Source of the DNA: Meghimatium bilineatum
Taxonomy: Eukaryota > Mollusca > Gastropoda > Stylommatophora > Philomycidae
NCBI GenBank assembly: GCA_034231615.1
Contig: CM067307.1
Coordinates: forward strand, 3,373,147 to 3,437,146
Direction of reading: 5' to 3'
Length of the DNA: 64,000 nucleotides
The translations under genes were made by a program, and so were the position numbers. Position 1 is the stretch's first letter. Each line of letters opens with the position of its first letter. Below the pieces are notes generated by a model, which was not told where the DNA came from, did not search any database, and was given only the letters and a program-made list of their open reading frames with translations. Positions 1-64,000 of the stretch are shown here, in pieces.

Positions 1-195
1 AGAAATTATTAATCTCATTCGTGTTTTGGTCATTTTCGTATGCTTTGGCCATTTGTAAACTGTATATACTTATTCTTTGGCCGAAAAGTTGATGTGGCTT
101 AGTACGTGAAGAGTTACCTTCATCCCTGAGACAGAATACTTACTGTCATGAAATATACCTTTACTTTACGTGTTCTTATCATATTAGTTAGTTAG

Positions 196-700
196 TTAGT
201 TAGTCGTCGGCTCATCATCGCTGCAAACTGGACACGTCCATAGTTGCTCCGATCTCTCCTTGAGTGTATCCGCCATTACACTTCTGCTGACAATACCGGT
301 CCTATGCTGGTTGACCATTATTCTTCTGCATCCTCCAAAATGTTCACTTCTAGCAACACCGCATTTCAATCCCTGATCTTTAATCCTAGCCATTGAAAAG
401 GAATCATCATCCACATTAGTCTCACTCTCGCGTGCTATATCTCTTAAGGAGTTCAATACTTCAGCGCGATCCATCGCGTAGGCGATCATGTTTCTCCACG
501 ACTCTCTGTCTCTTCTGTTGTTAATAAGCTCGGTTGGTGAACTTCTACCGTGCCACAATACCAGTCCATCTAGCAACTTTTCTCTTTATTGCCCTCTATA
601 TCTTCTCCCGTTGATGTTTCCAGTGGTTATTAAGTGTTCAAGCTGTGTTCTTCTCAGCACATGCCCTAGACATCGTGACTGTCTGCCCCTATTGTTTGAT
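196..700 (-). mobile_element. LINE remnant: RT C-terminus joined to an RNase H-type LINE tail
   Basis: Read from 700 down, this is the degraded C-terminus of a non-LTR retrotransposon polyprotein. A segment like GHVLRRTQLEHLITTGNI is followed by a stop, then an open stretch with LVLWHG, TELI and a DRESWRNMIAYAM motif; the same layout recurs at 4.3, 12.7 and 54 kb. The last third (about residues 60-126 of the open frame) changes to a different element's tail with TGIVSRSVMADTL and the cysteine pair WTCPVC, as in RNase H-bearing LINEs. It therefore looks chimeric. A (TTAG)n run overlaps its end at 184-204. It is clearly a remnant; the LINE clade is uncertain. Confidence 0.75.
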
Positions 701-719
701 ATGAATGATCTTTTTAAGA

Positions 720-1345
720 TTACACTTGCAGCTATAAATTATATTTCATTGAATATAAGCTCGGGTTGGGGTTCTTGTAATGAAGTAGGGGGAGCCAGAT
801 ATTACGTCAATTATTAAGGGGGGGGGTTGTATGAACAAGTTTGACGTTTGTTTATAAGGGGGAGGGAGTTGGTTAAACAAACGTTGTCATCAAAAATAAC
901 GTTAGTCCCCACCCCCCCCCTTTTTAAAAAGATGTTGCCGCAGTAAATAGTACGAAGAAAGTACATAGTTTTGTTTTGTCATATTTTATGAAAAATGTAT
1001 GCACTTAAAATAATTTAATGAAAGCATTAAACAGTTTAATGAAAACATAAAACAATTTAATGAAAGCCTAAAACAACTTAATGAAAGCATGAAACAATTT
1101 AATGAAAGCATAAAACAATTTTATTGAGACCAACATTTGTTATTAACCCCATCCCTGCCTTATCAACATTTGTCACACTTATTTATACTATTTAACGTCC
1201 CTCAAAATTAAGATTAAAATCTTTTTGGGAGATAATTAAGCAAGGAAGGGGGGGTCGTGAACTATTGACAAGGGGGAAGGGAGAAGTGTTAAAACAATTG
1301 GCAGCACATAATTGACGCAATGTACGCAGCCCTTAGCTGTCCTGA
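720..1345. other. Interspersed repeat candidate with G runs
   Basis: Non-coding stretch with repeated motifs of the form ACGTCAATTATTAAGGGGG, long G and C homopolymers, and a short 21-bp array inside it. A C-rich stretch at about 13890-14480 carries the complementary motifs (GTCAAT next to CCCCTCCCCC, AATAATAACTGT), which suggests an inverted second copy of the same dispersed element. No terminal repeats or target duplication could be fixed by eye. Confidence 0.4.
1014..1122. repeat. Minisatellite, 21-bp unit x5
   Basis: Five tandem copies of a 21-bp unit beginning TTAATGAAAGCAT, with one or two substitutions between copies. The array lies within the G-run element above. Confidence 0.85.
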
Positions 1346-2099
1346 ATTATTGCCAACTCTGGGTATATTTCTTGTTTATTATTTTAACTGTTAAACAAAA
1401 TTTATTTGGGCTATACTTTTGTCATTTAATAGGTAACATTTAGTCGTAGTTTCAACTATCTGGCAACCTAACTAATCAGAGAAAAAAGACAGACAGAGAA
1501 GAGTAATATTGCATACATGAAAGAGAAGACAGAAAAATGAATGAATATATATAATCTGCTAGACTGTAATGAAAAGAACAGATTTCAACAAAACAGTAAG
1601 GATTGTATTTCTGAATGGTGTAGCGTTTTCCTGTAAGCAATGAGTCACGACCTAATCATGACAAGCAGAGAAATGACAATACAGAATTCAAAACTGCTAT
1701 GACTGACTGTGTGGTGTGCATTTCCTAGAATCAGCTCATCGTATTTCATGAACAAGAAAGGAAATACATTTTTGAACAACATAAGAATAACAAAATATAG
1801 TTGCAAATGGCGGATCAGATAAAAAGAAAATGCTAGAAAATTTGATGTCACACTATATTCTAGGAGACGAACATGAGCAGTATGGGGACAACGAAGTAAT
1901 TAAACTGTAAAAATAACAGATTGTCATACTGGCTTTGGTAGAATGCACCACTATTGACAAGATATGTATCTAATATATATAAATACATCTGCCTATTTAT
2001 CTATTCCTTGAGGTCCCGGGTTCGATCCACGGTTGCGAAAGGATTTTTTCTTTTGGAAGCGCAATCATGGACGCAAATGGCAAAAAAAACCAGGAGGTG
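1346..2099. other. Unannotated AT-rich stretch
   Basis: I see no gene or repeat array here. A B-box-like motif (GGTTCGATCC) near 2020 has no matching A box upstream. Confidence 0.4.
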
Positions 2100-2345
2100 T
2101 TAAGAATAATTAGCGTCCAGGAAGGCAGGCTTATGAATGCCATATTAAAGAAAAATGTAGTTTTCTTCCGTCACATTAAAATACACGAGGGCATGGACAG
2201 AGTTTTACTGAAGTAGATGATAGAAGGCAACAGGGGCAAAGGCCGCCATAGACGCCGTTGAAAAACTAACAGTTGTCGTCAAAGCCAAAAATTCAAGAGA
2301 TCGCGGGACATTCAGGAGATCCATAGAGAATATTACGTTCTGAAA
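2100..2345 (+). mobile_element. LINE remnant, reverse-transcriptase C-terminus
   Basis: A broken reading frame on + shows an RHIKIHEGMDRVLLK-type motif, then after a stop [12 protein letters not shown], and after a frame change NSRDRGTFRRS before a stop. This order (HIKRHEG, RGRQRRRW, RDxFRR) is the usual C-terminal tail of RTE/jockey-type non-LTR elements. At least one internal stop and one frameshift make it non-functional. Confidence 0.7.
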
Positions 2346-2384
2346 AGAATGTGTCACCTGGCGCATGCGGTTACGTCTGTGGGT

Positions 2385-2750
2385 CTCACCAATGACCCAC
2401 TAGACAAACCAACCATGCAACAGAAAACCTAAGTAGATGACATGCCTTTATATTGAGGTTTTCTTCTTATAGAAGCTTCTTGGCACATCATCTATACAAT
2501 CCCGCAGTCGTAACCTTCGATAAGAGTTACCATGTTGTTACCATGTTGTGTGCTTGAACTAGTTGCTGCCACGGCGTGGGTGGACGGAACAACAAAGAAA
2601 CCTGTCGCAAGGGCCAGAGTTGTGCCCTGATGTCGACGTCTGTTTCGGCGGCATTAGACTCGAAACACCACCGAGTTGGATGGCTGCTGTAACAGAGGGT
2701 GAAGCACATATAGGAATGCCCCACGTGCTGTGAGGCCAGTTTCTAATCAT
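2385..2750 (+). repeat. Dispersed repeat (SINE body), inverted partner at 31.9-32.3 kb
   Basis: About 350 bp that reappear in reverse complement at 31930-32290. Shared blocks include GATGACATGCCTTTATA, ATAGAAGCTTC, GGGCACAACTCTGG (in the other copy's orientation) and CAGTTTCTAATCA at the end. Small minus-strand frames over it are not genes. The partner copy is attached to a tRNA-like head, so this is probably the body of a composite SINE. Confidence 0.75.
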
Positions 2751-3015
2751 GAATATGTCACCTGATGTTGCTAGATAGATAGATGGCAGATAAACTATCT
2801 TTTATCAGCTATGCAATAAGATCTGGAGAACAGAAACTTGGCAAAGAGACTGGAAACTTACAGCATACATCCCAATTCCCAAAAGCGGCGATGTGCAAAT
2901 ATGTTCAAATTATAGAACAATCGCCTTGATCAGCCAAGCCAGTAAAATACTACTGCACATTATCATGAAAAGAATACATAACAAGATGGAAGATGAGATC
3001 CGCAAACCTCAAACA

Positions 3016-3150
3016 GGATTCAGAACTGGTAGATGTACAAGAGGATTCAGAACTGGTAGATGTACAAGAGGATTCAGAATTGGTAGATGTACAAGAGGAT
3101 TCAGAACTGGTAGATGTACAAGAGGATTCAGAACTGGTAGATGTACAAGA
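3016..3150 (+). repeat. Minisatellite, 27-bp unit x5, inside RT coding sequence
   Basis: Exactly five 27-bp copies encoding GFRTGRCTR in frame (one copy has I for T). The unit corresponds to a conserved RT block that normally occurs once. Confidence 0.95.
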
Positions 3151-3228
3151 GAGCATATATATACCATGAGGATGATCATAGAGAAATGTAGAGAGTATAA
3201 CAGCGAATTACATGCATGCTTCATAGGC

Positions 3229-3300
3229 TACACATTCGACTACACATTCAACTACACATTCAACTACACATTCGACTACACATTCGACTACATATTCGAA
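3229..3300 (+). repeat. Minisatellite, 12-bp unit x6, inside RT coding sequence
   Basis: Six copies of TACACATTCGAC with A/G variation at one position, encoding Y-T-F-D/N. It starts at the position of the reverse-transcriptase motif A tyrosine. Confidence 0.95.
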
Positions 3301-3420
3301 TGTGCGAAACCCCATCAATTATAGAAAATAATGAACGACATGGATTTCCCAAAACACGTTACATGACTCATAGCAGAGCTGTATACAGACCATAAAACAT
3401 ATCATATATCTCTCAATTTA

Positions 3421-3421
3421 T

Positions 3422-3456
<35 letters not shown>

Positions 3457-3720
3457 GGATGGATGGATGGATGGATGGATGGATGGATGGATGGATGGAT
3501 GGATGGATGGATGGATGGATGGATGGATGGATGGATGGATGGATGGATGGATGGATGGATGGATGGATCGGTGGATGGGTGGGTGGGTGGATATTGGGTG
3601 GATGGATGGGACGAACGGACAGACAGACAGACAGGTAGGCAGACAGGCATGCAGACAGATTGACTGGCAGACAAACAGACAGCCAAACATACATTCAGAC
3701 AGACTGATATACAGACAAAT
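3421..3720. repeat. Compound microsatellite (GATA)n-(GGAT)n-(ACAG)n
   Basis: Pure GATA repeats pass into about 30 GGAT repeats, then imperfect GGGT and ACAG/GCAG repeats. All six frames are open for long stretches only because the unit lacks stops; none is a gene. The array ends 40 bp before the splice acceptor of the first CCP exon. Confidence 0.97.
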
Positions 3721-3759
3721 GTATTATCCTAAGCTACATACACACATATTTCTGACCAG

Positions 3760-3936
3760 GTCAATGCCAGATTCCCTTTATTTTGAATGGAACTGTCAAG
3801 AACGAGCGTGAGGGTGTTTGGGTGAACCATGGATTTCGGGTTGAGTACATCTGCCTCAACGGGCTTGTTCTCAACGACACCAGACGTGTCATCTGTGAGA
3901 ATGGAACGTGGACTTTAATTCCCAGATGTGAACCTG
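3760..3936 (+). CDS. hig: CCP exon 1 in window (59 codons, phase 1-1)
   Basis: The exon follows acceptor TTTCTGACCAG and ends at donor CCTG|GTAAGT. It reads [15 protein letters not shown], then [15 protein letters not shown] and [14 protein letters not shown], the classic C...C...C.nG.W...PxC spacing of one sushi module. At 177 bp it is the same length as the next exon, as expected for one-module-per-exon genes. Choosing the acceptor at 3759 rather than the AG at 3770 gives the right phase and restores the first cysteine. Confidence 0.9.
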
Positions 3937-6900
3937 GTAAGTAGCTAATTAGTTCTAAAAGTTTGCTTGAACAGAATTAGATGAAATGTCGTGAAGGGGT
4001 TCAGCAAGTGATATACCCAACTAATTCGACAGTCGATATTACCCGAATATGGTATTAAATTGTACAACAATAGTGCTGACGTAAAACACAAGTTGGATTA
4101 GCTTTGCAATGAAAACAAAGTCCATCACATTATAGGTTATTCGTATAAAAAAAACAATTAACAGTTTCAGCATTAAGAATGAAACCTTGAAACTCGTGTA
4201 TACTGTTATTTGTATTGCTAGCAGCTATACCCTTATAATTACATATACCAAACTATGACTGTCCATCGTCACTGTCATATTTGTACTAACTTGGTGTTTA
4301 AGAAGAATGATGACAACTCCATGGACAGCTAAGAATACATTTCATAAGCGGGTTCAACCCGTTTTGGAAGTCCTCAGAGAGGTTGGTGTAAAACGACAAA
4401 TTATAGCAAAGATTAGAAGTAGACAATCAAGATTTTTAGGGCATGTGATGAGAAAAGTAAATCGTGAACATTTAGTAACCACTGGAAAGATAAAGGGAGA
4501 AGAGGAAGACACAGAGAGGAAGACAAATTTCTGGATGGATTGTCGTTGTGGCACAAAAATAAGTCACCATCTGAACTTTTGATAACACAAGAGACAGCGT
4601 TGTGGAAAACCATGATCGCATACGCCAATATATGGCACTTGATTGATTGAGTGATGAATTCATTGATTGATTGATTCATTGATTGATTGTAACGAAAATT
4701 GAAAAATAGTAAGCGCACCGAAGAAGACGTGAAATTCATTAGAAAATAACTGTCTTAGAAGAATATTCAATATTGATTCAGGAAGAATTCAGGCCAAATG
4801 AGTAAGAGAAGACCACAAAACAATATTTTTCTACAACAATAAAAAGAAAACGATGGACTCATATTGGGCATATACTTAGAATGAATGACAGCAGACTGCC
4901 AAGTACAAGCGTTAAATTGGGTACCAGATGGCAAAAGAAAAAGAGGAAGACCAAGAGAGACTCTTTGCAGAACAACCATCAAAGAAGGTATGACTATGAA
5001 TCCCAACAACATACAAGAATTACACACAGAAGCATCACATCGGTCGAACTGGAGAGCTCTGGTTTTCACTCAATTCACCGTGTTCAGCCATGAAGGAACA
5101 TCCATAGATAGAGTTTTACTATTGATTAGTTGTACTAGTAACATTGATTAGTTGTACTAGTAACATTGATTAGTTGTACTAGTAACATTGATTAGTTGTA
5201 CTAGTAACATTAATTAGTTGTACTAGTAACATTGATTAGTTGTACTAGTAACATTAATTAGTTGTACTAGTAACATTAATTAGTTGTACTAGTAACATTA
5301 ATTAGTTGTACTAGTAACATTAATTAGTTGTACTAGTAACATTAATTAGTTGTACTAGTAACATTGATTAGTTGTACTAGTAACATTGATTAGTTGTACT
5401 AGTAACATTAATTAGTTGTAATAGTAACATTAATTAGTTGTACTAGTAACATTGATTAGTTGTGCTAGTAACATTAATTAGTTGTACTAGTAACATTTAT
5501 TAGTTGTACTAGTAACATTGATTAGTTGTACTAGTAACATTGATTAGTTGTACTAGTAACATTGATTAGTTGTACTAGTAACATTGATTAGTTGTACTAG
5601 TAACATTAATTAGTTGTACTAGTAACATTGATTAGTTGTACTAGTAACATTGATTAGTTGTACTAGTAACATTGATTAGTTGTACTAGTAACATTGATTA
5701 GTTGTACTAGTAACATTGATTAGTTGTACTAGTAACATTAATTAGTTGTACTAGTAACATTGATTAGTTGTACTAGTAACATTGATTAGTTGTACTAGTA
5801 ACATTGATTAGTTGTACTAGTAACATTAATTAGTTGTACTAGTAACATTGATTAGTTGTACTAGTAACATTGATTAGTTGTACTAGTAACATTAATTAGT
5901 TGTACTAGTAACATTAATTAGTTGTACTAGTAACATTGATTAGTTGTACTAGTAACATTGATTAGTTGTACTAGTAACATTAATTAGTTGTACTAGTAAC
6001 ATTTATTAGTTGTACTAGTAACATTGATTAGTTGTACTAGTAACATTGATTAGTTGTACTAGTAACATTGATTAGTTGTACTAGTAACATTTATTAGTTG
6101 TACTAGTAACATTGATTAGTTGTACTAGTAACATTGATTAGTTGTACTAGTAACATTTATTAGTTGTACTAGTAACATTAATTAGTTGTACTAGTAACAT
6201 TTATTAGTTGTACTAGTAACATTGGTTAGTTGTACTAGTAACATTAATTAGTTGTACTAGTAACATTAATTAGTTGTACTAGTAACATTAATTAGTTGTA
6301 CTAGTAACATTAATTAGTTGTACTAGTAACATTTAATTAGTTGTACTAGTAACATTGATTAGTTGTACTAGTAACATTGATTAGTTGTACTAGTAACATT
6401 GATTAGTTGTACTAGTAACATTGATTAGTTGTACTAGTAACATTGATTAGTTGTACTAGTAACATTGATTAGTTGTACTAGTAACATTGATTAGTTGTAC
6501 TAGTAACATTGATTAGTTGTACTAGTAACATTGATTAGTTGTACTAGTAACATTGATTAGTTGTACTAGTAACATTGATTAGTTGTACTAGTAACATTGA
6601 TTAGTTGTACTAGTAACATTGATTAGTTGTACTAGTAACATTGATTAGTTGTACTAGTAACATTGATTAGTTGTACTAGTAACATTGATTAGTTGTACTA
6701 GTAACATTGATTAGTTGTATTAGTAACATTGATTAGTTGTACTAGTAACATTGATTAGTTGTACTAGTAACATTGATTAGTTGTACTAGTAACATTGATT
6801 AGTTGTACTAGTAACATTGATTACTTGTACTAGTAACATTGATTAGTTGTACTAGTAACATTGATTAGTTGTACTAGTAACATTGATTAGTTGTACTAGT

Positions 6901-9900
6901 AACATTAATTAGTTGTACTAGTAACATTGATTAGTTGTACTAGTAACATTGATTAGTTGTACTAGTAACATTAATTAGTTGTACTAGTAACATTGATTAG
7001 TTGTACTAGTAACATTGATTAGTTGTACTAGTAACATTAATTAGTTGTACTAGTAACATTGATTAGTTGTACTAGTAACATTGATTAGTTGTACTAGTAA
7101 CATTGATTAGTTGTACTAGTAACATTGATTAGTTGTACTAGTAACATTGATTAGTTGTACTAGTAACATTAATTAGTTGTACTAGTAACATTGATTAGTT
7201 GTACTAGTAACATTAATTAGTTGTACTAGTAACATTAATTAGTTGTACTAGTAACATTAATTAGTTGTACTAGTAACATTAATTAGTTGTACTAGTAACA
7301 TTGATTAGTTGTACTAGTAACATTGATTAGTTGTACTAGTAACATTGATTAGTTGTACTAGTAACATTAATTAGTTGTAATAGTAACATTAATTAGTTGT
7401 ACTAGTAACATTGATTAGTTGTGCTAGTAACATTAATTAGTTGTACTAGTAACATTGATTAGTTGTACTAGTAACATTGATTAGTTGTACTAGTAACATT
7501 GATTAGTTGTACTAGTAACATTGATTAGTTGTACTAGTAACATTGATTAGTTGTACTAGTAACATTAATTAGTTGTACTAGTAACATTGATTAGTTGTAC
7601 TAGTAACATTGATTAGTTGTACTAGTAACATTAATTAGTTGTACTAGTAACATTAATTAGTTGTACTAGTAACATTGATTAGTTGTACTAGTAACATTGA
7701 TTAGTTGTACTAGTAACATTAATTAGTTGTACTAGTAACATTTATTAGTTGTACTAGTAACATTGATTAGTTGTACTAGTAACATTGATTAGTTGTACTA
7801 GTAACATTGATTAGTTGTACTAGTAACATTTATTAGTTGTACTAGTAACATTGATTAGTTGTACTAGTAACATTGATTAGTTGTATTAGTAACATTTATT
7901 AGTTGTACTAGTAACATTAATTAGTTGTACTAGTAACATTTATTAGTTGTACTAGTAACATTGGTTAGTTGTACTAGTAACATTAATTAGTTGTACTAGT
8001 AACATTAATTAGTTGTACTAGTAACATTAATTAGTTGTACTAGTAACATTAATTAGTTGTACTAGTAACATTTAATTAGTTGTACTAGTAACATTGATTA
8101 GTTGTACTAGTAACATTGATTAGTTGTACTAGTAACATTGATTAGTTGTACTAGTAACATTGATTAGTTGTACTAGTAACATTGATTAGTTGTACTAGTA
8201 ACATTGATTAGTTGTACTAGTAACATTGATTAGTTGTACTAGTAACATTGATTAGTTGTACTAGTAACATTGATTAGTTGTACTAGTAACATTGATTAGT
8301 TGTACTAGTAACATTGATTAGTTGTACTAGTAACATTGATTAGTTTTACTAGTAACATTGATTAGTTGTACTAGTAACATTGATTAGTTGTACTAGTAAC
8401 ATTGATTAGTTGTACTAGTAACATTGATTAGTTGTACTAGTAACATTGATTAGTTGTATTAGTAACATTGATTAGTTGTACTAGTAACATTGATTAGTTG
8501 TACTAGTAACATTGATTAGTTGTACTAGTAACATTGATTAGTTGTACTAGTAACATTGATTACTTGTACTAGTAACATTGATTAGTTGTACTAGTAACAT
8601 TGATTAGTTGTACTAGTAACATTGATTAGTTGTACTAGTAACATTAATTAGTTGTACTAGTAACATTGATTAGTTGTACTAGTAACATTGATTAGTTGTA
8701 CTAGTAACATTGATTAGTTGTACTAGTAACATTAATTAGTTGTACTAGTAACATTGATTAGTTGTACTAGTAACATTGATTAGTTGTACTAGTAACATTA
8801 ATTAGTTGTACTAGTAACATTGATTAGTTGTACTAGTAACATTGATTAGTTGTACTAGTAACATTGATTAGTTGTACTAGTAACATTGATTAGTTGTACT
8901 AGTAACATTGATTAGTTGTACTAGTAACATTAATTAGTTGTACTAGTAACATTGATTAGTTGTACTAGTAACATTAATTAGTTGTACTAGTAACATTAAT
9001 TAGTTGTACTAGTAACATTAATTAGTTGTACTAGTAACATTAATTAGTTGTACTAGTAGCATTAATTAGTTGTACTAGTAACATTGATTAGTTGTACTAG
9101 TAACATTGATTAGTTGTACTAGTAACATTAATTAGTTGTAATAGTAACATTAATTAGTTGTACTAGTAACATTGATTAGTTGTGCTAGTAACATTAATTA
9201 GTTGTACTAGTAACATTGATTAGTTGTACTAGTAACATTGATTAGTTGTACTAGTAACATTGATTAGTTGTACTAGTAACATTGATTAGTTGTACTAGTA
9301 ACATTGATTAGTTGTACTAGTAACATTAATTAGTTGTACTAGTAACATTGATTAGTTGTACTAGTAACATTGATTAGTTGTACTAGTAACATTGATTAGT
9401 TGTACTAGTAACATTGATTAGTTGTACTAGTAACATTGATTAGTTGTACTAGTAACATTAATTAGTTGTACTAGTAACATTGATTAGTTGTACTAGTAAC
9501 ATTGATTAGTTGTACTAGTAACATTGATTAGTTGTACTAGTAACATTAATTAGTTGTACTAGTAACATTGATTAGTTGTACTAGTAACATTGATTAGTTG
9601 TACTAGTAACATTAATTAGTTGTACTAGTAACATTAATTAGTTGTACTAGTAACATTGATTAGTTGTACTAGTAACATTGATTAGTTGTACTAGTAACAT
9701 TAATTAGTTGTACTAGTAACATTTATTAGTTGTACTAGTAACATTGATTAGTTGTACTAGTAACATTGATTAGTTATACTAGTAACATTGATTAGTTGTA
9801 CTAGTAACATTTATTAGTTGTACTAGTAACATTGATTAGTTGTACTAGTAACATTGATTAGTTGTACTAGTAACATTTATTAGTTGTACTAGTAACATTA

Positions 9901-12900
9901 ATTAGTTGTACTAGTAACATTTATTAGTTGTACTAGTAACATTGGTTAGTTGTACTAGTAACATTAATTAGTTGTACTAGTAACATTAATTAGTTGTACT
10001 AGTAACATTAATTAGTTGTACTAGTAACATTAATTAGTTGTACTAGTAACATTGATTAGTTGTACTAGTAACATTGATTAGTTGTACTAGTAACATTGAT
10101 TAGTTGTACTAGTAACATTGATTAGTTGTACTAGTAACATTGATTAGTTGTACTAGTAACATTGATTAGTTGTACTAGTAACATTGATTAGTTGTACTAG
10201 TAACATTGATTAGTTGTACTAGTAACATTGATTAGTTGTACTAGTAACATTGATTAGTTGTACTAGTAACATTGATTAGTTGTACTAGTAACATTGATTA
10301 GTTGTACTAGTAACATTGATTAGTTGTACTAGTAACATTGATTAGTTGTACTAGTAACATTGATTAGTTGTACTAGTAACATTGATTAGTTGTACTAGTA
10401 ACATTGATTAGTTGTACTAGTAACATTGATTAGTTGTATTAGTAACATTGATTAGTTGTACTAGTAACATTGATTAGTTGTACTAGTAACATTGATTAGT
10501 TGTACTAGTAACATTAATTAGTTGTACTAGTAACATTGATTAGTTGTACTAGTAACATTGATTAGTTGTACTAGTAACATTGATTAGTTGTACTAGTAAC
10601 ATTGATTAGTTGTACTAGTAACATTAATTAGTTGTACTAGTAACATTGATTAGTTGTACTAGTAACATTGATTAGTTGTACTAGTAACATTGATTAGTTG
10701 TACTAGTAACATTAATTAGTTGTACTAGTAACATTGATTAGTTGTACTAGTAACATTGATTAGTTGTACTAGTAACATTAATTAGTTGTACTAGTAACAT
10801 TGATTAGTTGTACTAGTAACATTGATTAGTTGTACTAGTAACATTGATTAGTTGTACTAGTAACATTGATTAGTTGTACTAGTAACATTAATTAGTTGTA
10901 CTAGTAACATTAATTAGTTGTACTAGTAACATTGATTAGTTGTACTAGTAACATTGATTAGTTGTACTAGTAACATTGATTAGTTGTACTAGTAACATTG
11001 ATTAGTTGTACTAGTAACATTGATTAGTTGTACTAGTAACATTAATTAGTTGTACTAGTAACATTAATTAATTGTACTAGTAACATTAATTAGTTGTACT
11101 AGTAACATTGATTAGTTGTACTAGTAACATTGATTAGTTGTACTAGTAACATTGATTAGTTGTACTAGTAACATTAATTAGTTGTACTAGTAACATTAAT
11201 TAGTTGTACTAGTAACATTGATTAGTTGTACTAGTAACATTGATTAGTTGTACTAGTAACATTGATTAGTTGTACTAGTAACATTGATTAGTTGTACTAG
11301 TAACATTGATTAGTTGTACTAGTAACATTGATTAGTTGTACTAGTAACATTGATTAGTTGTACTAGTAACATTGATTAGTTGTACTAGTAACATTGATTA
11401 GTTGTACTAGTAACATTGATTAGTTGTAATAGTAACATTGATTAGTTGTACTAGTAACATTGATTAGTTGTACTAGTAACATTGATTAGTTGTACTAGTA
11501 ACATTGATTAGTTGTACTAGTAACATTGATTAGTTGTACTAGTAACATTGATTAGTTGTACTAGTAACATTGATTAGTTGTACTAGTAACATTGATTAGT
11601 TGTACTAGTAACATTAATTAGTTGTACTAGTAACATTAATTAGTTGTACTAGTAACATTAATTAGTTGTACTAGTAACATTAATTAGTTGTACTAGTAAC
11701 ATTAATTAGTTGTACTAGTAACATTAATTAGTTGTACTAGTAACATTAATTAGTTGTACTAGTAACATTAATTAGTTGTACTAGTAACATTGATTAGTTG
11801 TACTAGTAACATTAATTAGTTGTACTAGTAACATTGACAATACTACATCATTTTTAGAGGTATATCCAAATTGGACTAACGTTCACGGTTGAAAGCAGCG
11901 TGCCACACCAAGAGATGTAGACCTTCTCTTTATTTAGCCACATCACCATGTTCCGTGTGCTATATGTTGTACTGTCCTAATTCATTATTCAGATATCTAT
12001 TAGTATTGTGTTTGTCCATTGTAATATCTTCTTGTATTGAATCATCTAATATATTATTTTTATTTTAGCTCCATGTTACCAGCCCCCGCCTCTGATTTCT
12101 GACGGACACCGAGTATTCTTTCATCTTGCCCATGCAAGCCGTGCTCGATACTTCTGCATTGCTGGTTACAAACTGGTGAACGGTTATCGATACATGACCT
12201 GTGAGTTTGGACAATGGACGGGGATTAGACCACGCTGTGAAGAAAGTTAGTATCGATACTTGACATTAGCTCCAACGTTCATGAACATTCTTTCTCATGT
12301 CGAATTCGAAGAGTGGTTTATCAATTATATCTCTATCTATTCGCTAAATCCGTTGTTGCCTTTCAGCGTTAGGAGTAGAAGAGTTTTCTGGAAACGACCC
12401 TCTTGTGTGTTGAGTATATTGTGGAATGTGTCGCCTATTTATTTCAGTAGTCCATCGTTTTCGTGGTCGGCCTCTGGATTAATTCTCCGCGGTCTTAAGC
12501 TAGTTGTCCTGCCTCTACCAGTGACATTTCAGGCATTACTGAATGTCTTTTGTCCAACGGCGTCTTGGGCGGCCTTTGCCCCTGTTTCCTTCTACCATTC
12601 CCTCCAGTCACACTCTCTCCATGCCATCGTCAGCTTCGAAAACAGCTATTACACTTTTATTGTTTTTATTATTAGAAGACGATGATCACAGTTTATGGGT
12701 CACGGTAAGAGAAGAGGGGGGTTGGAGAACATCGTAACAACTGGAAAGATCGAGGGTAAGAGAGACAGAGGAAGACAACGTGAGAAAATATTGCAAGCTT
12801 GGCATGATGCAGAATCATCAGAAACTATATTTAAATATATAACAGACAGAGGACTGTGGAGAGACATGATCGCCTACGTCGTAAGGTATGGTACCAATGA

Positions 12901-15900
12901 ATGAATGATTTTTTTTTAATGAAATCATCTCTGTTTCAGAGACACAACGTCTCTGACTACCTGAGACACAGCATCCCTACCACTGTTTCAGAGACACAGC
13001 GTCCCCGACCACCATTGTTTCAAAGATACAACGTCCCTGACTACCATTGTTTTAGAGACACAGCGTCCCTGACTACCATTGCTTCAGAGACACACCGTCC
13101 CTGACTGCCATTGTTTCAGAGGCATCGTGTCCCTGACTACCATTGTTTCAGAGAGACAGCGTCCCTGACTACCATTGTTTCAGAGACACAGAGCCAATTG
13201 TAACCAATTCATTTTCCATTATCATACCGCATGCATGCAGTCTATAGGACTCATCAATCATCGCTCAGACATGCATGAGTTCTACAGCAAACCCTCATGC
13301 ACTTTGAAGGATCGTAAGGGTGGCACTCTGGAAACACAACCATTAAGGGTCGTAAGGGTGACACTCTGTAAACATCAACACAAAATTCGTCATGTGTCCA
13401 TGTTCTCAGTTCCTTGTTCAAGTCTGGATAATCGTAATCTTGTCCAGTCTTTAATATTATCTATCGAAATTTCTTCTGGAACCCTCTTCTTCTTCATCCC
13501 ACATCCGTTCCCTGCACCAGAGTTTTAGACAGGAAATCGTGCCTTAACACGTGACCATACCACAAATGTTTGCGACGCTCCCCCAATGTCATGAATTGGT
13601 GCTATTGGCTTGCAAAATTGTCTCCCCATTGCTGAAAAAAGATCCAAGTTTTCTACTGCTCGGAATTTATTGCTATGGAAACAGTCAACAAATTATGTTT
13701 TACAGGTGATCAACATGATTAGGAAATGTCCATACATTGCATCAACCAATTGTTGACTCTCCCAACGCCTCGTCACTACCAACGATCAATAATTCAAGAA
13801 CATCCTATTTGCTTAACTATTCCGGAAAAAAAGGATCCCTCCTTGTTTTAAAGTATTTTTCATAAAACATACGGAAAAAATCATGTTTTTTTCCCAGTTT
13901 TATAAATTTATTTCAAATTCCAACAGTGTTATTATATAATTGGTGTATAAAAACAACAACTGTTTACGTCAATTTTATAAACCCCTCCCCCTTACCCCGT
14001 TAATAATAACTGTAAAACTGTTTATATTCCTCTCCCATCCTCCAACTGTGACATTAAGTATGGATATACCCTTAACTTGCGTATGTTTGAGTTATATCAT
14101 GAGCCACTCATAAACAAATATTTCCTTCAAATGAACAAAACGTACAGGAGGTACGTTACAAAATGCCTTTTCATTACGTCAATAATTTTTGGTCGATTTT
14201 TTACCCTATCAACCGCCCTTGTCAATAACTTTCAAGAATTCTGTCCCCCGCCCATCCACCCACTCTACCTCTGCTTATTATGTCACTAACTTTTTACCCG
14301 CCTTTCAGAAACAAATAATTTACAAAATGCTCGTAAAAATACGTTTTATTTCAAATTATTATAATTTTTGTTTAATTCTCACAATTTCACTGATGCCCCC
14401 CCTTCACCCGCCCCCTCCTGACAACAACTGTTAAACTAATCACACGCTCTTCTTAATTGTTGGCGTCATTTCTGGACAGCCCCAAATTAAAAGATAGTGT
14501 GACTTCATTTTAGCATTTCATTACTTCACTCTAACATTTCATTACTTCACTCTAACATTTCATAACTTCACTCTAACATTTCATAACTTCACTCTAACAT
14601 TTCATGACGTCACTCTAACATCTCATTACTTCACTCTAACATTTCATAACTTCACTCTAACATTTCATTACTTCACTCTAACATTTCATAACTTCACTCT
14701 AACATTTCATGACGTCACTCTAACATCTCATTACTTCACTCTAACATTTCATAACTTCACTCTAACATTTCATGACTTCACTCTAGCATTTCATAACTTC
14801 ACTCTAACATTTCATAACTTCACTCTAACATTTCATAACTTCACTCTAACATTTCATGACTTCACTCTAACATCTCATTACTTAACTCTAACATTTCATG
14901 ACTTCACTCTAACATCTCATTACTTCACTCTAACATTTCATGACTTCACTCTAACATCTCATTACTTCACTCTAATATTTCATAACTTCACTCTAACATT
15001 TCATGACGTCACTCTAACATTTCATGACTTCACTCTAACATTTCATAACTTCACTCTAACATTTCATAACTTCACTCTAACATTTCATAACTTCACTCTA
15101 ACATTTCATGACTTCACTCTAACATCTCATTACTTCACTCTAACATTTCATAACTTCACTCTAACATTTCATGACTTCGCTCTAGCATTTCATAACTTCA
15201 CTCTAACATTTCATAACTTCACTCTAACATTTCATAACTTCACTCTAACATCTCATGACTTCACTCTAGCATTTCATTACTTCACTCTAACATTTCATAT
15301 CTTCACTCTAGCATTTCATAACTTCACTCTAAAATTTCATGACTTCACTCTAACATCTCATTACTTCACTCTAACATTTCATGACTTCACTCTACAATTT
15401 CATGACTTCACTCTAACATTTCATGACTTCACTCTAACATCTCATTACTTCACTCTAACATTTCATGACTTCACTCTAAAATTTCATGACTTCACTCTAA
15501 CATTTCATGACTTCACTCTAACATCTCATGACTTCACTGTAACATCTCATTACTTCACTCTAACATTTCATGACCTCACTCTAGCATTTCATAACTTCAC
15601 TCTAACATTTCATAACTTCACTCTAACATTGCATTACTTCACTCTAGCATTGCATGAGTTCACTCTAGCATTTAATGATTTTATATCTTCAACAACCGTA
15701 TCTTTCCCTTGTTACAGATTTCTGTCCAAATCCAGGAGCCTTAGAAAGCGGAGAAGTCTTAAAAATTGGAACTCATGGCAAGTTTCAGTTCAGCGAGTAC
15801 ATTATTACAATCAAACATGGGGATCGCTTGGAGTACAGATGCCACAAAGAACATAAATTAGTCGGTCCTAAAGGTGCAGCTTGTGTCAATGGAAAATGGA

Positions 15901-15983
15901 GCCCCAGCGACAAACCCAAATGTGTCATATCAAAACATCCTCTCTTTAACAAACTATGGCATCCATTCGAGGAAGCAGAATGA
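3760..15983 (+). CDS. hig: Hikaru genki-like CCP-domain protein, 3' end of gene (three exons)
   Basis: Three exons joined at phase-1 introns encode three consecutive CCP (sushi) domains and the C-terminus, about 206 residues. CCP modules are about 60-residue folds with two disulfides and a conserved tryptophan, found in secreted or surface proteins. Terminal-exon features ([36 protein letters not shown], then HP) match my memory of the C-terminal CCP of Hikaru genki, a secreted synaptic-cleft matrix protein of Drosophila cholinergic synapses; that assignment is inference. Upstream exons (signal peptide, Ig, further CCPs) must lie before the window. The introns are 8.1 and 3.5 kb and mostly minisatellite. 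It could be another CCP protein, but the CCP nature is secure. Confidence 0.7.
4301..4650 (+). mobile_element. LINE remnant, RT C-terminus
   Basis: Open + frame with [26 protein letters not shown], then WMDCRCGT; after a stop and frame shift [15 protein letters not shown] follows. This is the same tail as at 196-700, 12.7 kb and 54 kb. It lies inside the CCP gene intron in sense orientation. Confidence 0.75.
4630..4692. repeat. (GATT)n microsatellite
   Basis: Interrupted GATT/CATT repeats. Confidence 0.8.
4735..5100 (+). mobile_element. LINE remnant, RT C-terminal tail
   Basis: Contains [19 protein letters not shown] and, in the same frame, [20 protein letters not shown], the standard terminal motif of a group of invertebrate LINEs. 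The last 60 bp recur inverted at 28660-28735. The 22-bp satellite begins 20 bp after this tail, so the satellite may have started in the LINE 3' end. Confidence 0.78.
5121..11836. repeat. Giant minisatellite, 22-bp unit, about 305 copies
   Basis: An uninterrupted 6.7 kb array of ATTGATTAGTTGTACTAGTA plus AC, with the common variant ATTAATTAG. The unit holds the palindrome TACTAGTA. Marker variants recur at set distances and show higher-order structure: GTAATAG at 5418, 7377 and 9138; ATTGGTTAG at 6224, 7963 and 9944; a 23-bp unit with an extra T at 6331 and 8070; TTACTTG at 6821 and 8560. The array fills 83% of the intron between the first two CCP exons. The unit carries stops in several frames, and nothing suggests coding. 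Confidence 0.99.
11837..12068. other. Intron sequence before CCP exon 2
   Basis: Unique AT-rich sequence ending in a polypyrimidine tract and TATTTTAG acceptor. I see nothing else. Confidence 0.7.
12069..12245 (+). CDS. hig: CCP exon 2 in window (59 codons, phase 1-1)
   Basis: Reads [34 protein letters not shown] and [17 protein letters not shown]. Four cysteines and the W before the last cysteine fit the sushi consensus. Acceptor TTTTATTTTAG; donor GAAGAAA|GTTAGT. Its first two bases complete a codon with the G left by the previous exon. Confidence 0.93.
12370..12620 (-). mobile_element. LINE remnants, minus-strand C-terminal tails
   Basis: Reverse-complement reading gives [16 protein letters not shown]-type sequence and then [20 protein letters not shown] and LKGNNGF, the last matching the tail of the longer LINE at 18.8-20.2 kb. 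Probably two truncated tails fused. They lie in the second CCP intron, antisense. Confidence 0.65.
12670..12905 (+). mobile_element. LINE remnant, RT C-terminus
   Basis: Open + frame: [36 protein letters not shown], then [16 protein letters not shown] and a stop. It is the best preserved example of the tail also seen at 0.2-0.7, 4.3 and 54 kb. It is placed head to head with the minus-strand tail at 12.4-12.6 kb. Confidence 0.8.
12933..13195. repeat. Minisatellite, about 32-bp unit x8
   Basis: Imperfect tandem copies of a unit containing TTTCAGAGACACAGCGTCCC and GACTACCATTG. The open frame across it is a by-product of the repeat. Confidence 0.9.
13196..14500. other. Second CCP intron, unique and C-rich interspersed sequence
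   Basis: There is a 36-bp duplication near 13305-13370 (GTAAGGGTG...CACTCTG twice). From about 13890 to 14480 there are C-rich tracts next to GTCAAT motifs, complementary to those at 720-1345, so this may be an inverted copy of that element. No exon-like segment was found. Confidence 0.4.
14501..15674. repeat. Minisatellite, 21-bp unit, about 56 copies, next to a splice acceptor
   Basis: Copies of CATTTCATAACTTCACTCTAA with A/G and T/C variants. Most units carry CTCTAAC or CTCTAGC, close to a metazoan branch-point consensus. The array stops 43 bp before the acceptor of the terminal CCP exon; the remaining 43 bp supply the pyrimidine tract. Confidence 0.98.
15718..15983 (+). CDS. hig: Terminal CCP exon and stop codon
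   Basis: Acceptor CTTGTTACAG, then [62 protein letters not shown] and an acidic end PFEEAE before TGA. The module is longer between its first and second cysteines than a standard CCP, which I associate with the last CCP of Hikaru genki proteins. A longer open frame starting at 15675 is intron read-through and not used. Confidence 0.9.
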
Positions 15984-16194
15984 AATTATCTCTCCGTCTG
16001 TGTTGTATCCTTGTATTTATCTTTAAATTAATGTCTCTCTGATTGCTACCATCCATTTATCTAGCTACCTATAATACGAGATAATCATCCACCCAACTGC
16101 CAAATTACCTACGTGCCTGTCTATCAATCTATCTACTTATATATCTACCTAACTGCTTATCTGTCTAGTCATATTGTGTTAGATCATGAGTGGA

Positions 16195-16200
16195 AATAAA
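16195..16200 (+). promoter_or_regulatory. Candidate poly(A) signal of the CCP gene
   Basis: AATAAA 212 bp after the stop codon; a second AATAAA lies at 16296-16301. Either could end the transcript. Confidence 0.5.
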
Positions 16201-16313
16201 ACATAAGGCATGCACCGTTCTACTTCTGGAAATCTAGTAAAACCAATGTCTTGCTATAAGATGCAACAAGAGTGATATACTGATCGCGTGCAAACAATAA
16301 AACATCTACCCTT

Positions 16314-16650
16314 CCATCTATCTGTCTATACAACTTTTCATTGGTCAATCTATATGTCTACACAACCTTTCATCTGTCCATCTATCTGTCTATTCAACTT
16401 TTCATTAGTCAATATATATGTCTACACAACCTTTCATCTGTCCATCTATTTTTACATCTATCTGTCTGTCAAGCCTTCGTTACTCAATTATTTTTCAATT
16501 TGTTTATTGTACATAGCAGAAGAGGCGATGAAAACAGATATAACATTAAGTTCAATACTGTTAACATTAAGTTCAACACTGTTAACACAGTTTATGAAAA
16601 CAGATTTAACATTTAGTTCAACGCTGATAACACAGTTTATGCTCGTGAAA
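16314..16650. repeat. Short tandem duplications
   Basis: A roughly 69-bp unit (CAACTTTTCATT...CAACCTTTCATCTGTCC) occurs twice at 16314-16450. Near 16545-16640 a segment containing ACATTAAGTTCAACACTGTT is repeated three times. Small open frames here are not supported as genes. Confidence 0.7.
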
Positions 16651-16661
16651 TTTAACGTATA

Positions 16662-16975
16662 AAAGACAGAAGTTATGAAAATTAGCAAGGCTGCATCATC
16701 AATTGATATAACAATAGATTACACCAATGTGAAACAAGCCAAAGAATTTAAATATCTAGGCAGCATTTTTTTCCCCGAAGATGGACGACTAGACAGAGAA
16801 ATAAAAACAAGGTGCCAAAAAGCAAACACAGTGACGTGGCAACTTTCACCATTACTTCTTGACCTAAACATCAAGATGGAAATCAAAAGACAGGCAATAT
16901 CTACAATCTGTATAGCTACACATTGCTATCAATGTCAAACATGGTCTTTAATATTCTCACTGCACAGGAAAATCG
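16662..16975 (+). mobile_element. LINE remnant, RT thumb / C-terminal region
   Basis: Open + frame: KTEVMKISK, EFKYLGSIF, EIKTRCQKAN, IKRQAISTICIATHCYQCQTW. The order (KTE.M, F.YLGS, EI..R..KA, Y..ETW) is typical of the segment after the RT catalytic domain. Truncated at both ends. Confidence 0.82.
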
Positions 16976-17485
16976 TTACATGTAAAATAAAGTTGATGGT
17001 GACGATAGCACATGCTCCATTTAAGTTAAAAAGTGCTCTCAAAAACTAACCCATCTTGAGTAGTTTCCATTACAATTCAAACTTTCTATTACAAACCGAA
17101 ATAAATATTGTTATTATCCAAGATTATGGGAAAAGGAACGACAGAGAGAGAGAGAGAGATAGAGAGAGAGAGTGCACCGCTCAATAAAGATTATATGGCG
17201 AGTTTGCAGCTTCATTTTTACATTCACTTTCAATTTCCCTTTCATTCTATTATATGTTATTATACTCACACACTCAGTATTACCTAATGACGATGCTCGC
17301 CGTAACCAAAGCCCGTATATATAAGTAGGGGAGATTGGGGTTGTCAACTCCCACCCCCTACACTTGACAAATCAGAATATGTCTTTTAATCCTAGGAATT
17401 TAGCCAAAGGGGATGGGGGTAAAACCACTTCCTTGGCGATTTTTACTAAAAGATCATAAATTTATCGTCAAAATAAGAAAATCCC
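16976..17485. other. Intergenic, no gene seen
   Basis: Contains a (GA)n microsatellite at 17137-17171 and a short C-rich tract. Nothing else was recognised. Confidence 0.5.
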
Positions 17486-17750
17486 ATACATAATGAGAAA
17501 ATTCTACATATAATGAGAAAATTCTACATATAATGAGAAAATTCTACATATAATGAGTAAATTCCACATGTATTGAGAAAATTCTACATATAATGAGTAA
17601 ATTCTACATATAATGAGTAAATTCTACATATAATGAATAAATTCTACATATAATGAGTAAATTCTACATATAATGAGTAAATTCTACATATAATGAGTAA
17701 ATTCTACATATAATGAGAAAATTATATATGTAATGAGTAAAATTCCACAT
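17486..17750. repeat. Minisatellite, 20-bp unit x13
   Basis: Units of ATAATGAGTAAATTCTACAT with A/T variation at one position. Confidence 0.95.
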
Positions 17751-18175
17751 ATATTCGGGCGAATGACATTTATTTGAAGTAAAACCTCTTCCTTATTGGA
17801 AACATATCTGGCCCTATCGACGTCTGAAAAGGTTGAGAACCTCTGCTCTAGAGAATGTGTCATATCTCTATGTTGTTTTGCTCATGTTGTAAACTTTTCT
17901 TGCTATCACCTGATGCCTATACAACAGTTGATTGTTGTTTAAACAAGTATTGGTCACTCACACACAGGTCTTCTTAGTTGTCCGAGGCAAATAATTGACT
18001 TTTAATTCAGAGAGAATACTGTTGTCGCCCAAGAATAGCCAGTGCAACTAAGTGTGTGCTTCGATGCTGATGTTTTCTGCTGAAATTCGGTTAAAGTAAT
18101 AACAACGGAGGTTAGAACTGATCTATGAGAAGTGGCTAAATTGGCTCACCAAACTCATACGTAAAGTTATACACT
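17751..18175. other. Intergenic, no gene seen
   Basis: Unique sequence without recognisable coding or structural features. Confidence 0.5.
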
Positions 18176-18179
18176 AAAC

Positions 18180-18430
18180 TGATGCATGTGTGAAATGATA
18201 CGCCACACTGATGCCTGTATGAAATGATACGTCACACTGATGCCTGTGTGAAATGATACGTCACACTGATGCCTGTGTGAAAAGATACGTCACACTGATG
18301 CCTGTGTGAAAAGATACGTCACACTGATGCCTGTGTGAAAAGATACGTCACATTAATGCATGTGTGAAACGATACGTCACACTGATGCCTGTGTGAAATG
18401 ATACGTCACACTGATGCCTGTGTGAAATGA
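18180..18430. repeat. Minisatellite, 29-bp unit x9
   Basis: Units contain GATACGTCACACTGATGCCT followed by GTGTGAAAT. Confidence 0.95.
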
Positions 18431-18799
18431 AGCAATTTCTATCCATTTCAGGTGTCATAAATTCGTGTGTTTATTTAGATGCATTATTTGATCGGTTATG
18501 AGATTTGAATTACTCAAATTTTATGAAAACATGTGATTTCTGCGTATTTGACTTTGGGTTTTTATTTTATATTTAGAATGTGTTTTTCTATTGTTGTATT
18601 TGTGTATGATACCACACTAGAATGACGACTTCGTCTGCTATTGAACTACAGACAGGCCTGTTTTATATTTCGCCTCTCGTTAAGTACACTAGACTTGTGT
18701 TTATTGTATTGTATATCATTCCCAAGATTACAATATACAGGATGTGTTGTGTGATTGTTTAGCTGATATATATATATATATTCTCTAAACACTTTGTTG

Positions 18800-20150
18800 C
18801 CTTTCAGAATCATGGCTGAAGAGTTTTCTGGATACGGCCCCTGTGCGCTGAGTATATTGTGGAATTTGTCTTTTAACTCGGTGGTCCATCGTTTTTGTAG
18901 TCGGGCTCTAGTTCTGCCTTCACCGTATCTGTATAGCATAGATTGATGTTGTACTCTGTCTGATGGTAGTCTGCTGATGTGTGCAAACCATTTGATCTGT
19001 GGCTCTTAATATACTCCAAGATTGGAGTGGTGCCGGTTCTTTTTCTAATGTCCTCATTCCCCACTCTGTCTCTAAGCGATATTCCTAGGATTCTGGGTAA
19101 ACATGCCATTTCAGTTGTCACAAGTTTACGTTTGTCTTGTTCTGTCATTGTCCATGTTTGGCATTGGTAGCACAGCGTTGGCACAATAATCGTTTTGAAT
19201 AGTATTATTTCGGTGTTTATCTACATTTTTGTTTCTGAAGATTGGTGTCAATTGCTTTAGGGCGTGATATGTTTTATTACATCTATTGTATATTTCTTTG
19301 CTGCTTTTGCCGTCTGTTGTTATATTACTTCCTAGGTATGTGAATTCCATCACTTGTTCAAGTCTGTAATTTCCTATATATATATATATATATTGGTGTT
19401 TCTTTCTGTTCCTCTTATCTTCCTTACTTCGGTCTTTTCTATGTTTATCTTCATGTTAAAGGTTTGGCATGTTTGATGTAACCTGTCTGTTTGTCTTTGT
19501 AATTCTTCTGATGATGCTACTAGTGCTTTTTCGTCAGTAAATAGCCATTTGTTTAAGTTATCCTTCATGCTATTTTCTCACGTTGTGTTTGCTACTTTGC
19601 AGATGTGATTTATGTATGTTATAAACAATAGGAAGGGGGAGCACACATCCCTACCTCACTCCCGAGCGAATTTGAAAATTATCTGATGTACCTGTACTCG
19701 TTCTTACCATCATTGACTATCTGTGTATATGCTCTGACAAAGGTTTATCAGATGTTGGGGACATCATATGTATGTAGTATTATCCGTAGCTATCGACGTC
19801 CATTCTATGGAAAGCTTTTTCTTGGTCCACGAAAGCTAAATATAAGTCTTGGTTATGTTCTGTCGCTCTTTCTCAAAGTTGTTTGATAGCGAAGATTGCA
19901 TCTGTGCAGCTTCTATTTTTCCGAAAGCCTAATTGTGTGTTATTTAGCTGTGGTTCTATATGTGCGCGCATCTTTCTGTCTAGTATTTTGCTGAAGATTT
20001 TTCTTCATTTTGGTATTTGGTTTGGGTTCATTTTCATTCGGCGACAGAACCATTTTTCTTGTTGTTTTTCGATATGCTCAATACATGATATTATACCTAC
20101 TCCTTTGATGATATATTTTATCTGGTTTAGTAAGTATTGCTAATCTTCTC
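18800..20150 (-). mobile_element. LINE, long minus-strand remnant covering RT to C-terminus
   Basis: Reading down from 20150: IISCIEHIEKQQEKWFC, IFSKILDRKMRAHIEPQL, NNTQFGFRKNRSCTDAIFA, LIFSF..PRKSF, then KWLFTDEKALVASSEELQ (relic of the catalytic F.DD region), FNMKINIEKTE, EFTYLGSNITTDGKSSKEI, a degraded Y..ETW segment and finally RTRARLQKRWTTELKDKF. All blocks of a non-LTR RT are present in order with several frameshifts and stops; an (AT)n run at 19376-19394 interrupts it. It is the longest LINE copy in the window. GFRKNRSCTDAIF recalls L1-like or related invertebrate endonuclease-RT elements; the clade is uncertain. Confidence 0.88.
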
Positions 20151-20469
20151 AGACACTTCATTTAATAATGTAACGATATTCCTTTTCTGCGAGACTGTTA
20201 AAGATCATGTTTGACATTGACAGCAGAGTGTTGTTATAAAAATTGTAGATATTAGGCCTAACATTTTTTGGATCAATTTGCATACACATCTTCTTTGAAA
20301 AGTGAAGATTGGTTAGACATTCTCTGAAAGGTGGTACAAGAATCTAAACTGCAAGACAGGCATTGTCATGGAATTCAGAGAAAGTAAACATGGGGAAAGC
20401 CTAGACGGAGAGGTATGAATTTTCTCAATGATATTGAAGCCACATAGACATTCCTGAAGTGGTAATGTA

Positions 20470-20530
20470 AAGAAGCTTGATTGAATGATTTATTTAATGA
20501 TTTATTGATTGATTTATTGATTGAATTAGC
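20470..20530. repeat. Imperfect (TGATTTAT)n
   Basis: Short low-complexity run of TTGATTTATTGA units. Confidence 0.7.
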
Positions 20531-20579
20531 TACTATATAACTATTTTCACTACTTAAGAAAATGTCATTCCATGGTTCG

Positions 20580-20746
20580 CAGGGCCGGCCCTAACAATTG
20601 AGGGACCCAATGCGAAACGGATTGCGCGGGGCCCAGTCTGTGTAGGGAAGAGAATAATAAAATAAATTCTAACATGAATATATGGGCCTATGAAGTGCGG
20701 GGCCCAATGCGGTCGAATAGGTTGCAGTGGCTTAAGACCGGCCCTG
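20580..20746 (+). mobile_element. hAT-type MITE with perfect 8-bp target duplication (copy 1)
   Basis: A 167-bp element starting CAGGGCCGGCC and ending GGCCGGTC-type sequence with CCCTG, flanked on both sides by ATGGTTCG (20572-20579 and 20747-20754). The body contains GGGACCCAATGCGAAACGG and GAAGTGCGGGGCCCAATGCG. An inverted second copy is at 61773-61928. Short terminal inverted repeats and an 8-bp duplication point to a hAT transposase as the source. Confidence 0.9.
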
Positions 20747-20764
20747 ATGGTTCGCATATACGAA

Positions 20765-20872
20765 ACGTGCACAGATGCATGTTGTGTACATGTGGTTTGT
20801 GTACAGATGCATGTTGTGTACATGTGGTTTGTGTACAGATGCATGTTGTGTACATGTGGTTTGTTTTATGTG
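20765..20872. repeat. Minisatellite, 32-bp unit x3
   Basis: Three copies of a unit with CAGATGCATGTTGTGTACAT and GTGGTTTGTGTA. Confidence 0.95.
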
Positions 20873-20884
20873 AATAGTAGGTAA

Positions 20885-21240
20885 CATGTGCTCTGATTAC
20901 CGCAGGCTAGAATGTAGGTCAGCTAATGTAAAACAAACGAGGTTTCCTGGAGTTCGGGATGGGGACATTAAATGTCCATGTGATGTCCACATCTGTGCCA
21001 CTTCAACTCTAAATTTGTATCAGTGGAATCCCTCTATAGGGCATTCTATTATAACAAATTCTCATATTTAACAATACTTTTCAAAATCCGCAATTATATT
21101 TTTTTCATTTATACTTTGTATAACGAATTTCTATGACTATAGGCTTATGCATGTTTCGTTGGTCCGGACAAATTGTTATAATGGGATTTGACTTTCGTAA
21201 TCAAGACGTGAAGCAGATCTGCGGTAATAAGAGCACATAG
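20885..21240. mobile_element. MITE-like element with inverted ends, enclosing a Tigger-type MITE
   Basis: The outer ends ATGTGCTCTGATTACCGCAG (20886-) and its near-complement CTGCGGTAATAAGAGCACAT (21219-21238) form inverted repeats of about 22 bp flanked by TA. Inside, about 21020-21193, CAGTGGAATCCCTCTATAGG and TTATAACAAATT face AATTGTTATAATGGGATTTG, the pattern of pogo/Tigger-type MITEs also seen at 48.8 kb. The boundaries of the inner element are approximate. Confidence 0.65.
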
Positions 21241-21264
21241 TACCCTTTAGTACATATTTATTTT

Positions 21265-21700
21265 TATTACATTCAATCTCTGAGAGTTGGAATCTGTGAA
21301 TTGCTTACTCTTCTCAACAACTCGGAGAGTATCACATGGATCTACTGTCCAGGACATGCTGCGATCAGGAGAAACGAAAGATCCGATGTGTTGGCTGATA
21401 AATCTTGGTGAATGCACTGATAGAAGAAGAAGAGGCAGGGTGAATTGATTAGAACAGTCATGGATACCCTACGAAAAGACGATGACAGGGTCGAACTAGA
21501 CAATGTAGGCCTACATATTCAGAGAATAGTACAAATGGGACGGACTAGAGGCGTTGGGAGAAAGGGCTCCCTCTCCGAAAAGATCAGAAAAACGAGCAAT
21601 CAGAAAACTGACTGGGGCACTGAGCTTATAAACTTTTAGATTGCTGACCGAACGGCAAGCAGAGAATGTATTGGAATGTTCCCAACGATGTGACACTTGT
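21265..21700 (+). mobile_element. LINE remnant, RNase H domain end and C-terminus
   Basis: The + frame gives SITWIYCPGHAAIRRNERSD followed by VLADKS, the end of a retroelement RNase H domain (W.pgH..I.gNE..D.lA). After a stop comes LHIQRIVQMGRTRGVGRKGS, the C-terminal tail also found at 62.6 kb. This indicates an RNase H-bearing LINE of the I or related clades. Confidence 0.78.
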
Positions 21701-22060
21701 TCTTAATCAAGAATCTGTGAATTTGAATCTGTAGGTGTGACACAGAGCTCGGTAGAAACTCCCTCATTGCACACACGTACACACAGGATACGACAGTTAT
21801 ATCTGTCAATAATGCAGATTTCAAGTTAGGGAGTTTCGGGGAGACGTGTGATAAAGGCCATATGCCTTCTTGTGCTCATTAGAACCAGGACTAAAATGAA
21901 CAAGAGTTAGCTCAAATTGTTTAAACATGCTCTTGGCTCTGGTAGGTCGAGTAGCCCAGGATCGTAAAGTTAAGAGAACCCATCAGGTTTTATCAAGAAA
22001 ATTTCTCCTGAAGGAGATGTGCAGGCCTGTGTGAGATCGCTAATTTATAACTTGTATGAG
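21701..22060. other. Intergenic, no gene seen
   Basis: Unique sequence; no recognisable feature. Confidence 0.5.
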
Positions 22061-22061
22061 A

Positions 22062-22250
22062 AATCATACATTTGTACTTGTATGTGAAATCATTCATTTA
22101 TACTTGTAAGTGAAATCACTCATTTATACTTGTAAGTGAAATCACTCATTTATACTTGTAAGTGAAATCACTCATTTATACTTGTAAATGAAATCACTCA
22201 TTTATACTTGTAAGTGAAATCACTCATTTATACTTGTAAGTGAAATCACT
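22062..22250. repeat. Minisatellite, 26-bp unit x7
   Basis: Units of GTAAGTGAAATCACTCATTT followed by ATACTT. Confidence 0.95.
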
Positions 22251-22384
22251 AATACTTCTTCTACACTAGCGATGTTTATCGATGATTAACAATGACTTGA
22301 TTTTCACATCTCATACGTGATTTTTCACAACGTGTACTAGATGATTACAGTTTCATTGATTCTGGTTTTCTAAATTGATTTTAT

Positions 22385-22520
22385 TTTATAAAAATGTGAT
22401 GTTGAACAATATCATCGTTAGATGTGATTTATGAAACTGAATCTGAGCATTAGATGTGATTTATGAAACTGAAGCTTAATACTAGATGTTATTTATAAAT
22501 TGAAACTGTACATCAGATGT
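22385..22520. repeat. Minisatellite, 32-bp unit, left part of a split array
   Basis: Three to four diverged copies containing TTAGATGTGATTTATGAAAC. The same unit resumes at 23663, so the sequence between interrupts one array. Confidence 0.85.
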
Positions 22521-23660
22521 CTTCTTCTTCTGCGTTTGCTCTCTTATAACCACATCGAATAAATCGTGAAGTAACATGTACTGTTAGTTCCACAGTTGAA
22601 CTTTGTTTTTTGCACCTCGGTTGGCTCACTTTGTGGTCCGGACATCCGAGGCCCAATACATCCGTTTTCGACATGCATTTAATTCGGGTAGTGGGCTCCC
22701 CTAGCCTACGACAGCATGCTTATCTGTCGACGGACGCGCTGGTGTGTAATGATTCTTCGCCGAGACGATTGTCGTTCACATCTATCTCGCACGAGATGTT
22801 CCACAGTCAGTGAACTTGCCTCGTGTAATTAGACGTTCTGTCCCTGCGCCCATCGGATACAGAACCTGTTCTCATCCGCGAGCCTGGTTCTGTAAAAGGA
22901 ATAACTCGACAGAATAGTTGTACCCGGGATATTTCGTCTTCTTAACCTAGGTATTGTTCACCGACATCATAAACCCCTTGTCCAAGTCTGAGTCTCCCCA
23001 CGCGCTTGAGAGCAAGACGTGTTCTCAATCTGTACGACCGTCTTCCATTTGTGCCTGAGCCCATCCAGTACTGAATTTTTTCTCTCTGCGATCATGGTTC
23101 TGGAAAGCTTGAAAGTAGATTTGGGCCATTGCTGCTTTCTTTGCCGAGGGCCCACAACTGGGCCTGGGTCTCTGTCCGTAAGGAGCACCACCAACTAGAA
23201 GCTTGTCTCGAACTAACAGAGCTTGTACTTCCGATTTCCTTGGGACGTTTACCCTTTCTATTTACACGTGGAGCTGCCCTCTGGCGCTGTGCTGCCCTTT
23301 CATTGTACTCAGTATGTTGTCTTTTCGTCTCTCGCCTTGCATCTACCTTTTCGTGTCGTTTTCATTGGCCGCCCCTCCAATGCTCGGACCGGACTGACTA
23401 GCGTCATTGTGTGTCGATAGTGTCAGTGCGCATGTGTTGCCGCAGTGAAGTCGAAGACAGTGACGTCTCTTTTGCAGTCAATTCTCTTTCCATCTGCTGC
23501 ATCCACATTCACGGACACGATTCGCAAAAGGTTTAGTCAGAACCAGTTCGAACAGCTGTATTTCTGTTTCCAGTGTGCACTACGAGGAGGTACTATTGGG
23601 ATATTGGTTATCTGCTAGCACTGGGTCCGCTGAGAGCAGTGCGGTACTCTTTACACCCCA
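22520..23660. other. GC-richer insert splitting a minisatellite; identity unknown
   Basis: A 1.1 kb block with clearly higher GC and CpG content than its surroundings. It interrupts the 32-bp array, whose unit appears on both sides; CATCAGATGT at the left and CATTATATGT at the right could be a diverged target duplication. Open frames of 60-90 residues exist on both strands but none resembles a protein I know. It may be a solo LTR or another mobile element, or transferred DNA. Confidence 0.45.
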
Positions 23661-23662
23661 GC

Positions 23663-24040
23663 ATTATATGTGATTTATGAAACTGAATCTGGGTATTAGA
23701 TGTGAATTATAATACTGAATCTGGGCATCACATGTGATTTACAGAACTGAATCTGGGCATCACATGTGATTTACAGAACTGAATCTGGGCATCACATGTG
23801 ATTTACAGAACTGAATCTGGGCATTAGATGTGATTTATGAAATTGAATTTGCACATTAGATGTGATTTATGAAACTGAATCTGGGCATTAGATGTCACGT
23901 ATGAAGCAAAATCTGGGCATTAGATGTCACGTATGAAGCAAAATCTGGGCATTCGATGTGATTTATGAGACTGAATCTTAACACTAGATATAATTTATGA
24001 AACTGAATTTTAGCATTAGATGTGATTTCTGAAATTCCAT
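23663..24040. repeat. Minisatellite, 32-bp unit x11-12, right part of the split array
   Basis: Units of CTGGGCATCACATGTGATTT followed by ACAGAACTGAAT. Three neighbouring copies share CATCACATG, and two share the variant GTCACGTATGAAGCAAAAT, showing local duplication. Confidence 0.93.
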
Positions 24041-24424
24041 AATTTATAAAATCCTTAATTGGTCAATGTAATGGGGTATTATATATAAGAGGTATTTCAT
24101 TAGATACATCAACCATCGATTTTTATCTATACATCAACATAGTGCTCCATCGATTTCTATCCATAGATCAGGATTAGTGTGGGAAATTGTGATCAGTCTA
24201 TTTTCTTTGATGTTCTGTTCCATGTTTTTCGGTTCTTCCACTGCTCTTGTCAACTCAAGCTGTTCCTTGTAAAATTATTTTTGACAGGGAATCATTTCCG
24301 TTTACATTTCCAAAAAATTCAAGTTTCTACCAGTGAAATATTGAAAGTAGTGTTTCTTGTCCACCTGTTCACATTCTCATGTTGACATTTGTCTGATACT
24401 CTCTATAGAAAATGTTTAGATTTC
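24041..24424. other. Intergenic, no gene seen
   Basis: Contains a short repeat (ATCGATTTTTATC / ATCGATTTCTATC) near 24115-24160, otherwise unique. Confidence 0.5.
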
Positions 24425-25915
24425 ATCGACAGTACTTAGATTCAAAGGACTGTATCCATCTATCCATGTCAACAGTCCATCTTTCATAGATTCAAAGATT
24501 GTATCCATCTATCCATGTCAACAGTCCCTCTTTCATAGAGTCAAAGATTGTATCCATCTATCCATGTCAACAGTCCATCTTTCATAGATTCAAAGGATTG
24601 TATCCATCTATCCATGTCAACAGTCCATCTTTCATAGATTCAAAGGATTGTATCCATCTATCCATGTCAACAGTCCATCTTTCATAGATTCAAAGGATTG
24701 TATCCATCTATCCAAATACAGCAGTCCATCTTTCATAGATTCAAAGGATTGTATCCATCTATCCATGTCAACAGTCCATCTTTCATAGATTCAAAGATTG
24801 TATCCATCTATCCATGTCAACAGTCCATCTTTCATAGATTCAAAGAGTGTATCCATCTATCCATGTCAACAGTCCATCTTTCATAGATTCAAAGGATTGT
24901 ATCCATCTATCCATGTCAACAGTCCATCTTTCATAGATTCAAAGGATTGTATCCATCTATCCATGTCAACAGTCCATCTTTCATAGATTCAAAGGATTGT
25001 ATCCATCTATCCAAATACAGCAGTCCATCTTTCATAGATTCAAAGGATTGTATCCATCTATCCATGTCAACAGTCCATCTTTCATAGATTCAAAGATTGT
25101 ATCCATCTATCCATGTCAACAGTCCATCTTTCATAGATTCAAAGGATTGTATCCATCTATCCATGTCAACAGTCCATCTTTCATAGATTCAAAGATTGTA
25201 TCCATCTATCCATGTCAACAGTCCATCTTTCATATATTCAAAGATTGTATCCATCTATCCATGTCAACAGTTCATCTTTCATAGATTCAAAGATTGTATC
25301 CATCTATCCATGTCAACAGTCCATCTTTCATAGATTCAAAGGATTGTATCCATCTATCCATGTCAACAGTCCATCTTTCATAGATTCAAAGGATTGTATC
25401 CATCTATCCATGTCAACAGTCCATCTTTCATAGATTCAAAGATTGTATCCATCTATCCATGTCAACAGTCCATCTTTCATAGATTCAAAGATTGTATCCA
25501 TCTATCCATGTCAACAGTCCATCTTTCATAGATTCAAAGATTGTATCAATCTATCCATGTCAACAGTCCATCTTTCATAGATTCAAAGGATTGTATCCAT
25601 CTATCCATGTCAACAGTCCATCTTTCATAGATTCAAAGGATTGTATCCATCTATCCATGTCAACAGTCCATCTTTCATAGATTCAAAGATTGTATCAATC
25701 TATCCATGTCAACAGTCCATCTTTCATAGATTCAAAGGATTGTATCCATCTATCCATGTCAACAGTCCATCTTTCATAGATTCAAAGACTGTATCCATCT
25801 ATCCATGTCAACAGTCCATCTTTCATAGATTCAAAGACTGTATCCATCTATCCATGTCAACAGTCCATCTTTCATAGATTCAAAGACTGTATCCATCTAT
25901 CCATGTCAACAGTCC
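24425..25915. repeat. Minisatellite, 49/50-bp unit, about 30 copies
   Basis: The unit contains TGTATCCATCTATCCATGTC and AACAGTCCATCTTTCATAGA. It exists in two lengths, ending AAAGAT or AAAGGAT. A variant with CCAAATACAGCAG occurs at 24712 and 25011, 299 bp (six units) apart, showing higher-order duplication. Open frames with YPSIHVNSPSFI repeats are an artefact of the array. Confidence 0.98.
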
Positions 25916-26660
25916 TGCTTTCATAAGAACACAATGTGATGTAACACTATTGAGTTATATATTGTGTTCCTGACTCATCGTCAACGTCGTTGATATTGCT
26001 TATCCATATTAAAGCTTCCGTATAGCAGATAATGTCATCTCCAGTCTTGTCTTTCAATTCAGTTGTGAGTTTTACATCATTTTGTACGCAGGATCTTAGC
26101 TATTTGAAAGTTATGAAGATGTTCACATGACAACTGATTAATCAACAGAATTCTCACCAAGTGCCGTCTCCACGGCGAACTTTGGTTGCAATGGACTTTA
26201 AATTTGTTTGCATTGGCGGTGTACTCTGTTAGGCTGTAACCTGTTCATCTAGTAAAGTTTTCCTCCAACTTGTCTCTTGTCTACCCCTTAAATCACTTTA
26301 TGTTGAAGTAAGGTATTCAACAAGGCGTCATATCTTTTATATCCAAAATATTTTATTTTTGTGAATTTTAAAAATGTATTTTAATACCGGTAGTTATGTT
26401 TTTCATGTCAATGGTGTATCTAGTGCCTCTGTGGTGTTAATATTGTTTTTCACTGGTTTTTTAAAATATATTCTTGAGAAAGACATGACGGTTCGAAACG
26501 TTGAAAATGTTTTTCTTTTGTATTGTAATTTGGATGTTTTCGTGAATCTGTCGTGCTCAAGTGAAACTTTTCTTAAAACCTGTGTTCTACATAAGTAATA
26601 TTCTTTTTTCACAAACAGTGTTGTCAAAACTTATGTTTTCTTCTCTTTCATGAAGCTCTC
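25916..26660. other. Intergenic, no gene seen
   Basis: AT-rich unique sequence; two short open frames on opposite strands at 26374-26627 overlap each other and match nothing I recognise. Confidence 0.5.
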
Positions 26661-26664
26661 CCTA

Positions 26665-28475
26665 TTCTTCTATACATCCACATCTTAAAGTCATCAGCTT
26701 TCTTGTCTATACATCCACATCTTAAAGTCATCAGCTGTCTTGTCTCTATATCCACATCTCAAAGTCATCAGCTTTCTGTCTTTTCTATATATCCACATCT
26801 CAAAGTCATCAGCTGTCTTGTCTATATATCCACATCTCAAAGTCATCAGCTGTCTTGTCTATATATTCACATCTCAGTCATCACCTTTCTGTCTTGTCTA
26901 TATATCCACATCTCAAAGTCATCAGCTGTCTTGTCTATATATCCACATCTCAAAGTCATCAGCTGTCTTGTCTATATATCCACATCTCAAAGTCATCAGC
27001 TGTCTTGTCTCTATATCCACATCTCAAAGTCATCAGCTTTCTGTCTTTTCTATATATCCACATCTCAAAGTCATCAGCTGTCTTGTCTATATATCCACAT
27101 CTCAAAGTCATCAGCTGTCTTGTCTATATATTCACATCTCAGTCATCACCTTTCTGTCTTTTCTATATATCCACATCTCAAAGTCATCAGCTGTCTTGTC
27201 TATATATTCACATCTCAGTCATCACCTTTCTGTCTTTTCTATATATCCACATCTCAAAGTCATCAGCTGTCTTGTCTATATATCCACATCTCAAAGTCAT
27301 CAGCTGTCTTGTCTATATATCCACATCTCAAAGTCATCAGCTGTCTTGTCTATATATTCACATCTCAGTCATCACCTTTCTGTCTTGTCTATATATCCAC
27401 ATCTCAAAGTCATTATCTGTCTTGTCTATATATCCACATCTCAAAGTCATCAGCTGTCTTGTCTATATATCCACATCTCAAAGTCATTAGCTATTTCTTG
27501 TCTATATATCCACATCTCAAAGTCATTATCTGTCTTGTCTATATATCCACATCTCAAAGTCATTAGCTATTTCTTGTCTATATATCCACATCTCAAAGTC
27601 ATTATCTGTCTTGTATATATATCCACATCTCAAAGTCATCAGCTGTCTTGTCTATATATTCACATCTCAGTCATCACCTTTCTGTCTTGTCTATATATCC
27701 ACATCTCAAAGTCATTATCTGTCTTGTCTATATATCCATATCTCAAAGTCATCAGCTGTCTTGTCTATATATCCACATCTCAAAGTCATTAGCTATTTCT
27801 TGTCTATATATCCACATCTCAAAGTCATTATCTGTCTTGTCTATATATCCACATCTCAAAGTCATCAGCTGTCTTGTCTATATATCCACATCACAAAGTC
27901 ATTATCTGTCTTGTCTATATATCCACATCACAAAGTCATTATCTGTCTTGTCTATATATCCACATCTCAAAGTCATTATCTGTCTTGTCTATATATCCAC
28001 ATCTCAAAGTCATCAGCTGTCTTGTCTATATATCCACATCTCAAAGTCATTAGCTATTTCTTGTCTATATATCCACATCTCAAAGTCATTATCTGTCTTG
28101 TCTATATATCCACATCTCAAAGTCATCAGCTGTCTTGTCTATATATCCACATCACAAAGTCATTATCTGTCTTGTCTATATATCCACATCACAAAGTCAT
28201 TATCTGTCTTGTCTATATATCCACATCTCAAAGTCATCAGCTGTCTTGTCTATATATCCACATCACAAAGTCATTATCTGTCTTGTCTATATATCCACAT
28301 CTCAAAGTCATTAGCTCTTTCTTGTCTATATATCCACATCTCAAAGTCATTATGTCTTGTCTATATATCCACATCACAAAGTCATTAGCTCTGTCTTGTC
28401 TATATATCCACATCACAAAGTCATTAGCTGTCTTGTCTATATATCCAAATCACAAAGTCATTAGCTCTGTCTTCT
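26665..28475. repeat. Minisatellite, 37-bp unit, about 49 copies, open in all + frames
   Basis: The unit is CTTGTCTATATATCCACATC followed by TCAAAGTCATCAGCTGT, with shorter 32-34 bp variants and a TTATCTGT variant. Because 37 is not a multiple of three and the unit has no stop, + frames of up to 350 codons arise and read the same unit in three phases. The codon pattern and the presence of several equal-length overlapping frames argue against a gene. Confidence 0.98.
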
Positions 28476-28659
28476 AGTTATTTGTTCATTATCCATGTGA
28501 ATTCTATGCTATAGTAATACAGAAGCTCCTGGCCAGAAGGTACAAAATGTGTTGCAGCTGCAGAGCATATTCAAAGACAAGGGGGAAAAATAACCTCAAC
28601 TCATATCCTAGTTAAATATCTATCTGTCTACCTACCTATTTATTATCCATGTTACTTCT

Positions 28660-28735
28660 ATGGTGAACATGGAGTATAGGACAGAAACAAGAGCTCTCCA
28701 GTTCAAGCGATGTGATGCAACTGTATATTATTCTT
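28660..28735 (-). mobile_element. LINE tail fragment
   Basis: In reverse complement this matches the last part of the LINE at 4.7-5.1 kb (TCACATCG..TTGAACTGGAGAGCTC). It is only a terminal scrap. Confidence 0.6.
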
Positions 28736-28739
28736 GCAG

Positions 28740-29300
28740 ATGATTGAGACCCACACGCTCTTATAGATGATATACTCCAGCGTAGCATGTTCTGCAAAAC
28801 TCCACAAACATATTCGTCCGGCAGCAAATAAATAAACTTGCAGATTAACAAGAACCACTTTTGGCAGCAGTAAACTTGTTTAGTTTGGATATTTAACAAG
28901 TCACAATCACTTTCTAAAATTATTTTACAAGGAACAGTCGAGGGTTGAAGGAGAAGAGGCGGACAAAAAAATCCTGAATTGATAACACCAAGGAATGATC
29001 TGGTCATGATTTGTCTACATTCCTCCGAATGGCTGAGCATAGAGACGTTTGGAGGGCTTTTTGTGCTGATGTCTCCAGTGTGGCCGCCCCCCCCCCTACA
29101 ACCCTGACAGATTATGCGGCTTGTTATTTTTCTATACTCCTGATATTTACTATTTAAAATATCTGGATACCATCTTGTTTATGAATGTATATAACAATAA
29201 AGCCTGTAACCTGACGTGTTGTAGGTGTGCCAGATTAGATATAATAAATTGGTAATTGTCTAATTTGGTTTGTAAGTAAGTAGATGCCCGGTGAGTCCGA
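28740..29300. other. Intergenic, no gene seen
   Basis: Includes a poly-C run at 29087-29097. The 134-residue minus frame ending at 28636 is a chance frame across the LINE scrap. Confidence 0.5.
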
Positions 29301-29309
29301 TTCATGCAA

Positions 29310-29725
29310 GGAAAGTTCTATTGCAGTGCACTCAAGAGTGCTGAAGCTTCAGGGTAGGAGAATTTTTGGATTTGTCCTTTCGTCCAGTGTTCTTTCTTTT
29401 TCAAATTTCGTGATGCCAGCAGTATCTGGGTGTGTCAGGCTGAGCGATCAAGTGCTGTAGTCTCACAGGAGCTAGGATCGATGCTGCAGTGTTTTTTAGA
29501 TGATCCTTGAAGCGCTTTATCTGTCCTCCACTTGAACATTTACTTGTGCACAGCTTCCCATAGAATAATCTCTTTGGAAGGTGCTTGTCTGGCATACGGA
29601 CGACGTGGCCAATCCAGCAGAGTTGGGACCTAGTCAGCAGCTCACGGATGCTTTGCATACGGAACTTCTGAATGATTTCCATGTCTGGAACTCGATCATG
29701 TCAACGAGCGTGTCTCGCATAGACA
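29310..29725 (-). mobile_element. LINE remnant, RT C-terminus
   Basis: The minus frame reads IIQKFRMQSIRELL, QLCWIGHVVRMPDKHLPKR, LFYGKL, then GGQIKRFKDHLKN, the conserved tail LxWxGHVxRMPDxRLPKxxxYGEL...G.xxRYKDxLK of a widespread non-LTR group. The frame ends in a stop close to the expected position. Confidence 0.88.
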
Positions 29726-29844
29726 GTCCAGCAAGATGTAGCATAAAGCTGTGTGTGTATACATGCAGGTGAGTGAGAGAGCAAGAGAGAGAAAAAGGGA
29801 GTGAGAAAGATAGTGAGAGAGCGAGATATGAGATCTCCCTGGCA

Positions 29845-29930
29845 TAGTAGTTAATCTGTTCACATTATGTTCAAGAGGTCGTTAGTTCGAATCTGGCTCA
29901 CATCGTCTTGTTTATAAAGTGGATTTTTCA
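29845..29930 (+). mobile_element. tRNA-derived SINE head
   Basis: TGGCATAGTAGTTAATCTGT resembles an A box and GTTAGTTCGAATCTGGCTC a B box, at tRNA-like spacing. The cloverleaf is not intact, so this is a SINE promoter region rather than a tRNA gene. It follows a (GA)-rich run at 29770-29830. Confidence 0.6.
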
Positions 29931-29934
29931 GAAA

Positions 29935-30885
29935 TACCCAGGGGATATTGATAGAAGTATCGGAGAACATGATACGAGTGGTACTCTCAGTAAGTGTCAT
30001 GCCACTTCATTGAGAGGGACAGAGAAGATATGGGGTAATCAACGTACACTGAAGTCAATCCTCTACATATTTTGAGCCTTTTATATAAATACATGCAGAT
30101 AACAACATTGTCCCTAATGAAAAAGACAAAATAATTTGAAACATGAAATTCATAAATAAAGTTTACTTTCAATCCTTCTCACACATAAATAATGATAGGA
30201 CAAATTCTGACATGGAAAAAGGACAAAAACACCAGACAAAAATATTAGATATTCTTAAGAATTCAAAAATTAGGAACGAAAAACAAAAAAGGGAGCTGCG
30301 TGCAAATACATTTTCCATGCCAATAGTTCATCAGGTTATTAAAATAAAATAACGAAGAAAAAATATGTCAACAGTAAAGAAGGAAATGTCTTTATTGTCA
30401 CCGGAACATGCACAAATATTGTTTAGTAAAGTGTATGTTTTCATACAAGACAAATACAAGCATATCACTCAGTATAACTTGAACTTTTCATGCAAAGAAA
30501 TGATCATCACAAAGTCTAGACAAGAAATCATTCGCTACAATTATATTCAGTAATTTTCCATGCAGATTATAATTATGGTCATTTCAAAAATACCCTCAAA
30601 CAAAATAATAACTAGCTTTAGATACAGAAAAAAAAGAAGCAACAACAATAAATAACAGATCACTCATTAGAATAATAAAACAATGAGCATATGTAAGTAT
30701 ACACGTACAGAAAGTAAATAATGACAAAATATTAGTTAGTTGAAGAAAAGAGAGTTGATAGCATGCAAACAGTCTCACACAATTTAACAAGAATACTCTG
30801 ACAAACTCAATTTAATCATCTCAAATACATGTCTTCATTGGTTTAATTTGTAGTGAACACATGGCATGGATATTTGTAAGAATAG
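29935..30885. other. Intergenic AT-rich sequence, no gene seen
   Basis: Several short open frames (60-69 codons) on both strands; none has recognisable motifs. Confidence 0.5.
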
Positions 30886-30888
30886 GCA

Positions 30889-31243
30889 TGAACAAGTGAA
30901 ATATCCAGGAGAGAACAAGTGAAATATCATGGAGAGAACATGAACAAGTGAAATATCCAGGAGAGAAAATGAACAAGTGAAATATCCAGGAGAGAACATG
31001 AACAAGTGAAATATCCAGGAGAGAACATGAACAAGTGAAATATCCAGGAGAGAAAATGAACAAGTGAAATATCCAGGAGAGAACATGAACAAGTGAAATA
31101 TCCAGGAGAGAACATGAACAAGTGAAATATCCAGGAGAGAACATGAATTAGTGAAATAACCAGGAGAGAACATGAATTAGTGAAATAACCAGGAGAGAAC
31201 AAGTGAAATATCCAGGAGAGAACATGAATTAGTGAAATATCTA
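30889..31243. repeat. Minisatellite, 29-bp unit x12, open in all - frames
   Basis: Units of GAACAAGTGAAATATCCAGG followed by AGAGAACAT. The reverse complement lacks stops, giving three overlapping false frames with SPGYFTCSCSLLDIS-type repeats. Confidence 0.97.
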
Positions 31244-31279
31244 AGATGGGAGGAGACAAAATAAGCTAGTGAAATATCC

Positions 31280-31925
31280 ATGGGGGACAACACCTACACT
31301 GGGAACATCTCTACCCTCAATCATATGGATGAGTGAAGAAAAAGAATGCCCAGACCATTTCTTGATGTTATCAACCAGGATATTCTTTGTTTGCCACTTT
31401 CACCATCGACTGCTCCCTACAAAATAATCTTTTAAAGTGTGTCATGTCTGGAACCAAACAAGTCTATGCCGTTTCCGTGTTATGTACCACACTGATATTG
31501 TGTTATGTATCATACTTCCAGGACTGTGTATCCAGTAATACCGTCTGTGAAAACCCGCATCAGACAGAAATAACATTTTCTCATGATCTTGTGTTATAAG
31601 CACCAATATGAGTAGGAAGCTTCATTTCTCTCTGTATTGTTCATTCTATCAAAAATTGTGAGAGTTTTCTGGTTATAACAGAAGTAGTGAACTTTTCCGC
31701 AATCAGAGAGAGGAAACTCATCGAAACTTCATATTTCCTGCACCGTGATAAATTAATAATAGGTAATAAATAAAAATGTTAAATACAGCATATTTTCCCA
31801 TTAGGGTGTTGTAGGGAGCTGATATTTGTAGCTGTGTAATAAAGACCATATGCTCTTGCTGTCGTTACGTCATGTACAGGACTAGTGTTTTAATTTATTC
31901 TCAGACAGAAAAAAAACCCAGTCCA
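31280..31925. other. Intergenic, no gene supported
   Basis: A 51-codon frame at 31447 starts MSGTKQVYAVSVLCTTLIL and looks like a signal peptide, but it has no homolog I recognise and no splice or promoter context. Confidence 0.35.
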
Positions 31926-31929
31926 TACA

Positions 31930-32385
31930 GGTGGTTCTTGATTAGAAACTGATCTCAGAGCATGTGGGGCATTCCCATAAGTGCTCTGCCCTCTGTTCCA
32001 GCAGCCATCCAACTTGATGGTGTTTCTAGTCTAATGCCACTGAAATAAGACGTCGACATCAGGGCACAACTCTGGCACTTGCGACAGGTTTCTTTGTTGT
32101 TCCACTCACTCACGCCTTGCCCGTAACTAGTTCAAGCACAACGTCGGCATGTCGGAACAACATGGTAACTGTTATCGAAGGTTACGACTACGGGATTGTA
32201 TAGATGACGTGCCATGAAGCTTCTATAAGAAGATAACAATATAAAGGCATGTCATCTACTAAGGTTTTCTGTTGCATGTTTAGTTTGTCTAGCGAGCCAG
32301 GTGGTTAATAGGTGGTTGAACTCTGGACCTCACGGATGTAAGACCAACGCTCTAACCTCTTGGCCACGTGCCACACATAATAGGT
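31930..32385 (-). mobile_element. Composite SINE: tRNA-like head plus 330-bp body
   Basis: On the minus strand GTGGCCAAGAGGTTAGAGCG (A box) and GTCCAGAGTTCAACCACC (B box) at 32380-32300 precede a body shared in inverted orientation with 2385-2750. Both copies end at CAGTTTCTAATCA. Confidence 0.75.
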
Positions 32386-32494
32386 AATAACTGCAGCTAA
32401 GCTTTAATCCAACAGGTGAAACATAGTTTGAAAAAAAATAAACAATAAGCCTCCAACAAATATTAGAAAAAATTCCAGTTGATAAAGACCATCT

Positions 32495-32565
32495 ACATTA
32501 AGAGAACATTGTACACATAATATAACATTGTACACATAATATAATATTGTACAACTAATATAACA
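32495..32565. repeat. Short tandem repeat, 19-bp unit x4
   Basis: Units like ACATTGTACACATAATATA. Confidence 0.85.
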
Positions 32566-32674
32566 TTTATAAAGTAGCTGTTATTCATGTTATTATTAAT
32601 ATATTAACATCTAAACAAATTACAACCAAGCTAAAAATTAGAATTATAAAATGTTACATCTATTCTTTATATAT

Positions 32675-33000
32675 TGATATATGACTATGAAACATGGACA
32701 ATAAATAAATAACTAGATGTGGATATATAGCAGAACAGGGAGAACATCATGGAAAGAGAAGAAAACGAACAGAGGTACTAACAACACTTCAAGTGAAGAA
32801 GGAATTATTGAAGGAAATAAAGATCAAACAAATACAATATTTTGGACACATTAAAAGACATGACACCTTATTGAAAGACCTTACTTGAGAGTAAAGTCGA
32901 GCAAGTGGTAGGCAGAGATACAAGTCAAGCAGAAGGCACCACCAAGACAAGAGACTTGGATGTTGGAGGTATGTTGCAGCCAATCTTCGTTGCAAAGGTG
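32675..33000 (+). mobile_element. LINE remnant, RT C-terminus
   Basis: YDYETWTINK is followed after frame changes by LKEIKIKQIQYFGHIKRHDT and SGRQRYKSS, the Y..ETW ... YFGHI.RH ... GR.R tail of non-LTR elements. Several stops. Confidence 0.72.
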
Positions 33001-33004
33001 GCTC

Positions 33005-33500
33005 TTGATGATGGTTAATGCAATATATTCAAATTAACAACTTATGGTAACTACTAACAAACTTGAACAAAAAACTCTCAGCAATTACACAGCAGGGATT
33101 TTTTTTACTTTATGAATAACACTTTACCAGTGACATTGTTGACAGTAACTGATCCCAGCTGTCAACAATTCTTTCCTCCAATGACTTTCTTTATGTGCTG
33201 AATCCTTTTCTTGTCCTAAATAAATAAGACCATAAGAACTTCCACGGTACTGGTTTTTTTACTGACATCTGAAAATGCATGCGTGTGTGAATTGTGTGTT
33301 TGACAGGTATGGCACAAGAGTGCAATTTTTAAACAATGTGGGGATCAATGAGTGAACTCGTCTTTAGCAGTAAAAGGGAGGAATGAGGTAACTCATGCAC
33401 AGCAACTAAAGGGTTAACATTGTTGGCACATGATGATGATATAGCCATGAGTGAGAAGGAGTTTGTCACTCGTTCCCATGCCAAGATAAGGAGGAGGAGA
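33005..33500. other. Intergenic, no gene seen
   Basis: Unique AT-rich sequence. Confidence 0.5.
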
Positions 33501-33504
33501 AGTT

Positions 33505-34000
33505 TTACTTCAACTTACAAATAGTTGTTTCTCTCACATTCCGTCTGTTAGGGAGGTTCTCGAGACCTGCATGTTCCTGATGACCGTTTGATTCAACATA
33601 ACTACATTGTACAATGCCATGTGTTGAACAGACTTCTACTCTAGAGGGGGTAACTTTGCCATCAATCTCTTGCATGTCACAAATGAAAGGATTGTTTCCC
33701 TTAATAAAGTCCATGCACGGTTCTTTCACAGGATTCTCTATATCTATAAGCCCATACCTCTTAGGTTCGTAGGGGTACCACATTGCATGTAACAACACAC
33801 AGAGTCCTCCAGTGATATATACCTTCAACAATGCAGACAGCGAAGAAAAATCTTGTCCAGTCCAGTCCCTGATGTTGTTTGTCCATACTTTTATTTGTCT
33901 TCCCCTGCTTCTTCCAAATTTGACCATTTCCTGTAATATAGCAGACTACACAATAGTGAAGATCATGTAGTGAAGTGGTCAACCCTACCCCACATCTCCT
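33505..34000 (-). mobile_element. LINE remnant tail and 3' flank
   Basis: The minus frame begins GRSRGRQIKVWTNNIRDWTG, then DFSSLSALLK, which is the GR.R..W.dni..WtG tail of LINE polyproteins. The remaining 100 codons (with a DMQEIDGKV stretch) do not match anything I know and may be 3' flank read by chance. Confidence 0.65.
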
Positions 34001-34585
34001 TAGTTGCCTCTTGAACTAGCTGGGCTGATGACTGTTAATATTCTTTGCAACCTTTCTAGGTTCTGGCAACTCACAGGTGAAATTTTAAAGGGGAAAAAAC
34101 TCAACAATAGTAAGTCTATATTTACGTCAACAAACTTCTTGTAAGAAACATAGATATATAAACATAATGATTGGTAACTTACACGAATATTTGACACAAA
34201 CAATCTCACAAAAAATCCAACAAATTTAATCAAACATCAAATGTTAACATACAATATTTGGACAGTAAGAATCATCTAATCAACAACAATATATTAACTC
34301 ACCAAATGTTAACTCAAAAATATTAGGCAGTAACAATCACCTTATCCAAACATCAAATATTAACTTTGCCATTTTTATATAAATTCTCTTTGCTTCTGTA
34401 TATTTCCAAATATAAGCAGAGGATGTAGTTTTAATGTCTATAATGTGACCAAACTCCCAAACCTGTGTATAGGTCAAAGTATAAAATGATAAAAACATAA
34501 AAATACTGTGCATTCCTACTATAAGAATGAAAAGACAAACAAAATATTGCTAAAAGAAAAATAAACTTTAGCAACAGTAAGATGG
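34001..34585. other. Intergenic AT-rich sequence, no gene seen
   Basis: Includes three ACATCAAATATTAAC-like words spaced 60-80 bp apart, otherwise unique. Confidence 0.5.
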
Positions 34586-34589
34586 AAAG

Positions 34590-34755
34590 TCATTACACTT
34601 TGCCTCTACCCTACCTATCAGTCATTACACTTTGCCTCTACCCTACCTATCAGTCATTACACTTTGCCTCTACCCTACCTATCAGGTCATTACACTTTGC
34701 CTCTACCCTACCTATCAGGTCATTACACTTTGCCTCTACCCTACCTATCAGGTCA
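34590..34755. repeat. Minisatellite, 32/33-bp unit x5
   Basis: Units of GTCATTACACTTTGCCTCTA followed by CCCTACCTATCA. The array abuts the Tigger-like remnant and could derive from its HxTxxLxxxxDG block; that is inference. Confidence 0.93.
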
Positions 34756-34769
34756 ACTTTTATCTCAGA

Positions 34770-35640
34770 TTTTAGACTTGCCTTCAAATCACACCGGAGA
34801 ACAATGGAAACGCAAGACTGTCTATTCCCAAGTGGTGTATTTGTGCGTACTCACATGAAAATTTGAATGCATGAAAGTCACTCTGGAATGGCTGGATAAA
34901 TTATGCCAGACTTGCAATCATTTCAGGCACATCTCACAGAGAAAGCGGACAAACCATGCCATCAGATGGGGGCTGTCTGTATCTAATTCCTGTGGCGGTA
35001 CCTCTCTCTTGCAGCCATTAGATATCTTCCTTAACGTAACCATTTTAAGGACAGACTGAGTGAAATGATATGAATATTGTCATCTGATGCAGTTGTGACA
35101 AAGGGTGGAAATTTTAAAATAGCTAATATCATTACAATCGTTAAGTGGGTTAAAGAATCGTGGTCAGATATTCGGTTCAAAATGATCGTCTGATCTTTCA
35201 AACAGTGCTCGATTAGTAATTCAATGGATGGAAGTGAGGATGCTGATATCTTTGAGGACACTTTACAAGTATATAATAAGACAGACATGATATCCACCCT
35301 GATGTTCCCACAACAGAGGATGAAATTTGTGAGCTGTTTCAGAATTCAAACAGTGATTGCACCCTGATGTTCCCATGACAGAGGATGAAATTCGTGAGCT
35401 ATTTCAGAATTCAAACAGTGATTGCACCCTGATGTTCCCACAACAGAGGATGAAATTCGTGAGCTATTTCAGAATTCAAACAGTGATTGCACCCTGATGT
35501 TCCCATGACAGAGGATGAAATTCGTGAGCTATTTCAGAATTCAAACAGTGATTGCACCCTGATGTTCCCATGACAGAGGATGAAATTCGTGAGCTATTTC
35601 AGAATTCAAACATCAATTTTGACTGTAGGATTTGAATGAC
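34770..35640 (+). mobile_element. Tigger/pogo-like DDE transposase remnant
   Basis: Broken + frames give FPSGVFVRTHMK, then W/MHESHSGMAG, then CGGTSLLQPLDIFLN (the PGG(c)TS.LQPLDV block of jerky/Tigger transposases), then IVKWVKESWSDI, FKQCSISNSMDGSEDA and finally DEIRELFQNSNINFDCRI with a stop. Order and spacing fit the C-terminal half of a DDE_1-type transposase. Many stops and frame changes; the N-terminal DNA-binding half is absent. MITEs with Tigger-like ends occur at 21.0 and 48.8 kb. Confidence 0.82.
35296..35612. repeat. Minisatellite, 65-bp unit x5, inside the transposase 3' coding end
   Basis: Each unit contains CCCTGATGTTCCCATGACAG and GATGAAATTCGTGAGCTATT. The first and last copies carry the transposase reading frame (EDEI.ELFQNSN), so the array was born from coding sequence; 65 is not divisible by three, so each copy shifts the frame. 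Confidence 0.95.
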
Positions 35641-36265
35641 TTTTCAACAGCAAGTATTTATGTGTTTCTACCAATAATTATTTCATTAAAAATGTTTTTG
35701 TGCTTGTTTATAAGCCCCTAAATAATAGGGAAAAAATACAGCAATTATCGGCTTACATTCGGAAATATTCAATATTTATTTACAATAATTATGAGAATAC
35801 AATACAAAGAAATCTAAGAAATTATCTGAACCGGTTTCATAGATTTGTTTGGCAAACAATCGACAGATTTTGAACAGAAAGTGTACCTTATAACAGGATA
35901 AGATGGGATTCTGAGCAAAATATGCGGGGTAGGAATCCACAGACCTAGACTATCTCTGTAACGTCATATGTAAAAATTAATTTGGTATTATCACTCGTGC
36001 GTTGCAAACTCATGGTCAATTCAGGCACTAGGAAGTGGGTACCAAATTTCATGCTCTGCGAAAGTCAAGGAATGGCACATATAATTATTCTGATGGAGAT
36101 ACTGATCAATTATCTGGTCAACTTCTGGACAGGAAGTTGAACACTTATGTGTATAGCCATGTCTGTGCGTGACATCAATCTAAAATTGAATTGCCCTTTC
36201 ACTGGAGGCTGCAACATGGTGTAGACTTAAGACTCCAGGGAAGGGTTATGAACCAACACACATAT
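35641..36265. other. Intergenic, no gene seen
   Basis: Unique sequence downstream of the transposase remnant. Confidence 0.5.
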
Positions 36266-36269
36266 GCAC

Positions 36270-36530
36270 TGTCCGAGTCCAAAAGGGAAGCAAAGAATAG
36301 CGACACTATTTACTGACATGCATATCGTAAGAGATGACTAAAGAGGAGAGGTTTAAGAAGTGAGGTTGACTGCCCTATCCCATAGTGGGTCAAAGTGACA
36401 CAATCCATTAAGTCAGACCAAGAGGCACCAATATTGAAGAAAAACTGTAAATCATGGCACAATGCATTCTGCTATTTGGAGTACATCCTGCTAATCTACA
36501 GGAGTTTGAGAATGAACTCAGAAGAACAAG
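36270..36530 (+). repeat. SINE-like dispersed family, copy
   Basis: Starts near AAAAGGGAAGCAAAGAATAG and ends GAGTTTGAGAATGAACTCAG AAGAA. Core words are CTATCCCATAG, AAAGTGAC, TCATGGCACAATG and TACATCCTGCTAATCT. Other copies: + 50860-51110, + 62055-62310, - 55200-55470, - 57745-57985, - 59105-59365; a shorter subfamily is at 37.4, 40.3, 59.5 and 61.6 kb. A LINE tail scrap (QLWSCPESADDEH) follows to 36630. Confidence 0.8.
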
Positions 36531-36647
36531 AACTACCACAGAAGCTACAATGCACTGAGAAACTACAGAATACTAGACAGAAACAGCTATGGTCTTGTCC
36601 AGAGTCTGCAGATGATGAACATCTGATGATTCATTCACTCTTTCACT

Positions 36648-36992
36648 GCCACACATTTTTATGCCATCTATTTCCCACTGCCTTACATTTTTATGCCATC
36701 TATTTCCCACCGCCACACATTTTTATGCCATCTATTTCCCACTGCCACACATTTTTATGCCATCTATTTCCCACTGCCACACATTTTTATGCCATCTATT
36801 TCCCACTGCCACACATTTTTATGCCATCTATTTCCCACTGCCACACATTTTTATGCCATCTATTTCCCACTGCCACACATTTTTATGCCATCTATTTCCC
36901 ACCGCCACACATTTTTATGCCATCTATTTCCACACATTTTTATGCCATCTATTTCCACACATTTTTATGCCATCTATTTCCCACCGCCATGC
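36648..36992. repeat. Minisatellite, 32-bp unit x11
   Basis: Units of CCACACATTTTTATGCCATC followed by TATTTCCCACTG; two copies near the end lack about 10 bp. Open + frames with FYAIYFP repeats are artefacts. Confidence 0.97.
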
Positions 36993-37410
36993 AATTTCCT
37001 CTAGATATGTTCTGTAGGTAATCATTGTAAGAAATTAATTTTTAACTCTACCAATAATGTTAGGGTTTTCAAACTTTCAGACAATATTCAGACAAGACTA
37101 AGCTTTCCAGCAACATTTATCACTAGTTTTTTATCGAAAAGGTCTCATTTTCATTTATTTTATGAATGATTTTGTCCAGCAATGACAGTTTTCAAAGTGG
37201 GTGCCCATCACTGGTTACTAGAACTATTTCATATCAACCTGTGACCTGCTTGAATCACAGTCTAATACTGTGATTCTATTTTATTGCTATAACGTGACAA
37301 AAAGTTTGAGTCACTCTGGACCAGGTGTCATCAGCTACATCATCCATTTTGAAAGTGTTCATTGACACAACGCACAAACATCATTAAATCTCTTATCATC
37401 AGTGGTGAAC
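36993..37410. other. Intergenic, no gene seen
   Basis: Unique AT-rich sequence. Confidence 0.5.
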
Positions 37411-37414
37411 TGAT

Positions 37415-37575
37415 CCTCTGCCGAAGATGGATGAGTCGGGGCATTGGCGCAAATAAAACGGTGACACAGTGCATTTCCATTCTCTGGACTACATCCTGCT
37501 GGAAATCTAGTAGGACCATTGTCCAGCTACAAGAGAGAACCAGTGGGAGTTTGAGAATAAATACTGAAGACACAG
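37415..37575 (+). repeat. SINE-like dispersed family, short subfamily
   Basis: Shares GGCGCAAATAAAACGGTGAC, CATTTCCATTCTCTGGACTA and CATCCTGCTGGAAATCTAGT with copies at 59.5 and 61.6 kb, and ends with GGAGTTTGAGAATAAAT. Confidence 0.8.
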
Positions 37576-37889
37576 AATCGATCACATAACTGCCTCTCCC
37601 ATATTTGGATAATATTTGAAATAAATGGGAATTCCTGCACTGAATAATACAAGTTTTATAGCCTGCAAAATTCTCCCTGAAAAAAGTTATATTCACAGAA
37701 GTTGTCTTTGTGTTGTAGTTTTGTCAGACACAGCAGTGAAACTGCAAAACTATTATTACTTAATATTTTTCTATTAGCGACAGCAGGCAGTACATTGTGG
37801 TTGTGTTATTATAACAGCAGCCTCTTGCTGTCACTAAAATTTGTTCAGGGTGGGATTTTTAATTTACCCTTCAACAGGAAAAAAATATT

Positions 37890-37975
37890 GTCCTTACAGG
37901 GAGTCAAACCCGGTACTTCACAGTTGTGAGACCAACAGTCTAACCTCTCAGCCATGCATGTGGCACACCACTAAC
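37890..37975 (-). mobile_element. tRNA-derived SINE head
   Basis: On minus, GGCTGAGAGGTTAGACTGTT (A box) and ACCGGGTTTGACTCC (B box) at tRNA spacing. Same head type as at 32.3 and 50.7 kb. Confidence 0.65.
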
Positions 37976-37999
37976 TAGTGACCAAATGAATGTCAAGAA

Positions 38000-38760
38000 A
38001 CATAGTTTATGACAGTAAACACAGATATTTATACAATTAGATTATATATATCAAAATCTGTAGCTAAATTTAGAAAACCACAATTTATTTTGCATGTATA
38101 CCTGCTGGCAGAGAGTAAGTATTGGACGGTCAATATAATGTTCAGAACATGCAGTAAGCAACCGTGCATCTATACCCTTCAGAAAACAATGGCAACCTAC
38201 TAAATGTAATTATTTTACCCAGAAAATGACTATAAGAAGCAGACTAAGGCTACAATCAAAACAAGATATCGAAGATCTTCTGAAAAAGGCAATGGAAGAA
38301 GTTGGACAGTTTGCACAAAACTGAGAGGCTTACAGAGAGGCAGTCAGGGCAACGTTCTACAAAGGACAAGTCCCGTAGATCACCGAGTTTGACTGTTACT
38401 TTCAGAATAGAACACTCAACCAACAACGAGCTGGATGACAAAACAAATGTAAACTAATTCTGCTGCAGAATACTTGTTTCAACTTCAGGGACTGAACGAA
38501 GTTCCAAACGAAATAACATTTGTTTCAACACAACCAAATATAAACTGACATTTGTTATTATTTCACAACCCTTACACAAGATAATAATATATACAATAGT
38601 TTGTTATATCAGGTCATCACTAGAGATTACAGCTTGAAGATATGCAGTTATGTTCTGTGTGTGCTATTATCTCCAGACAACATGCTGCTCTTTTGAGATG
38701 GATGAAGTACATAACAAGAAAGAATTAGAAGGCAGTAGATGGGATTTGAACCAGATACTT
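38000..38760. other. Intergenic; short dispersed-repeat copy, no gene
   Basis: Around 38110-38225 (reverse) lies a copy of a small repeat with GTTTGCCATTGATTTCTGAA-like words also found at 51175-51255, 57545-57630 and 58115-58210. The rest is unique. Confidence 0.5.
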
Positions 38761-38764
38761 TCAG

Positions 38765-38990
38765 CTGGCAAAGGGAAATTCTGTCATAATTATGGTACAG
38801 AAATCAAAGTACCAACAGGGAAGTTCTGTCATAATTATGGTACAGAAATCAAAGTACCAACAGGGAAGTTCTGTCATAATTATGGTACAGAAATCAAGTA
38901 CCAACAGGGAAGTTCTGTCATAATTATGGTACAGAAATCAAGTACCAACAGGGAAGTTCTGTCATAATTATGGTACAGAAATCAAGACAA
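38765..38990. repeat. Minisatellite, 43-45-bp unit x5
   Basis: Units contain GGGAAGTTCTGTCATAATTA and TGGTACAGAAATCAA; later copies lack two bases. Confidence 0.95.
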
Positions 38991-39034
38991 TCAGGTGGCA
39001 ACCACAAAACTGCTGAGTGTATATCTTGGTTCAC

Positions 39035-39420
39035 AGCCTGTAGTACTCCAGACAGATGCAAGGTCAGCAATCCTAGTGCTCCAGTCTAGAAAACTACCAG
39101 ACCTGCAAATATTAGTGACTGAACTAAGCACCTGCAAATATTAGTGACTGAACTAAGCAAACAGTGTAAAGTAGCTATGCAGTGGATATCACATTGTGGA
39201 ATCGTCTGGCTAAGGAGGGAGCTGCTGATGATCAACCAGATGTGCCAATAATCATCAAAAGAAACAGATGATCAAGGCAATTAGAAAGCCAACTCCAACA
39301 CAAGAGGATTAACCAATTATGAGCAGACCAGAACAAGTTGTAATTCTGCCCCTTAGAACAGGACACAACAAACTCCACAGTCGCATGTATACAAAGTTCA
39401 CAAAACTTCAGATATAAGCA
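39035..39420 (+). mobile_element. LINE remnant, RNase H domain and C-terminus
   Basis: The + frames give QTDARSAILVLQSRKLPDLQ (the TDsrsAl.al strand/helix of RNase H), a duplicated ILVTELSTCKY segment, KVAMQWISHCGI (v..qWip.HCGi), and EQVVILPLRTGHNKLHSRMY, the tail that precedes the zinc knuckle. The A..LAKEGA part is rearranged. Dead. Confidence 0.85.
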
Positions 39421-39449
39421 TAAAGGTAATGTGTGTTATGAACCAGCTT

Positions 39450-39625
39450 CAAGTAAATTCCCATAAGTGCTCAGCTGCCTAGTCAATGGGTGACATGGCA
39501 CATGGTTTCCCATAAGTGCTCAGCTGTTTAGTCAATGGTTAACATAGCACATGGTTTCCCATAAGTGCTCAGCTGTCTAGTCAATGGTTGACATAGCACA
39601 TGGTTTCCCATAAGTGATTAACTGT
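39450..39625. repeat. Minisatellite, 48-bp unit x4
   Basis: Units contain TTCCCATAAGTGCTCAGCTG and TCTAGTCAATGGTTGACATA. Confidence 0.93.
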
Positions 39626-39629
39626 TTAG

Positions 39630-40180
39630 TTAGTGGTTGAGCAGAAACCACCCAACTAGAATCACATACCTCAACCTTCACTGAGAATGAGCTCTGGTAA
39701 CCTACTTCCTGGTGGCTGAGTGAGGTAAAGGTCGGTCCCATGGCAGCAATTTCTGTCAAAGATAATTTTTCAGGTACTAAGCCGAGACTACTATCAGGCA
39801 TGGGAGCAATTTTTATTTCAAACCATGAACAATGAGTGGATTCGAAACACGTCTGCTGATCAGTGGGCAAATGACTTAATATTACACTACATCGACTACC
39901 AGATATGAAGCCTATTCCAGGCACACACAAAAAATATGAAACATCCAAGAAGGAGGCACCATTAAAAAATTTAAAGACTACTAAAAATCCTGTTGGATGT
40001 CTGGTTAAAGAGCACAGATAAACTAAACCACAAAGCAACTCATTTCATCCATAGAACTCCATCCTGCTAAGCAATGGGAGTCTGAGAACAAATACAGAAG
40101 AATGTGAGCCATGTACAATTTTTCAGAGAGATTTATGGATACATCTAAGATAAGTAAATATCTCCCAAGTTGCAACCAGG
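39630..40180. other. Intergenic, no gene seen
   Basis: A 153-codon minus frame (40038 to 39577) covers this region and runs into the 48-bp array; it has no recognisable motif and no splice context, so I do not call a gene. A scrap of the SINE-like family is at 40055-40100. Confidence 0.45.
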
Positions 40181-40189
40181 ATCTGGACT

Positions 40190-40475
40190 TGTCATTCAGA
40201 GAGCAAAGAATAGGCTCACTCAACTTTTCAGGCATGTCGTAGGAGATAACCAGTGCTTGGAATTCTTGTCCAGGGAGCAAAAAATAGGATCACTGTCCTC
40301 TTTTCAGGGATGTCATAAATTATTTTTCCCTTTCCGTATCAGACCACTGGCGCACATGAAAATGGTGACACACATCATTTCCATTCTCTGGACTACATCC
40401 TGCTGGAATTCTAGTAGGACCATTATCCTGCTATAAGAGAGATCCAGTAGAAGTTTGAGAGTGAATGCAAAGAAA
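40190..40475 (+). repeat. SINE-like dispersed family, copy with internal duplication
   Basis: Contains two related left parts (AGAGCAAAGAATAGGCTCAC and GGAGCAAAAAATAGGATCAC, 81 bp apart), then CATTTCCATTCTCTGGACTA and CATCCTGCTGGAATTCTAGT and a tail AGTTTGAGAGTGAATGC. Confidence 0.75.
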
Positions 40476-40599
40476 TTTGTGAAATCCATCATCATGGTAC
40501 CCTGGGGCAGATGGTGATGAGTGTCTTTCAACAAATAATATACATTTTGTTGTTTCCCATTTATAAAAAAGAACACCAACCAAATCCCATTCACTGTGG

Positions 40600-40930
40600 C
40601 TTCTATGTTGAATGGTTGTACAAGCCTACAGGATCGCCATGGCTTCTATGTTGAATGGTTGTACAAGCCTACAGGATTGCCATGGCTTCTATGTTGAATG
40701 GTTGTACAAGCCTACAGGATCACCATGGCTTCTATGTTGAATGGTTGTACAAGCCTACAGGATCACCATGGCTTCTTTATTGAAAGGTTGTTCAAGCCTA
40801 AAGGATCACCATGGCTTCTATGTTGAATGGTTGTACAAGCCTACAGGATCACCATGGCTTCTTTGTTGAAAGGTTGTTCAAGCCTAAAGGATCATCATGG
40901 TTTCTATATTGAAGGGTTGTACAAACATAG
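40600..40930. repeat. Minisatellite, 43-bp unit x8
   Basis: Units of GGATCACCATGGCTTCTATG followed by TTGAATGGTTGTACAAGCCTACA split over the repeat. Two variant copies alternate (AAAGGTTGTTCAAGCCTAAA). Confidence 0.95.
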
Positions 40931-41089
40931 AGGATTGACTTCATTGTACTCAGATTATCCCATACGTCCAATTTTCCATCTCACAACAGCAGCAAGCCGC
41001 CTGCTTAGAGTACCACTCATATCACATAATTCCGCAGCTTCAACAGATAATCCTGAGTTTTAACCCCCCAAAAAATAAGCAATGTACAA

Positions 41090-41175
41090 AAAAGATGTCA
41101 TGAGCAGGATATGAACTCACAACTCCTGAGCACAAAGTGAAGGGCTTAACGATTACGCTAGGGAGGTCCCCAAAA
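41090..41175 (-). mobile_element. tRNA-derived SINE head (degraded)
   Basis: Reverse complement carries AGCGTAATCGTTAAGCCCTT (A-box-like) and GAGTTGTGAGTTCATATCC (B-box-like). Diverged. Confidence 0.5.
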
Positions 41176-41294
41176 TGTCTATGTTAGTGAACAAAGTAAA
41201 CAGTTTCCATGAACAATCTCTAGAAAATGGTAACATGACTATAACATAAGACATCAATGAACTGACTATTTGTACAATAACACTTATGAATCTG

Positions 41295-41548
41295 CTAAGA
41301 TTGTGGGTTGGGATTTTCTAACATCTCCATGAGAAAAGTGTCAATTGGCTGGTCCCCAATCAACTTAAAGAAAAATAGGTGTTCCAAACATTTCAGGCCA
41401 ATTGATCTGAGTGCCGGCAGGCGAAGAAGTAGCTTTGCAAAACGGCCAGGTTCTTCTGGGTACCGAGATTTTGTATATTCTTCCAAAGATGCGTAGACTT
41501 TCTCTCGGAGTTGTTCCACCTCTTGTACAGCTGCTAATCCTTTGGCAT
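41295..41548 (-). CDS. RXR: RXR terminal coding exon: LBD helices 9-12
   Basis: Acceptor TTTCTCATTTAG, then (D)[55 protein letters not shown] and [14 protein letters not shown] with stop TAG. It contains the dimerisation helix 10, the organotin-binding cysteine position and AF-2. No close AATAAA follows; the nearest minus-strand match is at 40776-40781 within an array. Confidence 0.97.
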
Positions 41549-44500
41549 CTAAATGAGAAATTCAAAGTCCAAAAAATTAATCACCTATCTATCTATCTAT
41601 CATATGGGCTAGATGTGGGTTGTGGGCTTGTAGGCAGATCAATATCCTTGGCATCTAACAGGAAAATCTATAAGAATAAAACCATAAGAATTGTTTATTG
41701 GCTCTTTTTTTAAGATATTTCATGCACTTCCTATGTTTCGCCGCGTAAATTTATCTAGTATGACTGCAATGAAATCTTGAATAAGCCTAGAATGATGTAA
41801 TATATATTGCATCACATTGCATACTATGATCATGAACACATCATCCATAGTTGACTGCACCATTTTCTGATGCAATGCAATATTACTTTCAGGCAGCTGC
41901 TGAAGTAAGCTGACATCAGCAGTGTACTATACAAAGCCCAGTCGGAAAGAATGAGTATTTAAAATATTTCAGACTTTGTGTGAGACAGTTTAAGCTACAA
42001 TAACATAACACTTATTATTTTATCAATTTACATATAATACAAAACAGTAATGCTTCGACAGTGTGTTAATTTTGTGGACAATTTCTGCTATATCTGTGGG
42101 GAAGTGACATTTGCCAAACAGAACAAAAGTCTGAGTTCTAAAGTGAAGAAGGCATATCATCTTTACTTCGGATGCCAGGGTGGTGGCCAAGATAAGCCTT
42201 TGGTACCCCACATATGCCATGTTACATGTACAGCACAGCTTTCACAGTGGCTGAATGGCACAAGACCATCAATGTCATTTGAAGTCCCCATGGTGTGCAG
42301 AGAGTAAAGCAACCACATAACTGACAGTTACTTCTGCTTGGTTTCTCTTATTTCCGGCAGAATAATGCAGCACAAGAAGTCGATAATAGTCTACCCAAAC
42401 ATTCCATCTGCATTGATATCAGTTCCACAAGGTGAGGGACTTCCTATTCCAGAACCTCCAGCCAGAATATTATTCTCTTGATACATCTTATGAGGACAAG
42501 GGTGAGCCGACCTGTCTTCTCCTGGTCCGTCAGCATGCAGTGATCCAGATTTTCGCTGTGGTGCATCATTAACCCTACACAGAATAACACATGGAGAACT
42601 AAATGACCTGGTTCATGATTTAGACGTATCCAGGAACAGAATTACTCAGATCAAGACTCTAGCAACAGAATCTCCTAAAAGAAGATGCCACAATTACTTC
42701 ATAATGAAAGCACCACGAGCAGTTATAGTCTTTCTTCAGAAAAGAAATAATCTGGTATTCCGTTCCGATATTGAGGGCCTCATGATTGCCTAAAAAATAA
42801 ATCATGACCCACAAGAATGGAGACTATTTGTAGATTTGTCAAAACGGAGTCTTAAATCTGTGCTTTTTGCACAATGGTAACCGTCTTTCATCTATTCCAG
42901 TAGTGCATGCTGTCCACATGGAAGAAACATACGATAACTTTAAACAAATACTGAATTACATTGATTATAACAAGTACAGCTGGCACGTATGTGCTGATTT
43001 GGATGTAGTTGCCCTTTTAATGTGACTGCAGCAGGGATATACAAAATACATGTGACTTTAATGTGAGTGGGATAGCTGAGCAGGGAATTGTACTACTTGC
43101 TGAAGGAATGAATTTTCAGACAAAATGTTGTAGTTGGAGAGAAGAATATCCAACACCCAGCTCTGGCCAAGTCTCACAAAATGAAAAATTTTGAGAAAGT
43201 CATGGACCGAACTTTGGCAGCTTTGTGATACCTGCATGAAAAATTCCCAGTGAATAAATACTCAGTGAAACAAAGAGTAATCCAGGAAAAGGGTAATAAA
43301 TTTTTGCTAATACTTGATAACACACATAATGACACACACTGTAAAGAGGAAGTGGGAGTTTATGTGGGTCCTCAGATTCGAGGGCTCTTAAAAGATTCAA
43401 CAACTTGCTGCAGGGTGATGTGAAACAAGCATGGAATGCGTTTTACCTATCGTACACCAACATTCTCTAGAGTTAGGACAGAAAACTACAAGGAACTAGC
43501 AGAAGACAAGCTGATGAAGTATCAGATATTTGGCTACAATATGTCTCTAAAGATCCACTTCCTTCATTCCCATCTCAATTTCTTACCTGGGAACTGTATC
43601 ATGGTTAGTGATGAACATGGCAAACATTTTCATCAAAATATCACAACAATGGAACAAAAATACCAGATAACTCCGCATGTACTAAGCCATAGAAACTATT
43701 AGGAAGGATGGCCAGTTCCCTTCCTTGCTGTTTTTACCTTCCCAAGCCCATGCGTCATGTACCAATTTACAGCTGGGTTGACTAGAGAAACGGTCATGCC
43801 AGTTGAGAAATCACAACCCAGATTTTTTTAATCCAGATGTAGTTGTGAAAAGTCACACTGTAACCTGGTGATAGTAAAAAAGCTTACTATCAACTACCCA
43901 GTAGGCTTACGCACAATATTGTCTCGAACCACTACTAGAAAATCAACACATCTGGGATAGTAAATGTTCACATTATCTTTAGTATTCAAGAAAAATATAG
44001 ATCCAATATAGTATTTCTATCCTACGTGCCTGGGTTAAACAGGATATTTCTATCCTACGTACCTGGGTTAAACAGGATATTTCTATCCTACGTACCTGGG
44101 TTAAACAGGATATGCCTATCCTACGTACCTGGGTTAAACAGGATATTTCTATCCTACGTAACTGGGTTAAACAGGATATTTCTATTCTACGTACCTGGGT
44201 TAAGCAGGATATTTCTATCCTACGTAACTGGGTTAAACAGGATATTTCTATCCTACGTACCTGGGTTAAACAGGATATTTCTCTCCTACGTAACTGGGTT
44301 AAACAGGATATTTCTATCCTACGTATCTGGGTTAAACAGGATATTTCTATCCTACGTACCTGGGTTAAACAGGATATTTCTATCCTACGTACCTGGGTTA
44401 AACAGGACAACCGCTCTCAGGCAGCCAAGCTCAGTCTTGTCCATCTTCATTTCTCTCATTTTGGCCACTAATTCTGTCAGGACGCGGTCAAAGATGGTGC

Positions 44501-47500
44501 CAACTCCTGCTTGGTGTGCACTGCTGCGATGAACATGTAGACCCGTGGCTAGAAGGATGCCATCTTTTGCCATAATAGATCGATGAGAGAAGCCAGCAAT
44601 GAGAAGCTCATTCCAACCTGTGAGACATTCGTTACAGATTAGAAGACAAACCAATTATATGTTAACTATTATGAAATGGTAACAGGGTAACATTGGTTAC
44701 AAGTTAACCTTACGGGCTCCATAGGTGTCTATTGTACCCGACGCCATTACATAACTAGGGCCAGTAGACACCTCCAGTCACCTCCGATGCTATGCCCAAA
44801 TTCATCAGTACAGAATCACACAAATTAAAGCTCATATGACGTAGAATTCCCGCCACATAAAGCTAGGAATATGCCACAGCCTAAAGGTCAAATTCCTTTA
44901 CATATTACGATTGTACGAAGGAGAAAGCTGGCTGATTTTGTAAGTATTTTGTAAACTGGCTGATTAAGTCATTTTGTTTAACAAAAATGTTTAAAACTAT
45001 AAACAAAAACTGAGATTAAAACTCATCGCAGGGCAAATAGATCTCCAAATCAATTCATCAAAAACAAAAATTATGGATCACACAAATTCTCCTATCTAGG
45101 AAGCAAATTAACACTCGACGGTGATGTCATGATAGAAATTACAACTCGCATTGCACTAGCATAAAGTGTCTTTAACAGACTGTCTAATATCTGGAGATCA
45201 AAATCAATCAGCACATGCACGAAAATACGCTTATTTAATTCCTGCGTTATTCCGGTGCTAGCATATGGATGTGAGAGCTGAAAAAGCTCTTTATCTTCAG
45301 AAAAGAAATTACTGAGTTTCAAGAACAAATGTCTTCGTAGGATAACTAACACCTTTTTGAGTGAATTCAAATCGAATGATAAAGTCAGAGAAGAGACACA
45401 TCAAAGTTTCATCACAGATGTTATCAGAAAACAGTGTTCTTCCTACATCGGACATGTCCTATGCACAGACATCAACAGAATACACCACCAATCTCTTGAA
45501 TGGATACCTACAGGCAAAAGAGCCAGGGGTAGACCAAAAGAAACACTCAGAACAACAATACTTAGAGAAAGTAAAACAATCAGTATTCATTAGGGGTGTA
45601 CCGGATTTCGGCTCCAGCAAATCCGGAATCCAGCCATTTTTACAAATCCGGCTTCTGTCCAATTTTGCCGGATTTAGGCCGGATTTGTGTTGCCTAGTCA
45701 CGTGAATTTTCTGTAATAGCACAGTAGCACTTCCAGGTTTACTATTTCTCTCTGATGTAAATAAGAATTTTAATAAACACTCATTTTGAATTTTAATGGT
45801 GCATTACTTTATGAGTTTGTGGTACTTGAATATTTCTTATTTTCATAAATTTCTGTGGTCTTGCCGATAAAATAAAATGACATAAAAATCTAAGTGATAC
45901 AGCACTGTTTGGTATTACTTTAAGGTTAAAGATGATGATTCAGCGAAGGTAATATTTAAGTTGTGTGACAAACAGTTCTCGGATGATCAGGTCGCCCCAA
46001 AGACTTCTCAACATCATCAATGCAGACCCATTTGTGATCGATGCACAGGAAAAGCTATGACAAAATGATGGAAAAGAAAGCATCACCGAAGGCCAGTGTA
46101 TTGTCGTGGCGACCACATCTATGATGAATCCGTGTTTGTACAAAGCAAGCAGCAGTAGCCAGCAGTCAATTGTGCAGGCATGGGACCAGGCCAAAATGTG
46201 GAACATCAACTGCAGCTGTGTGTGTGTGATGGTCTTTTGAGTCTAAAGTATGTTGCTGACATCATCAGTACTGGAAGAAAATTGGTAGGACATTTCAAAC
46301 ACTCTTCATCAGCAACTAAACTCACGAGCTCATCTGATGTTAGCAGCTAACTCCATTATTCATTCAGCAAACAGTCAGTGCACAGGATCCATCAGCTACT
46401 AGTAGCAGTACTAGTGTTTTGACTTCTGTGAGCACTGCCACACAGTATGAGTCCAGCCTATAGAGCTGTTTTGACACAATTGAAGAAGAAAATCCCACCG
46501 CATATCGTTCTGCAAGTGCCGATGGCAACAGCTTTAACACTGAGGTGACACAGTACCCGTCAGAGCCACTTTAAACTCGACAGTCATATCCAGTTTCATA
46601 GTGGAATTCCAATAAGCAAAGATTTCCAAGTATGGCTAGACTGGCGCAGGCATTTCTTGCACCACCACCTACAAGTGTGCCATCGGAAAGGCTGTTCAGT
46701 TCTGCAGGAGACATTATCACTGACCACCGTAGTAGCCTTGTACCATAAAATGCAGACGTTGATTTTCCTAAAATACAACTCGTCCCTTCTTGACTCTGAG
46801 AGTTCAACTTCAGTCATAATGAAGACTGACTGACTGAAATAGTGAAAGTACTGAATGAATGTATTTCAATAAATTCAATCTGTTCAATGTACTGTTGTTG
46901 TGAGTTGTAACACGAGCTGCCAAATTGCCAACTGAAAACAATGTGAAAACTAAAAACTGAAAACTAAAAATTAAAATTACTAAATTAGCATTATGTGCTT
47001 ATGTATTATGTTTCATCTTGAGCTTATGGAACTTGATATTACTTATTCTAATGTAAATGTAATTATTTTACATTTAAATGATTTAATATGAGTATATGTC
47101 ATCATTGTCATGTCTATAGTAATGAACTGCAGTAATGAACAGTCGAGTGACTCCACTCACCTAAGTCAAGTCATGTAGTACGTTATTTTATTTTCTTTAT
47201 TTAATTTTTTCACTTCATAAATCCGGCCAAATCTGGATTTCAAAATTTGAATCCGGTACAGCCCTAGTATTCATACTATTCAATAAATGCACAGAATAGC
47301 TATGAACAGACAGAATTGGAGAGATCTGACCTCTGCCCTATGCGCTAACTTCAGTGCATAAGGAAAATTAATAAATGAATATACATGTAATTTTTCAAAC
47401 AATAGATAGAACTATATACAGGTAATTTTTGAAACAGATAGAACTATATACAGGCAGTTTTTGAGACACTAGATAGAACCATATACAGGTATTTTTGATA

Positions 47501-50500
47501 CAATAGATAGAACCATATACAGGTATTTTTGATACAATAGATAGAACCATATACAGGTAGTTTTTGATACAATAGATAGAACCATATACAGGTAGTTTTT
47601 GATACAATAGATAGAACTATATACAGGTATTTTTGATACAATAGATAGAACCATATACAGGTAGTTTTTGATACAATAGATAGAACTATATACAGGTAGT
47701 TTTTGATACGATAAAACCAAAATACAGGTAGTTTTTGAAACAATAGATAGAACTATATGCAGGTAGTTTTGGAGAAAAGAGATGTGCTGGAGGAGACTGT
47801 TATCTATAAGTGTTTCTCAAGTACACAAGTGCCAGTTCACAATCAGTAAGATGAATGTGCCTTTGAGCATAAATATATCTCCATGACCTGATATATTGCA
47901 AACACTTTTTTCTGGGTAAATTTTCTATTTACATAAGCTATATTTTATCTTTTATTATAGGATATTTTACACACATTTATATAAGATATATATGAGCCTT
48001 GAGCTACAATCTCTGTGCGATGGGATAAAAATATGTGTTTCAAAGCAAGTTAGTGCAGCTAAGTGGGAACAGGTGTTCATAACCAATAACATAGCCCATG
48101 AAGTAGAAGATAGCACACCTGCTCGCAAGAGAATCACCTGGTCCTCAAGAGGTAGTTCTGTGAAGTGAGGTATCCGCTTTGCCCATTCCACCAAGGTAAA
48201 GAGTTGTTTGTCTGCTGCTTGGCAGATATTAGTCACCGGATCTTTCTACGGATAGATATACAAGGAACAATTTAGAAAAAACAAAAAGCAACTGTTTAAC
48301 AATAATAACGATGACACAAACACATGTATCTCAACATCAGAGGAATACAACAGCAAGACAGATTTACAATAACTTCTGCGGTATATCTGGCTAAACAATA
48401 ACTGAAGCTTCACAGGCTATGTGGCTAGATAAGATGAAGATGCCCATAGATGTTCTATAGCTCTATTGCTCTGTTCTATTGTTCGCGCTCATTCTTATTA
48501 TTATCTAGATCTACCACTAGACCTCGCACGTAGCAGGACAATGATCCTATTAAATTTCCAGAAGCGAGTAGTCCAACCGACATGACAAGATTAACCAGCA
48601 TGTGGAAAACCAGGATCACCACCCGTGTTAAAATCAACTTATATCAATCTTTAGATTTGTCAATATTTCAATATGGCTGTGAGACCTGGACCCTAACTGT
48701 GAACTAAGAGACAAGAATCCAGGCGTTTGAAAGCAAATGCTATAGACGTGTGTGATTGATATAAAATCCATACAGAGAAGCGTAATAGATAAAGTGAAAT
48801 TCCATTATAACAACTTGGTAGAGATAGACAAAATGTGTTTGCAGTAACAGAAATTTGCTATATACAATACAAAAAATATGTTTAAAAAAATATTATTGGG
48901 ACTTTTGAAACTTGTTTTTACATAGGGAAATTTGTTATAAAAGAATGCGCTATAGAGGATTTCACTGTATACAAATAGACAGATAAAACAGCACCAAACT
49001 AGAACTGTGTGAACCGTGTTCAAACTAGAACACCGAACTAGAACTGTGTGAACCGTGTTCAAACTAGAACACCGAACTAGAACTGTGTTCAAACTAGAAC
49101 ACCGAACTAGAACTGTGTGAACCGTGTTCAAACTAGAACACCGAACTAGAACTGTGTGAACCGTGTTCAAAGTAGAACATTTGTTATAAAAGAATGAGCT
49201 CTAGAGGGATTCCACTGTATACAAATAGACAGATAAAACAGCACCAAACTAGAACAGGGAGCAACTACAGTGATAGATTTATTGAGACGTGGATAGGCGC
49301 ACATATGGACTTGTCCGTTGAGTAATGATAACTTGTAGTAGTAACTCTTACTGGAGACATCAGCAGATATTATCTTCTAAACACCTTTATTCTTAGGAAT
49401 TCTCATGTGAAAGTGTGGGATTAATCATGTCCTTAGGAATTCACATGTGAAAGTATGGTATTAAACATGTCCTTAGGAATTCACATGTGAAAGTGTGGGA
49501 TTAACCATGTCCTTAGGAATTCACATGTGAAAGTGTGGGGATAATTATGTCCAGACTATTCCTTCCTTCTTGCCTTATTTTTTGATTTTTTCCCTTTATA
49601 CCCCTTTATGCCTTGCAGCGTCAGAGGTAGAAGAGTTCTCTAGAGATGGTATTTTTGTGTTCTTCATATATGTTTGTTTTCGCTGACCCATATTTAATTC
49701 ATCTTTTGCATAGTCTGCTTCTAGCTTTGTATTCATTGTGCCTGTATGTGAAAACCACTTAATCTGTTGTTTTCTGATGTAATCCAGGATTGACATTGTG
49801 TTTGTTAGTCGTCTGATGTTTTCATTCCTGATTCTCTCTTATTGTTACTCTGGGAATTCTACATATACATGTCATTTCTGTGGAAACAAGTTTCCTTGTG
49901 TCTTTTATTGAGTCTACATTCACACTGACAACATAATGATGGTTGATGATTGTTTGTTGTTGTGCATGTTCACATACCTAATCATTCATTAATGTTGTTC
50001 ATGCAAGATTTTATTGCTTTCCTTCTTTTTCGACCCTCAACTGTTGTTAAAAAAATTAGGTACAGTACGACAGCAGCTGTCACTTTTTAACAAAAATATG
50101 TACATATGTAATTATTTAAGGAAATGAAATATCGATAAAGACGTATTAAGACTATTGGCAGATCCAGCGATCTGACCAATCCACATTGAGAGCCCCCCCC
50201 CCACCCCTTGGATGATGGGGGGGGGGGGGGGGTCCTCAGTGTGCAGATTAATGCAGACCTACCGACTTTCTAATCTTAGTTCAGCAAGGTAGCGAAACCT
50301 GAACAAAAATATGTATAAAACCTGGCCCCTGCTCCCTGTCATGAACTAAAAATAGTTTTAGAAAGTGAAAATCTACAAATACATCCAGATAACTGACCTG
50401 AGTATCAATATAGTTGTCAATCTTGGGATCGACAGCCAGCTCGGCTTCTAAGATTTGCTCCACAGGCATGTCGTTGTTGGCTCCGCTGGTACTCTCGACC

Positions 50501-52997
50501 TCTCCATCACCTTTCTCTTTAACTCTCTGTCTCTCTTCCTGCACAGCTGCAACAAATGAAATAGATTTTTAACGTTCAGCAAAAAGAAACAGTTAACAAC
50601 AAAAAAACTGTCAATATTGTGTTTTTCCCATTAGCTAGTTTATGAGAGGTTGTCAATGACTTGTGTGATAAAGGCTACATGCCATTGCTGCCACCATGTC
50701 ACTCCTTACTGGAAGTAAAATCCTGGACGTCACTGATGTGAGACCAGCACTCTAACCTCTTGGTCATTCGCTACATAAGAAACAGCTTAACAGAGTGGAA
50801 TCGCACAATGTCTGTCTTTCTAACTTCATTCTTATTAAGTTGTCTCCGTTGTGTTAAAGGGGAGCAATGAATAGCAACACTGTTCACCTTTCATGCATGT
50901 TGTCAGAGCGCAACTAAGGAGGTTATGGGGTGAAGCTGATGGTCCTATCTCATATATAGTCAAAGTGAACTAGAAGTCATGCTGAAGTCAAATGTGTCAG
51001 GTCAGAAGCTCCACATATCGTAGCTAAGCTGTAAACCATGACACCACATATTGTTCACTGGACTGCATCCTGCTAATCTTCAGGAGTTTGAGAATGAACA
51101 CAGAATGGTGAAATTAAAACAGTTGGCAGCCAATGCTTTCATGAGATTAAGCAGCAACCCAGCGATCTGTGATTTTCTAGGTAATATAAATGTTTAGTAG
51201 GTTGCCATTGTTTTGTGAACAGTCCAGATACATAGGATCCTGTAGTTTCACCTATAGGAAATAATAATCCATCACTGCTAACTCTTCTATCGAGGTCAAC
51301 TCCTTGAAGTGGAGATGAGGCTTAGTCCAACCAACAGAGGCTGGAAGCATTGGTCAGGCCATTCCTGACATCGAGCAGGACCACATTCCTGCCCAAGTAA
51401 TCACAGATGCTGAAACCAGAGAACTCAGGCCAAGAGGTGCACCAGCAACCATTGTATCACGTAACACGGCTAGATAACACGTCTTCACAAATACTAACTT
51501 TTGATGTGATATTTCTGCTTTCACGAATAATCAGGTTACAGCGCCAAAAACTTCAATGAAATGAGCAATCCACTTCTTATCGCACACTGAGCACCTGCAA
51601 TTCAAAAGTAGTGCTGTCATGGTAGAACATGTTTGAACAACTCCCTTTCTGTACTTACAAGAAAAACTCCCTCTGAAAGAGTGAGTTGCCCTGCATGTAA
51701 CTAGAGGGTATTGCTCACTAAATGTACCATCTGAGCACATAAAGAACGAGTGAATTACCTCAGTAGAAACCTTCACATGGAAATATTCACTGCTCAGACA
51801 TCATCAGATTTTCTCACATAAGAAGAAAATTAAAGGGAACATTGATTAAAACTTTCCTGAGTTGCTTCCTACATCCCAGGGCAGACGATTGTGATCCTAC
51901 TTTTTACACAATAAACTAGAACTCCAAATCTCAGTTGCCTCCTACAACATGCCAAGAAAGAAGACAGTAGCATTATCTTTGTACCCAAAACTAAAAGTCC
52001 AGACCCCAGTTGCCACACAGGTTCTTTTATAAACTTATATAGGATATAACTCTAAATGAATTTTATAAACTGGATGTAATAAACAGTGATAATTACTTGT
52101 GATGATGTAACAAATGGTGATAATTACTTGTGATGATGTAACAAATGGTGATAATTACTTGTGATGATGTAACAAATGGTGATAATTACTTGTGATGATG
52201 TAACAAATGGTGATAATTACTTGTGATGATGTAACAAATGGTGATAATTACTTGTGATGATGTAACAAATGGTGATAATTACTTGTGATGATGTAACAAA
52301 TGGTGATAATTACTTGTTATGATGTAACAAATTGTGATAATTACTTGTGATGGTGTAATAAATGATAATTGCTTGTGATGGTGTAATAAATGATGATAAT
52401 TACTTGTAATGGTGTAATAAATGATAATTACTTGTGATGGTGTAATAAATGATGATAATTACTTGTAATGGTGTAATAAATGATGATAATTACTTGTGAT
52501 GGTGTAATAAATGATGATAATTACTTGTGATGGTGTAATAAATGATGATAATTACTTGTGATGGTGTAATAAATGATAATTACTTGTGATGGTGTAATAA
52601 ATGATAATTACTTGTGATGATGTAACAAATGATAATTACTTGTGATGATGTAACAAATGTTGATAATTACTTGTGATGATGTAACAAATGATAATTGCTT
52701 GTGATGATGTAATAAATTATAATTACTTGTGATGATGTAATAAATGGTAATAATTACTTGTGATGGTGTAACAAACGGTGATAATTACTTGCGATGATTC
52801 AACAACTTACAAAATAATCCAGAAATTATAACAACTGACCTTCTCGTTTCATCCCCATAGACAGACATTTCATATATCTACAGTATTGGCACCTGTTCCT
52901 CTGCCGTTTGTCGATCATACAGTTTTTGTCATCACGACAAGCGTATGTCAGATCCTTGCGGACTGTGCGTTTAAAGAACCCTTTACATCCCTCGCAA
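41295..52997 (-). CDS. RXR: Retinoid X receptor (RXR / NR2B), second zinc finger to C-terminus, five exons
   Basis: Joining exons 52997-52840, 50546-50398, 48245-48119, 44617-44393 and 41548-41295 gives about 303 residues with every splice phase correct. RXR is a nuclear receptor that heterodimerises with other receptors on DNA and binds 9-cis-retinoic acid; in gastropods it is the target of organotins linked to imposex (established knowledge). Visible: the P-box CEGCKG, second zinc finger, T-box [11 protein letters not shown], hinge, and a full ligand-binding domain ending in the AF-2 helix FLMEML. Equivalents of the ligand-contact residues Trp305, Asn306, Phe313, Arg316 and Cys432 of human RXRalpha are all kept ([23 protein letters not shown]). 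The A/B domain and first zinc finger are not in the window. There is no sign of pseudogene decay. Confidence 0.97.
41581..42040. other. RXR intron, no further feature
   Basis: Contains a short (CTAT)n run at 41584-41602 and unique AT-rich sequence. Confidence 0.5.
42045..43705 (+). pseudogene. Degraded member of a multicopy uncharacterised protein family, antisense in RXR intron
   Basis: Starts as an open frame with [70 protein letters not shown]. After stops and shifts come [41 protein letters not shown] and finally [20 protein letters not shown] and [26 protein letters not shown] recognise this layout from many near-identical hypothetical proteins in arthropod and mollusc genomes that behave like a transposon-borne or amplified gene; their function is unknown to me. 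At least eight stops or frame breaks. The N-terminal C..C pair and the late HFxHSHLxF..N motif are preserved. Confidence 0.78.
44021..44416 (-). repeat. Minisatellite, 33-bp unit x12, derived from the RXR exon/donor junction
   Basis: On the minus strand each unit contains 15 bases identical to the end of the RXR exon (TCCTGTTTAACCCAG) followed by the donor GTACGTAGG and intron sequence. The first copy in transcript order is the real exon end; eleven follow in the intron. Copies at 44351, 44252, 44186, 44120, 44087 and 44054 keep GT; the 44021 copy has GC; four have lost the G-T (TT or AT). Confidence 0.97.
44393..44617 (-). CDS. RXR: RXR exon: LBD helices 5-9
   Basis: Acceptor GAATGTCTCACAG, then (G)[54 protein letters not shown] and [13 protein letters not shown]; donor CCCAG|GTACGT at 44392. 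225 bp, phases 1 and 1. It forms most of the ligand pocket. Its 3' end is the first unit of the 33-bp array. Confidence 0.98.
44660..45035. other. RXR intron, no further feature
   Basis: Unique sequence. Confidence 0.5.
45040..47365 (+). mobile_element. LINE remnant split by a hAT insertion
   Basis: Before the insertion, + frames give [51 protein letters not shown], then [27 protein letters not shown] and LRTTILRES. After removing 45591-47266 and one target duplication the same frame continues (one TAA) into [19 protein letters not shown] and stop, the expected LINE terminus. The LINE was thus in place first. Confidence 0.87.
45591..47266 (+). mobile_element. hAT transposon with intact termini and 8-bp target duplication, decayed transposase
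   Basis: Ends TAGGGGTGTACCGGATT and, inverted, TAGGGCTGTACCGGATT (16 of 17 matching), flanked by GTATTCAT at 45583-45590 and 47267-47274. Subterminal repeats of the GCCGGATTT / AATCCGGC kind occur inside both ends. Coding relics on + include [42 protein letters not shown] and the C-terminal dimerisation motif [20 protein letters not shown]. This is a ZBED-type hAT transposase. At 1676 bp and with multiple stops it cannot encode an active enzyme, but the ends could still be mobilised. Confidence 0.95.
47390..47775. repeat. Minisatellite, about 35-bp unit x11
   Basis: Units of ATAGATAGAACCATATACAG followed by GTAGTTTTTGATACA, with 33- and 35-bp variants. Minus frames with [12 protein letters not shown] repeats are artefacts. 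Confidence 0.95.
47776..48118. other. RXR intron, no further feature
   Basis: Unique AT-rich sequence following the donor in transcript order. Confidence 0.5.
48119..48245 (-). CDS. RXR: RXR exon: LBD helices 3-4
   Basis: Acceptor CTATCCGTAG, then [40 protein letters not shown] and RA(G); donor GAGCAG|GTGTGC. 127 bp, phase 0 in and 1 out. It includes the nuclear-receptor signature WAK..P.F..L...DQ.iLL. Confidence 0.98.
48575..48785 (+). mobile_element. LINE remnant, RT thumb region
   Basis: The + frame reads [38 protein letters not shown], then [13 protein letters not shown], the R...IW....I....K..Ly.s....LYG.ETW..........F..kc.R.. block of non-LTR polyproteins. Confidence 0.83.
48792..48968. 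mobile_element. Tigger/pogo-type MITE
   Basis: Left end AAGTGAAATTCCATTATAAC and right end CTATAGAGGATTTCACTG are inverted copies, next to TA on both sides (ATA... and TATAC). Terminal sequence resembles CAGTGRAATCCCYCTATAG at 21020. The right end and 40 bp of flank are repeated at 49180-49258. Confidence 0.7.
49010..49180. repeat. Minisatellite, 38-bp unit x4-5, between duplicated MITE ends
   Basis: Units of GAACCGTGTTCAAACTAGAA followed by CACCGAACTAGAACTGTGT. The array is bounded by two direct copies (48930-49010, 49180-49258) of the MITE end plus its flank ACAAATAGACAGATAAAACA. Confidence 0.93.
49390..49555. repeat. Minisatellite, 40-bp unit x4
   Basis: Units of CTTAGGAATTCACATGTGAA followed by AGTGTGGGATTAACCATGTC. 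Confidence 0.93.
49600..49930 (-). mobile_element. LINE remnant, RT C-terminus
   Basis: The minus frame reads [39 protein letters not shown], and upstream codons for a [12 protein letters not shown]-like block; it parallels the tail at 18.9-19.2 kb (YIKSHRSNGLH). Confidence 0.7.
49931..50189. other. RXR intron, no further feature
   Basis: Unique sequence. Confidence 0.5.
50190..50233. repeat. Poly-C / poly-G inverted homopolymers
   Basis: A run of ten C, CCACCCC, a short loop and sixteen G. It can fold as a hairpin and is likely to be slippery in sequencing; the true lengths are uncertain. Confidence 0.85.
50398..50546 (-). CDS. RXR: RXR exon: T-box and hinge
   Basis: Acceptor CATTTGTTGCAG, then (A)[39 protein letters not shown] and [10 protein letters not shown]; donor ACTCAG|GTCAGT. 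149 bp. The exon starts inside the T-box right after KRE, the place where RXR isoforms with a short insertion have been reported in gastropods (from memory). No alternative AG within 40 bp upstream gives an in-frame 15-base extension by eye. Confidence 0.98.
50695..50780 (-). mobile_element. tRNA-derived SINE head
   Basis: Reverse complement has ATGACCAAGAGGTTAGAGTG and a B box region like GGATTTTACTTCC, diverged. Same head as at 32.3 kb. Confidence 0.55.
50860..51110 (+). repeat. SINE-like dispersed family, copy
   Basis: From GGGGAGCAATGAATAGCAAC to GGAGTTTGAGAATGAACACA, with CTAAGGAGGTTATGGGGTG and CTGCATCCTGCTAATCTTCA. Near full length and representative of the family. Confidence 0.85.
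51115..52060. other. RXR intron, no gene seen
   Basis: A small dispersed-repeat copy is at 51175-51255 (GGTTGCCATTGTTTTGTGAA). A related palindrome-free stretch at 51280-51440 has mixed composition but no homology I recognise. Confidence 0.5.
52065..52800. repeat. Minisatellite, 28/31-bp unit, about 24 copies, just inside the RXR intron
   Basis: Units of GATGATGTAACAAATGGTGA followed by TAATTACTTGT, with GTAATAAATGAT variants lacking three bases. In transcript orientation the array begins 38 bases after the donor of the zinc-finger exon, and each unit carries CAA|GTAATT, a weak donor-like motif. Confidence 0.97.
52840..52997 (-). CDS. RXR: RXR exon: second zinc finger of the DNA-binding domain
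   Basis: Acceptor TTTTTCCCCTATAG, then (S)[39 protein letters not shown] and [13 protein letters not shown]; donor GAAG|GTCAGT. 158 bp. The P-box CEGCKG sets half-site recognition and the D-box lies in CRDDKNC. The serine codon is split with the missing upstream exon (…HYGVYS), which must lie further upstream on minus. Confidence 0.98.
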
Positions 52998-53124
52998 CTA
53001 TAGGGGAAAAAGAAAAAATTAGAAGTAAGCAAAATATATCATTTTATATTAAAGAAAAGAACCACCGTGGACATGTAGTGGCAACTGCTATAGCAAAGTT
53101 ACCTTTAATATGATTAGTGATTAT

Positions 53125-53375
53125 CTCAACAGATAGCAGTACACTCTCAACATCCTTATCTCAACCGGTTGCTTTATACTTTCAACATCCTTATTTCAAC
53201 CGGTTGCTTTATACTTTCAACATCCTTATCTCAACCGGTTGCTTTATACTTTCAACATCCTTATCTCAACCGGTTGCTTTATACTTTCAACATCCTTATC
53301 TCAACCGGTTGCTTTATACTTTCAACATCCCTATCTCAACTGGTTGCTTTATACTTTCAACATCCCTATAGGAAT
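53125..53375. repeat. Minisatellite, 38-bp unit x6-7
   Basis: Units of CAACATCCTTATCTCAACCG followed by GTTGCTTTATACTTT. The + open frames over it are artefacts. Confidence 0.95.
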
Positions 53376-53880
53376 TCCACCTCCACTTTCATGGTGAAGC
53401 GTATGTATGCTCATAGTTCCAGTGGCATGCTGTTTGTATATTGTCCTAGTCCTACCTCTCAAATGTCCCCCTCTCTAAGTCCTCGAGCAATTCCAAACTC
53501 TGTTATCTCTTCTATAACAGGATCTCATCAATCATGGAGCCCTTGTCCAACCAGAAACATATATACAGAATTTACAATGACCACCTTGCCGATTTGTCAT
53601 ATGCCCTGACACGAGTTTTTGACACCAGTCTGTCAACTCTTTCATTATCCTCAACTCCAGTATGACTGGGACAAAAGTCCACTAAGTCCTAGGAGGTACA
53701 AAACCTCAACATACTCCATCCAATCATATCTTTAATATCTATTGTCATTTCTCTGCTTTTGCAGTAAGGCTTCACAGAACGGAATGATGATCAGTTTTCA
53801 GGCTGTGGCACATTTGATCGCTTGTTATGCAGTAATATAAATAAATTCTCAGAATATTTAAAACTCCTTTAATCCACTTT
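53376..53880. other. Upstream RXR intron, no gene seen
   Basis: Mixed unique sequence; no zinc-finger exon found. Confidence 0.45.
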
Positions 53881-53884
53881 CTTC

Positions 53885-54345
53885 TTGGTCTTTCTCTGCA
53901 TCTTGCTGTTTCCATTTTCATGTTGTATGCTCATGTTGCTGCCCAATAAGGATTCATTCTCATGAAGTTCACGAACCATTTCAGTCTCTGTTTTTCAATA
54001 TATGTAACCGCAGATGTTCTAACAGTTTGTGTAATCTCTATATTTCACAGCAGATGTTCTAACAGTTTGTGTATTCTCTATATTTCACCGCAGATGTTCT
54101 AACAGTTTGTGTAATCTCTATATTCCTCACATGATCTCTTCTTGTATCTTTAATATCAATCAAGTGCCATGCCAAGTAGCATAGACGATCATCCTTCTCC
54201 ACAGCTCTCCATCTCTTGTTGCTAATAATAAGTTCAGTTGGTGACTTCTTTTTGTGCCACAGTGACAACCCATTTAGAAATTCTCTTTATCTTCCCCCTT
54301 GATTGGTCCGGTGGCTACTAAATATTCAAGTTGTAATTTCTTCAT
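53885..54345 (-). mobile_element. LINE remnant, RT C-terminus, with tandem duplication
   Basis: The minus strand gives DHVMKKLQLEYLVATGPIKG, MGCHCGTKRSHQLN, then ELWRRMIVYATWHLIDIKDT, matching the tail at 0.2-0.7 and 4.3 kb. A 43-bp segment (CGCAGATGTTCTAACAGTTT...) is repeated three times at 54005-54105 within its 3' part. Confidence 0.78.
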
Positions 54346-54485
54346 CACATGATCCTAAAGATCTTCAATATCACACACTATTAAATCCTTACTATATTGC
54401 CTTCACAGGAAACAATTTCAGAAATCTTCAATATTGCACACTATTAAATCCTTACTATATTTCTTTCACAGGAAACAATTTCAGA
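54343..54485. repeat. Tandem duplication, about 61-bp unit x2
   Basis: CACACTATTAAATCCTTACT and CACAGGAAACAATTTCAGAA occur twice in the same order. Confidence 0.9.
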
Positions 54486-54669
54486 AAACTTTTATTACAT
54501 GATTCCTATTAATAAATTCAGGAAGGCTTTCTTATAAGACATTTGTCATCAACAGTTTTTGGCTGGAGGCTTGCATGCAGAAATATACAGCTGGTTGGAG
54601 GCCGAATAAAGTAATGAGCAAATATGAAAGCTGAATTAGCTATGTTAATGTTACCAAATATAATTTTAA

Positions 54670-54885
54670 CCCCTTAGCTGCCGATGTATCCTTAAGGATA
54701 CGATGAGGGGTTGCTGCCATTTTGCCGAGATCGTCTTCTTAGTTTCCGAGGGAAATAATTCATCTGAATACTTTATTATAATCTTTCAGACAGATTTATT
54801 CTCTGGGAAGTTAAGAAGAGGAGGATCTCCGCAATATAGTGGTGGCTTTTCATAATATTCTTATGAATGCCTCCGCAGCTAAGGG
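54670..54885. mobile_element. piggyBac-like MITE
   Basis: 216 bp with inverted ends CCCCTTAGCTGCCG and CCGCAGCTAAGGGG; TTAA precedes the left end (54666-54669) and TTAC follows the right end, which fits a TTAA target duplication with one substitution. The interior has a palindrome TATCCTTAAGGATA. No coding capacity. Confidence 0.8.
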
Positions 54886-55199
54886 GTTACATTGTTTTAA
54901 TTTATGAACATTTACATGAGTATATTTACATGAGTATACTTAGCTGCAGACAAATGTATACAATTGATTAGCCATACTATTCTAGACCAGGCTCACAATA
55001 ACCACTTGGATTATTTTTAGGAGCTAGCCACTCTGAAATTGTGATTCTTATTTACAGACCAACGGGCCAGAGAATCCCTGTTTTAGAAAGCGGAAATAAA
55101 GACAGTTTTGCTATATCAGTCACTGACAGAAATGTATGTGTCCATGTGAAATATACCCCTAAAGTTTAGAAAATAAGAAAACAATACAAGAGATTCCTC

Positions 55200-55470
55200 C
55201 TATTCTTCTGCGTTCATTTCAAACTCCTGCAGATGTAATCCAGAGAATGGAATGTGTTGTGAAATGTTTTATACAACTTTACTGGGATATCTGCACCTTT
55301 CAGCCTGACACATCCGACTTCAGCATGGCTTATGGATAACTGACTTTATATGGGATCGGACAGTCAACTCCACCCCACAAACTCTTTAGTCACCTAATAT
55401 GACATGCATTGAAGGTAAACAATATTGCTATTCTTTACTCCCCTTTCAGTCCCTGTCAACACATTGATGA
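55200..55470 (-). repeat. SINE-like dispersed family, copy
   Basis: In reverse complement, from the poly-A/G-rich head CTGAAAGGGGAGTAAAGAAT to the tail GAAATGAACGCAGAAGAA. Carries the blocks AACTCTTTAGTCACC, CTCCACCCCA and TGCAGATGTAATCCAGAGAA. Confidence 0.85.
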
Positions 55471-55719
55471 GACGACTGCTGTTATAAGAAGTAGCGCAAT
55501 TATGTCCTGGGATCAAGGGTAAATATTACGTAAATAGAACTACCAGTAATCAAGGAAATATAAACATCCTGGTCTCTCTCAAATGTCAGATGACAAAATT
55601 AATGTACAATCCTTGACATTCAATAACAATCATTATATGATATTCCAAGGCTACTGTAATTATGACAAGGAAGTGAATGATTCGCATCGTTGACATGTCT
55701 GTATAAAATGGACAGAAGA

Positions 55720-56400
55720 GAAGGGAGGTGAGATGAAAAGTTGGTGGGAAATGAGGATGGAAATGTGAGGAGAGAGATGAGATAATATGAGAGATTAAAA
55801 GTGATGAGATATGAGATGCTAAGTTGGGAAATCAGACGGTGAGAAGAGAGATGAGATAATAAGAGATAGATTAAAAGAGATGAGATGGGAGATGCTAAGT
55901 TGGGAAATCAGAAGGACAATGGGATAAGCATGTGGAGATATCTATGGAGACAAAGAGATGAGGAGTGATGAAAAGGGAGGAAAGGAAATGTGGAAGTAGA
56001 TGAAAAGCAGGAAGATGACAGGGAGATGAGATGGAAGGAAGATGAGAAGGGAGATAAGAAGGAAGGGAGATGACATGGCAGGGAGTTGACAAGGCAGGAA
56101 GGTGAGAAAGCAAGAACAAAAGGCAGAGAGATGAGAAGGCAAGAACAAAAGGCAAGAAGATGAGAAGAAAGGGAGATGTGAGAAGAGAGATGAGGAGGGA
56201 GAGAGATGACAAGGCAGAGATATGAGAACAGAGATGGGAAAGAAGGTAGATGAGAAGGCAGGAAGATGACAAGAAAGGGAGATGAGAGGGCCGGGAGGTA
56301 GGAGAGCAGGTAGATGGGAGGACAGGGAGATGAGAAGGCAGGTAGATGAAAATGTAGGGATGTGAGAACAAAAGTAAGAACAAAAGGTAGAGAGATAATG
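55720..56400. repeat. Purine-rich low-complexity tract
   Basis: Degenerate GAGATGAGAAGGCAGGGA-type repeats over 680 bp. Almost all purines on +, so all minus frames lack stops; the 180-184 residue leucine/serine/proline frames are not genes. Confidence 0.93.
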
Positions 56401-56439
56401 TCATATACATAACAGGCGGAGAAATCAGAGGACACATAT

Positions 56440-56665
56440 GTACGAGAGGAAAGGCAGACCAAGACTATGATGGATATAAAACATGGAAGACCTTCTTACT
56501 ATAACATTGGAAGTGGCTGGCAAACTTTCACAGAGACTTACAAAGTGAACAACATTCTACAAAGACATATACAGAAATATGAGTGGCATTAAGAAATGCA
56601 CATAGAAAAATATGGAAGAGTCTGAAATAGGCAAAAGACAAGATGTGCTGTTTATGATGTTCTTC
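56440..56665 (+). mobile_element. LINE remnant, C-terminal tail
   Basis: The + frames give VRGKADQD / RKGRPRLWWI and NMEDLLTITLEVAGKLSQ, the GRPR..W.dn...l..l......a.dR tail, with frameshifts. Confidence 0.62.
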
Positions 56666-56689
56666 GTACATCACATGATGATGATGACC

Positions 56690-57165
56690 ATTTGTTACAT
56701 CCATTTTTGAAATTCAGTTATGAAACAAGAGTTATGTTCTTGACTATGAGTTCGCAGATGGCTAAAAAGCCCTACTCTGGCTGCAAATGTCTTGGGTCAC
56801 TTCTCGCATGGGATGACCACAATGGATGGTTTTTTTTATCTACCTGCTTTCTTGCTACTCTTTGCTGTAGAGCTGCTGCATTTATGATCTTTTCAGAAAA
56901 TGTTATACCTTTTTGACTGTAGAGCACTATGTAGTTTTATTTTGTGCAAGTTCTTCCCATGTATGTGGGTCTATTTCAAAGGTTTTCAGTGAGATCTTTA
57001 TTTAAAAAATAGCTTGTCGTTTGACCACCTCGAGATCATATGCATTTCTGCAACTCACCATAGTGAAGTATTTTTGGCAGGCAAAGATCTGGCATACGTA
57101 ATAGAAGATCAGCCCAATGAATCTGTGAGAAATCTGCGTAGTCTAACAGCACAAGAAAATACATA
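56690..57165 (-). mobile_element. LINE remnant with C-terminal zinc-finger tail
   Basis: The minus strand reads ADLLLRMPDLCLPKILHYGEL, later FSEKIINAAALQQRVARKQV, and then a degraded C..C...R...A...L.SHLRTH-like end (LAICELIVKNITLV region). This matches the LINE group seen at 29.3-29.7 kb, whose proteins end in a C2H2 finger. Tail to tail with the + LINE at 56.4 kb. Confidence 0.68.
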
Positions 57166-57169
57166 GCTC

Positions 57170-57740
57170 CATGGTGGAGGGACAAGAAGTGCTATAAAAC
57201 TAACAGCAAACATTTGTTAAAGAAGATGGCATTTCAAATGATCGAATAAATTTTATACACAACTTGTGGCATATCTTTATAGAGCATTGTTTTTCAGCTA
57301 TTACTGAATTCTTAGACCCCCTTCCCCCTTAAATGTTCGGGTTCCTATTGGTTGCTATGCCAGTGTGACATGAATGTCACAAATGTGTTATGTGTTTGAA
57401 CGACTTTGGGATTATGATTTGTCTTCTTCCATCTTTTGCAGGGGTCCATAGAGCTTTCATTTTAGTTTTGGTCGATGGAATGTCCGGCTCTGTGGCAGCA
57501 AGGTACAGGATGTGTCTGTGATGGCCACGGTAACAGTTAAATCCCACCAGACAAGTACGCATCCGTACTGTTCAGAAATCAATAGCAAACTACTGAACAT
57601 ATTTATATTGCCTAGAAAATCAATACAATAACTTACAATGCTAGGTTGCTTGCAACATCCTAAATAGGATATGCCACGAATTTTTGTTTTATGGCCAAGT
57701 ATATCTGTTTCAGCATACATATTATTATACATATATTCTA
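57170..57740. other. Upstream RXR intron; no gene seen
   Basis: A small dispersed repeat copy (reverse) lies near 57545-57630. The 98-residue minus frame ending at 57457 has no recognisable motif. Confidence 0.45.
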
Positions 57741-57744
57741 TGTA

Positions 57745-57985
57745 CGTGCTCACACTCCTGCAGATGTAGTCCGGAGAACGGACTGCATTTTGTCATGGCT
57801 TACAGTTTAGTTGTAATACCTGCACCTTTCAGCCTGACACATTCAACTTCAGAAAGACTTCTAGGTTACTTAGACCCAATATGGGATGGAACAGCAGACT
57901 CCATTCCAAAACCTCCTTAGTCACCTCTTACAACATGAAAGAAAGGAAAAGAGTTTTGCTATTCTTTGCTCCCTTTTCAGGAGCT
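57745..57985 (-). repeat. SINE-like dispersed family, copy
   Basis: Shares CTCCTGCAGATGTAGTCCGG, CCTTTCAGCCTGACACATTC, CAATATGGGATGGAACAGCA and TTGCTATTCTTTGCTCCCTT with the 55.2 and 59.1 kb copies. Confidence 0.85.
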
Positions 57986-58109
57986 CGGCAGTACACTAGT
58001 GATTTTATATATTATTATCTAGCACCTCTACCACAGAAGACAGAAAAATATTAGTAGCATATTCTTTTCAGGAAGTAGCCATCAACCAAGCATATTTTTA
58101 GCTGTAATG

Positions 58110-58215
58110 ATTTTCTAGACAACATACACGTGATTAGTAGTTTGCCATTGATTTCTGAACAGTCCAGATGCACAACTGCCTGTGGCAGAATGTGAACCCA
58201 GTACAATCATAGATG
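58110..58215 (+). repeat. Small dispersed repeat copy
   Basis: TAGTTTGCCATTGATTTCTG AACAGTCCAGATGC, matching 51175-51255 in direct and 38110-38225 and 57545-57630 in reverse orientation. Confidence 0.65.
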
Positions 58216-58790
58216 AGCTGTGTAGTACAGCAGCACAGAGCCGGACAGTAACTATACCTAATATAAGCAAACATTGAAATATTTCATGACACACATTCAG
58301 GTTTCAACAGATACACTTCACAGAATATAACAATTATATGCATCAACAGGTCTTACCGCTGAGACGGACATCGACACATTTTGTGCTGACCCAAAAAATC
58401 TTGGAACTTCACAAAAGTATAATAATAATCGACCACTAAAATATGTTCAGAAATTTGCTCCAAAAAATGTAATATTTTAGACAATAAAAATATTTCCACA
58501 AAAATATCAGTTACCAGCTTAATCAATATTAATAAGAATATTTAGTCAAGTATTTCTTGAAAATCTGGCAAGAAATGTCTGTTCAGAGATGCTGCTAGAC
58601 ATCTTTTATAGCCAGCCAGAGGATGAAAACAAAACATGTTTATCATTACGTCATCTGACAATGTCATCTTATTGATTAGCCCTGGGGTGGGATTTCTTGG
58701 ATGTCTACGCATTTTGCTTCCAAGACAAACAATAACAACAGAAGTCAGCCAAAGATCACGGCCAACGTATTGAGATAAATGTTACATCAC
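58216..58790. other. Upstream RXR intron, no gene seen
   Basis: AT-rich unique sequence. Confidence 0.5.
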
Positions 58791-58796
58791 CCATTT

Positions 58797-58945
58797 TAAG
58801 AAGAATACAGATGTTATTTCAAATTTAAAAATAGAGATCACACATATTTCAGAAGAATACAGATGTTATTTCAGATTTAAAATAGAGATCACACATATTT
58901 CAGAAGAATACAGATGTTATTTCAGATTTAAAATAGATTACATAT
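58797..58945. repeat. Minisatellite, 50-bp unit x3
   Basis: Units of AGAAGAATACAGATGTTATT and TCAGATTTAAAATAGAGATC. Confidence 0.93.
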
Positions 58946-59104
58946 ATTTCCTGATATGTGGGAGGGAGGCATACCAGTTTCAAATTTTGACACAAGGAAC
59001 AAGTTTTCAGATTTTGACTTCAGAAGGGACAACAGATTTCAAATTTTGGACGCAGAAGAAACAATCAGCTTTAAATTTTTGAGGTATAAACGAAGAACAA
59101 GAAT

Positions 59105-59365
59105 CTTGCTTCTTCTGAGTTCCTTTCCAAAGTCGTACAGATTAGCAGGATGTAGTCCAGAGAACAAATGTGTTGTATCATGGTTTATAGCTTGACTGTG
59201 ACATCTGTACATTTTGATAGGACACATCCGACTGCAGCATGGTTTCAGATTGCTTTTACCCTCAATGAAATGGGGCAGTCGACTCCACTCCCAAAGATTT
59301 TCTTAGTTGTCTTTTACAACATGTATGGCAAGTAACAATGTCACTATTACTTGTTCTCCTTTTGG
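59105..59365 (-). repeat. SINE-like dispersed family, copy
   Basis: Reverse-orientation copy with AGATTAGCAGGATGTAGTCC, GACACATCCGACTGCAGCAT, GGGCAGTCGACTCCACTCCC and TTTTACAACATGTATGG. Confidence 0.85.
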
Positions 59366-59474
59366 GTCCAGGCAAGACACAGAATAACAAGCAAATTTGA
59401 TAGAGAAAAGAACTGGCTAGACTCAGATCATAGTGCAAGCTGATGCTGGAACACCATAACAAGGAATTGAACAG

Positions 59475-59645
59475 TTTAATCCCGCCGAAGACGGATGTGT
59501 CAGGCCATTGGCGCAAATAAAACGGCGACACAGCGCATTTCCATTCTCTGGACTATATCCTGCTGGAAATCTAATAGGGCCATTGTCCTACTGCAATAGA
59601 GATCCAGCAGGAGTTTGAGAATGAATGCTGAAGAAGAAGAATAGT
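59475..59645 (+). repeat. SINE-like dispersed family, short subfamily
   Basis: GGATGTGTCAGGCCATTGGC, CATTTCCATTCTCTGGACTA and GGAGTTTGAGAATGAATGC followed by GAAGAAGAA. The GAA-rich 3' end suggests a retroposon tail. Confidence 0.83.
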
Positions 59646-59724
59646 GTAATCATCATGTATTATGTAAACATGATCTTCTTCTTCTAAAATAAGTCCAAAA
59701 GTTGTTGTCTGCTCCTGCTGTCAT

Positions 59725-59830
59725 CATTTCTCACCTGACACAACCACTCCTTCAGTCAACCCAGTTGTAAATGGGTACCTGATGCATGAGTTTGGGATGG
59801 TAAACACAGCAAGGAAGGGAAACGGCTACC
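59725..59830 (+). mobile_element. SINE body fragment
   Basis: CACTCCTTCAGTCAACCCAG and TTGTAAATGGGTACCTGATG match the body of the SINE at 62405-62612. Confidence 0.7.
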
Positions 59831-59919
59831 CCACCTAATAGTTGCTGCGGTTGTGTCCATGAAGAATTATCTTGATCCCAATAGAAGGTATCTGTCATAG
59901 GATCTACATTTATCTTCTT

Positions 59920-60005
59920 CCTCTGCATTTGTTCTCAAACTCCTGCAGATTAGCAGGATATTTGTTCGGAGAACGGAATCTGAGGTAAAATGTCTATAGA
60001 TCTTA
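59920..60005 (-). repeat. SINE-like dispersed family, truncated copy
   Basis: Reverse complement ends TTTGAGAACAAATGCAGAGG; only the 3' end is kept. Confidence 0.65.
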
Positions 60006-60009
60006 CGAA

Positions 60010-60830
60010 CCTTATGTCAAAGAAACATTTACGCAAACCAATGCTAAAAAAAGGCGTATACAGTCATCACTGTTGAACTCGTGCAAACATTAATGATGTT
60101 CCCATACTCCTACTGGAGCAAGACGAGATAATGACAATGATCAAGCTTCTACAACAATTTGTTCTGCTTCTATGTTTGTCCTCACACTCCTATCAGTTGA
60201 CTTGAAGTATTCTGGACTCGACATGATGACAGCACAATTTACTCGAGCTTGACAGAAATTAAGTACTGACAGATAAATCAATACCACTCCATGTTCTGTT
60301 CCATTATAGAGAAACGTCTCCCTCGGTTCTGACCTAGTTCCAGGACGCACATGCCAACACTAGCTTGGATCAATATGTCTTTGTGCCTGGCATGGCTTTC
60401 TTAAGACTGTTAGCAGAGCAAATGTTAACTAGTCCAACCTTACCTGGGACTAAAATGTTTTCTGGGTTCTATTTCTTTTGATAAGATGTGAGACGGCAGT
60501 GACAATTAAAGAGACTTATTCTTATTTGACTTGAAGTTCCCTGAGGATCTGAGCTGAATTATTCAATTGTAAATTTTATGCTGCACTATCCTCTTGTCAT
60601 CCAAATTGATCTAGTCATCTCTAGCTCACATTTGTCATCCACTAGCCTCTTCTAATAGTGTTCCAGTCAAGAGCCTGTCTGGTTATTTTGTTATGTCACT
60701 TTATGAGAGTGTGTCCTATTCATCACCTTGTTTATCTTTAATTCCAGCATCCAGTGCTACTGTTAATTATTTTTTTTCTTACTAATTTTGTTTTTTCAAA
60801 ACCCCCCTTTCTGGTCACGTCAAAATCATC
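60010..60830. other. Upstream RXR intron, no gene seen
   Basis: Unique sequence with several TCTAGTCATC-like words near 60600; nothing coding. Confidence 0.45.
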
Positions 60831-60831
60831 A

Positions 60832-61010
60832 TTTACATTTATTATTTTTTTATCATTTACACTTATTATTTCTTATAATTTACACTTATTATTTTTTATA
60901 ATTTACACATATTATTTCTTATCGTTTACATTTATGATGTCTTATCATTTACACTTATTATTTCTTACCATTTACATTTATTATAATTTACATTTATTAT
61001 TTGTACTGTA
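60832..61010. repeat. Degenerate minisatellite, about 23-bp unit x7
   Basis: Units of ATCATTTACACTTATTATTT with TCTTA or TTTTATA spacers. Confidence 0.85.
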
Positions 61011-61324
61011 CTTATTTATTAGCTTCATTAAGTCATAGTCTCATCTTATTAAGGAAGTTTTGGATATCTACATTTCTAGATTTGGATTTTTGATATAAGG
61101 TCTTCTTATCTAGTATAGTTATCACTCATTTCTGTGTAGATGTGCTATTGTCAATAATTTCTGTGTAAATGTGCTAGTATCACTAAATTTATATGTTGAT
61201 CTGCCTTTATCGCTAAATTTCTGTGTCTTTCATTACTGCTTTCTATGGAGGCTTTCTATGGGCTGTGGAAATAAAGGCCGCTTTGCCATAGCAGACTAGG
61301 TGGCATGTACAGGAAGGATTTTTA

Positions 61325-61425
61325 TTGTATCTCCGAAAGAAAAAAATCCTGTCCCAACTATGGATTGAACCAGGAATACAAGGATCAAAGAACTGCATTC
61401 TAACCACACGGCTCCACTTTGTACA
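61325..61425 (-). mobile_element. tRNA-derived SINE head
   Basis: Reverse complement has GCCGTGTGGTTAGAATGCAG (A box) and CCTGGTTCAATCCATAG (B box). Confidence 0.68.
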
Positions 61426-61574
61426 TTTCTGTTTAGATGTGTTATTATCAGATAATTTCTGTGTTGATGTGCTATTATATTATCACTAAATTTCTCAGGC
61501 CATATATTGACTGATGTACACAAGTAATATTAAAATCACAACAGAAACATGAGATAGTTTACAACAGACAATGC

Positions 61575-61725
61575 AGGAACGACCATCAAAAGCGGATGTG
61601 TCCGACAACTGGCGGAAATAAAATAACACAAAACATGTCTATTCGTTGGTTCTCTTGTTGGAAACCTAGAAGGACTATTATACTGCAACAAGAGAGATCT
61701 AGATGGAATTTGTGAATGAATGTCA
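61575..61725 (+). repeat. SINE-like dispersed family, short subfamily (diverged)
   Basis: AGCGGATGTGTCCGACAACT GGCGGAAATAAAAT, GTTGGAAACCTAGAAGGACT and TTTGTGAATGAATG. Confidence 0.72.
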
Positions 61726-61772
61726 ACAGACAACACCAATACTGGTACTAAGTGTGAACTAATGACAATACA

Positions 61773-61928
61773 CAGGGCCTGTCTTAGGCCATTGCAACCT
61801 ATGCGGCCGCATTGGGCCCCGCACTTCATAGGCCCATAAATTAATATTAGAATTTATTTTATTATCCTCTTCCCTACCCAGAATGGGCCCCGCGCAATCC
61901 GTTTCGCATTGGGCCCCGCCCGGCCTTG
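61773..61928 (-). mobile_element. hAT-type MITE with perfect 8-bp target duplication (copy 2)
   Basis: 156 bp, inverted relative to the copy at 20580-20746, flanked by ACAATACA on both sides (61765-61772, 61929-61936). Shared blocks GGGCCCCGCACTTCATAGGC and CCGCGCAATCCGTTTCGCAT. Right end has a C to T change (GGCCTTG). Confidence 0.9.
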
Positions 61929-62054
61929 ACAATACAGGTACTAAATGTGAGCTACCAGAAGTTTGAAATAATTTCCTTTTGTTGATGCTAGAAAAACACA
62001 TGATGATGATGTCTCATCTCAGAAAATACCAAGCCAGTGTTCAAATACTGAGCT

Positions 62055-62310
62055 GCTGGAGCACAAAAGGGAATTACATAAAAGCAACACTGTTTACCTT
62101 CCATGCATGTCAAAACTGGTGACTAAGGAGGTTATGGAGTGGAGTTTGCTGTCCTACCCCATATAGGTTCAAAGTGACCCAGAAAAAATTAAGCCTGATC
62201 TGTCAAGCCAAAGATATTGCAGCAAATCTCTAGCTTATGACATAAAGCATTCTGTTCTCTGGATTACATCCTGCTAATCTGCAGGATTTTGAGAACAAAT
62301 GCAGAAGAAG
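62055..62310 (+). repeat. SINE-like dispersed family, copy
   Basis: AAAAGGGAATTACATAAAAG, CTAAGGAGGTTATGGAGTGG, TCTGTTCTCTGGATTACATC and tail ATGCAGAAGAAGAAA. Confidence 0.85.
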
Positions 62311-62404
62311 AAATACAGAACAACTGCTCAAGTTTTCTATTTTTCTGCACAAATTTCCAAGCACCGAATGCTTCAAGAACCGAGTAGTTTGAACAATTAG
62401 TTAT

Positions 62405-62612
62405 CACTGTAGCATGGTAGCCTAGTTGATAGTGAGCTTGCTTTCCATCACCGGGTTACAGTCAGGTTCAAAACCACATCCAGACAAACAAAAAAATCCG
62501 GATTGTGATTTCTCGCTTGACACGACCGACCACTCCTCCAGTCGACTCAGCTGTAAATGAGTATATGGCGCATGAGTTAGGGGAGGTAAAGACAGCAAGA
62601 AAGGGAACTTGA
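62405..62612 (+). mobile_element. SINE with tRNA-like head and conserved-type body
   Basis: GTAGCCTAGTTGATAGTGAG (A box) and ACAGTCAGGTTCAAAACC (B box), then a body with ACTCCTCCAGTCGACTCAGC and TGTAAATGAGTATATGGCGC. Body sequence of this kind is widespread among animal SINEs. Most complete SINE in the window. Confidence 0.78.
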
Positions 62613-62795
62613 TGAAAGCAGTAATAAATTCATTTCAAGATGCAGATATCAATGAGGCTGAGAACATACACATACAGAGAATTTTAGAAATGGGAGTATC
62701 TAGAGGTGAGGGAAGGAAAAGTAAATTTTTTTGATAGTCCTGAAGATCACACAATCAACACCTGACCGGGACTCTGAGTCTATATACACTGGGAT
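62613..62795 (+). mobile_element. LINE remnant, RNase H-type C-terminus
   Basis: The + frame: AENIHIQRILEMGVSRGEGR, then after a stop HNQHLTGTLSLYTLGWLLQR, matching the tails at 21.5 kb and 0.2-0.4 kb. Confidence 0.75.
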
Positions 62796-62799
62796 GGCT

Positions 62800-64000
62800 G
62801 CTGCAGCGGAGGATTTTTTTTTAATTGTAAATGTAAATGTCGATAAATTTTCTTTAAGACTTCACAAACCCCTGAGAAGGTAAGACAGACCCCACCCCAC
62901 CCTTGGGTATGACCACCCACAGGAAGAACCCATAATTTAGACTATTTCAGCTTCATAAAACTGTCTTCAGATTTCAAAATGTTGATTTCTAGGAAGACAA
63001 TCTCTCCAAATATAGTTTTACCAATTACTGCCAGACCAGTAACAATTCACAATACAAATGACACTAACTGCGAGAGGAGTAAGTGGGGGGAATGGTATTT
63101 GACCTTTCCTAATCCACAAAAAAACCACATAAGGAAAAGAACATATATATATATATACTGTAGCCAATCTGACATGTCAACAAAATAAAAAGTTACAACA
63201 AATAACTACAGGGTTATAAACTATGACATATTTTGCATATTTCCTCCTTGAAATATCCATCAATATCTAAAACAAATACAAAATGAGTAATGGTACTCTG
63301 TTATTTGCAGGTTGCTTGAAAAATAGTTATCCAAAAATGTCTTTATTTTTTTCTTAAAAAGACAGCTTACAAGTGGGGAAAAATGTGTGCATGTGAGCGA
63401 TTTAGTTTTACATTTTGACATTTAAAAAGGAGAAAGTCAAGATGTGAAAATTGTAACATTTTATGACTATGTAACAAATTGTATGACTACAGATCAATTA
63501 TTGCATTTTTGTTCAGTTAGTCTTCAAATACTTGCAAAGTAATAATTGCAAACTACTACTTTCAAACTGATATATGCTTGCACAGTACTACTTACAAACT
63601 AATATATATTTGCAAAGTATTACTCACAAATTTATAAATACTTACACACTACTACTTGTAAACTGATAAATACTTTAAACTAATTACTAGCAAACTCATA
63701 AATACTTGCACAATAAGACAGATTTTCTGTATTTTGTACAGAATATAATCATCAGGTGCCATCTTATCAATGATGGTTGGCTAGAACAGACCTTCAACAT
63801 TTGTCTCTTGCCTTGATTGTGCACTCTGCAAGCCTGTATCCTGCCCATTTCATAATGGCTCCCTCCCATTTGTATATCTGCCTACCTCTTGATTGCAACC
63901 CCTCAACATGACAGTATTCAAAAAGATGTCATGTCATTTAATATGTTCAGTATATTTTATTTGTTTCATTTCTTTTAATAGTTCTTTGTTTTTATACACA
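62800..64000. other. Upstream RXR intron or flank, no gene seen
   Basis: AT-rich. Contains a (TA)n run at 63142-63159 and, at 63525-63715, about six degenerate copies of a 30-35-bp unit with CAAACTGATAAATACTTGCA. No zinc-finger exon. Confidence 0.5.

Follow-up and report, generated by a model that had tools for sequence, protein, structure and literature searches.

A donor-spanning minisatellite at an RXR exon of a gastropod mollusc and a second such array at a kinase exon

In the window analysed here, a stretch of 64,000 nucleotides from the gastropod mollusc Meghimatium bilineatum, a 33-bp segment across the 5' splice site of an RXR ligand-binding-domain exon stands in twelve tandem copies on the minus strand, the first of which holds the authentic exon boundary while the other eleven lie wholly within the intron. 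The array is an amplification of the exon's own donor, and we consider it about 75% probable that it belongs to the donor-spanning minisatellites described as 'mirages', tolerated and subject to ordinary turnover, in which unit 1 is the working donor and the decoys are mostly or wholly ignored. A survey of the same genome brought to light a further array of this type at the donor of a kinase exon, and both genes have a paralogue in which the junction is free of repeats.

The array was read directly from the sequence at 44407-44012 as twelve units without insertions or deletions, in agreement with TRF (period 33, 12.0 copies, 95% matches, 0% indels, 44012-44407). The exon (44617-44393) terminates in CTGTTTAACCCAG, followed by GTACGTAGGATAGAAATA, and the unit is TCCTGTTTAACCCAG/GTACGTAGGATAGAAATA (a slash marks the exon-intron junction throughout), that is, 15 bases of exon end and 18 bases of donor and intron, as a preliminary description of this DNA had recognized. 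The latter had given the extent of the array as 44021..44416, which is correct in length and displaced by 9 bases, and it had placed the true junction at 44393/44392. This position is upheld by an in-frame join to 41548 (CCA G/AT, encoding P-D), the product of which matches a Pfam hormone-receptor domain and finds its best PDB match in 1xiu, 'RXR-like protein' (E 9.3e-100), which we take to be a protein of the snail Biomphalaria. The tally of six decoys with an intact CCCAG/GTACGT, one GC donor and four mutated copies also holds, and the six intact decoys lie at the positions given. The unit thus spans exon end, donor and intron start and its splice signal is kept in many but not all copies (GT in 6/11 decoys), both of which are features of a mirage. 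CAG is kept in 12/12 units and CAGGT in 7/12, and the alternating units 4, 6 and 8 share TT, which bears on unit copying or concerted evolution.

Table 1. Features of the RXR gene and its array in the window, and the kinase donor array elsewhere in the genome.
Feature	Position	Strand	Basis
RXR ligand-binding-domain exon, with exonic part of unit 1; acceptor CACAG/GTTGG	44393..44617	-	sequence and PDB match
Array-containing intron, 2844 bp; acceptor TTTAG/ATGCC	41549..44392	-	sequence
Last RXR coding exon, ending at stop TAG	41295..41548	-	sequence and PDB match
Upstream RXR ligand-binding exon	48119..48245	-	sequence
RXR hinge exon	50398..50546	-	sequence
RXR DNA-binding exon (second zinc finger)	52840..52997	-	sequence
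First zinc-finger exon of RXR	near 65928-65872, just outside the window	-	search in 144 kb
Array, twelve 33-bp units	44012..44407	-	sequence reading and TRF
True donor GT, unit 1	44391..44392	-	in-frame join to 41548 yields RXR
TAG, in frame if true donor skipped	44385..44387	-	decoy-product translation
Decoy donor unit 2, GT intact	44358..44359	-	sequence
Broken decoy unit 3, AT	44325..44326	-	sequence
Broken decoy unit 4, TT	44292..44293	-	sequence
Decoy donor unit 5, GT intact	44259..44260	-	sequence
Broken decoy unit 6, TT	44226..44227	-	sequence
Decoy donor unit 7, GT intact	44193..44194	-	sequence
Broken decoy unit 8, TT	44160..44161	-	sequence
Decoy donor unit 9, GT intact	44127..44128	-	sequence
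Decoy donor unit 10, GT intact	44094..44095	-	sequence
Decoy donor unit 11, GT intact	44061..44062	-	sequence
Unit 12, GC replacing GT	44028..44029	-	sequence
Kinase donor array	L032 2145-3639 and L060 105-3418, C13:18748204 onward		sequence

The intact decoys are good donor sites. They are identical to the true donor from -3 to +6, and their duplex with U1 is calculated at -9.8 kcal/mol, compared to -6.5 to -8.1 kcal/mol for three further RXR donors of the window that were scored, -11.3 for the donor of a second RXR gene and -6.9 for the kinase donor. Translation of the alternative products bore out the expectation that any decoy would lead to N-P-G-T-stop, since all of them read LFNPGT-stop, with the TAG of the unit 1 intronic part as the stop codon; a premature stop, as expected of unproductive splicing, is accordingly present in every decoy product. 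Splicing to any decoy removes the final 84 residues of RXR, so that the predicted truncation without helices 10-12 stands in that respect, although it was drawn too narrowly, as helix 9 is presumably lost as well if RXR anatomy is applied. In vertebrates, nonsense-mediated decay follows a 50-nt rule. The suggestion that decoy transcripts would be degraded is compatible with the distance between stop and new junction for five intact decoys (unit 5 onward, 124-322 nt), whereas the unit 2 product, with just 25 nt, would escape decay under this rule.

RNA structure was also considered as a mask over the decoy donors. None of 100 plain shuffles folds as well as the array RNA (z -3.96), but 49/300 tiled shuffled units do, so that the fold is not special; in the predicted folding the 9-base donor windows are mostly paired in all 12 units (unpaired probability 0.001-0.109) and that of unit 1 is no more open than those of the decoys, for which reason the idea was rejected.

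The genome searched comprises 1.61 Gb and 32 contigs, with the window on contig C10. A protein search identified a second RXR gene on contig C24 (L017 and L015, C24:16772474-16775472), with 92% and 95% identity over two exons. Its homologous exon ends CCCAG/GTAAGCAAATAATC at the same place as the unit 1 junction of the window, CCCAG/GTAAGC is present once, and a donor-spanning array is absent from the locus as read at this junction; among the two RXR genes the array is confined to the C10 copy. Third codon positions of this exon differ between the two genes at 31/74 sites and their introns give no significant alignment (best E 0.25), indicating that the RXR duplication is old. Kinase matches of similar score and length likewise pair up between contigs (C11/C13, C16/C25, C6/C20 and C18/C19, next to C10/C24 for RXR), which suggests an old large-scale duplication. 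At the C24 RXR locus, a 31-bp array ends about 22 bases upstream of the acceptor of the homologous exon.

A genome search with the RXR array, by a method that skips simple repeats and very common words, returned no further copy. Dispersal as an element was considered for one region, C25:81976554-81977592, which matched at 67-68% identity, and was rejected as its unit is a different one of 34 bp that shares, by eye, about a dozen bases with the RXR unit.

Judged from its sequence, the array at the kinase exon on C13 is a second, independent donor-spanning case in this genome and, with about a hundred near-identical donors, a more extreme example than that of RXR. The exon (L032) ends TACAGCTATGTTGATGAG/GTAAAC and runs into units of the CTATGTTGATGAGGTAAAC type, the exon end and donor TATGTTGATGAG/GTAAAC (GATGAG/GTAAAC) occurring 102 times over about 3.3 kb in 66 units of 34 bp, 34 of 30 bp and 2 of 28 bp when up to 5 substitutions are permitted in unit finding. 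GT is intact in all of them, and hence in 101/101 decoys, and a block of unit types recurs at units 12-16 and 82-86. The first 30-bp unit reads open, but most units are of 34 bp and shift the frame, which is kept only by the 34 units of 30 bp. In the paralogue on C11 (L031) a single GAG/GTAAAC is found at the same place, and a different 45-bp array lies further on. The exon end was inferred from this paralogue and from PSKH1-type kinases; a fragment of the next exon, as expected from such kinases, had no match in the stretches examined around the locus.

These two loci (L016, which is the RXR exon, and L032) are the donor-spanning arrays encountered among 63 surveyed matches, comprising 50 of 135 kinase matches (30 loci plus 20) and 13 from the RXR search, two of them exons of the window itself. 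Among the latter 13, an array overlaps the match at the window's own RXR exon alone. At seven other loci (L017, L023, L057, L070, L075, L076 and L079) an array lies at most 25 bases from the match and appears, by eye, to stop short of the junction; match edges in the survey are approximate, junctions beyond RXR and L031/L032 were judged by eye, and for many of the long kinase matches there is probably no intron close by. One of the seven is a minus-strand exon of another nuclear receptor, homologous to the array-bearing RXR exon, in which a 23-bp array (L023 1426-1496) begins at about intron position +7 and just misses the donor. Another has a 33-bp array (L079 2-318) whose end lies about 15 bases upstream of what is probably the acceptor of a kinase exon.

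With regard to the genomic context, 48 merged tandem arrays cover 30% of the window, the RXR gene region is 17% array, and tandem repeats make up 25% of the 144 kb from the window onward; around two sets of kinase matches their share of the flanking sequence is 9.9% and 8.7%. Uniform placement at a density that includes the RXR array's own length predicts about 1.5 overlaps of an array with one of the 9 RXR junctions in the window. Given this density, chance placement suffices to account for a junction-spanning array and no special cause is needed; the 33-bp repeat itself is far beyond chance, its position on the junction is not.

Other arrays in the window include a 6.7-kb array of a 22-bp unit (5121-11837, about 305 copies, 97% matches), a 27-bp array with about five in-frame copies (3015-3151) within a reverse-transcriptase fragment whose RVT_1 match falls under the Pfam cut-off, and a 21-bp array of 56 copies (14500-15983) that reaches as far as a plus-strand exon probably encoding a Sushi domain.

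According to the preferred explanation, tandem duplication of the segment across the 5' splice site would have taken place in one of two RXR genes, and ordinary minisatellite turnover would have spread the copies, all of which lie beyond the authentic junction, in the intron. Unit 1 would have stayed the working donor, because unit 1 alone gives RXR; the spliceosome would commit to it, and the remaining units, mostly or wholly ignored, would be removed with the intron. Occasional use of an intact decoy would lead to a premature stop, with consequences that would be neutral or slightly deleterious but not regulatory, and the same kind of process would have produced the 102-copy kinase array. 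On the other hand, where 5' splice sites are duplicated, the intron-proximal one is favoured, and such a preference would select a decoy here, which counts against this explanation. SRSF1 is described as favouring the intron-proximal 5' site and hnRNP A1 the intron-distal one (PMC5585400), and it has been suggested for amphioxus that boundary copies could serve as cryptic sites (PMC3087553).

The alternative that fares best, although tentative, is compatible with a tolerated minisatellite and holds that the decoys are leaky and harmful, as every decoy product stops early, so that mutations destroying GT would be favoured and spread within the array. It draws on the strong pairing of the decoys with U1 relative to the other scored RXR donors and on the distribution of changes among the units: of 10 substitutions from the consensus, 5 affect GT, which takes up two of the 33 columns (by cell, Fisher 1.1e-4; 3/8 distinct variant types, binomial 0.0099), and both of these columns are variable (p 0.040). 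The RXR GT pair is alone among 562 adjacent column pairs in holding at least 3/8 of the types and half of the cells, in an uneven control of 17 arrays in which those with many types cannot easily attain that share (26 regional arrays were selected, 9 with fewer than 5 variant types were dropped, and the RXR array is among those kept). This bias suggests that the RXR decoys may not be wholly invisible to splicing and, if real, a preferential loss of GT would point to harm rather than use. Its weight is reduced by several observations: the same G-to-T in units 4, 6 and 8 accounts for three of the five GT-column substitutions and is probably one event copied, some adjacent pair with 3 of 8 types arises by chance in 25% of simulations, the bias comes from one allele, and the kinase array has kept its GT throughout. 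The contrast in broken GT between RXR decoys (5/11) and kinase decoys (0/101) might reflect a different cost of decoy use, a guess from two cases and a weak one, since only the 30-bp kinase units keep the frame.

A somewhat more doubtful extension joins these elements, proposing that in a repeat-rich lineage donor-spanning minisatellites recur in conserved genes and that the first-transcribed donor wins. Such a choice over up to 101 near-identical copies would be contrary to the intron-proximal rule, and selection would break GTs where decoy use stops translation at once, as in RXR.

Recursive splicing, in which some decoys would be dual-specific AG/GT sites that are joined to unit 1 as acceptors before serving as donors themselves, with multiples of 33 bases removed silently and a correct mRNA as the outcome, is unlikely. 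The motif itself is available, as the counts of CAG and CAGGT given above indicate, pyrimidines occupy 10-11/17 positions upstream of the unit AGs compared to 9/17 at the exon's own acceptor, and AGGT sites serving as both 5' and 3' sites have been documented, also within tandem repeats (PMC10809524). However, the acceptor features at the unit AGs amount to a modest pyrimidine tract without a well-placed YTNAY motif in the 40 bases scanned, where the A of the lone YTNAY lies 6 bases away from the AG, and other AGs intervene.

Slightly less likely again is the proposal of the preliminary description that unproductive splicing, governed by the length of the array or the integrity of its donors, adjusts how much functional RXR is made. 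The uniform early stop, and the decay-compatible distances from unit 5 onward, are what such a mechanism would call for, but conservation across gene copies, also looked for in unproductive splicing, fails, as the array is missing from the C24 paralogue. Moreover, a larger array of the same kind with 101 intact decoys exists at the kinase, the location is expected from the repeat density, the amphioxus cases are reported as harmless (PMC3087553, PMC3902484), and the RXR isoforms described in a scallop and two snails differ in the T-box (PMC3774650). The proposal was therefore left unsupported, and regulation is the least supported of the readings that involve splicing to decoys because the array is not kept in the paralogue and its genomic context is ordinary; the RXR array looks like tolerated repeat DNA more than a gene dial. 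An assembly artefact that inflated or misplaced the array or its copy number is very improbable, for even though tandem arrays are difficult to assemble, the unit variants form an ordered pattern, unit 1 runs into a valid exon and a second case exists with its own paralogue control.

These findings extend boundary-spanning minisatellites beyond amphioxus. They also supply two natural cases of donor competition in which the affected gene has a paralogue without the array elsewhere in the genome, cases that bear on how the spliceosome distinguishes a real donor from identical neighbours. With such gene pairs, of which one member carries an array, donor choice could be tested in nature. Should the RXR decoys be leaky, a hormone-receptor gene would vary with the length of its array.

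In amphioxus, mirages have been described as minisatellite-like tandem copies of exon-intron boundaries in Adh3, BflGb6, BflGb9, TnC and PGBD5, reported not to disturb splicing according to RT-PCR for the globins, earlier data for Adh3 and likewise for TnC (PMC3087553, PMC3902484). Like the RXR array, they consist of tandem boundary copies of which many but not all carry splice signals. The present cases differ in being from a mollusc and in their dimensions (33 bp x12 in RXR, 28-34 bp x102 in the kinase), in that skipping of the RXR donor meets a stop and that GT-biased decay is seen in RXR, and in being known from DNA sequence alone. No boundary-spanning minisatellite in a mollusc was found among the open-licence PMC papers listed, and this seems, as far as that literature shows, to be a known kind of array in a new phylum. 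In human, variable internal tandem repeats include minisatellites whose units average about 30 bp, and in duplicated genes some of them lie at exon-intron boundaries; as described, these alter mature transcripts or create introns, whereas exon and intron position in RXR are unchanged (PMC2812944). The dual-specific AGGT sites of UBC resemble the RXR units in forming a tandem array of AG/GT motifs, but in UBC the units are coding and the number spliced varies (PMC10809524), whereas those of RXR are intronic and only putative acceptors. Finally, in intron 4 of DOK7, as with the RXR decoys, the choice between neighbouring donors is reported to decide between full-length and truncated protein, the difference being that DOK7 has a pair of sites that are not identical, together with a known SRSF1 element (PMC5585400), and RXR has an array.
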